A stretch of 64,000 nt of DNA from Siphonodentalium dalli (Eukaryota; Mollusca; Scaphopoda; Gadilida; Siphonodentaliidae). Under the pieces are notes generated by a model. It was given only the letters and a program-made list of their open reading frames with translations, was not told where the DNA came from and did not search any database. Location: assembly GCA_032622095.1 (NCBI GenBank), contig CP136062.1:57240420-57304419 (forward strand), written 5' to 3'. This document shows, one piece after another, positions 1-64,000 of this stretch (the first letter of the stretch is position 1; every line of letters begins with the position of its first letter). The translations under genes were made by a program, and so were the position numbers.

Positions 1-261
1 TTAGATTCCATGTATAGATATATAATGATTATATCAGTTTGGTGATAATCCCCTCCCTATCACTGACTCGAATAGGGTCACTCTTGTTTCTTTAAACCAC
101 ATCATTAGATTCATGATACCATGGAGATGACTACATGTAAGTGTGGTGGACATATGCGACTAAATGCATTCTTATTAAATGTAGTGCCCCCTCCCATCTT
201 TGATCCAAACGGCACCAAATTGACATATTTAAACCACACGTTTAGATTTTTCGTATCGATA
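1..261 (-). repeat. Satellite-type repeat array, reverse-orientation units (first part)
   Basis: Contains diverged units of the satellite family seen at 27.3-29.1, 56.8-58.0 and 61.6-63.4 kb. Recognisable phrases are TTTGGTG(G/A)(T/A)AATC, GACTCGAA, TTTAAACCACA and CATGGAGATGA. No coding potential is seen. The array is interrupted by a LINE fragment and resumes at about 620-830. Confidence 0.7.
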
Positions 262-615
262 AATTTATTTCCTCAAGCCGTCAGATAATGGCGCAGAGAA
301 ACTAAACACAAAACAATACATTTACAATATCGGTCTACATTGCGAGAAGGAACAACATACAAATTAATATATAAAATTAGACAACATGAGTTAGCTATGC
401 GGATATAATTCGGAGTTCTTTACACATATTGTATGAATCTACATAATTTCCTGTTAATTGACATTTTAGTATTAGAAAGTAAAATTCTGAGTTTAGACAT
501 GCTCGGGCATTGTCGATATGATCGATGTATCAGCCTGTCTCTTTCTTTGTCGGAATATGGGCACTGGAATATATAATGATATTTGTCTCCTAAACGGTCA
601 GAGAGAAGATTGTCT
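262..615 (-). pseudogene. 5'-truncated non-LTR retrotransposon 3' end
   Basis: A minus-strand reading frame at 620-420 carries the pattern LGDKYHYIFQCP followed by a basic helix-like tail ending in KLCRFIQY. This matches what I know of the C-terminal tail of invertebrate LINE reverse-transcriptase proteins, where GDE(Y/F)HY(L/I)...CP(F/Y) follows a C-x2-C pair. Here the C-x2-C pair itself is lost at the truncated 5' side. Downstream on the minus strand comes an AT-rich 3' UTR ending in a ...TGACGGCTTGAGGAAATAAA-like tail at about 285-262, a typical end for these elements. The copy is only about 350 bp long and sits inside satellite units, so it is a dead insertion. The exact LINE clade (CR1/L2-like or other) cannot be assigned. 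A second, independent LINE end is at 54950-55626. Confidence 0.7.
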
Positions 616-619
616 ATCA

Positions 620-833
620 TTTTGATGGAAATCGGAGCTATATATATTGGTGGTAATCAGCCACTAAAACATTTCTCATGAATGTCAGTGTTCCTCTCCT
701 CGCTATCCCTGATCAAAACGACACAAATATGGCGTTTTAAAACCACACCATTATATTCGGCGTATAGCATGGATAATAATATGTATCACGTTGGTGGAAA
801 TCGGCGCAAAAAATATTTGTATTAATTATTATT
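620..833 (-). repeat. Satellite-type repeat array (continuation)
   Basis: Reverse-orientation units resume after the LINE fragment, with TTTGATGGAAATCGG, GGTGGTAATCAG and TTGGTGGAAATCGGCGC. They end at an AT-rich stretch just before the next tandem array. Confidence 0.65.
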
Positions 834-1150
834 AGGCTGGATTCTCAAACTATCATAGAAAACCTTGTATCCTGCAACACGCCCACATCCAGGTTGCAAT
901 ATCAAACTATCAGAGAAAACTTGTATCCTGCAACACGCCCCCAGCCAGGCTGGATTATCAAACTTATCAGAGAAAACCTTGTATCCTGGAATTATTTCGC
1001 CCCCAGCTAAGCTCAAACTATCAGAACAAAATCTTGAATCCTGGAACATGCCCCAGTCAGGCTAGATTATCAAACTATCAGAGAATACCTTGTATCTTGG
1101 AATTATTTCGCCCCCCCCCCCCCCCCCCAGTCAGGCTGGATTGTTAAACT
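834..1150. repeat. About 60-bp tandem repeat, ~5 copies
   Basis: The unit reads approximately GGCTGGATTATCAAACTATC, then AGAGAAAACCTTGTATCCTG, then GGAATTATTTCGCCCCCAG. Units vary in length, and one carries a C homopolymer at about 1110-1128. Reading frames across it only reflect the repeat. Confidence 0.8.
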
Positions 1151-1379
1151 ATCTGAGCCAATCCAACCTGTTTTAGATTTGAAATGTCCAATTAATGTTG
1201 TGTGAGGCATTGAATTTCCAACTATTGAACATTTTCGCGAATGTAAACTCCCCCTGTCGTACTCATGGACCACGTTCGTTTGCGCTATTATTTGTAATCC
1301 CTTAATACATTCTATCACTTAATACATGTTATCACTTAATACAGTGCCTATCAGTGATACAGACCACGTTGTGTACAAT

Positions 1380-1895
1380 CAAGGACGTAACAACCAGGGG
1401 GTTGGACCGTTGGGTGGGGGTGTTGACCAACATTATTTGGAAATTTATCACCAACAGTAGGTTGAAATTTGCTTGTATGTAGATGTTCCAACCAGTAATT
1501 AATGAGTTTTATTGTCTTTATGCAAACAGTTACATATTTTCCTATGTTTTTTTTCTCAAAAATTGTTGACTGAAATAACCATCAGTTGAAAAGTTTCAAA
1601 ACATAGTGGGTATCAAGTTGGACATTTACTAGTACAACACGTAGTGAGCATGAAACCAGTCTTGATGCTGAGATTTTGCAATTTTCAGGTTCAGGTTTCA
1701 AATTTCCTTCCATCACATCCAGTGCCAAGTCAAAAGTTGCTAATCAATAACAATAATACCAGTCATGAAATTCCAAGCCATGGGGTGTGATTGGAATTTG
1801 ACAAGTTTAGCCTGGTTCAAGGGGGTTCATTTCTGGTAATTCCAATATGGACACCCCACCCAAACGCAGACCCTCTATAGCCATGCACGTCCCTG
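1380..1895. mobile_element. Degenerate hAT-type non-autonomous element
   Basis: The left end CAAGGACGT and the right end ACGTCCCTG form short inverted ends. The inner right end (GCAGACCCTCTATAGCCATG) resembles the right end of the clean hAT copy at 3741-4943, and both interiors carry GTTGGAAATTTCC-like motifs. Both flanks contain GTACAA, but a clean 8-bp target duplication is not visible. No transposase is present. Confidence 0.55.
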
Positions 1896-2029
1896 GTACA
1901 AGGGAACAAGTAAGGACTCACCTTCTCCAATAGAAATGAAAACTCGACGACTTTCGAAAGTGTTCAGAACGAAATATAACGCCTGAATGGCGGTTGAATT
2001 TAAATGAATTTCTAATAAAGATAACACAT

Positions 2030-2475
2030 ATCAATAGCGTTCGACAAACATTTACCCACGTACGTTTTGAATGACAACTATCACGCTATATACAGGTCTA
2101 CGGTGGTATGTTGGTGATGTCATGATTCACATTGTTTGTGTCGTATCTAGGAGACTATGTATTCAAACGAATTCCTTACAATGATGTTAAAGATGCACAA
2201 TGCATTCGAAATAGCGTTCGATGGACATTAACCCACGTTTAGACAATTATCACACTATATACAGGTCTACGATGGTATGTTGGCGATACCATGGTTCACA
2301 TTGTTTGTGACGTATCTAAGACACTATGTTTGCATTCAAACGAATTCCTTATAACAATTGGGTCATGTTGGTGATGTCATGATTCACATTGTGTGTGGTG
2401 TATCCAAGAGACTATGTTTGCATTCAAACGAATTTCTTACAATGATGTTAAAGATGCACAATGCATTCGAAGTGG
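2030..2475. repeat. About 175-bp tandem repeat, ~2.6 copies
   Basis: Recurring phrases are ATAGCGTTCGA, TATACAGGTCTACG(G/A)TGGTA, GATTCACATTGTTTGTG, CATTCAAACGAATTCCTTA and ATGTTAAAGATGCACAATGC. The second copy is partly deleted and the third is partial. No gene is seen. Confidence 0.75.
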
Positions 2476-2654
2476 ATTCATGCGATAAATAAACATTCTG
2501 TATAACAACTGTCATCAACAAATAATTATATGGGAATACATCTACTTTGTTTCCACAATTAAAGACATATTATGTTCTTGTTCGGGTGCGTGAAATTGAT
2601 AAGTTAGTATTCATGTGCTATATCAACTGGAGGAGTGTAGCATTCCACTAACAT

Positions 2655-2870
2655 CTCCGAAAATCGCAAGCAAATCGGCCGTACCACTCCATAGAAATCA
2701 GTGTCTGAACTGCTCTAAATTGTAAATATTTACTCCTCGAATCTGGACGCTTCTATCGGCGATAAACTAAAGGAAATGATTTCGCAATCGGCGGTCACTG
2801 CATTTAATTAATATATATGAATGACGGTGTGTGTTGTCAAGTTAGATATTTGTAAAAATAACTACTTTGA
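2655..2870. repeat. Dispersed repeat, forward copy
   Basis: This segment matches the reverse complement of about 32160-32445. Shared phrases include CCGAAAATCG, CTCCATAGAAA, GTCTGAACT, TCTATCGGCGATAA, ACTGCATTTAATTA and GGTGTGTGTTGT. It runs directly into the 59-bp array, whose unit is also part of the 32-kb copy. Confidence 0.75.
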
Positions 2871-3106
2871 ACAAGAGTATTCTCTATTTCTATCTGATTA
2901 CCCTACCGGAGTGTTTCACATCACTTTAAACAAGAGTATTCTCTATTTCTATCTGATTACCCTACCGGAGTGTTTCACATCACTTTAAACAAGAGTATTC
3001 TCTATTTCTATCTGATTACCCTACCGGAGTGTTTTACATCACTTTAAACAAGAGTATTCTCTATTTCTATCTGATTACCCTACCGGAGTGTTTCACATCA
3101 CTTTAA
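2871..3106. repeat. 59-bp tandem repeat, 4 copies
   Basis: The phrase ACAAGAGTATTCTCTATTTC starts at 2871, 2930, 2989 and 3048, giving an exact 59-bp period with almost no divergence, so the expansion is recent. Its GTTTCACATCACTTTAA part resembles the termini of the satellite-bearing elements at 54840 and 63996. Confidence 0.9.
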
Positions 3107-3339
3107 TAAATCTTCGGCAATGAGGCTTCGTATTATATCAAAAACGTTTATATGTGTATAGTATATTAGTGTTACTGTAGTATTACTGATAAAAGTCAAA
3201 TTAGTCCAATAAGATCGCAAAGTTTTGTGAGGCCATTTCGCCTTGCATCACTTACGACTATACGATATTTACGGGTTTTTTTTCTTCAAGGCAATAAATT
3301 GAAGTTTATCGCGAAATTGGTTCCCACACGTTGCATAAA

Positions 3340-3740
3340 TAATATCTAGGAGAGACCTTCACATGCTGTGAAACCCTCTGCTGGTGATATCGAGGGGAAA
3401 CCTTCACCTGGTGTGAAATACCATGTACATAATTAAAGTCATGTGAAACACTCCGCTAATTACGAAGAGAGACCTTCACCTGCATGGTGTGAAATACAAT
3501 GTACATAATTAAAGTCATGTGAAACACTCCGCTAATTACGAAGAGAGACCTTCACCTGCTGTGAACTGCAATGTACATAATTAAAGTCATGTGAAACACT
3601 CCACTGGAGTGTTCAGGGCGGAATAATAAATAATATCTAGGAGAGACCTTCACATGCTGTGAAACCCTCTGCTGGTGATATCGAGGAGAAACCTTCACGT
3701 GGTGTGAAATACCATGTACATAATTAAAGTCATGTGAAAC
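3340..3740. repeat. Tandem array of ~70-75-bp units, left part
   Basis: Units contain GAGAGACCTTCACCTG, GTGTGAAATACCATGTACAT, AATTAAAGTCATGTGAAACA and CTCCGCTAATTACGAA in varying combinations. The array is interrupted at 3741 by a hAT element and continues at 4944. Confidence 0.8.
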
Positions 3741-4943
3741 CAGGGATGTGGCTAGAGGGGGGGGGGGTGTGGGGGTGTCTCACCCCCCCCCCCCCCCCCC
3801 CAGCAGAGAGCTATATTTTCAATAGTTGGAAATTTCATACCTGCCACAACGAAATTTCACACCAGCAATAGGTTGAAAATGTTCTTGTAGTTTGATTATA
3901 AAACAATTTATTGGGGGAATTTATTGTTTTTTCGACCAATATTTGCATATGTTCCTATTTTTTGTCAAAATTTTTGACAGAAATGGACATCAGTTGGAAA
4001 TTTTCCAACCTTAGGGGGGTGACAGGTTGGAAATTTCCAACACTTGGAAAGCTTGTGTCCTGGTCCCTCCCCCGTGGCCAGTCAAAAACTTCTAGTTAAT
4101 TTAAGAAAACAATATTGTCATACAATTGGTCAACATTGTCATTGGAATTGTCATCAGTTGGAAATTTTCTAAACTAAGTGGGGGTGTAGGGTTTGAAATT
4201 TCCAACAGTAGGAAGGCTTGAGGCTAGTCTAGATGTTAGGATTTTGCGATTTTCTTGTTCAGATTTCAAAAATTGTCCCATCCACATGGCCAATACAAAA
4301 CTGCTAATTAGTTTAGCAAAACAATATTTTACTACATTTGGTCAAACTTGTAGACATAAATGGTCATCAGTTGAAGAATTTTCCAACCTGAAGGGGAGCA
4401 TGGGGTTTGAAATTTCCAACACTAGGAAAGCTTCAGTTGAGGCCAGTCTAGATGCTAGGATTTGCGATTTTCTTGTATATAGTTTTCAAAATTTTCTCAC
4501 ACCGGCCCAAACAACCATGGTCGGCCCGGTGTTTCCTGGTCTGTTGTCGGTAGCTGTGTGCATTTGTCTGGAATTAGATCACTAGTTGTTTTTTTGAGGC
4601 AATTTTCAGGTTAAAATATCTTAATGTTTTCATACTGAGAAAATAGAAGCACGGCTTATGAATATATAGGAAATTAGGCCTGAGCATGAGGTACAAGGGG
4701 GGGGGTGCAAATGGAATTATGCAAACAAACAGTTGTTGGTGCGATTTCGACTCAAGGGGGGAGGGGTGCAAGTGGAATTATGCAAAAAGTTGTGTTGGTG
4801 TGATTCCGACTCAAGGGGGGGGGGGTGCAAATGGAATTATGCAAAAAGTTGTGTTGGTGTGATTCCGACTCAAGGGGGGGGGTGCAGTTGGAAATTCCCA
4901 AGGTGGACACTCCCCCAGCGGAGACCCTCTAGCCACATCCCTG
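3741..4943. mobile_element. Non-autonomous hAT element with 8-bp target duplication
   Basis: The ends are CAGGGATGTGGCTAGAGGG and its inverse CCCTCTAGCCACATCCCTG (4925-4943). The element is flanked by identical TGTGAAAC copies at 3733-3740 and 4944-4951. An 8-bp duplication and CAGGG ends are the hAT signature. The 1203-bp interior holds G/C homopolymer runs at 3757-3800, repeated GTTGGAAATTTCC motifs and a ~60-bp tandem repeat at 4692-4890. No transposase is seen, so movement would depend on a transposase supplied elsewhere. It is inserted in the 70-75-bp array, which gives a clear before/after structure. Confidence 0.9.
4692..4890. repeat. About 60-bp tandem repeat inside the hAT element
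   Basis: ATGGAATTATGCAAA-type phrases recur at about 4711, 4771 and 4831, separated by CTCAAGGGGGG runs. Three to four copies. Confidence 0.8.
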
Positions 4944-5130
4944 TGTGAAACACACCGCTAATTACGAAGAGAGACCTTCACCTGGTGTGAAATACAATGT
5001 ACATAATTAAAGTCATGTGAAACACTCCGCTAATTACGAAGAGAGACCTTCATCTGCTGTGAACTGCAATGTACATAATTAAAGTCATGTGAAACACTCC
5101 ACTGGAGTGTTCAGGGCGGAATAATAGAGA
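4944..5130. repeat. Tandem array of ~70-75-bp units, right part
   Basis: Continues the 3340-3740 array after the hAT insertion. It ends with ACACTCCACTGGAGTGTTCA, a short palindrome also present at 3596-3615. Confidence 0.8.
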
Positions 5131-6662
5131 ATTATTGCAACTTTGATATCAACATATGCAGATATATATGCAGCGTCATTGTCATAAAGCAAATACATGC
5201 AGTGACTAGTGTTGGTGGCATCATTGTCGTGATGTTTAAGATCTGTTCATAAAATCGCAAATTTGCCAGGCAATTCGATACAGAAAGCTACAATGTGCCA
5301 AAAACCGAATTCGAAAATCAATGTATCATATATTCCACCGAACAATTTGGCGTCGTACATGCATGTGGTTATCGCGGGTAAAGCGGACGTGCATGATACC
5401 GGGCGGGTGGTGATTTAGTGTCTATCACCTCACACAACCCCATGTTCTAGTGAATAATCACATTATTGGTCAATGTCATGCCTGAAACAAGATTATTTCA
5501 AACTTTTCGACCGTAATTGAGACTGACATGGTTGCGATTGTTCAATTTTACAGTCAAAATTAGGCGAAATCTATGTGGATTCCAAGAGTAAAATATTTAC
5601 CTACATATTCAACCAAGTTTCGCAAGAAATGGTCATGTCGAACTCTTTTAAGTGAGATTTTGGTCAATGATCCATCTATGCAGAATAACAAGAGTTGTAA
5701 CAAAATGTTTAAATAATAAAAATATACCCTGTGTTAACAAGTACAGAAAGTCGTAATAGGACAAGTCAGTCACTTATAAGCAACTAGTGTGTATATAATC
5801 ACGTGACCTGTGACGTTAGAGTTACAGTCGCTAGAGGCGTAATATATCTAATGTCTCATCGCCGGTCTCGATCTATTGGAAAATAACGGTTCTATGTTCT
5901 AAATCGGATTAGAGTTATTACATCTTTGTACAGAGATGGGCGTATTTTAGAATATATCGACCATAACTTGAGACAAAACGACATTAATTCAAACATGACC
6001 TACGATTACTGAGATACAGAGATCGAAAGTCGGCATCGAGGAATGTTCACTTATCACACGAGGTCCCACAGCTCAATATAAAGTAATGGACGATACCCGC
6101 GAACTGACTTTTCACATTGTCCCTACTCAACTAAAATGAATGGGCGATACCATGGCGGTTCATCAGCATACGAGAGACAATTCAAACTCGATCACCGAAG
6201 ACTAAGATATAGAGCTCAGAAGTTCAGACGGACGGACGGAAACCATTTTCTATTAACTGGTAAAGAAATATAAAAGGGCATATATATACATAATCATGTA
6301 AGTTATGGAACCCTCTATGCCGGAGGTGTCCGTAAATATTCACAAGCCTGATTGCATAACTGACACCATTATTAACATGATAATACGGGCCCCGTTCTCC
6401 ATTCCAGCGAACCATACGACTCGCTCAGCAACAGCAGCAACAGCAACCACAACGGCAACTATAAAACATAAAATGGACACCTCGGGACCCTCCCATACCC
6501 CGTATTAAAGCTCGTGGGCTCACCCTATACAATAGTAATTGAATTCAACCCACTTTGCCGGGTTCAGACATGAGGTTTTTCTATGTTCAATTTCCTCAAG
6601 CCAACAACCGTGGAGTGAAGGAGAAGATCGCTCGATCATTCGACCATCAAGGGCGCTTCGCG
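5131..6662. other. No feature recognised
   Basis: AT-rich single-copy-looking sequence. I found no supportable gene, RNA or element end. A short GGACGGACGGA run is at 6229-6240. Confidence 0.5.
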
Positions 6663-7672
6663 CCCACTACACGCACTCACCATGCACTCACCATGCACCC
6701 ACCATGCACTCACCATGCACTCACCATGCACCCACTACATGCACTCACCATGTACTCACCATGCACCCACCAGCACTCACCATGCACTCACCATGCACTC
6801 GCCATGCACCCACCAGCACTCACCATGCACTCACCATGTACTCACCATGCACCCACCAGCACTCACCATGCACTCACCATGCACTCGCCATGCACTCACC
6901 ATGCACTCACCAGCACTCACCATGCACTCACCATGCACTCACCATGCACTCACCATGCACTCACCAGCACTCACCATGCACTCACCATGCACTCACCATG
7001 CACTCACCATGCACTCACCATGCACTCGCCATGCACTCACCATGCACTCACCAGCACTCACCATGCACTCACCATGCACTCACCACGTACTCACCATGCA
7101 CTCACCATGCACTCACCATGTACTCACCATGCACTCACCATGCACTCACCATGCACTCACCATGCACTCACCATGCACTCACCATGCACTCACCATGTAC
7201 TCACCATGCACTCACCATGCACCCACGATGCACTCACCATGCACTCACCATGCACTCACCATGCACTCACCATGCACTCACCATGCACTCACCATGCACT
7301 CACCATGCCCTCACCATGCACCCACCATGCACTCACCATGCACTCACCATGCACTCACCATGCACTCATCATGCACTCACCATGCACTCACCATGCACTC
7401 ACCATGCACTCACCAGCACTCACCATGCACTCACCATGCACTCACCACGCACTCACCATACACTCACCATGCACTCACCATGCACCCACGATGCACTCAC
7501 CATGCACTCACCATGCACTCACCATGCACTCACCATGCACTCACCATGCACTCACCATGCACTCACCATGCCCTCACCATGCACTCACCATGCACTCACC
7601 ATGCACTCACCATGCACTCACCATGCACTCATCATGCACTCACCATGCACTCACCATGCACTCACCATGTGT
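6663..7672. repeat. 11-bp minisatellite, ~90 copies
   Basis: The unit ACTCACCATGC repeats for about 1 kb, with variants such as ACTCACCAGC (one base shorter), ACCCACCATGC and ACTCGCCATGC. Because 11 is not a multiple of 3 and the unit lacks plus-strand stops, all three plus frames stay open and read the same 11-residue peptide period (HHALTMHSPCT). The long frames here are therefore not evidence of a protein. On the minus strand each unit contains GGTGAGT, the consensus of a 5' splice site. Confidence 0.95.
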
Positions 7673-7790
7673 AAGTTAGGAATCTTCTTTGAGAGAGCAG
7701 GCAGGGAATTGGTTAAAAGTCTGACAAAGTGGTTAGTGCACATGCCACTCATACACAGGTACCGAATATCCGAAGTCAAAGCACTTAATA

Positions 7791-8003
7791 CGTTAATGCC
7801 CTAATTAATCGACTCCATAACCACAGCAGAATTATGGGTAAATTTTCAGGATTTAATCGGAAATATGGCTTGTTGCCATTCATCGGAAAGCTCTCGCCGA
7901 GAGTTTTCCTATTAATGGCAACAAGCCATATTTCCGACTAAATCTTGAAAAGTTACCCATAATTCTGCTGTGGTTATGGAGTCGATTACTTAGGGCATTA
8001 CTG
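7791..8003. mobile_element. Palindromic (fold-back) MITE, TA-flanked, copy 1
   Basis: Two arms of about 95 bp (TAATCGACTCCATAACCACA... and its inverse ending near 7988) meet at a loop near 7898. The outer ends are CGTTAATGCC and GGCATTACTG. TA dinucleotides lie on both sides (7789-7790 and 8004-8005). Related copies are at 30957-31169 and a half copy at 34184. The TA flanks and CAGTAATGCC ends suggest a Tc1/mariner- or pogo-mobilised element, which is inference. Confidence 0.8.
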
Positions 8004-8418
8004 TACAATATTCATGATGTGTTTGTGCAAGTAAATCAAACAGAGACCTACGCATTGCATCCTACCTTGTTATTGACGTACCTTTCTTGACATAAGATAA
8101 GTAGTGCACACTGAATTCTTTGTCTGCACGGTTGCAATTTATTTGTTAAACATTGACAGTATAGTCGTGAACGTCTGTGAAATGAAACGAATTCAATATA
8201 TTATGAAGATAACCCTGTATAAACGAGCCGTCGAAATATTTGCTAATACTTTGATAAGTATATATCACCTGCGGAATTAAAAACAATTATAACCCAGGTC
8301 ACCAAATTTTGGGGGACAAATTCCATGCCAGGGTATAATTATGCAATATACGAAACAACATGAACGTCACAATGACGGTCTTATTGTTGTGTTTTTGTCC
8401 AAGAACCTGAGAAATTAA

Positions 8419-8940
8419 AGGGACACAAGGCACTCACGGTTAGTAAATGGGCAAAAATTATAAAAATTTGTTAAAACACCACCATTAACAAGAACATGGA
8501 GAAATAGATACAATATTAATTTTTGATAACTTTTCAATAACGAAATTTTGCGAAATTTTGAAGTTTACGTCATCATTGTTACGTAAACAAAACTGTTACA
8601 GTTATTTTGTCAAGAAACGTCGCTAATCGCGTACCAAGTTACAATAGTTTAGTTTGAATATGATGTTCAGAATATTGTTTAATGCTTTACCAATATTAAA
8701 ATCTGATTAAATGTTGGTATCGAATTGAACTAATTGGACTTTGATCGGTAAACCCACTGTACCAGTAATGTTTACATAACACAAGTTTTGATATGCGAAA
8801 TCTCGTTATTGGGGAGTTATTAATAATGAGCATAAGAACAATGTCGGTTTTGTTTGAAGTTTACTTGTTTATTATAGACGTTTTACAGATGTTTATGTTA
8901 TTTCGCTTGCATGCACCCACCTCGAATGATTTGTGTCCCT
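8419..8940. mobile_element. Non-autonomous element with TTAA target duplication
   Basis: The ends AGGGACACAA and TTGTGTCCCT are inverted. TTAA lies immediately outside each end (8415-8418 and 8941-8944). The 522-bp interior has no coding frame. TTAA duplication with an AGG start fits Kolobok-like elements better than piggyBac (which usually starts CCC), but this is tentative. Part of the interior (AACAAAACTGTTACAGT) recurs at about 47.5-47.7 kb. Confidence 0.75.
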
Positions 8941-9100
8941 TTAAAACTAAATCAGAAATGAAAAACTGACCGGGTCAGGGTTCAGTGCTATAAAATGTGC
9001 ACATCTGTAAATTACTAGCATAGAGAAATGCGATTGCCACGAAGTCAATAGTTGATAACTATATGTGTCATTTCTATCGATGATGTGTGAGAATACGTTG

Positions 9101-9589
9101 CAGGGTTAACGTTGGCATTGGCCAAATTAGCTAATTGCCATATTTTTCGAAAGTGGCAACAAACATTTCATTTGGCCAAAGTTTTTTCACCCCAAAATCG
9201 GAAATCTAATTCGAAAACCCAAATTGACACGTGAACCAAATTTATAGTATGGTCGTCTGCTACTTGATCAGGTGATACGGCTTAATGAGTAACAATTGGT
9301 ACTGATGGTAGTGCACTATCAAACAATGTAATAAAACAGTCCTTTGAATTCTTTTGCTGTCATAATGCTGAATGGTAGATGGTGGGTAGTGGTATATTGT
9401 CAAGTAACAATTGGTGGGCTTAAAGAAGTTTAGACACGGTATTTGAAGGTATGGACATAATTATATTATTATATTATTCATTAATTGTGATACCAGAAAA
9501 TGAGGATTTAATTTGGCCATAGTTTTTTTTATTTGGCCAACAAAAATCAGAATTAGCCAAAAATATTTTTCGGTCCAGCGTGAACACTG
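9101..9589. mobile_element. Possible hAT-type non-autonomous element
   Basis: The left end CAGGGTTAACGTTGG and the right-end inverse CAGTGTTCACGCTGG are similar. TTTGGCCA-type motifs cluster just inside both ends (9115-9185 and 9515-9565). Flanking 8-mers (ATACGTTG and ATGAGATG) do not match cleanly. No transposase is seen. Confidence 0.5.
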
Positions 9590-10975
9590 ATGAGATGATG
9601 TGAACCCCTTCTTTGCTGAATGGATTATCCCATTCAGTTATTTACTAAAGTATACATGGGTATCGTATATTATTCATTTCGAGGGGTGTTCCGAAAAAAA
9701 GTGAGCAAACGACAAGAAGGATTCGTATTCATTGGTGGGAAATGTTCAGAAATGCCCGCCAAAGCCACTCGTTTCAGGTTGATCTGGGTGGGTGGAAATG
9801 AGGTTTCTTGCTAAATTTCGAAAAGCCAACTGGTCAAGCGGTGGAAACATTATCAAATCTTGCTCAGCAAATGACTAGCAGTTTATCATATTCGACTGCT
9901 CGTCCTGATGTGACCTGAACTCAAATAATGCAGAAAAAGCAAAAATCGAGAAAAGGAAGACCATATGGGGGTAATCACAACAACTCTTCCGATATCCTGA
10001 TTTGTGGGGCCTAAACATCACCGGTCTTATTGGATGGTCATGCAGAGCTCGTGGCCGCATCATTTACAATCATTTCCGACCATCAAATGTCAAAATCGGT
10101 CAACCACATCCTGCCTGAGACCACACACAGAGACATTTTTAAATATGTTTTCTAAATGTTGACTTGACTTTAGTTCACCTGCAGCTAGCTCCAGGTTTTC
10201 CAGATTGATCGACTCGGTCCAACTTATCAAAATGTTCAATTTCTCAATTTCTAACAAACGCTCAGTATATTGTTAATAACAGACTTGCGGTGTTTTCTAT
10301 TACCTATATATATCAATAAGATTGTTTTTTTAATTTAAATTTAAATTAAATTTTTTATTATTGGTAATTTTTATTATGTCCACATACCTGTTTCACTGGC
10401 GACGTTATGGATGGTGCGTCATACAAAGCACTTCTTGACGAAAAATGTCTGTGGGCATTTCGTTTTCGTCACGAATGTGCATGTTTGGTGACTATATTTT
10501 GCTCCAAGATTTGATACCCCGCAAAGACAATATTTCCAAGGATCACTCTCCAAGTGACCCATCACGCGATGCGTAACGATGGCCGCGATTGGATCTTAAT
10601 TCGCAGAGTTGTTATCCAGGCAATACAACTCTCCGTGGCGATTGCGAAAAGAAGACCCAACAAATTCCCCCTTCCAATTTCTAAATGTGCTGTTATCTCT
10701 GGACTGTGTGGGCAGATCGGCTTGATTCATATATTGTTCGGATCGGTTCGCGGTCCGCGCGTCCGTGTATGTCGGGTCTCAACTTTTCCCATCATGGTGG
10801 ACCTGGGGAGGGATTTCTCCACCAAGGCCACCCAACTACGATTGATCTGGGTGGGTGGAAATCAGGTTTCTTGCTAAATTTCGAAAAGCCAAGTATCTAA
10901 TCTGGCTCATCAAACAACTGGCCATATTGTGATGATCCAAAACGGGTCCAAATCGACCTCTTGCAAAAAAAAATC
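9590..10975. other. Unassigned region bearing a 51-bp direct repeat
   Basis: A 51-bp sequence beginning TTGATCTGGGTGGGTGGAAA occurs at 9779-9829 and 10842-10892 with one visible mismatch. The stretch 10554-10877 is richer in GC than its surroundings and has an open frame of 107 codons, but I recognise no family. It may be an old gene or element relic. Confidence 0.45.
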
Positions 10976-10976
10976 T

Positions 10977-11062
10977 CCCTTTTTACCCAAACATGTACCA
11001 CTAACAAAATTTATTTTTACTCAGTCAAGCGAAAGAGCTCTCCAAAATATTAATATAAATAT
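10977..11062. repeat. Direct repeat, copy 1
   Basis: CCCAAACATGTACCACTA(A/G)C and CTCAGTCAAGCGAAA(G/T)AGC recur about 840 bp downstream at 11824-11905. The second copy is followed directly by a palindromic element. Confidence 0.7.
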
Positions 11063-11231
11063 ACATGTATATACTATATATATACTATATATATATTGAT
11101 TTTTTTTTATTGATTTTTTTTTTATTTGTACAATAACAAATGATATAACAACAAAATTAAGAACAAGTATATGATAAGTATTGTACAGGAGCAGCATGAC
11201 CATAGCTGGTCGTCTTCCTGCTGCCCCGGAA

Positions 11232-11233
<2 letters not shown>

Positions 11234-11266
<33 letters not shown>
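11234..11266. repeat. (TA)n microsatellite
   Basis: Uninterrupted TA dinucleotide run of about 33 bp. Confidence 0.95.
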
Positions 11267-11269
<3 letters not shown>

Positions 11270-11823
11270 ATGGCGGATGAATTTAAAGATGTATTCAGGG
11301 TTTGATGCCTTTAGATACGACACCAATATATTTTATAAAAATCTATTTCTGGGAAAGCCACTAGCTTTGTGGCGCTGAACAGTTTTACTATACGCAGAGT
11401 CGACACAATTTCATAGGTTATAAAATTATCAACAACAAAGCAAACAAAATCTTATCTGTCAATTTAATTGTCACTCAAGTATTCCACTGAATTACATTAA
11501 TTCTAGAATTGACTGATTATTTTCCCCAACGCAAACGTGTGTTATGCATTATGGTACTTATCAAGCAAGAGTGTTTACACGATATCAATATCCCTGAATA
11601 CATCGTTAAGTATATGTGCTATATACATGCTGTTCCAGACTTGAACGCGAAGCTGAAATTAAAGAAACACAAACTTTATTTAGGGCATACGTAATGTGGT
11701 TGCCTTGTTCCAATTCAAAGGATTAAAACAAGGTAACCGAGAAGGGCGGTGGATTCAGGGAGGATATCTATACGGTCAACCAACGTTGGCTTTATATAAT
11801 GCTAAGACGTGAAGCTAATCTCC
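11267..11823. other. No feature recognised
   Basis: AT-rich sequence between the TA run and the second direct-repeat copy. Nothing supportable is seen. Confidence 0.5.
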
Positions 11824-11905
11824 TTTTTAACCCAAACATGTACCACTAGCAAAATTTATTTTAACTCAGTCAAGCGAAATAGCTCTCCAAAATATTTCTA
11901 TATAT
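11824..11905. repeat. Direct repeat, copy 2
   Basis: Second copy of the 10977-11062 repeat, with matching TTTAACCCAAACATGTACCA and AGCTCTCCAAAATATT phrases. Confidence 0.7.
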
Positions 11906-11913
11906 ACATATAG

Positions 11914-12042
11914 AATACACACGTAGTGTTTCTGAATACCAAATTTACACCACGAGTGGGATTGATGGTTTAGCGAGTGTGGTAAATCATCAATCCCACG
12001 AGTGGTGTAAATTTGGTATTCAGAAACACTACGTGTGTATTT
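11914..12042. mobile_element. Palindromic fold-back element, 129 bp
   Basis: Arms of about 53 bp begin AATACACACGTAGTGTTTCT and end with the exact inverse ACACTACGTGTGTATT. They flank a ~22-bp loop (GTTTAGCGAGTGTGG...). Arm identity is nearly complete, indicating a young or constrained palindrome. No coding content. Confidence 0.75.
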
Positions 12043-12862
12043 TGTTTATACCATGACCGGTACAGGAGCAACAACTGCTATGAAATCGAAATAAACCCAC
12101 TTAAATTAAGATGATTCTGTCGCACCATTCACAATCATCCCCGTTGTGTTCCTCACACTTGGCCGTACATCGACGTACACTATCACAGCTGATCAGGCGT
12201 ATTGATACATTGAATTAGGTCAACATTCAATTGTACGAATATGGTATCATTGTAGCCAATTCACAATAAACTGTAATCATGATGAAACCGCCATAAATAA
12301 ACAACATGAATATATATATGGGAATACGAATTTAATGAATATAAATATAACACATTGCGGGAACTTTTTTTTCTCCGCCGTACAGTGAACAGGAAACCAC
12401 GAAAGTCATTTTGAAATCCACCGTTTGTTGTTCGAGTTTTTTACGTCTATTTCTTGAAATATATGTTCAATTTGTTGATCTGGATGTGATTTCCACGGAA
12501 ATAACTGTTCGTTTTTATCGCATTAGTGAGTATAATATTCAATTGAATCGAAAGTATCAAATTGTTTTCATCGCGAGGCGCTACATTTTAAAAATAGAGT
12601 GATTTTGATCGAGGTCATGGAAGGTTAATGAAAGGTCAACTCGGATGTAGTTCTACTATGGGTATAAACTTTAACCATTGAAATGCCATTAAAACGTGTT
12701 ACCCACAGTAGAAACGTGTTACCCACGGTCGGACTCCTGTTCACACACAGTAGGGTGTACAGCACAAATATATTATATAGCATGTTTGTACACAGTACAA
12801 TAGGGAGTCATGGTATAAATGTATATACTATATATATACTATATATAGAGGATATGAAATGA
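12043..12862. other. No feature recognised
   Basis: AT-rich sequence. A short doublet GAAACGTGTTACCCAC occurs near 12690-12727. No gene is supported. Confidence 0.5.
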
Positions 12863-12972
12863 GTGTTTCTCTCATATGATATTTATGAAACGAGTCTAAG
12901 AATTTTCGAGCCTCCGGCGAGAGAAAACTGAAAATTCGTGACGAGTTTCATAAATATCATATGAGAGAAACA
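12863..12972. repeat. Inverted repeat (34-bp arms)
   Basis: GTGTTTCTCTCATATGATAT at 12863 continues as ...TTATGAAACGAGTC. Its inverse GAC(G)AGTTTCATAAATATCATATGAGAGAAACAC-like arm ends at 12972 (about one mismatch). The loop is about 42 bp. TCATATGATAAAT-type fragments recur to about 13490, so the palindrome may belong to a larger decayed element. Confidence 0.7.
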
Positions 12973-13539
12973 CGAATTACATATTATATTTATCATATGA
13001 CACCTATAAATTGATTATGATGTCCAAAACGCACACAAATCACTAAATATCTATATGACATCGGCAGCAAAAGGTCAATGTGACGTCACGTCATTGCACC
13101 GGAAGCCCAATTACACCTGGTGAACTATAGCAGAAATAATATGCACGCGAAGATATAGTGCGCTATTCTGTTCTCAGTTTGTGACATTATATCGTATGTT
13201 TATTAGATAAATACGAATTTCATATTCTATTTATCGTATAACAATGTCCAAAACTATATATTTCAAGATTATAATTGCGAGAATTTCGGCATCGCGTTGA
13301 TTCGTGTATTTGACGCACACGAATTTGACCTCCATTTAGTCAGAGATGCTCGGCTGCCATTCAGCCAATCAGAACACACTTTTTGTCAAATTATCGGAAG
13401 GTGATATGAACTAGTAATTGATATGAAATTTATTTATGACATAGATTCCAACGTAAATAATGATTGAGTCATATGATAAATATATATATACTCGTATTAT
13501 TACCCGATCTCATTCCACAGCAACCATTTCCACATTGAA
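12973..13539. other. No feature recognised
   Basis: AT-rich. Holds scattered ATATTTATCATATGA-like fragments and nothing else supportable. Confidence 0.45.
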
Positions 13540-13846
13540 CCTATATATACCCCCCCCCCCCCCCCCAAAAAAAAAATTCAAAAGTGGTTTGCCCGTGGTG
13601 TGTGCAATATTATAATTTTTAACCTATATTCGGTGTCATGTACTTTCCTCGTTTCACTTTGTTATCTTCTTTCGCATCATATGCTGCATATTCGATGCAC
13701 TGCATCTCACATACAACCAAACAAAATACAAACGTTACGTTAATGTGAGCAAACGAGTCTTAGTTATGCGAGGTATAGTTATGTGCTGCATATTCCATGC
13801 ACTGCTTCTCACATACAACCAAACAAAATACTAACTTTACGTTAAT

Positions 13847-14137
13847 GTGAGCAAACGAGCCTTGTATAGTTGTGTGGGGTATAGTTATGCTAACGTAACA
13901 ACTACGTATAGCTATTATTTCATTACCGAAAACGACCATAAACACATAGAAAATTGCAAACATGGTCATTTTCGCTGTTCAAATTCCCATATCTTTCTTG
14001 ACTGTACACTGCGGGCCATGGACTTGATTCAATTACTACATGCATGTGTGCCGACATATAAATTAACAACCTTTACAGTTAATAAACACCACCGAGGGTC
14101 GCGTTCACGACACGTACATCCGAATACGCATACATAG
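13847..14137 (+). pseudogene. Conserved unrecognised reading frame, copy A
   Basis: A 96-codon frame starting MSKRALYS. About 60 residues, including YYFITENDHKHIENCKHGHF and the CTLRAM(D/E)LIQLLH segment, are shared almost exactly with the copy at about 16160-16500. I recognise no domain. The two copies diverge in frame after about residue 70, so at least one is shifted. Similarity extends equally into flanking non-coding sequence, so it may reflect only the recent duplication and not selection. Treat as an unidentified relic or exon-like segment. Confidence 0.3.
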
Positions 14138-14178
14138 CCGGGCAGTTAAACTTGTTTATGACCTCAATCATCTCTGTA

Positions 14179-14694
14179 TATTTACATACTAAGTGTTGTC
14201 ATCACTAAATCAATCATTTTGATTGGTCATCGCCCACGTGGCTATATAGTTGCAGTTATTTCTCGGTGAATGCGCAACGGCTCATAACACCAAGCTCATA
14301 ACACCATCGATACGTCGTTGTGTTTGGAAAGACGAACGCGTAATGTTTTGGGCGCATTTGGACTCGCGCAGGATTGACTTAATACATCATCGAGTTTTAA
14401 TATGAAGAGAAATTGTTCCTATTAACTTTTGCCAAGGGTGCTATTGGGTATTTTGGGCTGTTTTTGTCACGATACACTTTTCGATTTAAATACATTTACA
14501 AAAGTGGCTTTTTCGCTAAATGTATATGAATATAAGGATTAACTGTCATGTGGACTATTTTTATGGAGATGTATAACCGTGGGGTAAGTGGTCATAACTT
14601 GTATGTAAAACCATTCGGGTTTACACAAGTTATGTCCACTTACCTCACGGTTACATCTCCATAAAAACAGTCCACATGACAGTTAATCCTTATG
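14179..14694. mobile_element. 516-bp element without target-site duplication, 3'-proximal palindrome, copy 1
   Basis: Copy B of the segmental duplication shows the empty site CTCTGTA/TTTGCTG (16516-16529). In copy A these halves are separated by 516 bp, TATTTACATACTAAG...TTAATCCTTATG, with no duplicated target bases. The last ~160 bp (14535-14690) form a long palindrome: GGATTAACTGTCATGTGGAC and its inverse GTCCACATGACAGTTAATCC. A second copy is at 33425-33936. Absence of duplication and a terminal hairpin fit a Helitron/Helentron-type non-autonomous element. The ends do not show the canonical TC...CTRR, so the class is tentative. Confidence 0.75.
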
Positions 14695-15440
14695 TTTGCT
14701 GTAAGTTAGCAAAGTTGTTGGTCAGCCATTCAATTCAGTACGGGAAAAATAATTATTACCTTACTTATATGGTGTCCAGTTCGTTTGTTGCAACGCTATT
14801 CTCTATAATCAGAGGACCTAAATGTATATTATATTGCGTACAAATTATACTGACTATCATATTGGTTATGTGCATGCTGCTTGCATATATGTATATCTCC
14901 CTCACATATTTCATTTTTATATCATTTTGATATACATGGAATATGACATCACCAGATGGTTCAGCACCAACGTTAATGTAAATGTTACAACGAATGAGAG
15001 TCTGAAAAAAGGATGGAGTTCAAAGGGCAAGTCAATTAATTAACTAAAAGACTCAATCAGACTCACACCCTTGCACCTAATCTTTCCATTCATAATTCGC
15101 GACCCGTTGAGCTCACATTAATCTAAATGAAATGTTTTAAATTTATTTGCATTGACAATATTTCCCACGATGCAAGCGCCGTAACTCTATTTCGTATCGG
15201 TTCGCGCTGGATATTGATTTGTGCAGATCGAAATTATAAACACGAAAGGGTATGCGTTATTGTCGACGTGTTTGTGCCAAGCAAGCATAATGACCGTAGC
15301 CGTACGGGCCGGGCGAGGGACTGAGGGGACTGGGGGCCTGTGAGGGATGTAGCCCCCCCCCCAACGTTTTGAAAGCTCAAAATTTGGGCAATTTTCGGGA
15401 AAATTGGAGATATTTTCGGTTAAATTGCGGCCAATTGAAT

Positions 15441-15984
15441 GGTATTTCAAAATACAAAATAAGATATATCAACAACAACATAAGATTTTTAATTTAAAGG
15501 CATATTATGGATTTACTCCAGTTAATAAAACCCATAGGTTAGTATCCAAATATTATCTACCCTGAAATAATGTAGGTATCAACTAAAATTCTAGAAAATT
15601 TCCCACCAAATCGACTGCAACCATTTCAGAAAACACAATGTTTGAACAACGCACACGTGTAAATATTTACTACTTTACTCGGGACGAACTGTTGGGCATA
15701 TATACATTACAACAATGATGCCTATTATATACATTACAACAATGATGCCTATTTTATATCAAATTTATGAAAATAACTTATTTTGTCATTATTCTTTGTT
15801 ATTCCAAAAATGTTGAAAACCGAATATGACATATCATTTTTTTTTTTTTATAATTTATTTATATTTTTGGTTACAGTATATACTCATATGATGTTACACA
15901 TTACAAATTTTCATAAGTTTTATACATGAATACAAAATGCAAACATAAATCTAAGAGCGGTTATAAGTGAGAATATTCGTATCC
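15441..15984. other. Spacer between duplication copies
   Basis: AT-rich, with ATATACATTACAACAATGATGCCTATT occurring twice near 15700-15750 (reported in pieces: ACATTACAACAATGATGCCT). No gene is seen. Confidence 0.5.
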
Positions 15985-17320
15985 ATATTTACCCCCCCCC
16001 CCCCCCCACCCCCACGTAATGTAAAATTGCTTTGCCTGTGGTGTGTGCAATATTATCATTTTAACTTATATTCGGTGTCATGTACTTTCCTCGTTTTCAC
16101 TTTGTTATCTTATTTCGCATCATTTGCCCATATTCCATGCACTGCATCTCACATACAACCAAACAAAATACAAACGTTACGTTAATGTGAGCAAACGAGC
16201 CTTATATAGTTATGCGAGGTATAGTTATGCTAACGTAACAACTCCGTATAGCCATTATTTCATTACCGAAAACGACCATAAACACATAGAAAATTGCAAA
16301 CATGGTCATTTTCGCTTTAAAAATTCCGATATCTTTATTGACTGTACACTGCGGGCCATGGAATTGATTCAATTACTACATGTGTGCCAACATAGAAATC
16401 AACAACATTTCCAGTTTCGCCTACTAAACACCACTGAGGGTCGCGTTCACGACACATTCGTCTCAATGCACAAACAGAGCGCTGGGCAGTTAAACTTGTG
16501 TATGACCTCAATCATCTCTGTATTTGCTGTAAATATAAAAAGTGTTGGTCAGCCATTCAATTTAGTACGGGAAAAATAACTATTAGCTTACTATATGGTG
16601 TCCAGTTCGTTTGGTGCAACGCTATTCTCAAAAATCAAAGGACTGTAAATGTATATTATATTGCGTACAAATTATACTGACTATCATATTGGTTATGTGC
16701 ATGCTGCCCTACATGTATATCTCCCTCACATATTTCATTTTTATATCATTTTGATATACATGTAATATGACATCACCAGATGGTTCAGCACCAACGGTAA
16801 TGTAAATGTTACAACGAATGAGAGTCTGAGAACAGGATGGAGTTCAAAGGGCAAGTCAATTAATTAAATAAAATACTCAATCAAAGGGCAAGTCATTAAT
16901 TAAATAAAATACTCAATCAGACTCACACCCTTGTACCTAACCTTTCCATTCGTAATTCACGATCCGTTGAGCTCACGTGAATCTAAATGTTTTGGACAAT
17001 TATATGCATTGATAATTCGATCGTGACGATATTTCCCGCGATACAAGCGCCGTAACTCTATTTCGTATCGGTTCGCGCTGGATATTGATTTGTGCAGTTC
17101 GAAATTATAAACACTAAAAGTTATGCTTTATTGTCGACTTGTTTGTGCAAATCAAGCATAATGCCCGTAGCCTTACGACCGGGTGGGGGACTGAGGGGAC
17201 TGGGGTTCTGTGAGGGCTGTAGCCCCCCCCCCAAACGATTTGAGAGCTCAAACTTTTAGCAATTGTCGGGAAAAATGGAGATATTTTCGGTCAAATTGCG
17301 GCCAATCGAATGGTATTTCA
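15985..17320. repeat. Segmental duplication, copy B (empty site)
   Basis: Copy B starts at the C homopolymer 15992-16007 and parallels copy A to about 17320. It lacks the 516-bp insertion, which makes it the reference for that insertion site (16516-16529). It has its own small duplication, CAAAGGGCAAGTCA(A)TTAATT, at 16846-16910. Confidence 0.85.
16160..16579 (+). pseudogene. Conserved unrecognised reading frame, copy B
   Basis: The frame runs through VSKRALYSYARYSYANVTT and YFITENDHKHIENCKHGHF, then CTLRAMELIQLLHVC, to a stop at 16579. It is open from 16043 but resembles copy A only from about 16160. No known domain, no signal peptide and no membrane segment stands out. It could be an exon of a decayed multi-copy gene; I cannot name it. 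Confidence 0.3.
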
Positions 17321-17575
17321 GGAGGAAATGGTGGCTACTTTTCACATTTCTGCCCGAATTATACATATTTAAGGTTAATTGGAATTTATTGTGTTATATT
17401 TATGTGTATATACACGGTATACTCTACACAAACTGTACAATACACGTTTAAATAAATGCTTATAACATGGATCTCAGACGGTGCCTTCAAATAAATGCGT
17501 TTTGGTCGTAGTTACATCGTCGGGTGACATAATGCATGATAACGGAATATGCGACCACCACTGCTGCCGCTGCAT
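17321..17575. other. No feature recognised
   Basis: AT-rich sequence, nothing supportable. Confidence 0.5.
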
Positions 17576-17690
17576 GGCATCACGTAATATGAAATGTTCA
17601 CTGGCACACTAGGAGTACACTCATGATGCATTACGTAATACGACATGTGCACTGGTACACTGGGAGTACAATCATGATGCATACTCCGAT
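17576..17690. repeat. About 55-bp direct repeat, 2 copies
   Basis: The copies share GCATNACGTAATA, GACATGTGCACTGG-like, TACACT(A/G)GGAGTACA and TCATGATGCAT phrases. Confidence 0.75.
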
Positions 17691-18339
17691 TTTGTATCTT
17701 CTCGTTTTAATATACACGTTTAATTCACCAGCACAGTCTGTTCTACAAAAATATCATTTAAGGTATGATCCCCCAACCGCGAAAATCGGCCAGTAAACAC
17801 ACAATTTACAAAATGCTATTTTGTCAACCTTGCAAAACATCGAATTACCTTTCATGGTACTAAGTAAAGGAACATTGAGTTAAACAAATTCACGAACAAT
17901 TGTTGGCGGTGCTCGCCAGAATAACTTGATAAAATTTTCCAGAGGCGACGCAGTCGCGGGGTGGCACAGAGGACGTGTGCCCAAAACTTTCTTTCACCAT
18001 TGACAGCTACGGGATACCTCATAGTTATAATATACGTACTTTATACATATACTATACTGTCATACCTTATAATATACTGTTTAATTTTAAATCAACCCAA
18101 AAGTTATCCAAAGTAAAACTATTTGTTTTTTTAAATGTTTGAAATTGACACCCGCGCCCTCACCCAACGAAGGCTCTCTAATAACGTCCCTGACACAGGT
18201 AACCCTTTTCACAGACATATGATTACCCGTGTTTGACACCAAACGATAACAAGCGTGAATAGTGGTTTCAAAACGCACTTTCAATATAATACCCCGTAAA
18301 TTAAAATAGGCTGTTTATCGTGTAAATGTGTTGCTGGAG
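17691..18339. other. No feature recognised
   Basis: No supportable gene or element. Confidence 0.5.
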
Positions 18340-18473
18340 GAACAGTAGATCATGCCATGAAGAACAGTAGATCATGCCATGAAGAACAGTAGATCATGCC
18401 ATGAAGAACAGTAGATCATGCCATGAAGAACAGTAGATCATGCCATGAAGGACAGTAGATGATGCCATGAATC
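18340..18473. repeat. 22-bp tandem repeat, 6 copies
   Basis: The unit GAACAGTAGATCATGCCATG+AA starts at 18340, 18362 and so on. The last copy is slightly diverged (GGACAGTAGATGATG). Confidence 0.95.
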
Positions 18474-18477
18474 TCTG

Positions 18478-18952
18478 CTCTGGCTAACGCCCGTAAAGAT
18501 CATATTCCACCAGTACAAAACCTTGGAACTTTTTGAAGTTTTGACAGGGAACCTTATGAAGTTGAAAGAATAACGCGGGGAAAATATTTCTTAGCTGTTC
18601 CTTAATAATGTACTAACTACTACTAATGTACTAACTCGAAATGTCATGATTTGAGTGACTTTTGTGAGCGATTTTGATTTTCGTCGCTTACAATTAACTT
18701 GAATTGATACTTGGTAATGATTCAATGTTTATTAAAATATCGGTTCAGAAAAGTCACAGACAAATTAGTATGCAGTTTCGAGTTGGGACCTTCAACTTCA
18801 GTGAAATATATTATTAAGGAACATATAATAGCTAAGAAATATTTTCCTCGCGTTAACTTTTCGACATTATAAGGTTCCCTGTCAAAACATTAAAAAGTTC
18901 CATGGTTTTGTACTGGTGGAATATATGCGATCTATAAGGGCGTTACCGAGAG
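18478..18952. mobile_element. Fold-back element with ~130-bp inverted arms
   Basis: The left arm (about 18478-18610) holds GGCTAACGCCC, ATTCCACCAGTACAAAACC and GTTTTGACAGGGAACCTTAT. The right arm (about 18815-18952) carries the inverse: ATAAGGTTCCCTGTCAAAAC, GGTTTTGTACTGGTGGAAT and GGGCGTTACC. The central ~200 bp has no coding frame. A target duplication is not clear. Confidence 0.75.
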
Positions 18953-19344
18953 TAATGATCTAGAAGAAAAGCAGTTCGACATTTCAGAAGGAAACGATGT
19001 TTGAATGTTTCTGTTATTATTATAAATAACCAAACAAAATAAGTGAAAAGTGGATTGAATGTTTTCCTACTTTTAATTAAAATATATATTGATTCATCGG
19101 TCAGAAAATGTCCAATCCCATTTGGTATTTTGATTGAATTTATTATCAGTTGGATGGTTTCAGGTACAATGAGAAATTCTAATTTAATATCAATGCAAAT
19201 GAAACTTAATCAAGTTGCGAAAACGTATTGGTTCACGTGGGTTGTCTAAATACCCCCTTACCCAATGAGTGTCCGCATCATTCCCTGAAATATAGGTAAC
19301 ACCCTTTCTTAGATTAAAGTTGTTCCATCCTGTTTGACACAAAA
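18953..19344. other. No feature recognised
   Basis: AT-rich; no supportable gene. Confidence 0.5.
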
Positions 19345-19612
19345 CGCTCTATAATATAAACCTACAAATAGACAAAGAAACAACAAACGCTCTTTAATAT
19401 ACACCTACAAATATACAAAGAAACAACAAACGCTCTTTAATATAAACCTACAAATAGACAAAGAAACAACAAACGGTCTTTAATATACACCTACAAATAG
19501 ACAAAGAACCAACAAACGCTCTTTAATATAAACCTACAAATAGACAAAGAAACAACAAACGGTCTTTAATATACACCTACAAATAGACAAAGAAACAACA
19601 GACGGTCTTTAT
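19345..19612. repeat. 43-bp tandem repeat, ~6 copies
   Basis: CGCTCTTTAATATA(A/C)ACCTAC starts at 19345, 19388, 19431, 19474, 19517 and 19560, a strict 43-bp period, with a C/G variant (CGGTCTTTAA) in alternating later units. Confidence 0.95.
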
Positions 19613-19780
19613 TGTAGATGATCCGGCCGACGGAATGTACTCCGACTAATCTTTTCAGTAACATGAATTATAAATTCTAACCACTGTTCTAACCAATTTA
19701 AGTCTTACAAACTGGCCTTCTCCTTTAAAGGGTGTGGATCACTCCGTCTGTGATTTGAAGGCGGAATAAAATCTACGCAC

Positions 19781-19893
19781 GAAACATCGATCTACATTAT
19801 TTAACATAAGAAACATCGATCTACATTATTTACCATAAGAAACATCGATCTACATTATTTACCATAAGAAACATCGACCTACATTATTTACCA
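19781..19893. repeat. 29-bp tandem repeat, 4 copies
   Basis: The unit GAAACATCGATCTACATTAT+TTACCATAA repeats from 19781 with a 29-bp period and few mismatches. Confidence 0.95.
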
Positions 19894-20092
19894 GAAAAAG
19901 TTCTAGCTATTTTAGTTAGGCACATAAGTGTGATAGACTCTTTATTTTACCATATCACGAATAGACTAAAAAGGACATGCATGCAATATAAAGAAACATT
20001 CTTTATTCGGGGCTTAAATTGCACTAGTAACATTGCGAACTCGATTTTTCTAAATTCTTAGACAATGTCACCAAACTATACTCTGGCTACAA

Positions 20093-20213
20093 CAGTATGG
20101 ATCAGATTCCACCAGTTTTACAGCAGTATGGATCAGATTCCATCAGTTTTACTGCAGTATGGATCGGATTTCACCAGTTTTACAGCAGTATGGATCAGAT
20201 TCCACCAGTTTTA
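20093..20213. repeat. 31-bp tandem repeat, 4 copies
   Basis: CAGTATGGATCAGATTCCAC starts at 20093, 20124, 20155 and 20186. A 60-codon frame across it is a by-product. Confidence 0.95.
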
Positions 20214-23200
20214 GAACATGGAGACTCTGTAGAATTTCTGATGGAGGACTTTATGACATCGAAACTATTTCACAAATAACTATGTTTCTTAGTTAATACC
20301 CTTTAAGTGCAGCTCGAGATTACATTATTTAGAAGACTTTCGTGAGCCGACATCGTTTTGCATCACTTACGATCATACGATTTTAAAAGATATATTCATG
20401 CACGGGATAATCAATTGAACTTTATCGGGAAATTGGCTCAAACAAGTTACACAATTAATTTAATATTGATGTCAGACAGCTGCATTTATCTGCTGTGGAA
20501 TCCATTATTAAGAAATAAGTACGGTCTTCAAAAAGTTTCCAGGATTTTAACAAATGGAATATGATTTCTACCGGCGTCACCAGAATAGAGATTCGTGACG
20601 CGATCTTGACGTTAAACATATTTTATTTACATAATATACAGCAGTAATTGGGGAACAAGTTTTTGAAACATCTGAAGCCACACTCCCAACACAATATAAT
20701 AACACACGTTAAATGAAGATGACGGTATAAACGTATTTACATGGTGATCAGTTTTGAGAATTGTATTGCCTTCCAGACTGGAGGTTGTTTTGGGGCTGAG
20801 TCACTACATTATGGATGTTTGGTACGATTGATGGGAGTGCTATTACAATTATTTGTAATTTGTAAGTAAAATATAATGATACACTTGTATTCGATTTTGG
20901 TTATTGTTGTGCTCTGTAAGACAATACAGATAGTAAAGAGAATGATATGTTTGAATGGGAGGTTTTTCCGTTATGTGACCTGATCTAAATTATATGACTT
21001 GTACTAGCTATAGTCGGCCTGTGGTATATACTGTGCACAAAAAGTATTAACGTATTTATCGACATATTGTAGAACCCTGGAACAGGACCAGTTATACCAC
21101 CACAATCGTATTCAGATACAGGCAATTAGTCATGCACCCGCTGCCCAGGACACCAAATACATTCAGGTCAGCTCATTGGGGTTCAGCGGGCTCACCAATT
21201 TGGGATATGTAGCGAGTTTTGTTCCGATTTGTTCTGATTTGTTCTTTACATTGGGCAATTTTGATCATCTAAAACGTACCCTGTCAACACTGCTGTCAAG
21301 AGAACATTGTTGTGGTGAGTGCCTTTGTCCCATTTGTTCGGAATGATTAGATGGATATTAATATAACCTACCATTAAAACGATGCTTATATAGGCGTCTC
21401 GCTGTGTCCATATGATGAGGCGATCAGCCAGATAAATGTAACATGCCATCGCCAGACTGTCAAATCACGTTTAGATATCATCAATATCGTCCGCCGTTTT
21501 TATTTTTTAAATGCACACGGGCTCCGACTCGTTTTTTTCCAAAGGCTCCGACTCTTATATCTCGAAAAATTGTTGGCTCCGGCTCGTTTTAATTAGAAGA
21601 TCATGGAATTATTTTAATGCACTGGATCAGACCCTTTTTTCGAAGTCTGCGACTCTTATATCTCGAAAAATGACCGGCCCCGGCTCGTTTACATAGGACA
21701 ATCATACGTAGCTGTCGACCTGGTAACGAGGTGGTAAACTAGTAAACTAGAGACATGGTATCGGTCGCGTTATTGTCTGTTAGCGATGAAATTGCACAAT
21801 TGACCTCCTCATTGAGCGAGACCAAATTGGTAGCTCATTTTCATACTTATAAACATTAAGTTTATACATCCTTGTAATTAGTTATATAGTTATCTTTATT
21901 CCCATGCTTATTTTATTGTGCATCTATTTGCTTGCCAGTTTGCAGATTACATATGACACTTCTTATAAAATGTTCAGCGATGGAGAAAATTATAAAAATA
22001 TAAGAATAAATTTCACATACATCTATAGTGGTGGACGTCACTATATAATCAGTTTGCAGATATTTATGTTGATGCCATCTGAAATGTCGTTATTGACCTA
22101 TAAGACAGTGAACATGATTTATTGCAATGGTCAATGAGATTTGAAGATGAAAAGTGCATATCCGTATTGTGATAAATACCAACATACATCGATCGAACTT
22201 GAACGCTACATGAAGGCTATCAACATATTGTCCATCTTCCGTCTGATACTTTTAACGTTAGTCATATAGGAATATGCTAATTATGTCAGGATATATAACT
22301 GAAGCTATTATCCTTATTTTACAGACAAACTATAGATGCTATTATTGCAAGAAAAACAAATCCTGAGGGAGTATCAAGTCATTGTACAGTGGCTGTCCAG
22401 ATTCTAGTATTAAACTTGCGTGAAGCCACTTTGTTATGGCTAAGAACGAATATAAATGACTAATCCACTCGCTGATCCAACAGAAGATTTTTTAAATAAT
22501 AGGATTTGTTTTGCAAGAATCCGTTTTCTTTTGTGCACTATTCCAAGTTATCGGATTTGTTTATATCCATGCATTCGAAGCCGACTTTGTAATACGACAA
22601 TCATATATCGACCAATGTAAGTTATCCAATGAGGTCCGGTTACCGACTTTAATATACAGTACTGATATTTTAGTTGTTGTCTGTGCTGTAAACGGTTTGT
22701 CGTGCATTACACATGTGTATTACATGTGTGTATTTAGTATAGTCGTTGTAGTGGTTTTGAAGAGTGAACCTAGAAAAAATTGTTATAAAGCCAGTTTTTG
22801 TATCATTTTGACCGGGAATATTTCGACAACAATATATCCAAAATCCGCTTTGGGGAAATTATTTTACCGACATTTGAATACATGCAGGGATTTTCGTCAT
22901 TATGACACAAAATTGCCGATTGCAGATAAGATACATGCAGACAGTTTACTTGTGTGAGTTCTCAAACCACGCATCAGTGGCAAATTTGCGTGGATAATTG
23001 TCATATGAGTATACGATAGTACGACCCACAACAGTATAGGCCACCCGTGCCTTCCACTAATAAAGAGCGTTAAAGTAGAACTCCAATGCAAGCGTGCGTG
23101 CCACAATAAAGAGCGCGTTCTACGAGCGTTGGAGGACAACGCCATTATACACGTAAGCCATGTGTGCGCTCAAGTAATAAAGTGCATGCGTTATCATACA

Positions 23201-24019
23201 TGTAGAACGTCATAACGCATGTCACTTCAGTTGTGTAAGTAATAGTTCACATTGTTCGCAGTTGTTTCTCATTTATAATTTCGATTTTATAACTCTAATT
23301 GTGAAGTAGTGAAAGTTGTTTTTAGGAGTCGGTCACAGGTTTTCCGTTGAAACCTAACGGTGACAACATACGCAGAGTCGTTATTACGTGGGAGAATCCA
23401 GATGATTGGTCATGGATTACACGCCATAGTTCCGTAAATGAACAGACCAGATTACACTCTGTCCAATACAGTTATGCATGTAAACGAACAGATCCTAATC
23501 GCTATTTCGTGGAATTTTGTGGATTTTCATGGATTATTGCAGAATATATACGATCCATATCAAATAATATAAAATATGTAGCTGAATCTGTGCTGTCGAG
23601 TGTATTGATAGTAACGCGAGGGACCACTTCGATTGGTGGCGAATTTGAAGCTTGTCAATTTCAACATGTTCATTTCATAATTATATTCATAAAATGAAGC
23701 CCACACACATGTTGATTTCAACTAAACTCGGCGATTAACGTCATCATTTACCGAATTTGAGTGATCGAACCTAAATGTATCTTCTGCTGTGTTCGTAATT
23801 ATATGTTCCTTCTTACTCAAGATATAGTATGATTATATGATATATATGTATTAACAACTAAGTGTATGTACTTTATATCTAGTATTTAAACAAAAAATCC
23901 ATATTTAAACTGTTTTGTTTCGTTAAATGCAGTCATCTCGCAGTCTCTGTAGTGCCTAAACACAGGCATTTGTTTGGTCAAAATACTTTGAAGATAAAGC
24001 TTACTCAAGATTTTAATTC
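20214..24019. other. No gene supported; small repeats only
   Basis: About 3.8 kb of AT-rich sequence. At 21510-21690, phrases GGCTCCGACTC and CTTATATCTCGAAAAAT recur twice about 120 bp apart. At 23055-23190 the motif AATAAAG(A/T)GCG occurs three times. A 148-codon frame at 22511-22957 and a 116-codon frame at 23347-23697 have no recognisable domain, and part of the former (TTGTNTGTGCTGTAAACGG) recurs at about 26750. Confidence 0.5.
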
Positions 24020-26070
24020 GGTCCTATGTCAAGAAGAATAGCATCGACCACGCCATTGTGCAGGGCGCGTGTCCACGTTTGGTTATAACACCATCACTGT
24101 TCGGACTCGGCATAGAAATGAACCATGTGTTTGTTTCCAAGTGACTAGTGAACGAGTAATCTCGGTTGGGATTCTCTGTTACCAACTTTGATGGCAGGGG
24201 ATGATTGAAATTTCAATGATATGTGATCATGAGACAAAAGCGATTGAGGGTTGATGAGCTCGTGATTGATAAAGGAGTGTCCATCCCTAAATATGTTGAT
24301 GTTGTTGACAAAGGAATTTCCAATATCAAACTGAAAACTCTTCTTCGTTTGGCCACATCTTACACCCTCCCATCTGATCACAGCACGGAACGCATGTGGC
24401 CATCATCATGTTTTTTCAGTAAGAGTTGAGACCTAGCTCGAGCTGGTCAGGATTCATGCAAAGTGCTTGCTCGCTGGACGACACTGACTGCTGAGAAATC
24501 AGATGTTCTGTTCCGTCCCATCATTTACTCTACACTCATGTATGTTGAGGAACATGTACATGTACGTAGATTGAACACACAAACCCCGTGTATCCCTTTC
24601 GGCCATATTTTGTGGTTCAAGGCGGTAAACACAATAACCTCTAAGTCAATGAACATAGTGAGTTGGCTCGGATGATTTCATACTGTAGTGAGCTTCATGG
24701 AGTATCGCCTCGATGATGAATGGGTTGGTACAGTGACCCATGATATATTGAAATGCAGTGTCGAGGGTCTTGCTTGATCTGTACCTAGTTGATTGTGCGC
24801 TTTTCAATAAGTTGATAGCTGAAGTTGTCCCAGTCGAGAAGGACATCAGCTCTGCGGACAATGAATCGATAAAGGAACAAGATGGCACAGTAGCATCACA
24901 AGTAAAACAGGATGATGTCCACGTTAATGTTGGCGAAAACACGAATTGGCAAAGGCTCTGACTGATTTCGTTCTAGAAGGCGAATATTCACAGAAGGGAA
25001 TTGACGCCATTCTTGGTAGCGAATCTGTTCTCCATAAGCGAAGTGGATCAAAAACTCAACATACAATGAAGTAGCCATATGCGTTATCGGAAGTAAGTCC
25101 AAACAAAGAGTATGGCTCGAGTTCCATCGTGTTCGATGGTTCGGTCATAGCTCGTCTATTAAAGATCACGAGCACATCCGGCAATCTGCAAAACGTGCCG
25201 ACGTTCGGGTCACTGACAATACAGTGATCCACAATAACCAGCAAATTTTCCTCCCAAATGAGAGAAACAAAATTCAGTTCATCAAATTGAGGGGCGCCTC
25301 TGATCGGATGATGGGCACGCAGTTCACTGCAGTGGTGACGTTGGTACTTTGAGAGTTTCTCGTGCCCCAGCGTTTGAATCCCATGGAAGAAATCTCATGG
25401 CTATCGCGGACGATACAGATCTGATTCTTCTTTTGAATCGTCACTGGAAATCGAACATGGCCGACAATATGATGCTAGGAAACTAGCAAAGGTGGTGCGG
25501 CCATATAGCGATTCGGCGACACAGTGCGCAAGGCTGGACATTTTACAACTTCCCATATCCTGTTTGCACATGTATGTGGATGCTGTGATACCACCTCTGC
25601 ATTATTCGGACATGGGAACATGAGTTTGTTGAAGTTCGCAAAAATATTACTCACGCAGGAGTCTATTGCAAATCAGAAACAATCGGCGAGGCCGACGTGC
25701 GGCTTTACCTTGTGTGTGGTGGTAAGAAAGAAGACTAACTAAATACACTTCGCCATGCGAAGTTTATGGACATGGTATCTTCTAGCAAGACTGACTGCGT
25801 TAGAGCCCAAAAACTACCAAACGAAAGAGCGGCAAACTATCACAGTCTCAGAGTTCATCTGCCGGTCTTGAATCGGAGAACACTGAATAACGACGTATTG
25901 AATCATGAGATATGGGGTTGGGGACTTCGTGTCGCGGAACATGCCCAGTTATGAATGACCAGTATGAAGCCCAATGCGTATTGCTCAAGTCGGTACAGTG
26001 CAAGTGTAAGATGACACAAACAAAACATGTGATATGTGTGCATCTGTCTCACACGTGTTATCGCTTGTAG
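24020..26070 (+). pseudogene. Decayed multi-copy gene of the GCDTTS...F..GK family
   Basis: Many short plus-strand frames line up in the order expected of a multi-copy uncharacterised gene family I recall from cnidarian and mollusc genomes. Examples are ALTDFVLEGEYSQKGIDAIL near 24950-25010, IVFDGSVIARLLK near 25120, CGCCDTTSALFGHG near 25575-25615 (usual form SGCDTTSAIF.GK), LNTLRHAKFMDMVSSSKT near 25740-25790, ANYHSLRVHLPVL near 25832-25870, WGWGL near 25915, and a Cys-rich CKCK start near 26003. Frameshifts and stops separate almost every block, so no product can be made. The family is probably transposon-borne, but its mechanism is not something I can read here. Low-confidence details are the 5' limit and exact frames; the GCDTTS and NYHSLR...WGW blocks make the family call fairly firm. 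Confidence 0.65.
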
Positions 26071-26204
26071 AGAGGGCTGCATTCATTTAAAAGAAATACT
26101 GGTAGGAGATGACAAGGATGAGGTTTGAGTATATTGATATATCTGATACACAAGTCCGAAATTATGACTCATTTCCATATGCTGGTCATCACTGGCCGAT
26201 CTCT

Positions 26205-26530
26205 ATCAACAAAATAAAAAATACATAATTGTCATTTTGGTGGTCATCTTTGTGGCCATCCTTCTGGCTCCCTGTGACCGATATTTGGTCAATGTGACTC
26301 CTGTGGAATCTTCTGTCAAACGTGATGACATTTCTTCGAAAGCAATATCATTATTTCTGCCTGACAAAGGACTAATGCTGTTTTGGGAATATTTTTCATT
26401 TTTGGCCGCCATCTTGGACGCCATCTTGAATCCTGAATTTTCCCCAAGGCGGATTTTAGCGGATTTTGGATATGTCATTCCCGATACTTTTCCACACAAA
26501 ATGATACCAAAACCAGCTTTATAACAATTT
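26205..26530. repeat. Fragment rich in GGCCGCCATCTTGG-type motifs
   Basis: TTTTGGTGGTCATCTTTGTG near 26232 and TTGGCCGCCATCTTGGACGC near 26402 resemble the motif-rich ends of the 48205-53765 element. Open frames on both strands here are probably incidental. Confidence 0.6.
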
Positions 26531-26567
26531 TTTCTAGGTTCAAGTACCTACGACCACACTAATTGTG

Positions 26568-26962
26568 TTGGTGTGTTGGCAGCTACCATGCGCATGTACC
26601 ACTTAATAGGAAAGTAGCTTCATTATTTCGCCGAAACGGCAAAATATGCCCATGCAACTGTTCCAAATACAACCCATTCAATCACCGCCCGCCCACCCCG
26701 ATCTGAAGTTCTAGTATTGCATCGTCGGCATTACTAATTATATATTAGTTGTTGCTTGCGCTGTAAAACGGTATGTCGTGAATTACATACGTGTATTGTG
26801 TTGATGTGTGGGCAGCTACCACCTGTACTACTTTATAGGAAAGTAGCTTCTTTATTTCGCCGAAACGGCAAATGACCAGGCAACTCGTTCAAATACCACA
26901 CCTCCAACCACCACCCACGATCTGAAGTTCAAGTATGGCGTCGTCGGCATTACTAACTATTT
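26568..26962. repeat. About 235-bp direct repeat, 2 copies
   Basis: Shared phrases, in order: GGCAGCTACCA, AGGAAAGTAGCTTC, TATTTCGCCGAAACGGCAAA, CGATCTGAAGTTC and CGTCGGCATTACTAA. Copies start near 26568 and 26805. Confidence 0.85.
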
Positions 26963-27326
26963 TGATTATTACCGTTTTAATCTCAGACATGATGAGTCGC
27001 CGCCATGCCTTCCATATGTCTGCGTCCCTGCATTTGCTTGTTTTGAGAAAAAATGGTAAAACAGGCCATACTGTAATGTAATGCTGACATCGACTGTCCA
27101 ACAATTTGTTTGAATGAATACTGAGTTACGCCTAGTTCTATGGTTTATGGATATATCCGATATATATCCATATTGAAACGTCAATGATATGATTATGGGC
27201 GAAACTTGTTAACCGAGATCCATATAACCTGTCGAGTGTTGTATATCGATATTTGTTCTCGTATGTGCTTCACTCTGGGGTTGAAAACCCATAGCTTATT
27301 AGAGTAAAAGTTATCTATATCTATAT
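26963..27326. other. No feature recognised
   Basis: AT-rich spacer before the satellite array. Confidence 0.5.
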
Positions 27327-29134
27327 TTGCGAATGTCTGTCTGTCTGTCTGTGTTATATAGAAATTCACAGTGGACAACATAGATGGCACAAAAAGGGTC
27401 TAATAGGGGTAACTTTTTACGAGAAAGATAATGGCGAGGGTTAGAATTTTGTAAAGTGACGCAGTTGTTGTCAGGGACAGAAAAGGGAGAGGGGCAGAAA
27501 AAAAAATTGTCGCCGATTGCCACCAAACTTATACATAATCATCCCCATAATATGAGGAATCTAATGGTGTAGTTTAAATTTGTCAAAATCGCGCCGTTCG
27601 CGCCAGGGATGCCCGGAAGAGGAGAGGGGCACCAAAATTGATCAAAAATAATTATAGCGTCGAATTCCACCAAATTGATGCACATTCTTCTGAGATATTC
27701 TCCATGATACACGGAATCTTATTGTATGATTTAAAAACGCCAAATTGGTGTCGTTGGTGTGAGATATTTGGGGGGGGGCGGTTGGTGGGTACTAAATCTG
27801 ATACAAATTGGTTTAGTCGCCGATTGCCACGAAACTTATAGAAATTCATCCCCATGGTGTGATGTGTCTAATGGCATGGCTTAAAGCTGACAAAAGGGGC
27901 GTCATCCGATTCAGGGGTGCACTGAAAGGGAGAGGTGCACCAAAATTGATACACAATATGTTTAGCGCCAATTTCCACCAAATTGATAAACATTCTTATC
28001 CATGATATGAGGAATCTAATCGTGTGATTTTAAAGACGTCATATTGGTGCTGCTTTGGTTAGAGATGGGGTGGGGTGGGGTGGGCACTAAATTTGATAAA
28101 AAATTGTGTAGTCGCGGATTAGCACCAAACTTACAAATAATAATCTCCATGATATCAGGAGTCTAATTGTGTGGCTTAAAGATGTCAAAAGTGGGGCCAT
28201 TCGAGTCAGGGTTGCCTAGAAGGTGAGAGGGACACAAACTTTAATAAACAATATGTTTAGGGCCGATTTCCACCTGGTTGATACATTATATTCTTCTCCG
28301 TGATACGATTAATCGAATCGTGTGGTTTATATGCGCCAAATTGGTGCCTTTCTGTGTAAGAGATATGCAATGGTGGCCCTAAATTTGGTACGAATTTGTA
28401 TACTCGCCAGTTTTCATAAATTTTATATATATTCATCTATATACTGAGTCTAAGTGTGTGGTTTAATGATGTCAAAAATGGCGCCGCTTGAGTCCGAAAT
28501 AGGGACGGGAGGGTCACCACAAACTTATAAAAATATGTTTAGTGCCAATTACCATCAAACTCATACCCGCTATTCTCAAATAATACAATGAATCAAATAT
28601 TCGCGAATATCTGTGAGTGTTCTATATATAACGTTAAGGGTACAATCGAGATGGCACCAAGACTCTCTACCAGGGGTAACTGTTTACGATTAAGATAATG
28701 GTGTGGGTTGAAATTTTCTAAAGTGACGTTGTTGGTGTCAAGGGAGGGGCTATTGTTAGCGCAGATTTCGACCAAATTGATATAGTATTCTTCTCCGTGA
28801 TACGAGGAATATAAACGTGTGATTTAAAGACGCGAAATTGGTGCCGTTCGGGTGGGTGAGAGACGGGGGGGGGGGGGTAATAACTATGATAAGAATTTGT
28901 TTAGTTGCCGATTACCACCAAACTTATATATAATCATCTCCATTATATAATGCATGCATGAGTCTAATAGACGTAGTCTATATATGACAAACGTGGCGCG
29001 GTTCAAGTCATACATGAGGGGAGTTGCACTACAGTTGATACAAATATATTTAGCACTTATTCCACCAAATTCATGCACGTTCTTCTCTAATGATAAAATG
29101 AATTAAATCACATTTGGGGTCGTTTTGGGTCATG
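27327..29134 (+). repeat. Satellite array of alternating A/B ~150-bp monomers with TCTG microsatellite head
   Basis: The array begins with a (TCTG)n run (27333-27352), then TGTTATATAGAAATTCA and TAACTTTTTACGAGAAAG. After this head come two alternating monomer types. Type A contains GCGCCGATTTCCACCAAATT and TTCTTCTCC; type B contains TAGTCGCCGATTACCACCAA and ATAATCATCTCCAT. Anchors fall near 27507, 27661, 27817, 27964, 28110, 28258, 28404, 28539, 28759, 28904 and 29050, so the dimer is about 300 bp. The microsatellite-plus-satellite layout resembles 'pearl' elements described from oysters (established knowledge; identity here is inference). The last unit is cut at 29134 by a large insertion and continues at 48173. 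Confidence 0.85.
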
Positions 29135-29791
29135 CACTGCCAAAAATATTTTCTCAATTCAGGAAAAAAAAAATCTTGAAATGAGATATTATCTTGGGAG
29201 AATAGCTAGAAAAATAAGAAAAACATATTTTCTAGGTCAAGAAATGAAAGGGTGGGATAATTTCTTGTCTGAGAAAATTTCTTTAAGAAAACACAGTAAT
29301 CTTAGTAAGAAAATCCTAGTAAAAAAATCTTAGTATAGATTTTTTTTCTTAATGTAGGAAAGATTGTTTTTCTCACATAAGTTTATTTTTCTTGAAATAA
29401 GATAAGTTTAAGATACTGCGATTATCTTGGGAGAATAGCTAGAAATTTAAGAAAGCTATACAATTAATCTAGAACAAGAAATTATATTTTCTATAGTAAG
29501 AAATATCGTCAAGATATTTTTTCTTAAGTGATGCCAATTTTTTCTAGAATGAGATTTTCTCAAGCAGGAAAATAAATCTAAGTGAGGAAAACAAGTTTTC
29601 TTAACTAGGAATATTTTCCCCAATTAGGAAAGATATATTAGAAAACAATTCTTAATTAAGAAAAACATTTAATTTTAAATTAATATATAATTTCAATTGT
29701 GTTTTAAAATATACAATTGACATTTATTCTGAATATAAAAACTTGTAAATATCATTGTTAAATGTATAATAGAGACAATAAGGGGGCTTAA

Positions 29792-30283
29792 AGGCACGGG
29801 AGGCCTTAGTTGTCGAAAATATTCATATTTGTTTCAATCACCGTAAACAGAAAAACATTAAAACGCATACAGTTTTGTTCATATAAACATGACCATCGCG
29901 TAAACAGCATGCTATCATAAAGACCTACTATATTTTACCTAAGCAGGAGCCTGATTGTGTTACAGAAGGCAGCACAGTGTTACTGGCTAATCACACACAA
30001 ATGATATAAATGCTCTTTATTCGTTCCATATCAAAATTCAGCAACAATGAACGCTCTTTATGTTTACCATCATAATATAAACAAACACCAGGAAAGTACC
30101 TTTTTATGCTTTTGTTTACATAAGAATGGTCAAACATATGACAATAACATACTGTTTATGCGATATTTCTTATTTGTATACGGACAAAGTCTGTCTGCAT
30201 TTTAATATTCTTTCTGTTTGTGACGGTTTTTGACCGGTGGAAATATTTTCACAGCATACCCACCGCCAAGGCCTCCCGTACCT
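29792..30283. mobile_element. Non-autonomous element with TTAA target duplication
   Basis: The ends AGGCACGGGAGGCC and GGCCTCCCGTACCT are inverted. TTAA lies outside each (29788-29791 and 30284-30287). 492 bp, no transposase. Same target preference and AGG start as 8419-8940, so Kolobok-like is the tentative class. Confidence 0.8.
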
Positions 30284-30956
30284 TTAAACTTTAAATATAC
30301 AGTCAACAATTTCTCGTTACAGTTATGGGTTTCTAAAATTGCAAGTGGCCAAACAAGATACTGTGTACATTCGCGAAATGAAACTATACAAAGTACCTGT
30401 ATCTTGTTCTGCCTCTTAAAATTGTATAAACCTATATACGCAACAAAAAATATATTGATTGCTAATATTACATCCCGACACATGATTTTCAATATATTTA
30501 TAGAAAGAGTTACCTCAAATCTGTCGGTTGCAAAAATAATATATAACAATTTCTGTTATTTGAGTATCCAGTTCAAACGATAGGATAAAAAATCATCACA
30601 CATGACAAAACAAGCACTGTATGTGCCTTAATAAACATCGTAACCCTGTATTTTTAAATGCACATATTCTAGGACGGGTGATGTGTAATAAACACAGAAA
30701 GACACTTGTATTAATGGATTTGTTGATACAGCACTTGTGCCATTGAGGAAAGATAGAACTCTAGGGTGTGCTGTTCATTCCGTCATTGTGCGCTAGCACT
30801 CGTGTCATATCAACAAACCCATAAACAAAATTGTGTAATTCTAAGTATATACAGCATGGTTTCAATAGCTGTTTCATGAATCATGCAGATTGCAGGTTTA
30901 CTGTTCAGGTACTAGCCCAAGTCTTTTCGGTATGCAACAGCTTGAGATATCGAATA
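30284..30956. other. No feature recognised
   Basis: AT-rich; overlapping frames on both strands at 30202-30583 match nothing I know. Confidence 0.45.
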
Positions 30957-31169
30957 CAGTAATGCCCAGAGTATAATCGACTCCTTAAACACAGTAGAAT
31001 TATGGGTAACTTTTCAGGATTTAGTCGGAAATATGGCTTGTTGCCATTCATCAGAAAGCTCTCTGAGAGCTTTCCGATGAATGGCAACAAGCCATATTTC
31101 CAACTAAATCCTGAAAAGTTACCCATAATTCTGCTGTGGTTAAGGAGTTGATTACTTAGAGCATTACTG
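30957..31169. mobile_element. Palindromic MITE, copy 2
   Basis: Ends CAGTAATGCCC and GAGCATTACTG; arms carry TAATCGACTCC and GAATTATGGGTAACTTTTCA with near-perfect inverse arms around the loop at about 31063. TA precedes the left end (30955-30956); the right flank is CA, probably mutated. Closely related to 7791-8003. Confidence 0.8.
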
Positions 31170-32159
31170 CAGTTGAAACTGTTTTGGATCGAGTCCTGTC
31201 CGGCTACTCTTCTATAACCTCTCAAGATTTTGAAGTGTTGAATGGGTCACCATGAATCGCTCAATTAAACAATCGCAACGGTGTTGAGTGTTTTGCTTAT
31301 CGCTCACTATTTACTGCTGTATATAAACAAACGATTGACTCACACAAAGTGTGTTTTGTGGATAATAACGCATTCATATGAACATTATCCTATACTATTA
31401 GTATATTCTTGGGAACCTTTTTGTAAATGTTATTTATAAATTATAACCTATAACGAAGGCCATCCATTCCTTTAAGTTCCAAAGATATAAGGAGAATCAC
31501 TGCATTTTAATTGCATACCGCATCCATCGTGGTGCTGTTTTGTGTTCAAGTGACAACCTTACCATGGTGTTGGAAATTACTGCAGTGTAATACCACAGCA
31601 TTACCTGGGTAACACCACGTTAGAGATGGTCAATTACTTTAAGTATATGCAGGTTTGAAATCATCACGCTTGGGAAAGGCTGCCCTCTATGTTCTTATAA
31701 AAAAGCGTCACTTTGACCTAATCTGACGAAATACTGGTAGTGCTACAATCAAGATAACTTCAACCCACAATTCTGGGCGTAAAGTCCATTATAGAAGAGT
31801 ATCGGGATGGGACTCGGTCCAAAACAGCATCAACCCAACCGATACCACAAGTTGTGGACAGGGAAAACTTGGTCTAAACAGGTACTAGTACATGCATGTA
31901 TTACAAGCATTAAAGGGTACACTAAATCCGGCCATTTATGAGACCATCTCCTTGTATACTCAACAGAATATATGCAACAAATGAATGTGCTCTATGTCTA
32001 AGCCACATTAAGCTCCTTGTACAGATTACTTGGTGATGCAGCAGGTTGACAAAGATAAAGGAACATCAGAATATTTTTATTCTGTGATGGATTTTAAGGC
32101 CTGTATGTGTGTACATGTACATGAATCTGATTATATTGACATGCTGCAATAATGTGTCA
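31170..32159. other. No feature recognised
   Basis: No supportable gene, RNA or element end. Confidence 0.5.
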
Positions 32160-32445
32160 CTTGAAGTGATGTGAAACACTCCAATAGGGTGATAAAATAT
32201 AAATGGAGAATAATCTTGTTAAAAGTAGTACTTTTTACAAACATTATATCCAAATTAACAACACACACCATCATTCGTATACATAATTAAATGCAGTAAC
32301 TATCAAAGGCGAACTCGTTTTCGTTATATTATCGCCGATAGATGCGCCCCGAATCGAGTAGTAAATATTCACAATTGAGCGTAGTTCAGACAATGTTTTC
32401 TATGGAGTATTACGGTTGATTTGCTTTCGATTTTCGGCTATGTTA
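32160..32445 (-). repeat. Dispersed repeat, reverse copy of 2655-2930
   Basis: Read on the minus strand it matches 2655-2930 through CCGAAAATCG, CTCCATAGAAA, TATCGGCGATAA, CTGCATTTAATTA and GTGTTTCACATCACTT. It has one copy of the 59-bp unit that is amplified at 2871-3106. Confidence 0.75.
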
Positions 32446-33424
32446 GTAGAATGCTACCTTATTCCAGTTGGCATAGCGCCTTGGTACTAACTGATCAGTT
32501 TCACGCACCAGAACAAGTGCATAATATATCTTTAAAAGTTCATATCCTTCAGACAAGCTCAGAAACAAGGCTTGAGACTGATCCATGGGTACTGTTGTGC
32601 TTTGTGTAGAGATATGAAACTGGTACACCTCCAAATTCTGGTCAATGTAGTATGAAGTACGGTATAACAAAGGTTATGCATACACTGGATGCCATAGTGC
32701 ACATTTTCTGAGACTCATACAGGTACATACAGAAGCATACAGGTACATGTATGTTGTAGAATTGAATTCACTAACTTCACTTGCCAAGATTTTCACCACT
32801 AAGTCTGATAAAATGTAGACGTCACTGATCGGTCTCCACCAAGGAAGGAATTGATGTGTCATTTTTGCCTTTGATGAAGACATTGGTCATCATTTGGTTA
32901 TATATTAAAGCCTCCCCTTCGCTGCACAGTACTGGATTCAGTGCATACCGTCCATTAGCATACATATGGTACATGTATATAGCCAGGACTGTCACAAAGC
33001 AACAACTCACATTATGTCATGCATGGACGAATACCGATAACATCTAGATTACATGTATCCGTTACATGTACACCGAATAACATTTGAAATCCTTCCTCAT
33101 CCAGTCCTGGTCAGAATTAATAATATTGGTATCAAGGGTAATCATTATCTGCAAGAAACAGTCAGGAAACATGATTCTATGATTGGTTGTCAGATATCAT
33201 GCCTTGAATGAAATGTGTATGTCTCAATCCAGTCAGGCAGCTCCTCCTGTCTGAAAAATAAGATTTGAATGCTTGTAATGACATCAGAAAAGCGGAATGA
33301 CTAATCATGTACATATTATTAAGATGTACGGTCCAAATTAATCACCCGAGGGGGGGGGCAGTTATAACAGTAATGTTATCCATTCAAACGCTGCATGTTG
33401 GTCAGAATCAGCTACAAATACATA
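32446..33424. other. No feature recognised
   Basis: AT-rich; several ACATGTACAT-type short palindromes. Nothing else. Confidence 0.45.
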
Positions 33425-33936
33425 TATTTACATACTAAGTGTTGTCATCACTAAATCCAGCATACTGATTGGTCGGCGCCCACGTGGCTAGTTGCAGTTA
33501 TTTCTCGGTGAATGCGCAACGGCTCATAACACCAAGCTCACAACACCATACATACGTCATTGGGTTTGGAAAGACGAACGCGTAATGTTTTGGGAGCATT
33601 TGGACTCGCGCAGGATTGACTTAATACATCATCTGGTTGCAATATGAAGAGAAATTGTTCCTATTAACTTTTGCCAAGGGTGCTATTGGGTACTTTGGGC
33701 TGTTTTTTGTCACGATACACTATTCAATTTAAATACATTTACAAAAGTGGCTTTTTCGCTAAATGTATATAAATATAAGGATTAACTGTCATGTGGACTA
33801 TTTTAATGGAGATGTAACCGTGAGGAAAGTGGTCATAACTTGTATGTAAAACCCTTTGGGTTTTACACAAGTTATGTCCACTTACCTCACGGTTACATCT
33901 CCATAAAAACAGTCCACATGACAGTTAATACTTATG
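33425..33936. mobile_element. ~512-bp element with 3'-proximal palindrome, copy 2
   Basis: Collinear with 14179-14694 from TATTTACATACTAAGTGTTG to AGTTAATACTTATG, including GACGAACGCGTAATGTTTTG and the terminal palindrome at 33780-33930. Flanks are AT-rich (TACATA on both sides), so a duplication cannot be excluded for this copy alone. The empty-site evidence comes from copy 1. Confidence 0.75.
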
Positions 33937-34183
33937 TACATATACTAGTAGCATATACCGTTGTAACAGGATACCTCCCCTTAAATATCTCCCCACTAAC
34001 AATACCCACATGAATGACTAAAATAAAATTTCACTCATTTGATATGTTACTTGAACAAACAAAATTAAATAAAAAACAAACGTAAATCTCATAAAACATC
34101 TTTTTCGGGCCATTTCATGGTCAAATGATATCAAAAGGGTGAATTTTCTTTTAGTCAAAGATTGGGGGAATGTCAGTGAATTA

Positions 34184-34262
34184 CAGTAATGCCCAAAGTA
34201 AGTGACCACTTAACCTCAGGATTGTGGGTAATTTTTCAGGATTTATTCAGAAATATGGCTTG
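34184..34262. mobile_element. Palindromic MITE, truncated copy 3
   Basis: CAGTAATGCCCAAAGTAA preceded by TA, then TTGTGGGTAATTTTTCAGGA and GAAATATGGCTTG. Only the left arm is recognisable. Confidence 0.65.
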
Positions 34263-34590
34263 TGTGGTCTCACACCAGAAACTTCTAACACAGCAGTACT
34301 AGAAAGGTTACCGCTTCAACACTGCACCAAATCGGTTGATATTTATGTAAAATATACGAAGCAGACTAGGTGTTATGTATTGCTCTGCGTACCTATTTTT
34401 CCATGTACCTAAAAATAAGTCAAGCCCTGTTCCATGTGTGAGGTATGGCTACATGTATACTCAAAGTAATTGGCCACCTCTTAGTATAGTGCCCCCGTTA
34501 ATACTGCAGTATTAAAGATATATAAAGCACAGTAACCTCCAACACCTCATTATGGTTACTAGTACAGTTTCAACGTTGCATATACCACAG

Positions 34591-34757
34591 TTACACCCCA
34601 TATGCATGTTGTCATGTCACACCCCATATGCATGTTGTCATGTTACACCCCATATGCATGTTGTCATGTTACACCCCATATGCATGTTGTCATGTTACAC
34701 CCCATATGGCATATGCATGTTGTCATGTTACACCCCATATGCATGTTGTCATGTTTC
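34591..34757. repeat. 26-bp tandem repeat, ~6 copies
   Basis: The unit ACACCCCATATGCATGTTGT+CATGTT has a 26-bp period. One unit carries an extra GGCATATG. All plus frames stay open across it, so the frames at 34552-35020 are not gene evidence. Confidence 0.95.
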
Positions 34758-36544
34758 GCATGCATGAAAATAAAATGCAGTGTTTTTCCTCCTATCTGTG
34801 GAACGGATGGCCTTCGTTACATGTACATGTATATATTATTCCAAATATAGGACATGGGAACGCTGATAGAAAAATTGTATTGTATATACGGGAGTTAAAT
34901 GTAGCACATAATGAACTTTTAAGTTGCCAACATTGTTTAGGCTGTCAATTTATAAACTCCACCCATCCATGTTGTCAGGCTGCATTGATTGGCATTACAC
35001 AAACAAGCATGAAAAGATAATTTAGTGATTCATCTTATTCATGCATATATAAGTTCATTGAACAAGATCCATGTGGCTGTTTTAATTTTCAACTTTTGGT
35101 GTGATATTTGTTGGTGTATCATAACTGCATGGTGCTCCACAACAGTAATCGACTTGATACCGTGGTGGATATCATATACTGCCCGTATATACTGCGATCA
35201 TTACCAGGTATCCCCCCGGAAAACAACTGCGGGACACAACGTACCGGGGGGGTGGGGTGGTACTTAGGCGTAAAAAATTTACACGTAAATTTTTTCCTTA
35301 TACATTTAGGGGGGGGGGGGTTGTCGGAAAAATTTTGCATGTAATATTTTTCCAAATATGTATTTTCAGACTCCCAACTTCAATTTTCTCTCATTTTATA
35401 GAATATGGATTAACCTTAATATCCAAATCATATATACATGAGTAATACAATCCACATAAAACAATTTTGGATAACCACTGTCTTGGTGTACATGTGATAT
35501 TGACCCCATTAACCCTCTTAATAATGCCAACTATGTCAGTGTCTACCAGTCGATTGCAGAATTCTACCCTGCGATCGCTTATCTGGCAAATTTTTACTGC
35601 AGAACTATCCCATGTATTAAACAATTTCTCCTCCAATGGTATCAGAAAACAGTTATATGCTGGTATCTCACTCATCTCATTTGCATCTTTTTCAAAGTCG
35701 AGGTAATGACTAGTTGTCATTTTTTAAAGTGCATACATAGCGTTGCGATCACCAATATACATGTTTGTACATGTCATGACATCACGAGGTACAAATCTGC
35801 GTTCTACTGGTAGACAATGACCATTTTAGTCACAATAATCTAAACTAAGTTAACAAGCACCTTCTCGTGAATTGTATGCTCCGGTGTTTTTTTCGCTTTC
35901 CGGTCAAACCGAGTTGTTGTCCGGCTGCGGTAGATTTGATTTGGGGGGGGGGGGCGGGCAAATGGTCAGTGGAAAAAAACTGCAGTTTTTGCTGTTTTGG
36001 GAGGGGGGGGGGATACCCAAACCGAAGAAAACAGTTTTTTCCACCCTGTGTCTGCAGTTTTTTTCCACCCCCCCCCTGCCCCCCCCCCCCCCCCCATTTT
36101 TAAGGTCCATAATTTTGAGGATAGCAGTATATACATGTATTGGTGACAATGTACAAATATTCATCTGCATGGTAGCTATACATGTAGATTATAAACTCAC
36201 CACTGGTATTTTGGCGAACAGACTTCCAGTAATATTTCACCTGTCATTTGTTCATTGCCACGTGTCTAGCTAGACAGGACCGACGCTTAGACTAATCATG
36301 GGCGAAATCAATCTTCATATGTTGAAGATGAGAGGGCATGATGCCGCATCCACCATGGCTAATGAATCTGGTATTTCTGTAATTGAAGAAAAAATACATG
36401 TACATGTATGCTGCATATATATGTATGTGATATGGATGCATGTATTTTCATAATTTGCAAACATATTCAAAAACCAAGTGTAAAGTTCATTCTTCCAACA
36501 ATATTAGCATTTTCGGCGATTCAGATGTCAGAAGACCATAATTC
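34758..36544. other. No gene supported; G/C homopolymer-rich segment
   Basis: G runs at 35242-35260, 35310-35321, 35943-35953 and 36001-36011, and C runs near 36068-36095, make fold-back structures between about 35200 and 36100. A 109-codon minus-strand frame at 35720-35391 has no recognised domain. These runs may also be assembly-prone. Confidence 0.5.
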
Positions 36545-36660
36545 AATCGTAAGTGGAGGAATCGGGCCTGACAAAATCATGGATAGTTTGTTACGATGTC
36601 ATCGCAGATGAGAATATTTAATATCGGTGGTTAACCACGTGATTAACTATCCTATGATAT
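36545..36660 (+). repeat. Hairpin-forming flank repeat, left copy
   Basis: Shares TAAGTGGAGGAA(T/C)CGGG, AAAATCATGGATAGTTTGTT-like and ACGATGTC phrases with 43262-43397 in the same orientation. ATCATGGATAGTT and AACTATCCTATGAT form a stem across it. The two copies lie outside the GTGACTGACATTAC motifs that surround the D-D-D gene. Confidence 0.7.
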
Positions 36661-36705
36661 TTCTATTTACTTTGTACGATTTTTACGTTGTACAGTGCAA
36701 TTCCA

Positions 36706-37270
36706 CGTGACTGACATTACATTCAAAGAACTTTTTCCAGATTCATTGTGATGATACCAGCAACATGTATAACTATATAATCTTATTTATATGTGTGATG
36801 TTGGCTTGTGCCATGGTGCACCCAAAAATGTGCATTATTCTGAATTTAGTCAAGCGATGATAAAATGGCATCGTTCAATGTTAGCGTGACTGACATTACA
36901 TGAAAATATCAAGGCACATTGCGAACTTGTTTTCAAATTAAATTTGTCTTAAATTTACAGAAACTCATATGATTTTCTTTGTTAATTTTGCGTGGTAGAT
37001 ATTTCAAGATAATGTTAAAGCAAAATTTAAGCTCAGAACTATAATAAAATATTTGTTGTTGTCTAAATTATGCGTGACTGACATTACACTAATTTCGTGA
37101 CTGACATTACGCTATGAAATATATCAAGTATTTCCAACAGTTTCTGATCCAAATGAGTAATTAGTGCCCTACAATCATATTTTATGGGGTATATATGCAT
37201 TTAATATATTGTATTACCATATACAGCACATAAACATGACATTGGCCATTGTAAGCGTGACTGACATTAC
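36706..37270 (+). repeat. Left cluster of CGTGACTGACATTAC motifs (5 copies)
   Basis: Exact 15-mers at 36706-36720, 36885-36899, 37073-37087, 37096-37110 and 37256-37270, all in plus orientation. They lie 3' of the minus-strand gene at 37376-39409 and pair with a four-copy cluster at 42491-42705. Clustered subterminal motifs on both sides of a transposase gene are typical transposase-binding sites (family knowledge); the role here is inferred. Confidence 0.85.
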
Positions 37271-37375
37271 ACAAAATTATCCAAGATACATGGTAACTGG
37301 ATTTCAAATTTAAGTTGTTTTACATTCAAATAATTTAATATGAACACTAAATAATATTGAACAAAGAACTGCACT

Positions 37376-39409
37376 TTAACTATTTGCTGGGAAATCTGGG
37401 AAATCAAAATTCCCACGTGAATTTACAACAACTGGGCCATTCAGTTTCTTGCATATATCTTCCCGTTGATATACAAGCGTGTCTTCATGTGAAGGCCACT
37501 TCCAGAACTTCCCAGCACTGACCATAACAGAAACTTCATATGTTTCCCCAAAGATGCGTTTTACTTCACCAGGAAAGACTTCATCATCATATCTCACAGC
37601 ACACCATTCACCAATGCTTAGAGAAGTGTTTTCTGGTTGTGAATGCAAAACTTCTGCAGTTGAGCTACAATCTGGTGATTGTTTCGTCATTCTGCAAGAT
37701 ATCATGCCAGCTTCAAACTTCACAAAATGGATAGACTTTATACCCTTTATTGACAGTGCATTATTGAAAATCATTTCGAGCTCTAGGGACTCATTTCGCT
37801 GCTTTATTTCCGCAGAGGTCATTGCCATACAATGAACTTTTGAAGAGAGTCCAGCAGCAACAGTAAACGAAGCTGCGTCCTTCACCACTGCCTTCCGTGT
37901 CTTCACACACGTCCCTACCTGCCTCTTGACAGAGCCACCAATGCCATCCACCGGCCCTTTCCCATGAGACGTGGCAAAGAAATTCCACTGAATTTTCACA
38001 TTGTGTTTCTTTTCAAGCATGGGTATTGAAGCAAACACAAATCTGTTCTTGAACTGTGAGGAAGGTCCGTCGGACCAGATAGAAATGTATTTCACAGTTT
38101 GAGGCAAATGTTCCATGAGCATGTCAATGTAGGCAACTAGTGTATCCTTTGAGTGACTGCGATCATCTGATGTGATTACTTTCGGATGCAACTGGCCGTC
38201 ATACCACAAAGCTGCTGTGAAAAGGGTGACTTGGTTATGCTGCCAATGAGCACTTTGAATCTCATCCTGTTGAGAACATGAATAATTTTCTGCTTAATCA
38301 ATTTGTAGCAAAGCCATGGCGGGATTATATGTTTCACTACCCACAGATTCCCTTTGCATTCTGTACGACTTAGCTTGTTCACGTTTGATATGACAGTGAA
38401 TTATGAAATTTGGAAGTAACTCAAGAATATGATTGAAGAGTTGTGATGATGTACCTTCCTCTAAAGCTTTGCATAATTGGTCATCGTTATTTCTCCAAAC
38501 ATACCAGCTTACAGGGACCACATCATTTGCTGGTATGGAAAACTTTTTCACAAACAATTCCCCATTGCCACACTCACTACACTCATTGAACCAACACGCC
38601 TCCGTTGCATCCTTGCACAAGAACATTTCTGGCATTTCATGGCCATATTTTGGGAATTCCTTGTGAACATTGTGTAATGAATTCACAGCCATGATAAAAT
38701 TCTCATGATATTTACATAAACAAACATTCTTGGGAAGTTTGCTACTGAGTAAAACATTCTTAGGTCTTAATTCTGCGAACTTGCTTTTCCCTATCTTTTC
38801 TGATGGATGCTCTTCTTTGAATAGTGCGTACACTTCAACTACTGATGGAGTAAGGTGACGCGTTTGAACTTTGTATTTTGTTCCATCATGATTTCGAATA
38901 TTCACGATATCCTTTATCCCTGGAGCTTGACGACTTATATCGTCACGTGAATAAAAATTTGCCACTAGTGTTGCAGTTTGTTCATTTAGGGAATTTGCAC
39001 ATGGCCTTTGGTTTGGTGTGTTGTCACTACTTTCTGAAGAATTTGTGAACTTCCTAGCAATTGATTGACAAATTGCCCAGCTCCGTCTTGGAGTAATGGG
39101 GAGCACCCTCTTAACACGTGATATCGCACGACCTAAAGCCTGGGCACTCCTGAATGCCGGCGTTGAAGCAGCCTGCTCTTTTCTTTGGTTTTCTCTGCAG
39201 TTTGCTACTCTCTTTTTGTTCATCATATTTAATCTCTTTTGTTCCTCATATTGGACCGATGGGTGCAAATCGGACAGTTCAACTTTTTTCTTCAATCTAC
39301 TTTTATTTTGTTGAGCTGTGTTTCTTTCCTTATATGATGCATAAGCTTCAGGGTCCTGTTTGAGCTTTTCCCTGCGTCTGCCTTGTCTCTCCGCAGCAGT
39401 CAACACCAT
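37376..39409 (-). pseudogene. Putative D-D-D transposase, one in-frame stop (codon 372)
   Basis: The minus-strand frame runs from ATG at 39409 to a stop at 37376, 677 codons, broken only by TAA at 38296-38294. Residues 1-80 are very basic (RQGRRREKLKQDPEAYASYK; NKKRVANCRENQRK). Cys/His clusters follow: C230-x-C232-x2-H235, then C265, C272, C277, C280, and H338-C339-H340. D371 lies in LLQID, immediately before the stop and AENY. D447 lies in IWSDGPSSQFKN and D488 in TSHGKGPVDGIGG, giving a D-75-D-40-D spacing like a DDE catalytic triad. Residues 599-672 (YDDEVFPGEV...FWKWP) look Tudor/SH3-like. I recall the FATSHGKGP.DGIGG family from many fish and invertebrates as uncharacterised proteins. 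This start is chosen because a pyrimidine tract and AG acceptor (39430-39412) lie just upstream, so an upstream non-coding exon is likely. The remainder is intact, so the loss looks recent, or is a sequence error. Confidence 0.8.
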
Positions 39410-39440
39410 AGCTAGAAAATAAGAAAAGGAGATTTTATTA
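39410..39440 (-). promoter_or_regulatory. Candidate 3' splice acceptor before the transposase ATG
   Basis: On the minus strand CTCCTTTTCTTATTTTCTAG is followed by CTATGG. The pyrimidine-rich tract and AG, two bases before the start codon, indicate an intron in the 5' UTR; the upstream exon is not located. Confidence 0.6.
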
Positions 39441-39589
39441 AACACAGTTCTAACATTAAATTGCTTAAGAGTACCAGTAAATACCAGTATGATCTTCAAT
39501 ATTATCCACATTGGATATTGTTTATGAAAACATTTCAATCGGCTGAGTAATTATTGCCACCAAACACCGCAAATTTTAAAATAGGTTTC

Positions 39590-41540
39590 AATTGCATTTT
39601 TCACTGGTTTCAAATGCAAAAGAGGCACATTTTACCCAAACAAACTGACTTTCTTCCACATTAAATATAATTTTCAAAATGAGAAACAATGGATATCATT
39701 GAAATTGATACAATCATTTGAGTGAACAGTAATTAAACAAATAAACATTGAAAACTTGAAACGAGTATCTTATTCCAATTTTCTCTGGTTTCAAATGCCA
39801 AACAAGTAACTTTTTGCCTAAAACAGTGTTTATCACAGTATTAAAGTATGAATTTCAATATGAGATATATTGGATTTAATTCATGCAAACAAGTTTATGG
39901 GGATACCGACCTAATGAACAACCCAAATTGGAAATTAGCATCAGATTCCAATTTTCACCAGTTACAAATACAAAAAATACAGTTTGTGCCCAAAATTAGA
40001 GCTCTGTTTCACAGTAAATATGATTTTCAATAGTATACAACTTTGATATTGCTCATGCACACATTTCGATCAGATTAGCAACCTACCAAACACGGCAAAT
40101 TGAAAATAGTTTAAATTTAATTTTTCACTGGTTTCAAATTCAAAAAAGGCACATTTTGCCCAAAAAACTGAGTTTCTTCCACATTAAATATAATTTCAAA
40201 ATGATAAACATTGGATATCATTGATGCAATTATTATGAGTGAACAGTAGCCCACTAAACATTGAGAACTTGAAACGAGGATCTGATTCCAATTTTCACTA
40301 GTTTCAAATGCCAAAAAAGGCACTTTTTGCCTAAAAACAGTGTTTATCACAGTAAGTATGAATTTCAATATGAGATATATTGGATTTAATTCATGCAAAC
40401 AAGTTTTTAGGGATAGCAACCTAATGAACACCTCAAATTGGAAATTAGCATCCGATTCCAATTTTCACTGGTTTCAAATAAAAAAAATGCATTTTTACCC
40501 AAAAATAGAATTCTGTTTCAAATTAAATATGATTTTCAAAAGTATACACCTTGGATAATGTTCATGCAAACATTTCTGTCAGATTAGCAACCTACCAAAC
40601 ACGGCAAATTTGAAAATAGTTTAAATTTCATTTTTTACTGGTTTCAAAAGCAAAAAAGGCACATTTTGCCCAACAAACTGAGTTTCTTCCACATTAAAAA
40701 TAATTTCAAAATGAGAAACATTGGATTTCATTTGATGCAATTATTATGAGTGAACAGTAGCCCACTAAACATTGAGAACTTGAAACGAGGATCTGATTCC
40801 AATTTTCACTACCGGTAGTTTCAAATGCCAAAAAAGGCACTTTTTGCCTAAAAACAGTGTTTATCACAGTAAGTATGAATTTCAATATGAGATATATTGG
40901 ATTTAATTCATGCAAACAAGTTTTTAGGGATAGCAACCTAATGAACACCCCAAATTGGAAATTAGCATCCGATTCCAATTTTCACTGGTTTCAAATAAAA
41001 AAAATGCATTTTTACCCAAAAATAGAATTCTGTTTCAAATTAAATATGATTTTCAAAAGTATACACCTTGGATAATGTTCATGCAAACATTTCTGTCAGA
41101 TTAGCAACCTACCAAACACCGCAAATATGAAAATAATTTTCAATTTAATTTTTCACTGGTTTCAAATGCTAAAAAGGTCACTTTTTGCCCCAAAAATTGA
41201 GTTTCTTCCACATTAAATATCATTTTCAATATGATAAACATTGGGTTTCAGTTATGAAAACAGTTTGATTTGAACATCAACCTACCAGACATTGAAATCT
41301 TCGAACTAGAATGGGATTCCAATTTTCATGGTTTAAAATGTTAAAAAAAACTCTTTTTGCCCCAAAATAAGTTTCTTATGATTGAAATAACCTGAAGTAG
41401 ATACATTAGTAGTTATGTAGTCATTGAAATAAACATTTTTGTAATCCAAGGCAAACAATGAAGATTTATATTGGGAATTATACACCAATTCCAATTTTCC
41501 TTTTTTTTTAAACGAAAAAACACTTTCTGCCGAAAAATGA
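39590..41540. repeat. Tandem array, ~245-bp basic unit, 517-bp higher-order copies
   Basis: Units contain TTCACTGGTTTCAAATGC, CACTTTTTGCC, ATGCAAACA and TTCCAATTTTCAC. Two higher-order copies are nearly identical: TTTATCACAGTAAGTATGAA occurs at about 40344 and 40861, 517 bp apart. The array lies between the transposase gene and its right-hand motif cluster, probably in its 5' intron. Frames inside it are by-products. Confidence 0.85.
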
Positions 41541-42490
41541 GTTGCATTTATTCAAATAAGCCCCTAAATAATAACCAAAACCCCTACATATACAAATTAT
41601 TTCATGTCATACCTGTATCTATGTCAATACTGTGATAAAATGGTAAAATTCCAATATTATGATGATAATATCAAGAGCAAATTTGTTTTCCAAACCTGAA
41701 GCAGACTACTAAAAGTTTGCATAGCTGACATAGCAACAACAAAATGACATCATTAGTGATGTCATCATTGATGACATATACTTCATTCATAAAATTGTAT
41801 GAATGAAAGGGGTCATATATACAGAAGTATAGAACTTCAGGGAAAGTTGTAACATGCTAAATCCATCTATATATTCAAGTATCAAGTTAAACTCCACAAA
41901 TGTACATAAAAATGTACCGGCACATGTATATGTATGAATCAGTATAATATATATATTGTTGACCCAGTGACATATCCAGGCCGTTTTTGATACAGTTTAC
42001 CGGTTTGGGCGCCCAAACTCCAGGGGTAAAAAAAAACAAAAATTACCAAAATAAAAAAAAAAAATTTAATTTTGTTTTTACTTCAGGTCCCAATTCATAT
42101 CATAACAAGATCTATATATTTATATATATTGTGATAATTTGGAAAATATGTAGCATACCTTTCAAGTCTGGTCCGATTTTCCATGTCCTCTTCTTGTGAA
42201 TTAATATTAAAATCACAAACACACATCTCAGGAGATAAGTACGACGTGTACGACTTACTCACTCGCCATCTATGTTCTGAAACTTTTCTTATTATATTAA
42301 AATTTAAATACCACTACGCATACATTCAATGCTCACATACATGTACATCATGAGAACAATATTCAAAATTACTAGTAGTAGATGCACCTATATATGGAAC
42401 TGCATACGTTTACAAATCCAATTACTACATGTAGTATGTTTTCTTACAAGATTTTTATGCCATCTACCAGAATAGGAACAAATTGCAAAA
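41541..42490. other. No feature recognised
   Basis: AT-rich upstream region of the minus-strand gene. It would be the place to look for its promoter and first exon, but I see no clear signal. Confidence 0.4.
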
Positions 42491-42705
42491 TGTGACTGAC
42501 ATTACATGCCGTGACTGACATTACGTGTGACTGACATTACATATTTCAACGCTTGCTAGCGGTCAACTTAGACATCGGATGGTGCTTATATTGAACACAG
42601 ACATTGCGGCTCAGGTTTATTGAGTGCCTCTAAGATATGGTTGTTATATTGTCATGCAATATTGTTTTATACCAAAAAAGGTAGTATTTTCGTGACTGAC
42701 ATTAC
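42491..42705 (+). repeat. Right cluster of YGTGACTGACATTAC motifs (4 copies)
   Basis: Copies at 42491-42505, 42510-42524, 42526-42540 and 42691-42705, same orientation as the left cluster. The first three are spaced 16-19 bp apart. Confidence 0.85.
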
Positions 42706-43078
42706 ATATAGTATGTAGATTTCTGAAAATTATTTTTCCCCAAATGGACATCAGTCACAGAAATATAAACCCAAGATGTGTTATAGCGTGCATCGACCTA
42801 TTTAAATACTGAAATACTGCAGGCCAATATTAAATAATTGTTACAATTTGCTCAATTTCTTACAAGCCACTTTTGGCAAATATTTTAGTAGCACACGTGT
42901 GTCAACAATGGCATAAGCTTTCAGCACTAAAATGATAAATATGAGAGAGAGAAAAACTGTTTTCAATAACTTGAATACCATGACTATCAGATTTTCAAAC
43001 TGTTTAGTCAATATTCAAGATTTAATTTTTTCACAAATTTCATTCTCCGTCGTGGAATTGCCCTACACGCAAATTTCA

Positions 43079-43600
43079 CCAAGTGGAGGTAACCAAGGAT
43101 ACGTCACAATTTTTGCAAATCTGCATTGATATAACTCGTGATCATGTCGTGAGCATGCGCAGTCCAACTATCGGTTATTACCCAAGATGGGAATCTGTCC
43201 ACTTACAATTGAATCGTAGTCATATGAATCATGAATGTTCACTCAGTGAACGTACAGATGAAAGATATAATCTTAAGTGGAGGAACCGGGATCGACGAGA
43301 TCGTGGATAGTTTGTTCACACGATTACGATGTCGTACATGATGAAATCACAGTTTTTTTGTAAAGCATGTGATTGACTATCATGCGATCCTTCAGGCCAC
43401 ACTTTTTACATACACATGACTGATTAGTGATTACGTCGCAAATGGGGATAACCAAGGATACGCCACAATTTCGCTTTTAAATAAAACAGTGCATGATATT
43501 ATTGTTTACCTACTTACAATTGTATCGTGGTAATCTGAACGTTCACTTAGTGTTAAATTGGCCATGGCATGACAATATTAAAGAGATTGTGGGAATTCTA
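43079..43600. repeat. Partial tandem duplication near the right flank
   Basis: AACCAAGGATACG(T/C)CACAATTT occurs near 43092 and 43451, and ACTTACAATTG(A/T)ATCGT with GTTCACT(C/T)AGTG near 43201 and 43513. The repeat spans the right hairpin copy. Confidence 0.7.
43262..43397 (+). repeat. Hairpin-forming flank repeat, right copy
   Basis: Direct-orientation match to 36545-36660. GATCGTGGATAGT and ACTATCATGCGATC form the stem. In both copies one frame reads (S)GG-x-G-x-D-x-I-x-D-S-L-(L/F)...RC and then stops. Confidence 0.7.
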
Positions 43601-43611
43601 TCAGATTGACT

Positions 43612-44018
43612 ATCTATCTATCTACTCGATACTCCATCGCCCTCAATGTGCTGAGGATTATGTGGAGGTCCAGGTGCTACCACGGCCGAGTAACTTTATA
43701 ACCCTGTGGTGACTCCAGTAGCGTTCTTTAACGTGCACACACTGAGGCGTGTACACGGGTCAGCCATTAATGTCCGCGTCCAATCGGACAGCGTACTGAA
43801 CCCACGACAACATACCTGGACAAGTGTTGTAATGGGGGGAAGTCGGCATTTTTGCATTCGGATCTTTATTCAGTGATCTCGAATGAGACTTTTCAGCCTG
43901 ACAAACTTGTATCTGACCGAGTTCTGATTTTTGTCAGAATACCCTGACCACGTTACGATCCCCGGTCCGATAGCACGAGAGACCAGTACGCTACCTGTCG
44001 GCCACCGACTTCCCTTGA
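43612..44018 (-). mobile_element. tRNA-derived SINE-like element
   Basis: On the minus strand the head at 44018-43945 reads GTCGGTGGCCGACAGGTAGC then TACTGGTCTCTCGTGCTA and GGACCGGGGATCG. This is a decayed tRNA with a box A-like TGGCCGACAGG and a mutated box B. The body contains GCGTTCTTTAACGTGCACAC on the plus strand, a sequence type I know from marine-invertebrate SINE bodies. The distal end is a (TATC)n run at 43612-43632, a plausible SINE tail. No functional tRNA is claimed. Confidence 0.65.
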
Positions 44019-45339
44019 CATTTGTTAGAATAATGGTATGAAGTATAACTGATCATAACTGACAATTTCCTTATAAGCTACATGTATATTTTCAATAAAT
44101 GGGACCTTTTTATTTTCCAACTATTGTCATATCAATGTCGACCGATAATACACTGCATTTATGGCAGAATTTGATTTTGCAGACGAAAATAGCCATTCCC
44201 GGATGGTTTTTTCTTTTTATGTAGCATAAAATTTAGGCCAATTTATAATTCATTAAAAATCGTTTTTGCAGTTGGGAACGCAGTTGGGAATATTGTGTAG
44301 GGCTACCTTTATATATGAATCATAAATGCCATATAATCATAGTCCGTCAGAAGTTACTATTTTGACCAAAAAAATGTTCATTTATCAATGACGGATTCCA
44401 TTTTCTGAAATATTACACGGAAACAAAATTAGGCCGATTTACTATCAAATTTCATTTGAATAAAATGGATAATTCGTGCCCTTTTAATTGTAGTTCGATT
44501 AAATATTTTACTAGTAACAGTCTGTTCATAATGAGAAATCACTTCAATTGATTACTAATTAGTTTCACTTACCTAAAATCCGATCAATTTGTATCCTATG
44601 AAAACGTAAGATGGACGTAGTTTTTTATCCACGAAGCCTCGATCTGAGCCGGTAGGTAAAACAATAGGAATGCTTTTGCCCCTGTTGTAAAGTGGAACGA
44701 AATTACACGCTCAAATTTGTAATAATAAAAGTTCAACGAAGCAATAGATTGATAAGGCCACCACCAACAGGAACGTGGAGACAGGGTGATTGGGGTGTAT
44801 ATATCCCAAACAGTTCTAATAATTAAAAATTTCATGACTGCCACATTAGTTGTAAACTTCACACCATATAAGAGCACCCCCACCCCCTGGAATACGGAAT
44901 AATACCACTTAACACAGAGGGTGGAATACGAAATACCAGTTAACAGCCATATGGATAAATTCTCTATTGTCGTACGAACGCAGGTCATAATGTCCATGTC
45001 TAAAATGATATAAATTGATGATCGACGATCTGTATGTCAAACCGTGCATTTATTGTGACAAACATCGCATTTATATTATTCTTATGATCATTTTTTTTGG
45101 AAGGTTGGAATACGAATACCGGTATTTTTGGAATACCGAATACCTCCTAACAGAGGGGCCGGAATATGTCGTACCTCGTAACAGGGCATGGAATACGGCG
45201 TACGAAATGGGGGGGGGCTCTTACAGGTAAATCACAGGTAAATGACATACATAAAAAACACACTCACCGCGCTGTTGAAGGGGGGGGGGTGTCTGTGCAA
45301 CCTTTGTTTATTAATTTAACCCTTTCATAACGGGAGTTA
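44019..45339. other. No gene supported
   Basis: Holds C- and G-rich short segments at 44870-44890 and 45205-45222 with nearby GGAATACG-type repeats, possibly a small fold-back element (about 44868-45225), but end identity is weak. A 133-codon minus frame at 44997-44596 overlaps it and matches nothing I know. Confidence 0.4.
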
Positions 45340-47210
45340 GGCTGGTGCAGCATTAAGGACGCTGTTTGTATTAAACATTTATCATGGTCAGTGTATGCAT
45401 TTTAAAACACAGGGCAAGTTAGATTACATCATTTAATTGATATTCTAGTTAAAATAGTCTGTGAAACTACTTTAAAACCACATGTTATGCACCCTGTTTT
45501 GCCAACCAAACTATGAAATATAGATATGTTATTTGTTTTATTATCAGAGAAAAGCATTCTGCAAAGATATGGCCTTATACATGTTATAAACATGCAAATA
45601 GTGGCTTCATTTGGCCTTTCTACCATCATTTAGAGAGTCAAATCTGAAGAAATTCCCTTAGTTTGATATTTATGATTCCATAATCCCATGAAATGGTATT
45701 TAAAACCTCAAATGTCAGTATTTCCTATCAGATGGACATATCAACTAATAAATTAAACATTTCCCATGGTCATTACATGCATTTTTAATATACAAGGCAA
45801 TGTAGAAAACATCATTTGATGGATATTTTACTTAAAATAGTCAGTGGAAACTACATAAAAGCAATATTGTATGCATCCCTGTATAGCCAAATCAAATTAA
45901 ACTATGGATATTGTATTGTTTATTTCATCTGAGACATGTATTCTGTTCAGATATAGCCTTATATATGTTATAAAGATGCCAATAATGGCATAATTTAGGC
46001 TTTTTTTCCATAATTTAGAGGGTCAAAGCTGAATAAATTCCCTTATTTCAAATTTGTAAGATGCCAAGCCAGCTGAAATGGTATATCAAACCTCAAATGG
46101 CAGTATTTCTTATCAGATGGACATCTCTACCAATAAATTAAACATTTTTCATGGTCATTGCATGCATTTTAATATACAGGACAAGGCAGAAAACATCATT
46201 TGATGGATATTTTACTTAAAATAGTCTGTGGAAACAACCTAAAAGCCATGTTGTATGCATCCCTGTATAGCCAAAACAAATTAAACTATGGATATTTTAT
46301 TGTTGATTTCATCAGAGACATGTATTCTGTTGAGATATAGCCTTATACATGTCATTAACATGCAAATAGTGGCTTCATTTTGGCTTTCTTCCATTATTTA
46401 GAGAGTCAAATCTGAAGGAATTCCCTTAGTTTGATATTTATGATCCCATAATCCCATGAAATGGTATTTTAAACCTCAATTGTCAGTATTTCTTATCAGA
46501 TGGACATATCAACTAATGAATTAAACATTTCCCATGATCATTACAAGCATTTTAATATACAAGGCTATGTAGAAAACATCATTTGATGGATATTTTACTT
46601 AAAATGGTCTGTGGAAACTACATAAAACCAATATTGTATGCATCCCTCTATAGCCAAATGCAATTGAACTATGGATATTTTATTGTGCATTTTATCAGAG
46701 ACATGTATTCTGTTGAGATATAGCCTTATACATGTTACTAACATGCAAATAGTGGCTTCATTTGGGCTTTCTTCCATAATTTAGAGGGTCAAAGCTGAAT
46801 AAATTTCCTTAGGTTTCAAATTTAAAAGATGCCAAGCCAGCTGAAATGGTGTATCAAACCTAAAATGTCAGTATTTCTTATCAGATTGACATCTCTACCT
46901 ATAAATTAAGCATTTATCATGGCCATTGCATGCATTTTAATATATAGGACAAGGCAGAACACATCACTTGATGGATATTTGACTTAAAATACTTTGTGGA
47001 AACTACATAAAAGCCACATTGTATGCTTTCCTATATAGCCAAATGAAATTCAACTATGGATAAATTGGATATTTTATTGTTTGTATCATCAGAGACATGC
47101 ATTCTGCTAAGATATAGTCTTTTGTGTATTATAAACATACAATAGGTGCATGGCCTCATTGGGCTTGCTTTCATAATACAAGAGAGTCAACTCTGAAGAA
47201 ATACCATCGG
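45340..47210. repeat. 384-bp satellite, ~5 copies, 768-bp dimeric order
   Basis: AAAAT(A/G)GTC...GTGGAAAC anchors fall at 45451, 45834, 46218, 46601 and 46986, a period of 383-385 bp. Odd and even units differ: CCATAATCCCATGAAATGG in units 1 and 3, and GATGCCAAGCCAGCTGAAAT in units 2 and 4 (46061 and 46829, 768 bp apart). This is a two-unit higher-order repeat. Confidence 0.9.
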
Positions 47211-47419
47211 TTTGAAATTGGTAGCATCTTCCATCCTTATATAAGAGGGGTATATACCAGCTTGAAGTACCTGTTTAATTAATAGGTTCAATGCAAGGGG
47301 CCACCAGAGAGGTTTGTCTAGTTCGGGATGGTGTGGCAAACCACCAACTGGAGATTTCAAGGGAGGCCTCCTCAATGGCGACCCACTATATTGTGCAAAC
47401 AAAATTTTATTAAAATTGT

Positions 47420-47860
47420 ATAAAGGTCAGCAATCCCTAAGAGCATTGAGAAATAGATAAAAACACTTACTGACAGATTGCCAATAACAAAATTACCGCT
47501 GTTGAAACTATTGTCATGTAAACAAAACTGTTACAGTGATTTGTCAACAAATATATAATTCTAGCTGTATTATTAGTTCAAATATTTAACTATGAATAAC
47601 ATTTTCAGAATATTTAATCAACAGGTTGGACCTTTTCCAATGTTATGTAAACAAAACTGTTACAGTGAGTGACTTGTCAACAATTATATAATCCTATAGC
47701 TGTAGTATTACATGTAGTTCAAATATTTAAGTATGAATATGAATTTCAGAATATTTAATCAACAGGTTGGACCTTTTTCAATGTTTACCATAACATTTTT
47801 ATCACAATGTTGCTATCGTTGGACTTTTACAGTTATTCCATTACAGCAGTAATTTGTACA
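47420..47860. repeat. Relative of the TTAA-element interior, internally duplicated
   Basis: GTAAACAAAACTGTTACAGT occurs at about 47517 and 47646, each followed by AGAATATTTAATCAACAGGT. The same phrase is inside 8419-8940 (about 8583). Confidence 0.65.
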
Positions 47861-48172
47861 TAACAATTAATTCTTGGTTTAGAAATATTTTCTTTAAGTA
47901 TTTCTTAACTTAGAAAAAAAATCTTGAAACAAGAAATATATATTTAATTTTTGAAGCCATTTTCTTAGTAAGGAAATTGTTTCTTGTTTCAAGACTAAAA
48001 TCTATCTTATTTGAGAAAACTATCTCTTGACTGGTGGGAGTTTCTTAAATTTTCTTGATGTAGCAGACTTGGGGGGTATATTTCCCAAAATAAGATTTAT
48101 TTTCCTGTTTCAGGAAATAGTTTTTCTTGTTTCAAGATATTTTATCTTATTAAGAAATTATTTTTGGCAGTG

Positions 48173-48204
48173 TGGATGGCGAGAGGAGATTCACTAGCAT
48201 TTTA
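48173..48204 (+). repeat. 32-bp sliver of satellite-bearing element between two insertions
   Basis: TGGATGGCGAGAGGAGATTC, continuing to CATTTTA, matches the reverse strand of 61634-61672 and joins 29134 on its left with 53766 on its right. Confidence 0.8.
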
Positions 48205-51200
48205 GTAGAGGCTCTTATGTCCATTTTTTGGCTCCCGTGTGCATTTTGTGAAGAAATATAGCCACTATGCTCATGATGTTGCTTGATATCTCGGGCACCA
48301 GAAAACAAATGTTAGACACCTGGGGGTCGCGACTGGGTGGATTTATGACGTCATCAAAATGGCCGCCATCCAAAATTTCAGAGTAGGCACTGAATCAGTT
48401 TGATTAATAGCTAGTAGTGAATTTATGGTAGAAAATATAATATTTCTATACTATTGTGATACTATGATAACAGGCTTCACTTTGACAGAAAAATTGACCA
48501 CATTTAACAAAGATGGCCGCCAAAATGGCGACCGAAGTTCGGGAAAATGATGAATTTTCACACATTTCTCTTAAAATATTCACGGTTGTTTGAAATCGGT
48601 GGCTAATTGCAACTTAATTTTAAAAACTTTTGAATGCCTAACCATTTGAACATGATAATATGTCATAATTTGGGTCTTATTCCTACAAAATGTCGTCAAA
48701 ATGTGAATTCATAAATATGCTATGAACTTTTACCAAATATATCGATTTTGTAATTCGAGCCAAGTGTTCGCCAGAAAATAGCTGAATTTGATGACAATCA
48801 TTTGCAACAAGTTTAAACATATATATTGCCATATAATTACAACCAAAAAAGTGCATCTGTATTCAAGATGGCGACCAAAATGGTTGCCAAAATTGATAAA
48901 TCACTCAAATTTGTCAAATTTTCTTTGATATCACTCCTAATGTGCGATTTAGTGAATATAGGTGAATATATTTGCTCCGTGTTGGCGTAATAACATGGAG
49001 ATATGAAACAATATGAATAGTTTGTGAACAATGGCTGTTTATACTCAAGAATTCGAGAGAATGAAACGACGAAAATGAGATGAAATCATCAAAATGGCAA
49101 CCATGAACAATTTCAGAGTTGGCATTGAGTCTGGGAGGAAAATTTAGATAGTGAAATGATTATGTTTCGCGACCAATAATAACATTGGATCACACTTCCT
49201 CTTGACGGTGCAATTTGGACCTTAAAATCCAAGATGGCTACCAAAACGGCGACCAAAATTTTAATAATTGATGATTTTCCACACTCGCCTCTTAAATTAT
49301 TCACAGCGGTTTGAAATCGGTGGCTACTAGCAACCTTATTTTTGAATAAATTATACTATCTAATCATTCGACAACCATGAAACGTTAGATTAACATATTA
49401 TTATTCATATGAATCTAAATTCAGGATGGTGACTCAGATGGTTACCAAAATAGAGAAATCATCCAAATTTTCTAGTTTTCATTGATAACGCTCCTAAGGT
49501 GGGTTTAGTGACTACTGGTAAACACATTTGTTCCCCTGTTGACGAAAGTGCCACGAATGCTGATACAATCTGATACAATATGAATATTTTGCGAACAGTA
49601 GCTGCTTATATCCGAGATTTCATGAGAATGGAAACAGAAATCATGAAAAGTAGATAAATTCATCTGATGTTGACCTATTTGAAAATATCCAAATCTGAAT
49701 ATATGCTGATTACATCCATCATTACATGTACATCGGAAATGTCCTGATTGGGTGACTCCACTGGAGAAAAATCCCTACCTCAACAATAAGGCTGTCGGTA
49801 TTGAGCAATACTTTAATTACTTCCCCTTGATATCGCCCCCATTATGGGGTTTGGATAATAATTTTTCACTTGACTCCTGTATTGCTCATGTAATGCCATC
49901 ATACTAAGTCAATTCTACCGAAATTCAGCTGCTTGCGGAAATTAATTGAATGGACATCACACAATGCAGTACCCAAAAACAGTAGCAGCATATAATGCGT
50001 CGACATTACAGACATCTTCCATGTTAACAAGCTTAATAATTAGTGTATACTAAGTCCAAATATAAGAATAGGAGCTAATATTTGTGTGATTCGTTCTTAT
50101 TAATATACATGTACGAAAACACAGGGTATACTTTTGTGAAACTGAGAAAATTTACAATTGCTCGTCCTTGAATAACATCTAGTTCAAATTGTGTGTGCAT
50201 CAGGGGATTATATGACAGTAATTGCTTTGTCGCAGACTACCAAACGAGAGCGTTCAGATGTGAACTGCTGTGGAGCTCTGGACAGCTCATATGTCAACTC
50301 ACTGACTCCACACCCAAGATTTGCGAAAGCGTGGCTGATTTTGATCGAGCTAGGATAGGAAGATAGCCTCATATAATGAGTTCAATTGGTATACATGTGT
50401 ATTTGGGTTCCACAGAGATAGCTTTCTGGACATCGCATATACTGCAAGTTCGTTCCGTGTATGATCCCCATATTCCTGTGTGGAACTTATGCACTCATAA
50501 AGTTTATATTATATACACCGATGTCATATTTGTCACATGTGTTATCGAAGTTCTTTCATGCCTGCGTTATGCGGTCTCATCAAAATGTCATACAAGAAAC
50601 AAATTCACACCAAATGTTCTCTTTAAATGCCTGCATTTCTGTAATTGTATCGGCTATCGGCAATGTTCCAGATACAATTGATAATAATTTCTCGCACCAA
50701 TGCACAGTTCGACTTGGCTGTAGAGGGAATTCAACTCACCGACATGTTGGGGTACATGTATTATTATTGGGTGGAAAGTTTGTAGTATTCTTTCCAGATG
50801 TTTTATACAGGAACATTTGATATCCCACTACAATGAAATCAGGTCTGCAGAAAACTCAGGTCGTTAAACGTTGAAATCTGATACCTTCCTGAGCAATAGT
50901 TGAAGTCAATTTCAGTTATGGACTCTTCAAATGGCTAACAATCCACAATCTTCTCTCAATTCAAGCATAACATTGTTATCTATTACTTCCAACTTTTGCG
51001 CATTATCTATATTCCAAGCTTGTAATTGGCCTACTTGTGGATCCGACTATTATGGTTGTACGGTTTGCCAGTAAATTCTATGACTACATTTATTCGATGG
51101 ACAATTAAAGGATTTCGTTCGAGATTGCGGGGTTTCTGTGATTCGAAGATCTTTACTTTCTGTGAACTAACAGTTGATGTATAATGCTAATGAATGTCCC

Positions 51201-53765
51201 CATGTGGATGTTTTGCAAGAAATCTTAATAAACGTTCCATTAAATGATCTTGATGACCCGTCACTCTATTCATTACTTCGATGCACCATCATATGGCATG
51301 GACCAAAGATGAGCTTCTGGTGTTTCGATGAGGTATTTCATCACTAAATATCCAGGCACTAGCCATAGGCATTTTGATTTCACGACACTGATGTTTTGAC
51401 ATATTCTAAAATAAACTGACAGGCATTAACTCGGTTATGTGCACAGTTCTGTTAGACTACATCGAAGTAAATATGCAATGTATCTGCTATGAGGTCTGCG
51501 GCCGTATTGAAATTTATTTATGAGTATTATGGACTCTCCATTTCACAACCGAAGCAAACATACTATATGGAGTCTCTGATATGCAGTCGGAAAGTTTTGT
51601 GGTGAGCTCTGTTAGCTTGCGAGATGAGTTTGTAATTCAACTGTAGTTGCTGGGGTGAGTTGGTTGTAGGTTAGACTACCATCAATGTGACCATCTATTG
51701 GACGAAGTAACATGAATGGTACATGTGCTGACTCACGTCTTGAGAAGTGTGACAATGTCTCAACTATTCAAACGAATTTCGGGTGATGAAACACAGATAT
51801 GCCAAAAACAAGAAACTGAACAACGAAATCTCCCCTTATTGTATCTTATTAGACACAACTGTTTCATAATTAGATACGAACTAATGTTTGCACTAACATG
51901 TAATGCCTGTGTATTTCTAACTTGAGCAATTATATTTCCCGGTGTCAGTATGATAGCCATGCAACTTCGACTTCGATGAAGTCAAGGTGTGATATTGTTC
52001 CTGAATCTTCTAAATTTTTGTGGCCGGGCCAAATCAACTTGGTCAACAATTCATCAAGAATTGGCAACGAATAAATAAAATGACTGCAGGGAATCTTTTG
52101 CCTTCGAGTACCCGTTAAGCTCTTATAATGATACAGTCAGCACATATCCGGTTTGACTTCCTTCCCAGGAAACGGGCAGGATCGTTTAAATTATATTGGG
52201 CAATTTCATGTTAGATTTCTAAGAGTCCATTCTGTTATATTCTCGATTATAAACAAACTATGTTTGGTCAAACATAGTCACAATATACCTTAACGTGATA
52301 GTATCTAATTTAGATTGGGCGAATATATCCACCTCCTTTGCTAAATGCCGTTTGAAAATATAAACATTTATCACATTTTATAACTTTGAGTTTTGGCGGC
52401 CATTCTGGCGACCATCTTGGGTCAAATAGATCAATGTCGAGTGTAATTGAATGACACTAACGATATTTAAAACTGTGTACACTTTTGTTTATTTTATTAT
52501 GCGTATTTGTGTCCAATGTCTAGAACCTCGAGAAGCAAGTTTATTTGTGAAATTACATAGCGAATTATTTAATTTGCATTTTTCGGAGTATGGACAACAA
52601 TTAGACACAAATTACAGCATAATATGTTTTCCAAAGTACTTGGTGTCATAACTGATAAAAGCAAAGACAAGTCATACTCGCCACAGTTTACAAATAACCG
52701 AAAATGATGTAAGGGGCATGTGTAACAAAATTCAACACATTTCTATATTTCGGTCGCCATTTTGACAGCCATCTTGTTTTTTTTATCAATCTTGAAGTTT
52801 CAAAAGGAAGCTTGGTGCAATTTTATCATTTCTGTGTTAAATTTGCTTCCTCACTCAGTGCCCATTCTGCAATTTTGTGTGGCTGCCATAAAGATGATTT
52901 GACTTAATTTTCGTGCTATAATTCTGTTGAATTATCGGGTATAAGCAGCTATATGGTTCACCAAATTTACAAATTATTCCATAAGTCCATGGATTTCCGC
53001 GAAAAAGTAACACATATTCACATATATTTACTTTTCCCCAACACATGAGTGATATCAATAAAAATTGGACATATTTTGGTGATTTCTCCATTTGGCCGCC
53101 ATCTTGGCCGCCATCTTAAACGAAAATGCACTATTTTCAGTGTAACTATATGGCAATTCACATATTAAAAACATTTTTATATTATCTTCATCAAATTCAG
53201 TTGTTTTCTGTTCAACTCTTGGCTAGAACCACATATTTGAATTTTGGTTAACTTTCATAGCACATTTTTGAATTTGCATTTTAAAGATAGCTGGAAGGAA
53301 TGAGATGCGAAATATGACATATTATGTTGTAGAAATGGTTGGATACTAGAATTTATTCAAATTTAGGTCTTTATTCGTTACAAATTTCAAACATCGGTAA
53401 ATGATTCAAGAGGAAAGTGTGAAAAATCATAAATTTTTCGAATTTCGGTCGCCATTTTGGCGGCCATCTTGGTTTATGGCGGCCACTTTTTCTGCCAAAT
53501 GGAAGTATGGTGTATTAGTTTCACGTCAGTGGTGAGATAATCAAATTTCTATAATAAATTCACAAGTAGATATTAATCAAACTGACTCAGTGCATATTGT
53601 GAAATTGTGTATGGCGGCCATCTTGATGACGTCATAAATCCACCCAGTCGCGACCCCAAGGTGTCTAACATTTGTTTTCTGGTGCCTGAGATATCAAGCA
53701 ACGTCATTGGTATAGTCGCTATATTTCTTCACAAAGTGCACACGGGAGTACATAATAGCCTCTAC
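48205..53765. mobile_element. 5.56-kb element with long diverged inverted ends
   Basis: GTAGAGGCTCTTATG at 48205 and CATAATAGCCTCTAC ending at 53765 are the ends. Inverted similarity continues inward for about 1.4 kb on each side, for example TCGCGACTGGGTGGATTTAT with ATAAATCCACCCAGTCGCGA. AAGATGGCCGCC/GGCGGCCATCTTGG-type motifs recur through both arms. TA lies on both sides, but the longer flanks GCATTTTA and TATTTATA do not define an exact duplication. The central part, about 49.65-52.33 kb, has only broken frames (longest 119 codons at 50461-50820) and no recognised transposase, so this copy is defective or non-autonomous. Confidence 0.75.
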
Positions 53766-54842
53766 TATTTATAAGATTGTTCAATTCGCCGATATAAAGT
53801 AAAATATAGTTATCTCCCAGGCCATCTCCATGTCGTTCTAAGGCGTTTCTGGCATTCCAATTTCACAATCTTGACGAATGGTGACCGAATTAAGTCACTT
53901 AAACAATTATATCTTCTCAAATATCATATTTATATGGGGACGGAAATCAGGGCAGTATATTTATATCAATCTATTTAAGAGATACATATATTCATTCAAA
54001 CTGAGGGACATTGAATCGTCAGAGGATTGCATATTATAATGGCTCATGTATATATTATAACACGATTGAGTCTGTCCCATTCAATATATTTTCCACAACA
54101 AAAGTTTCAGTTGCCAAGAGATATGGATATGTAGAGCAGACCTGTTCAAAAATAGTGGTAACAGTGTGCAGTCAAATGTGGTTACTTCTGAGATAAAGGA
54201 AAACGCAGTCCGTAGCACATGACTGTTCAGGATCCTCCAAAATGACATATGACAAGGGTATATCTGCCCGATACAGAGGATTTCGTTCATTTTTTAGAAC
54301 AGACTCATCGCCTAACATAAGCAACTCAAAATCTCGCTGTGTCTGGCACAATGAAGCTTCTATACTTGCATAACATCATTTCTTTTAAACTCAAAATTAT
54401 TAGCCAGTATATAGGACCAGAACAGAGGGGCACCTGACCATATCTTTAAAACAACTCTATCGTCATGAAGATATGATAAACTAGATTGATTGGTTGATTG
54501 GTTGATTGATACATATCTATGTAAAACCCAATTGTCGTCTTTTATTTTTTCGAACTAATGTATTTATGATGTTCATGTTTCATGATGTAACGTCTGAAGT
54601 ATCGCAGTTTTAAATAAATAAATACTTCTTTATCGGTGGGACGGATTAAACGCGATAAACAAAATGATAATCGCTCCGACCTAACAAGGTGAGCCACTAC
54701 TTATATTCCATGTAAGAATAATGTTTTGTGATGCCATTTGGATATACAATTTATGAGAATACGTGTAACACGTTGAGAGCAAGAGTATTCACCAACTATC
54801 ACATCACTTTAACCTGAGCAACGCCGGGTAACCCTGCTAGTA
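53766..54842 (-). mobile_element. Right part of interrupted satellite-bearing element with terminus
   Basis: Continues the element cut at 29134 and 48204. On the minus strand, from 54840, it starts CTAGCAGGGTTACCCGGCG, then CATCACAAAACATTATTCTT, ATCCGTCCCACCGATAA, a relic coding stretch at 54200-54000 and TCTCCCAGGCCATCTCC-type sequence (plus-strand phrase). The same order is found from 60822 rightward on the plus strand. The terminus style resembles rolling-circle-type (Helentron/pearl) elements; inference. Confidence 0.7.
54011..54240 (+). pseudogene. Relic coding segment in the satellite-bearing element
   Basis: One frame reads CQEIWICR...LFKNSGNSVQS...EIKENAV before a stop. The equivalent segments at 60.4-60.6 kb (minus strand) and 61.15-61.35 kb (minus strand) read NSGHS(L/M)QS(H/N)IV and EIKENSVSFF(H/Y)F. 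Shared in-frame residues across copies suggest an old exon of the parent element. Family unknown. Confidence 0.4.
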
Positions 54843-54949
54843 CTTAATAAAAGTGATCTCACCTATATATGGGATTCTCAGCCTGTTGGTGGTGGTGAAT
54901 ACCTTGCTCGATATGTTCAACGGTCGTTAAAGGGTCAATACTTGCAATA

Positions 54950-55626
54950 ATATAGAACGAAACTTTAGCCCAGAGCTCAAAATGTACTCTATATAAACAT
55001 TTTATAAAGTACATGGCATAGAGAAATATCGTTTAGAACCGCCGCCAAAATTCAGATCATACATGATCAAATTGAGAACTAGAAATAATCGGCTCCCTAT
55101 TGAAATTTCCAGTTGCAAAAACTCAGAAGTTCCTTGTTCACGTTGCCAACTTTGTGGTGAGAATACACCGGATAACGAATACTATTATATGTTCACATGC
55201 TACGAGTTTTTGTCCTTCCGAAGAACCTATCTAAAGACATACTTTCAAAGTAATCCAACTTATGAAAAACTTTAAATTCCCTTTAATGACGGAAATAAAA
55301 CAAAACATGTTGGAATTAAACAGATTCTAATCGGAAATAGTGACCAAAGCAGCCATTTAAATTGGTTTAATATTTAATCTACATGCTTGCCCTCCTGTAC
55401 GTAAACATAGTACCAGTGCAGCTTTCCCAGCTAAGTGTGTATTTAATTATATTTCCGTATGTTATCCTTTCGAATTTGTTATCTTTAGTTGTGTGAGTTT
55501 TCCTATTTTATTTATCTCAATTATTTTAAAGTTTAGTTGACATTATGTATGATAATATAAATATTTCACATATAAGTGGGCGGGGACAATAAAGAAATTG
55601 AAAAATTTGAAATTGAAAATTGAATG
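54950..55626 (+). pseudogene. 5'-truncated non-LTR retrotransposon 3' end
   Basis: The frame at 55010-55275 reads HGIEKYRLEPPPKFRSYMIK, then LRTRNNRLPIE, then C-x2-C in SRCQLCGE and NEYYYMFTC. This is the known C-terminal tail of an invertebrate LINE reverse-transcriptase protein. A frameshift near 55272 moves the continuation KFPLMTEIKQNMLE to another frame. A 3' UTR follows, ending with GACAATAAAGAAATTGAAAA and ATTGAAA-type tail repeats (55590-55622). The copy lies between two head-to-head termini (54840 and 55669) of the satellite-bearing family. Confidence 0.8.
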
Positions 55627-55668
55627 ATCGGGTATTCATAATTTGTCAATACAATGCATATATATGTC

Positions 55669-56034
55669 TACTAGCAGGGTTTCCCGGCGTTGCCCATGTT
55701 AAAGTAATGTGAAGTCCTCTGCTGTGGACATTTGGTGGGAATAGAGAATACCCTTGCTCAAAGTGTTACACGTATTCTCATAAATTGTATACCCACAATG
55801 GCATTCTTATACATTCGTCACCAATTCAAAAGTGTTTATTAATTATAACTGCGCCTACTTCGGCATTAACATTTTATAAATCGTTCAGTGGACGTGGTTG
55901 GAATTGACGTTTGTTTGTAATTTTAAATTATATCAAAACATGAACATCATAAACACATTAGTTGTCAAAAATAAAAGACGACAATTAGGTTTCACATAGA
56001 GGTGTACATGTATAAATCAATCTGGCCTGTTAGA
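55669..56034 (+). mobile_element. Terminus of a satellite-bearing element, forward
   Basis: TACTAGCAGGGTTTCCCGGC, then TTAAAGTAATGTGAAGTCCT and AGAATACCCTTGCTC, matching the inverse of the 54840 and 63996 termini. Followed by TAAAAGACGACAATT, also found near 54530 and 63545 on the opposite strand. Confidence 0.75.
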
Positions 56035-56405
56035 TTAAGATGTTTAGGACGCCTGGTTATCATATATACATGACGATACATATGTTTTAGGACGCCTGGT
56101 GATCATATATACATGAAGATACATATGTTTTAGGACGCCTGGTTATCATATATACATGAAGATATATATGTTTTAGGACGCCTGGTTATCATATACACGA
56201 AGATACATATGTTTTAGGACGCCTGGTGATCATATATACATGAAGATACATATGTTTTAGGACGCCTGGTTATCATATATACATGAAGATACATATTTTT
56301 TAGGACGCCTGGTTATCATATATACATGGAGACACATATGTTTTAGGACGCCTGGTTATAATATATACATGAAGATACATATGTTTTAGGACGCCGGGTT
56401 ATCAT
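56035..56405. repeat. ~43-bp tandem repeat, 8-9 copies
   Basis: The unit TTTTAGGACGCCTGGTTATC+ATATATACATGAAGATACATATG repeats with minor variation. Confidence 0.95.
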
Positions 56406-56769
56406 ATTTATCTCAGTAGAAACTATATTGACTGCACATTGTGACCACTATTTTTGAACAGGCCTTCTATACATTTCTCTTTCTCTTGAGAAATTGTATC
56501 CTTTTTTGTGGAAAATAACTTGAATGGGACAGACTAACTTGTTTTATAATACATGAGCCACTCTAACATGCCATCCTCTGATGGTTGAAGGTCCCTAATT
56601 TTGAAAGTATTATGTATCTCTTAAATTGAATGATAAATACAATTCTACGTATCTGTTTTTGCTAGCTAACTGATGACCTAATGTCCTGATTCCCGTCCCC
56701 ATAAGAATATGACAATAGAAGATAGAATTGTTGGAGTTACTTAATTCGGTCACCATTTGTCGAGGTTGT
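56406..56769 (+). mobile_element. Relic segment of the satellite-bearing element
   Basis: Matches 60470-60820 and 61190-61545: GACTGCACATTGTGACCACT, GAATGGGACAGACT, CATGAGCCA, AATCCTCTGA-like and TTAATTCGGTCACCATTTGT. Confidence 0.75.
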
Positions 56770-58010
56770 GAAATTTTAACGCCAAAAGCTCACCAGAACG
56801 AATCATAGAGATGAATATACATAACTTTGGTGGATATCGGCATTTAAACCATTCGTATCAATGTTATTGCCCCTCCTCTGCGTTCCTGGCCCAAAACGAT
56901 ACCAAATGTTACATTTTAACCCATCCTCGTATCGTTGGAGAAGCACGTGCATTTGGTGGAAATTATGTCAAAACATATTTGTATCAGCTTCAAACAAAAT
57001 GGGACCCCTCCCCTCCACGCTCATGACTCGAACGGCGCCACTGTTGACATATTTAAACCTGATATAACTTCAACCTGATATTAGACGCATGACGTCACTT
57101 TAGAAAAAAGTTAACCGGCACCATTATCTTCCCCGTAAACAAATTATCAATGTTAGATCCCTTTGGTGCCATCTAGATGGTCGCCCGTGAAGTTATATAG
57201 AACACAGACAAATATATATACATGTAGGTATCAAATGTGGCGTCTTTAACCCACACCATCTGATTCCTCGTATCATTGGAGAAGAACGTGTATGAATTTG
57301 GTGGAAATTGACGCTAACAAATGTTTAGCAGTTTTGGCGACCCTCCCGTCCTGGCCCTGTCGCTGACTCAAGCGGCGCCACTTTTGACACCCTTAAACCA
57401 CGCAATTAGACTCATTATGAAGATGAATATATATAACATTGGTGGAAATCGGAGACTATACAAATTCGTAGAAAATTTACTGCCCCCATTTCTCATTCAA
57501 ACGGCACTCCTGACTCGAATGACTTTTAACAGCTTTAAGCCACACACTTAGACTCCTGATTCATGGATATGAGTATGTCTCAGTTTGGTGGTAATCGGCG
57601 ACTAAACGAATTCTTATCAAACTCCATGGGGATAGCTCTCATTCAAACGGCGCCAATTTGGCGTCTTTAAATAAAAGATTAGGAGAAGAATGTGTATCAA
57701 TTTTGTGAAAATCGGCGCTAAAAATAGTTTTATCAAGTGTTGTGCCTCTCTCCCCTTCCGTGCCACCCTGACTCAAACGGTGGCACTTTTGACATATTTA
57801 AACCACACCATTAGATTCCTCATATCATGGAGATGATAATGTATAAAATTGGTGGGAATCGTCGCAAACAGTGCCACTTTAGAAAATTTTAACCCGCACC
57901 ATTATCTTCCTTGTAAAAAGTTACCACTGTTAGTCCCCTCTGGTACCATCTATATGGTCCACCGTTGATTTCTATAGACCACAGACAGACATTCGCAATT
58001 ATATATATAT
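56770..58010 (-). repeat. Satellite array, reverse-orientation units
   Basis: A and B monomers in reverse orientation (GGTGGAAATCGG, TTTAAACCACACCATTAG, CGTATCATTGGAGAAGAACG). The head module appears twice (57086-57215 and 57867-57990) with CACCATTATCTTCC and CTATAGACCACAGACAGACA-like ends. Confidence 0.8.
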
Positions 58011-58483
58011 ATTCTAATCGCGACAGACCGTTTTACAGACCAGCCGATGACTGTCATTGGCCAACGGCTGATTGACGTGTTATAAATAATTGAAGAACCA
58101 TTTTCACATATGGGTGCATGTCGGTTGTAGGGGTATACAACCTGTGATGTTATGTTATAAGTGTACCTCCCCGTACACATATTATCCCTCTCCAGACCGA
58201 ATGGTAGCCACAGTAATAGACAATCAGTCAGAAGTAAGAACACGATACTGTGCCCAAACTGAACATCTCACAGCGCTCATGTGAACACAATTCGCTCATT
58301 GCTAACATAACATAAGTGTCGCGATCACTAAAGATCCGAGGTTCGTGGACGGACAAAATCCCAAAATCAGTAACGAGTCGGACCCATTTTTTGCGATTTC
58401 GTTTTGAAGCTCAAACATACTGAATGATATATGCATACTTTATTATGTGATGCTAGTGACTTTAATCTACATGTGTATTTGCG
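58011..58483. other. No feature recognised
   Basis: Spacer between oppositely oriented satellite arrays. Overlapping frames on both strands at 57950-58284 have no recognised content. Confidence 0.45.
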
Positions 58484-58726
58484 AATGTCTGTTTGTCTGT
58501 ATGTCTGTCTGTCTGTGTTCTATAGAAATTCATGGCGGACCATCTAGATGGCACCACAGGGTTTAACAGGGGTAACTTTTTACGAGAAAGTTAATGGTGC
58601 GGGTTATAATTTTCTGAAGTGACGCCGTTGTTGTCAGGGGCAGAAACGGGGAAGCGTAGAATTTTGTTTTGTCGCCGATTGTCACCAAACTGATATATCA
58701 GCTTCCCCATGATATGAGGAATCTAA
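58484..58726 (+). repeat. Satellite array with microsatellite head, forward, left part
   Basis: GCGAATGTCTGTTTGTCTGT, TTCTATAGAAATTCATGG and TAACTTTTTACGAGAAAG parallel 27320-27450. Cut at 58726 by a Harbinger-type insertion and resumed at 59979. Confidence 0.85.
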
Positions 58727-59978
58727 GGGCGCGTACACATGACGGGCAAGAAAATATCAGGTATGCCCCATGTGACTTACTTGACCAATGAAATAAACAA
58801 TACCGGAAAATATCCGACGAAGACAGCGCGCTGATATTTTATCGCCAGTTGGTGATATATGTGATCACCTTGATTGGTGGCCATCGGTATCCGTTAACTA
58901 ATCTCTATAAGGGACACGCTGGTAACCGTTCACGCACTCGAGTTATGATCCATCAATATTATCGCCTGTTTCAACAATTGACTTCGTAATTCCATTTTTG
59001 ATTGTTTGACATAATCGCTGAGCTATTATATATGGATATGTGTGGAGACATATATCTTTTTAAGGTTTCCGCTGACGGAGGATGTCCGTGGATTTCCAAC
59101 TACACCCCCTCTTGAATGATGAATCGGGCCAAAGACCCAATATCACATAATTTAATTTGCACACCTCCCATCGTCTTTGAATTTCCCATCTGGTACCTCA
59201 CATGTCTTGAATTATGACTGGTCACGGGGATGGGGGGGGGGCCTATATAGAAGAAATTCCAAACCAATATTTTGGCCAAAGTAGGAAGAAATGCAAATGT
59301 TGGTCTAAAACCACTAAATCCACATACATTAATGGTTGAAAAATCAGACTCAATTTCAAACCATTATTGGTGTGAAATTTCCAACTAATATTGTTTTTCC
59401 AACTGGTGAAAACTTTGGCCATAGTTGGCGGGGGTCTCATGTCCCCACATGCACCCATGTAAGTTCGGTAACGTAATGTACACCACAGCCCCATGAACCA
59501 AGAAACAATCTCCTGAAAACTTCATATGGGGTCTCAATGGGGGTGGGGTCATCCGATTTGCCACAAAACCATAATAACATTTTGTCACCCCACATATGCA
59601 TACACTATGAAATTATAACATTTTCAAATTTCCAAATAACGTGACCCCTTTCTCATTATGCAGAATGTCTTTATACATGAGATCAGCAACGTTGCTACAG
59701 ATCGGTGTATGCCTAATCCCACCCGACTTCGGTAATACATGTCAACAGTTGGAAATTTCACAAAGCTATATGAATTGCCAAAATGGACTATAGGTTATTT
59801 ACCGGACGCAATTCACTTGAACCAGCATGACTAATACTGTTCTGATTGAGCTCAATCAACGCCGTTTAAACCGCCGCGTTCTCACGGGCGTAATCTTTGC
59901 AGCAAGAAAATATCAGTGTGCAATTTGACCTGATATTTTCTTGCAGATATTTTCTTGCAGCTTCATGTGTACGCGCCC
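58727..59978. mobile_element. Harbinger-type non-autonomous element with TAA duplication
   Basis: GGGCGCGTACACATGA at the left and its inverse TCATGTGTACGCGCCC at the right. Both ends also carry GCAAGAAAATATCAG-type sequence (58746 and the inverse at 59933 and 59946). The target GAATCTAA...TAAAAGTGTGG shows a 3-bp TAA duplication (58724-58726 and 59979-59981), the PIF/Harbinger signature. The 1252-bp interior has no transposase. It contains GTTGGAAATTTC-type sequence near 59370-59760, reminiscent of the hAT elements at 1380 and 3741, possibly an older nested insertion. Confidence 0.85.
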
Positions 59979-60355
59979 TAAAAGTGTGGTTAAATGTGTC
60001 AAAAATGGTGCCGTTATAGTCAGGGATGCACGGACGGGGAGAGGGGCACCAAAATTGTTAAAATAATTTTAGCGCCGATGTCCACCAAATTGATACACAT
60101 TCTTCTCCATGATACAAGGAATGAAATTGTGTGATTTAAAGACGCCGAATTGGTGTCGTTTTGATGAGAGATTGGGGGGGGGGTGGGCACTGAATTTGAT
60201 AAGAAATTGTTTAGTCGCCGATTTCCACCAAACGTATACATAATCATCTCCATGGTATGAGGAGTCTAATGGTGTGGCTTACATATGTCAAAAGTGGCGT
60301 CATTTGAGTACGGAGTGCACTGAGGGGGAGAGGGTCACCAAATTGATACACAATA
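59979..60355 (+). repeat. Satellite array, forward, right part
   Basis: Resumes after the Harbinger element with GTGTCAAAAATGGTGCCGTT, AGCGCCGATGTCCACCAAAT and TAGTCGCCGATTTCCACCAA. Confidence 0.85.
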
Positions 60356-60821
60356 TATATCAGCAACATGTGTCCCAGATAGCAAGATTTTGAGTTGTTT
60401 GTTAGGCGATGAGTCTGTTCTAAAAAATGAAAGAAACTGACTGAGTTTTCTTTTATCCCAGAATAAACTATATGTGACTGCAAACTGTGACCACTATTTT
60501 TGAACAGGCGTTCTATACATGTCCATATCTCTTGACAAATTATAACTTTTTTGTGGAAACTATATTGAATGGGACAGACTTAATTATGTTGTAATATATA
60601 CATGAGCCATTCTAATATGTAATCCTCTGACAGTTCAAGGTCCCTCATTTTTCATGAATATATGTATCTCTTAAATAGAATGATAAATATACCTTTAATG
60701 CTTTCTTCTATGTATCTGTTTTTGCTAGCTCATTATATGAATGCCCTGATTCCCACCTCTAAATAAATATGAGAGTAGATAAGATATAATTGTCCAAGTG
60801 ACTTAATTCGGTCACCATTTG
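60356..60821 (+). mobile_element. Relic segment of the satellite-bearing element
   Basis: TTTTGAGTTGTTTGTTAG to TCGGTCACCATTTGT parallels 61115-61530. Its minus-strand frame (60483-60370) reads NSGHSLQSHIVY and GIKENSVSFFHFLEQTHRLT. Interrupted at 60821/60822 by the next element. Confidence 0.75.
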
Positions 60822-61146
60822 TAGCAGGGTTATCCGGCGTTGCTCAGATTAAAGTGATGTGAAACCCTCTGCATGATGTGGACATTTGGTCGGAATAAAG
60901 AATACTCTTGCTCAATACATGTGTTCTCATAAATTGTATGTCCAAATAGCATCACAAAACATGATTCTTACACATGGAATATAAGTAGTGGCCCACCATG
61001 TCTGATCGGAGCGATTGCCATTTTGTTTATGTGGAAATAGCGGCTACGTATTATCAGTTTAAAAGAAATGTTGCTACGTATGTATATCCGCTACATCTGC
61101 ATCACAGAGAAAGAGTTTGAGTTGTTTGTTAGTCGTTGAGTCTGTT

Positions 61147-61347
61147 CTAAAAATAAAAGAAACTGACTGAGTTCTCTTTTATCTCAGAAGAAACTATATT
61201 TGACTGCATACTGTGCCCACTATTTTTGCACAATAACTCTTGACAAATTGTAACTTTTTTTGTGGAAATTATATTGAATGGGACAGGCTCAATTATGTTA
61301 TTATATATACATGAGCCATTCGAATATGCAATCCTCTGACAGTTCAA
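61147..61347 (-). pseudogene. Relic coding segment
   Basis: The 66-codon frame includes NGSCIYNNIIEPVPFNI, NSGHSMQSNIV and EIKENSVSFFYF, homologous to frames at 54011-54196 and 60483-60370. No known domain is recognised. Confidence 0.4.
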
Positions 61348-62030
61348 GGTCCTTCATTTTGCAAGAATATAATTATCTCTTAAATAGAATGATAACTATA
61401 CATTTAGTGCATTCTTATATGTATCTGTTTTGCTAGTTCTATATTATGAATGCCCTGATTACCATCCCCATATAAATATGAGAGTTGATAAGATATAATT
61501 GTCCAGGTGACTTAATTCGCTCACCATTTGTCGAGATTGTTAAATTTAAACGCCAAAATCTCCTTAGAACGTTATGCGGATGGCCTGGGAGATGACGAGA
61601 TATAGCTTTGGTGGATATCGGCAAATAGAACAATATTATCAATGCTTAGTGCATCTCCTCTTGCCATCCATGACCCAAACGGCACCAAATGTGATTTAAT
61701 TCATCGTATCATAAGAGAAGGATGTGTATGAATTTGGTGAAAATTAGTGCAAAAGATATTTGTATAAGCGTTGGTGCAACTCCCCTCCTCGTGCATGACT
61801 TGAACGGCTGCATTTTTAACATATTTAAACCACGTCCATTAGACTCATGATTGTATGATATAATGGAGATGATTATATATCAGTTTGGTGGTAATCGGTA
61901 ACTAAACAAATTTTGCATCAAATTTGGCATCTTTAAATCACACGATTATATTCCTTTTATCACGTAGAAGAATAATATATCAATTTGTTGGAAATCTGCG
62001 CCAATAATATTTATCAATTTATATATCAAC

Positions 62031-62440
62031 TAGCCGATGAGCCCGACGTTGTCCGGGCTATTCAAAACCAGCCCGACGTTGTCCGGGCTATTCAAAAACC
62101 AAATTTCAAGTCGATAGCTCCACCCGTTTGAGAGATCTCGTCTGCGCATGCGCGAAGCTGGCATCGCACGGGCTCGGCGACCCGATAAATTCGTATCCGG
62201 GGCAAGATACATTCACATAGCAAATTTCAAGTCGATAGCTCCACCCGTTTCCGAGATCTCGTCTGCGCATGCGCGAAGCAGGCGCCGCACGGGCTGGTCA
62301 ATACAACAACGTCCACCGCCTGGTCAAACTACACACACGTACCAAGTTTCGTCCCGATCGGTCGAGAATCGTAGATTTGTATCAATGACATACAGACAGA
62401 CAGACAGACATACAGACAGACAGACAAACAGAGGTCTTCA
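62031..62440. repeat. GC-rich insert with ~121-bp duplication and CAGA microsatellite
   Basis: AGCCCGACGTTGTCCGGGCT is duplicated at 62040 and 62072. AAATTTCAAGTCGATAGCTC...TCTGCGCATGCGCGAAGC occurs twice (62101 and 62222). The insert then has GTTTCGTCCCGATCGGTC and a (CAGA)n run at 62395-62432. Composition is much richer in GC than the surroundings. The 'CCCGATCGGT...ACAGACAGACAG' tail is a style seen in invertebrate transposon 3' ends; class unassigned. Confidence 0.6.
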
Positions 62441-63674
62441 AAATATATATGAGATTGTGGATGCCTCTCAGCCCGTGCACCCCTGACACGAACGTCACCG
62501 TGTCGTGAAGGTGATTGTGTATAAGAAATCTGCGACAAAACTATTTCATCATTTTTTATGCCCCTCCCCTTTTCTGCACCTGACACCAACATCGTTAATT
62601 TAGAAAAATTTAACACCCACCATTATCTTCCTCGTAAAAAGATACTCCTGCATGTTAGACCGCCTTGGTGTCATCTCGATTGTACCCCGTGAAGTTATAT
62701 ATAGAACACTGACATACAGATATTCGCAAATTTATCTGGGCAACTACATGTGGCGTTTTTAAAACGCACGATTTGATTCCTCGTATCATTGGCACTAAAC
62801 ATATGGTTATCAGTTTTGGTGACCCGACCCTCCCTATTTCGGACTCATGCAGTGCCACTTTTGGCATCTTTAAACCACACATTTAGACTCACTATGTAGA
62901 TGAATATAAATAAAATTGGTGACAATAATATTATTGGCGGGTATACAAATTCGTATCAAATTTAGTGCCCCAATATCTCTCACCCAAACAGCACCAACTA
63001 CACGATGATATTCCTCGTATCAACGAGAAGAATATGCATCAATCTAGTTGAAATCGACGCTAAACATATTGCTTATCAATGTTGGCGTCCCTCTCACCCT
63101 CTATGCACCCCTGACTCGAAATTCAATGGCCCCACTTTTTGACATCTTTATACCACACATTTACACTCCTGATATCATGGAGATGACTACTTATAACTTT
63201 GGTCCAAATCGGCCTCTAAACAAATGTTTATCAAATTTAGTGCCCAACCCCCCAGTCTCTCACCAAAACAGCACCGATTTGGCGTATTCAAATCACACGA
63301 TTAGATTCCTCGTATCATGGATAACAATGTGTAACAATTTGGTGGAAATCGGCGCTAAACATAGCAACATTTCTTTTGAACTGATAATACTTAGCCAGTA
63401 TATACCACCATGAACAGTGCAGCACCTTGACATTTCTTTAAAACATCTATATCTTCATGGAGATATGATAATCAGGTGTCATCACAATCTTGGTATAACC
63501 CGATAGATTGATTGATACATCTCTATGTAAAACCCAAATTGTCGTCTTTTATATTTGCGAAATAATGTGTTTATGGTGTTCATGTTTTGATCACAATAAC
63601 AATATTAGAACAAAAAAAAGTACAACAAAAAAAGGTCAATTCCGACCTCATCGACTGTATACGATTTAAAAAAA

Positions 63675-63676
<2 letters not shown>

Positions 63677-63716
<40 letters not shown>
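63677..63716. repeat. (TA)n microsatellite
   Basis: Uninterrupted TA run of about 40 bp. Confidence 0.95.
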
Positions 63717-63718
<2 letters not shown>

Positions 63719-64000
63719 CGTCTGAAGTATACGCACAGATGTAAATAAATAAATACTTCATTATCGGTGGGACGGATTAATCGCGAAAAACAAAATGACA
63801 ATTGCTCCGACCGACAAGGTGAGCCACTACTTATATTCCATGTGTATAAGAATCATGTTTTGTGATGCTATTTGGACATACAATTTATGAGAATACATGT
63901 ATTGAGCAAGAGAATTCTCTATTCCGACCAAATATCCACAGCATGCAGAGGGTTTCACATCACTTTAACCTGAGTAACGCCGGGTAACCCTGCTAGTAAA

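Follow-up and report, generated by a model that had tools for sequence, protein, structure and literature searches.

Positions 29135 to 48172 of the window (the whole 64,000-nucleotide stretch of Siphonodentalium dalli DNA analysed here) form a single insertion with exact ends and a duplicated TG, and an empty copy of the target site is present in the same window (Table 1). The history that we consider probable is that one cut-and-paste element, of EnSpm/CACTA type to judge by its ends, entered a tandem-repeat array and that about half of the present length was added by secondary nesting, including that of an element carrying a D-D-D gene; the outer element proper, about 9.7 kb with no recognised transposase, would then most likely be non-autonomous. 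A sequence-only reading of this DNA had offered two possibilities for so long an insertion with a D-D-D gene inside, an undescribed giant element or a small element swollen by nesting. The second is the better fit: the D-D-D gene is enclosed by the ends of a second element, which has a repeated motif of its own, and further short repeats are nested elsewhere. A giant element owning the D-D-D gene is disfavoured.

Table 1. Features of the insertion and its target (window coordinates)
Feature	Position	Strand	Basis or detail
Outer element, CACTG...CAGTG ends	29135-48172 (19,038 bp)		14-bp TIR; reconstructed empty site
TG target duplication, left copy	29133-29134	+	Flank sequence and empty-site alignment
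TG target duplication, right copy	48173-48174	+	Flank sequence and empty-site alignment
Empty site (target copy without interruption)	61656-61676	-	Flank alignment and pattern search
Left terminal inverted repeat CACTGCCAAAAATA	29135-29148	+	14-mer match
Right terminal inverted repeat CACTGCCAAAAATA	48159-48172	-	14-mer match
Left subterminal block rich in TTTCTT/AAGAAA/AAGATA words	29135-29680		Word density
Right subterminal block, same motif class	47870-48172		Word density
Short element, TTAA on both sides, ends AGGYACGGGAGGCCTT	29792-30283		
Palindromic repeat, 89% to 7787-8003	30953-31169		Self-comparison
Unit whose 46-bp inverted ends are 85% complementary	31172-31834		
Repeat, 81% to 2559-2929	32161-32535	-	Self-comparison
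Repeat, 93% to 14177-14695	33423-33937	+	Self-comparison
Nested element, about 6.7 kb, enclosing the D-D-D gene	about 36508-43248		End alignments with the MITE at 43240-43552
Five exact GTGACTGACATTAC copies	36707-37270	+	Pattern search
D-D-D transposase-like reading frame	37376-39409	-	677 codons and stop; one in-frame TAA (38294-38296)
Tandem array, period 171, within nested element	39562-41244		
Four exact GTGACTGACATTAC copies	42492-42705	+	Pattern search
MITE of the nested family, CACTCAGTGAACGTACAGAT...ATCTGAACGTTCACTTAGTG	43240-43552 (313 bp)	+	TT on each side
Tandem array, period 383, near right end of outer element	45370-47202		

At the left border (29134/29135), ...GGGTCATG gives way to CACTGCCAAAAATA, and at the right border (48172/48173), TATTTTTGGCAGTG, with its GGCAGTG ending at 48172, is followed by TGGATGGC. 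The flank up to 29134, joined to that from 48173, yielded one unbroken array repeat, which aligned, junction included, with 61560-61800 in reverse complement. Searching the window with GGGTCATGGATGGCRAGAGGA at up to three mismatches returned one match, the empty site itself, with no mismatch, and none of 100 shuffled controls contained a match. A second array copy near 56.88 kb, albeit more diverged, was likewise unbroken. Because the joined flanks align with uninterrupted array copies, both ends belong to a single target with a duplicated TG; the empty-site reconstruction and the 2-bp duplication proposed in the sequence-only reading were thus borne out, with exact coordinates. Our self-comparison of the window, in which satellite-versus-satellite rows were removed before counting (256 rows remained) and rows of at least 50 bits were listed, also traced the flank homology outward. 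On the left, 28751-29134 matched 62009-61669 at 74% identity, and on the right, the homology picked up at 53768, beyond a second insert (48203-53767) that starts 30 bp past the outer element.

The terminal inverted repeats of the outer element agreed at 14 of 14 positions and at 8 of the next 10 columns before the similarity faded (22 of the first 24 bases overall). Matches to CACTGCCAAAAATA at up to three mismatches numbered six in the window, the two ends with no mismatch and the other four with three, and among 2,000,000 pairs of window positions drawn at random, 2 showed inverted ends of at least 14 bp. In a scan for TTTCTT/AAGATA/ATCTTG-type hexamers, the nine densest of 637 segments of 300 bp all overlapped or adjoined the two ends (best densities 0.28 and 0.26; median 0.02; interior maximum 0.08). 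The share of sequence covered by words of this class was 0.24 on the left (546 bp) and 0.29 on the right (303 bp), against means of 0.065 and 0.063 and maxima of 0.16 and 0.22 in first-order resampled controls (2000 each), and the left block additionally holds a 34-bp direct repeat (29188-29221/29421-29454). The blocks had been described as made of TTTCTTG and TCAAGATA; the motif class is indeed dense at both ends, but the exact words are few (TTTCTTG, two left and three right; TCAAGATA, one at each end).

By these ends, the outer element is of EnSpm/CACTA type (CMC), which supports the affiliation suggested from the sequence. Inverted repeats of the CAC...GTG form, CACTA or CACTG, are present at both ends over 14 of 14 positions; the target duplication, 2-3 bp in the CMC group, is TG and is accompanied by an empty site; and the density scan recovered the repeated short motifs that are typical of the subterminal regions of CACTA elements. 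Neither Transposase_21 nor any other Pfam family was matched at the curated cut-off in 44 of the 112 stop-to-stop frames of at least 50 codons that lie wholly inside the element; the 44 comprised all 42 frames of at least 70 codons and 2 of the 70 frames of 50-69 codons, and included the two halves of the D-D-D gene. Sub-cut-off matches on other interior frames (SID-1, OSK, FMO-like, PH_FAN, PolyG_pol and DCP1; 0.012-0.09), and one to DUF1815 (0.083) on a frame outside the element, were read as chance. An intron-rich or unusual gene could have escaped such a frame scan. Since a non-autonomous member is expected to have no transposase gene, the outer element was classified by its ends only. Within the window, we saw no second copy of either the outer or the large nested element, and Rfam gave no match at gathering scores.

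Several described elements share parts of this organization. The animal EnSpm/CACTA elements ENS1_Cis of Ciona savignyi and the CMC-NA MITEs are described with CAC..GTG ends and 2-bp duplications (PMC6004678), and the outer element resembles them in its termini, its 2-bp duplication and its short TIR; unlike the CMC-NA MITEs, it is 19 kb long, contains nested elements and has no recognised CMC transposase. CNIRT6 of Cryptococcus neoformans, a CACTA element placed in the CMC group, also has TIRs that start with CACTG, but it is about 7.5 kb long, with a 24-bp TIR, a 3-bp duplication and its own CMC transposase (PMC12810828). The 13-bp TIR reported for a large zebrafish CMC-EnSpm element (CACTCAAAAAAAT) resembles the outer TIR in its CACT start and the A-rich sequence behind it, whereas that element carries two full proteins of which no counterpart was recognised here (PMC11202377). 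With SmTRC1 of Schistosoma mansoni, the outer element shares a 2-bp duplication, paralogous empty sites and internal tandem repeats, although SmTRC1 has CCC ends, a 54-bp TIR and a Transposase_21 domain (PMC1636069). Our search of the open-access literature found no report matching the outer element, which says little given its restriction to open papers.

The interior holds ends of a second family. The 14-mer GTGACTGACATTAC occurs in nine exact copies, all on the plus strand, with no further match in the window at up to one mismatch, and its two clusters bracket the D-D-D gene together with the 171-bp tandem array. An inverted-end search around the gene (33940-37376 versus 39410-45370, requiring a TIR and a duplication) gave eight rows of at least 14/16, two of which were one pair shifted by 1 base, compared with zero to three rows in six resampled controls. 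One row, 36543/43212, lies in a longer inverted similarity and led to the nested ends. Next to the right end stands the MITE at 43240-43552, a complete miniature with CACT-type inverted ends (CACTCAGTGAACGTACAGAT and ATCTGAACGTTCACTTAGTG) that are 90% complementary over 20 bp and with TT on both sides, a weak duplication because it is only 2 bp in A+T-rich DNA.

The four ends of the nested element and the MITE align together. Against the MITE's left half, the nested left end scored 112, a value that none of 1000 controls reached (maximum 77); the nested right end scored 90 against the right half (maximum 71; 0 of 1000), and the left end scored 105 against the inverted right end (maximum 89; 0 of 1000). 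Cross pairs between the ends and the opposite MITE halves were at chance, their scores of 52 and 58 being reached by 274 and 77 of 1000 controls. Random pieces of the window attained maxima of 73 against the left half (982 pieces) and 83 against the right half (975 pieces), and with 83 so near 90, the right-half match is the weaker one. Under stringent scoring, the left end still matched the MITE (57; maximum 31 of 500 controls) and barely exceeded the controls against the inverted right end (36; maximum 32 of 500), and the inverted right end was at chance against the left part of the MITE (20; mean 18.9). The nested right end and the MITE have a 9-bp CACTCAGTG in common, so the junction is not clean; the left end, near 36508, is degenerate, its exact first base is approximate, and neither a target duplication nor an empty site was found for the nested element. 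Because the left and right ends of the second family lie outside the GTGACTGACATTAC clusters and match the respective MITE halves, the D-D-D gene was assigned to the nested element, to which, on these alignments, it most likely belongs.

With the five short units in Table 1 and the interval 36508-43552 deducted, about 9.7 kb of the 19,038 bp remain for the outer element. For the repeat copy at 14177-14695, a duplicated stretch supplies the empty site, at 16523. An inverted pair at 31446-31516/34764-34824 was considered as a further nested element and set aside, as it overlaps 31172-31834 in a way that nesting fails to explain.

The gene inside the insertion appears to be of the D-D-D type, as the sequence-only reading held, but its frame is broken by one TAA stop. 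That single stop compares with a mean of 36, and never fewer than 20, in 2000 first-order resamplings. A putative triad, picked by eye, comprises D371, D447 and D488 (in QID, SDG and PVDG). In animal genomes, unnamed proteins that contain an HGKGPxDG stretch are frequent. Pfam gave nothing at the curated cut-off for this protein, and a weak Pet127 match (E 0.03-0.07) was read as chance; the best E values were 0.3 among PDB sequences (xylose reductases), 0.058 in PHROGs and 0.41 in NCBIfam. Searches of IMG/VR with a piece of the transposase, one back-translated motif and the outer TIR returned nothing, and two other motif patterns retrieved 10 and 1 contigs by motif alone, which encoded no relative (best E at least 3). 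Two IMG/VR contigs, out of 16 stretches with a pattern, matched within residues 5-134, in charged sequence of the REKLKQDPEAY kind, with E about 4e-5 at best, 29% identity and 62% over 26 residues; in one contig the match lies within a long frame with several such repeats, and we regard the resemblance as one of low complexity, not kinship. A scan of bacterial and archaeal genomes produced one match, whose frame was unlike the D-D-D gene outside the motif. Structure prediction from the single sequence gave two models of a quality too low for comparison (mean pLDDT 36 and 33). In CMCT lineages, C(2)C and H(3-4)H motifs are described between the second D and the last acidic residue (PMC12730594). 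This signature is absent from the D-D-D protein, whose sole CxxC begins at residue 277, before D371, and which contains no HxxxH or HxxxxH throughout. With no family match and no CMC signature, the predicted protein is left unclassified, and so is the nested element.

An alternative that we consider unlikely is a single autonomous giant element spanning all 19 kb, with the D-D-D gene as part of the CACTGCC-ended unit and the GTGACTGACATTAC clusters serving as internal repeats for regulation or binding. Apart from the D-D-D frame, no gene-like frame was recognised inside, its 677 codons hold far fewer stops than the resampled trials, and large CMC-EnSpm elements in zebrafish are reported to have been missed by an automatic tool (PMC11202377); against this, the gene stands between a left and a right end of a second family, oriented as expected, and next to them is a complete miniature of that family. 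It is very improbable that two outer-type elements trapped the DNA between them as a composite (macrotransposon), for although the interior is long and its recognised genes few, it holds no CACTGCC end within three mismatches of the 14-mer and no TTTCTT-type block approaching the density of the ends. Least credible of all is that the ends are falsely paired, whether because they stem from two separate short elements or because the assembly is misjoined, given that the outside flanks form one contiguous array repeat overlapping by exactly 2 bp at the TIR borders, that the TIRs match throughout, and that no partner for either end was found in the window.

We return to a single outer insertion enlarged by nesting. 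The transposase of CACTA elements recognises subterminal words, cleaves at CACTG and integrates the element with a 2-bp stagger. By analogy, a transposase would bind the TTTCTT/AAGATA words of the outer element, cut beside CACTG and insert with a stagger of 2 bp, which would yield the TG duplication. Because no transposase was recognised in the outer element, it is most likely non-autonomous and would have been mobilised by an enzyme encoded elsewhere, its own gene having been lost or never there; as it stands, it probably cannot move itself. Less likely, the nested D-D-D enzyme would act on the outer element: the outer and nested ends both start with CACT, so the protein could act on both. 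We entertain only tentatively, as an improbable reading, that the nested element represents an unclassified lineage with CMC-like CACTNAGTG ends and a D-D-D transposase without the CMC signature or a significant match in Pfam, NCBIfam, PHROGs or the PDB, and that this enzyme may have mobilised the outer CACTGCC element as well.

The locus provides a CACTG insertion whose bounds are exact and whose empty site is present, in which a length of 19 kb was probably reached about half by nesting, and it cautions that the sole transposase within a transposon may belong to another element. If the nested D-D-D gene is a true separate lineage with CACT-type ends, it would affect where the limits of the CMC group are set.

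Just 30 bp separate the outer element, the 19,038-bp EnSpm/CACTA-type insertion, from another insertion on its right, 5,565 bp long (48203-53767). This second insert carries the termini TAGTAGAGGC...GCCTCTACTA and inverted arms of ~960 bp at 75% identity, is flanked by TTT at either side, and is followed at 53768 by resumption of the array repeat. A 519-bp repeat (14177-14695) has its own empty site, located at 16523 by self-comparison of the window; its flanking stretch, 13789-15449, recurs at 16129-17320 without that repeat.

Within the outer element, the inverted pair 31446-31516/34764-34824, with ACGAAGGCCATCC, crosses the unit 31172-31834 bearing 46-bp inverted ends, and simple nesting does not account for this pair. 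The near-palindrome CACTCAGTG (43237-43251) is common to the right end of the ~6.7-kb nested element and the left end of the adjoining 313-bp miniature, as though one of the two had landed on the terminus of the other or recombined with it.

Repeat arrays in the window
Feature	Repeat unit	Coordinates	Orientation	Basis
Tandem array, ~1 kb, 91 copies	11 bp, GCACTCACCAT	6673-7669		
Degenerate array	~300 bp	27313-29134 and 56407-63998	both	window self-comparison

The insertions have the degenerate ~300-bp array as their target.
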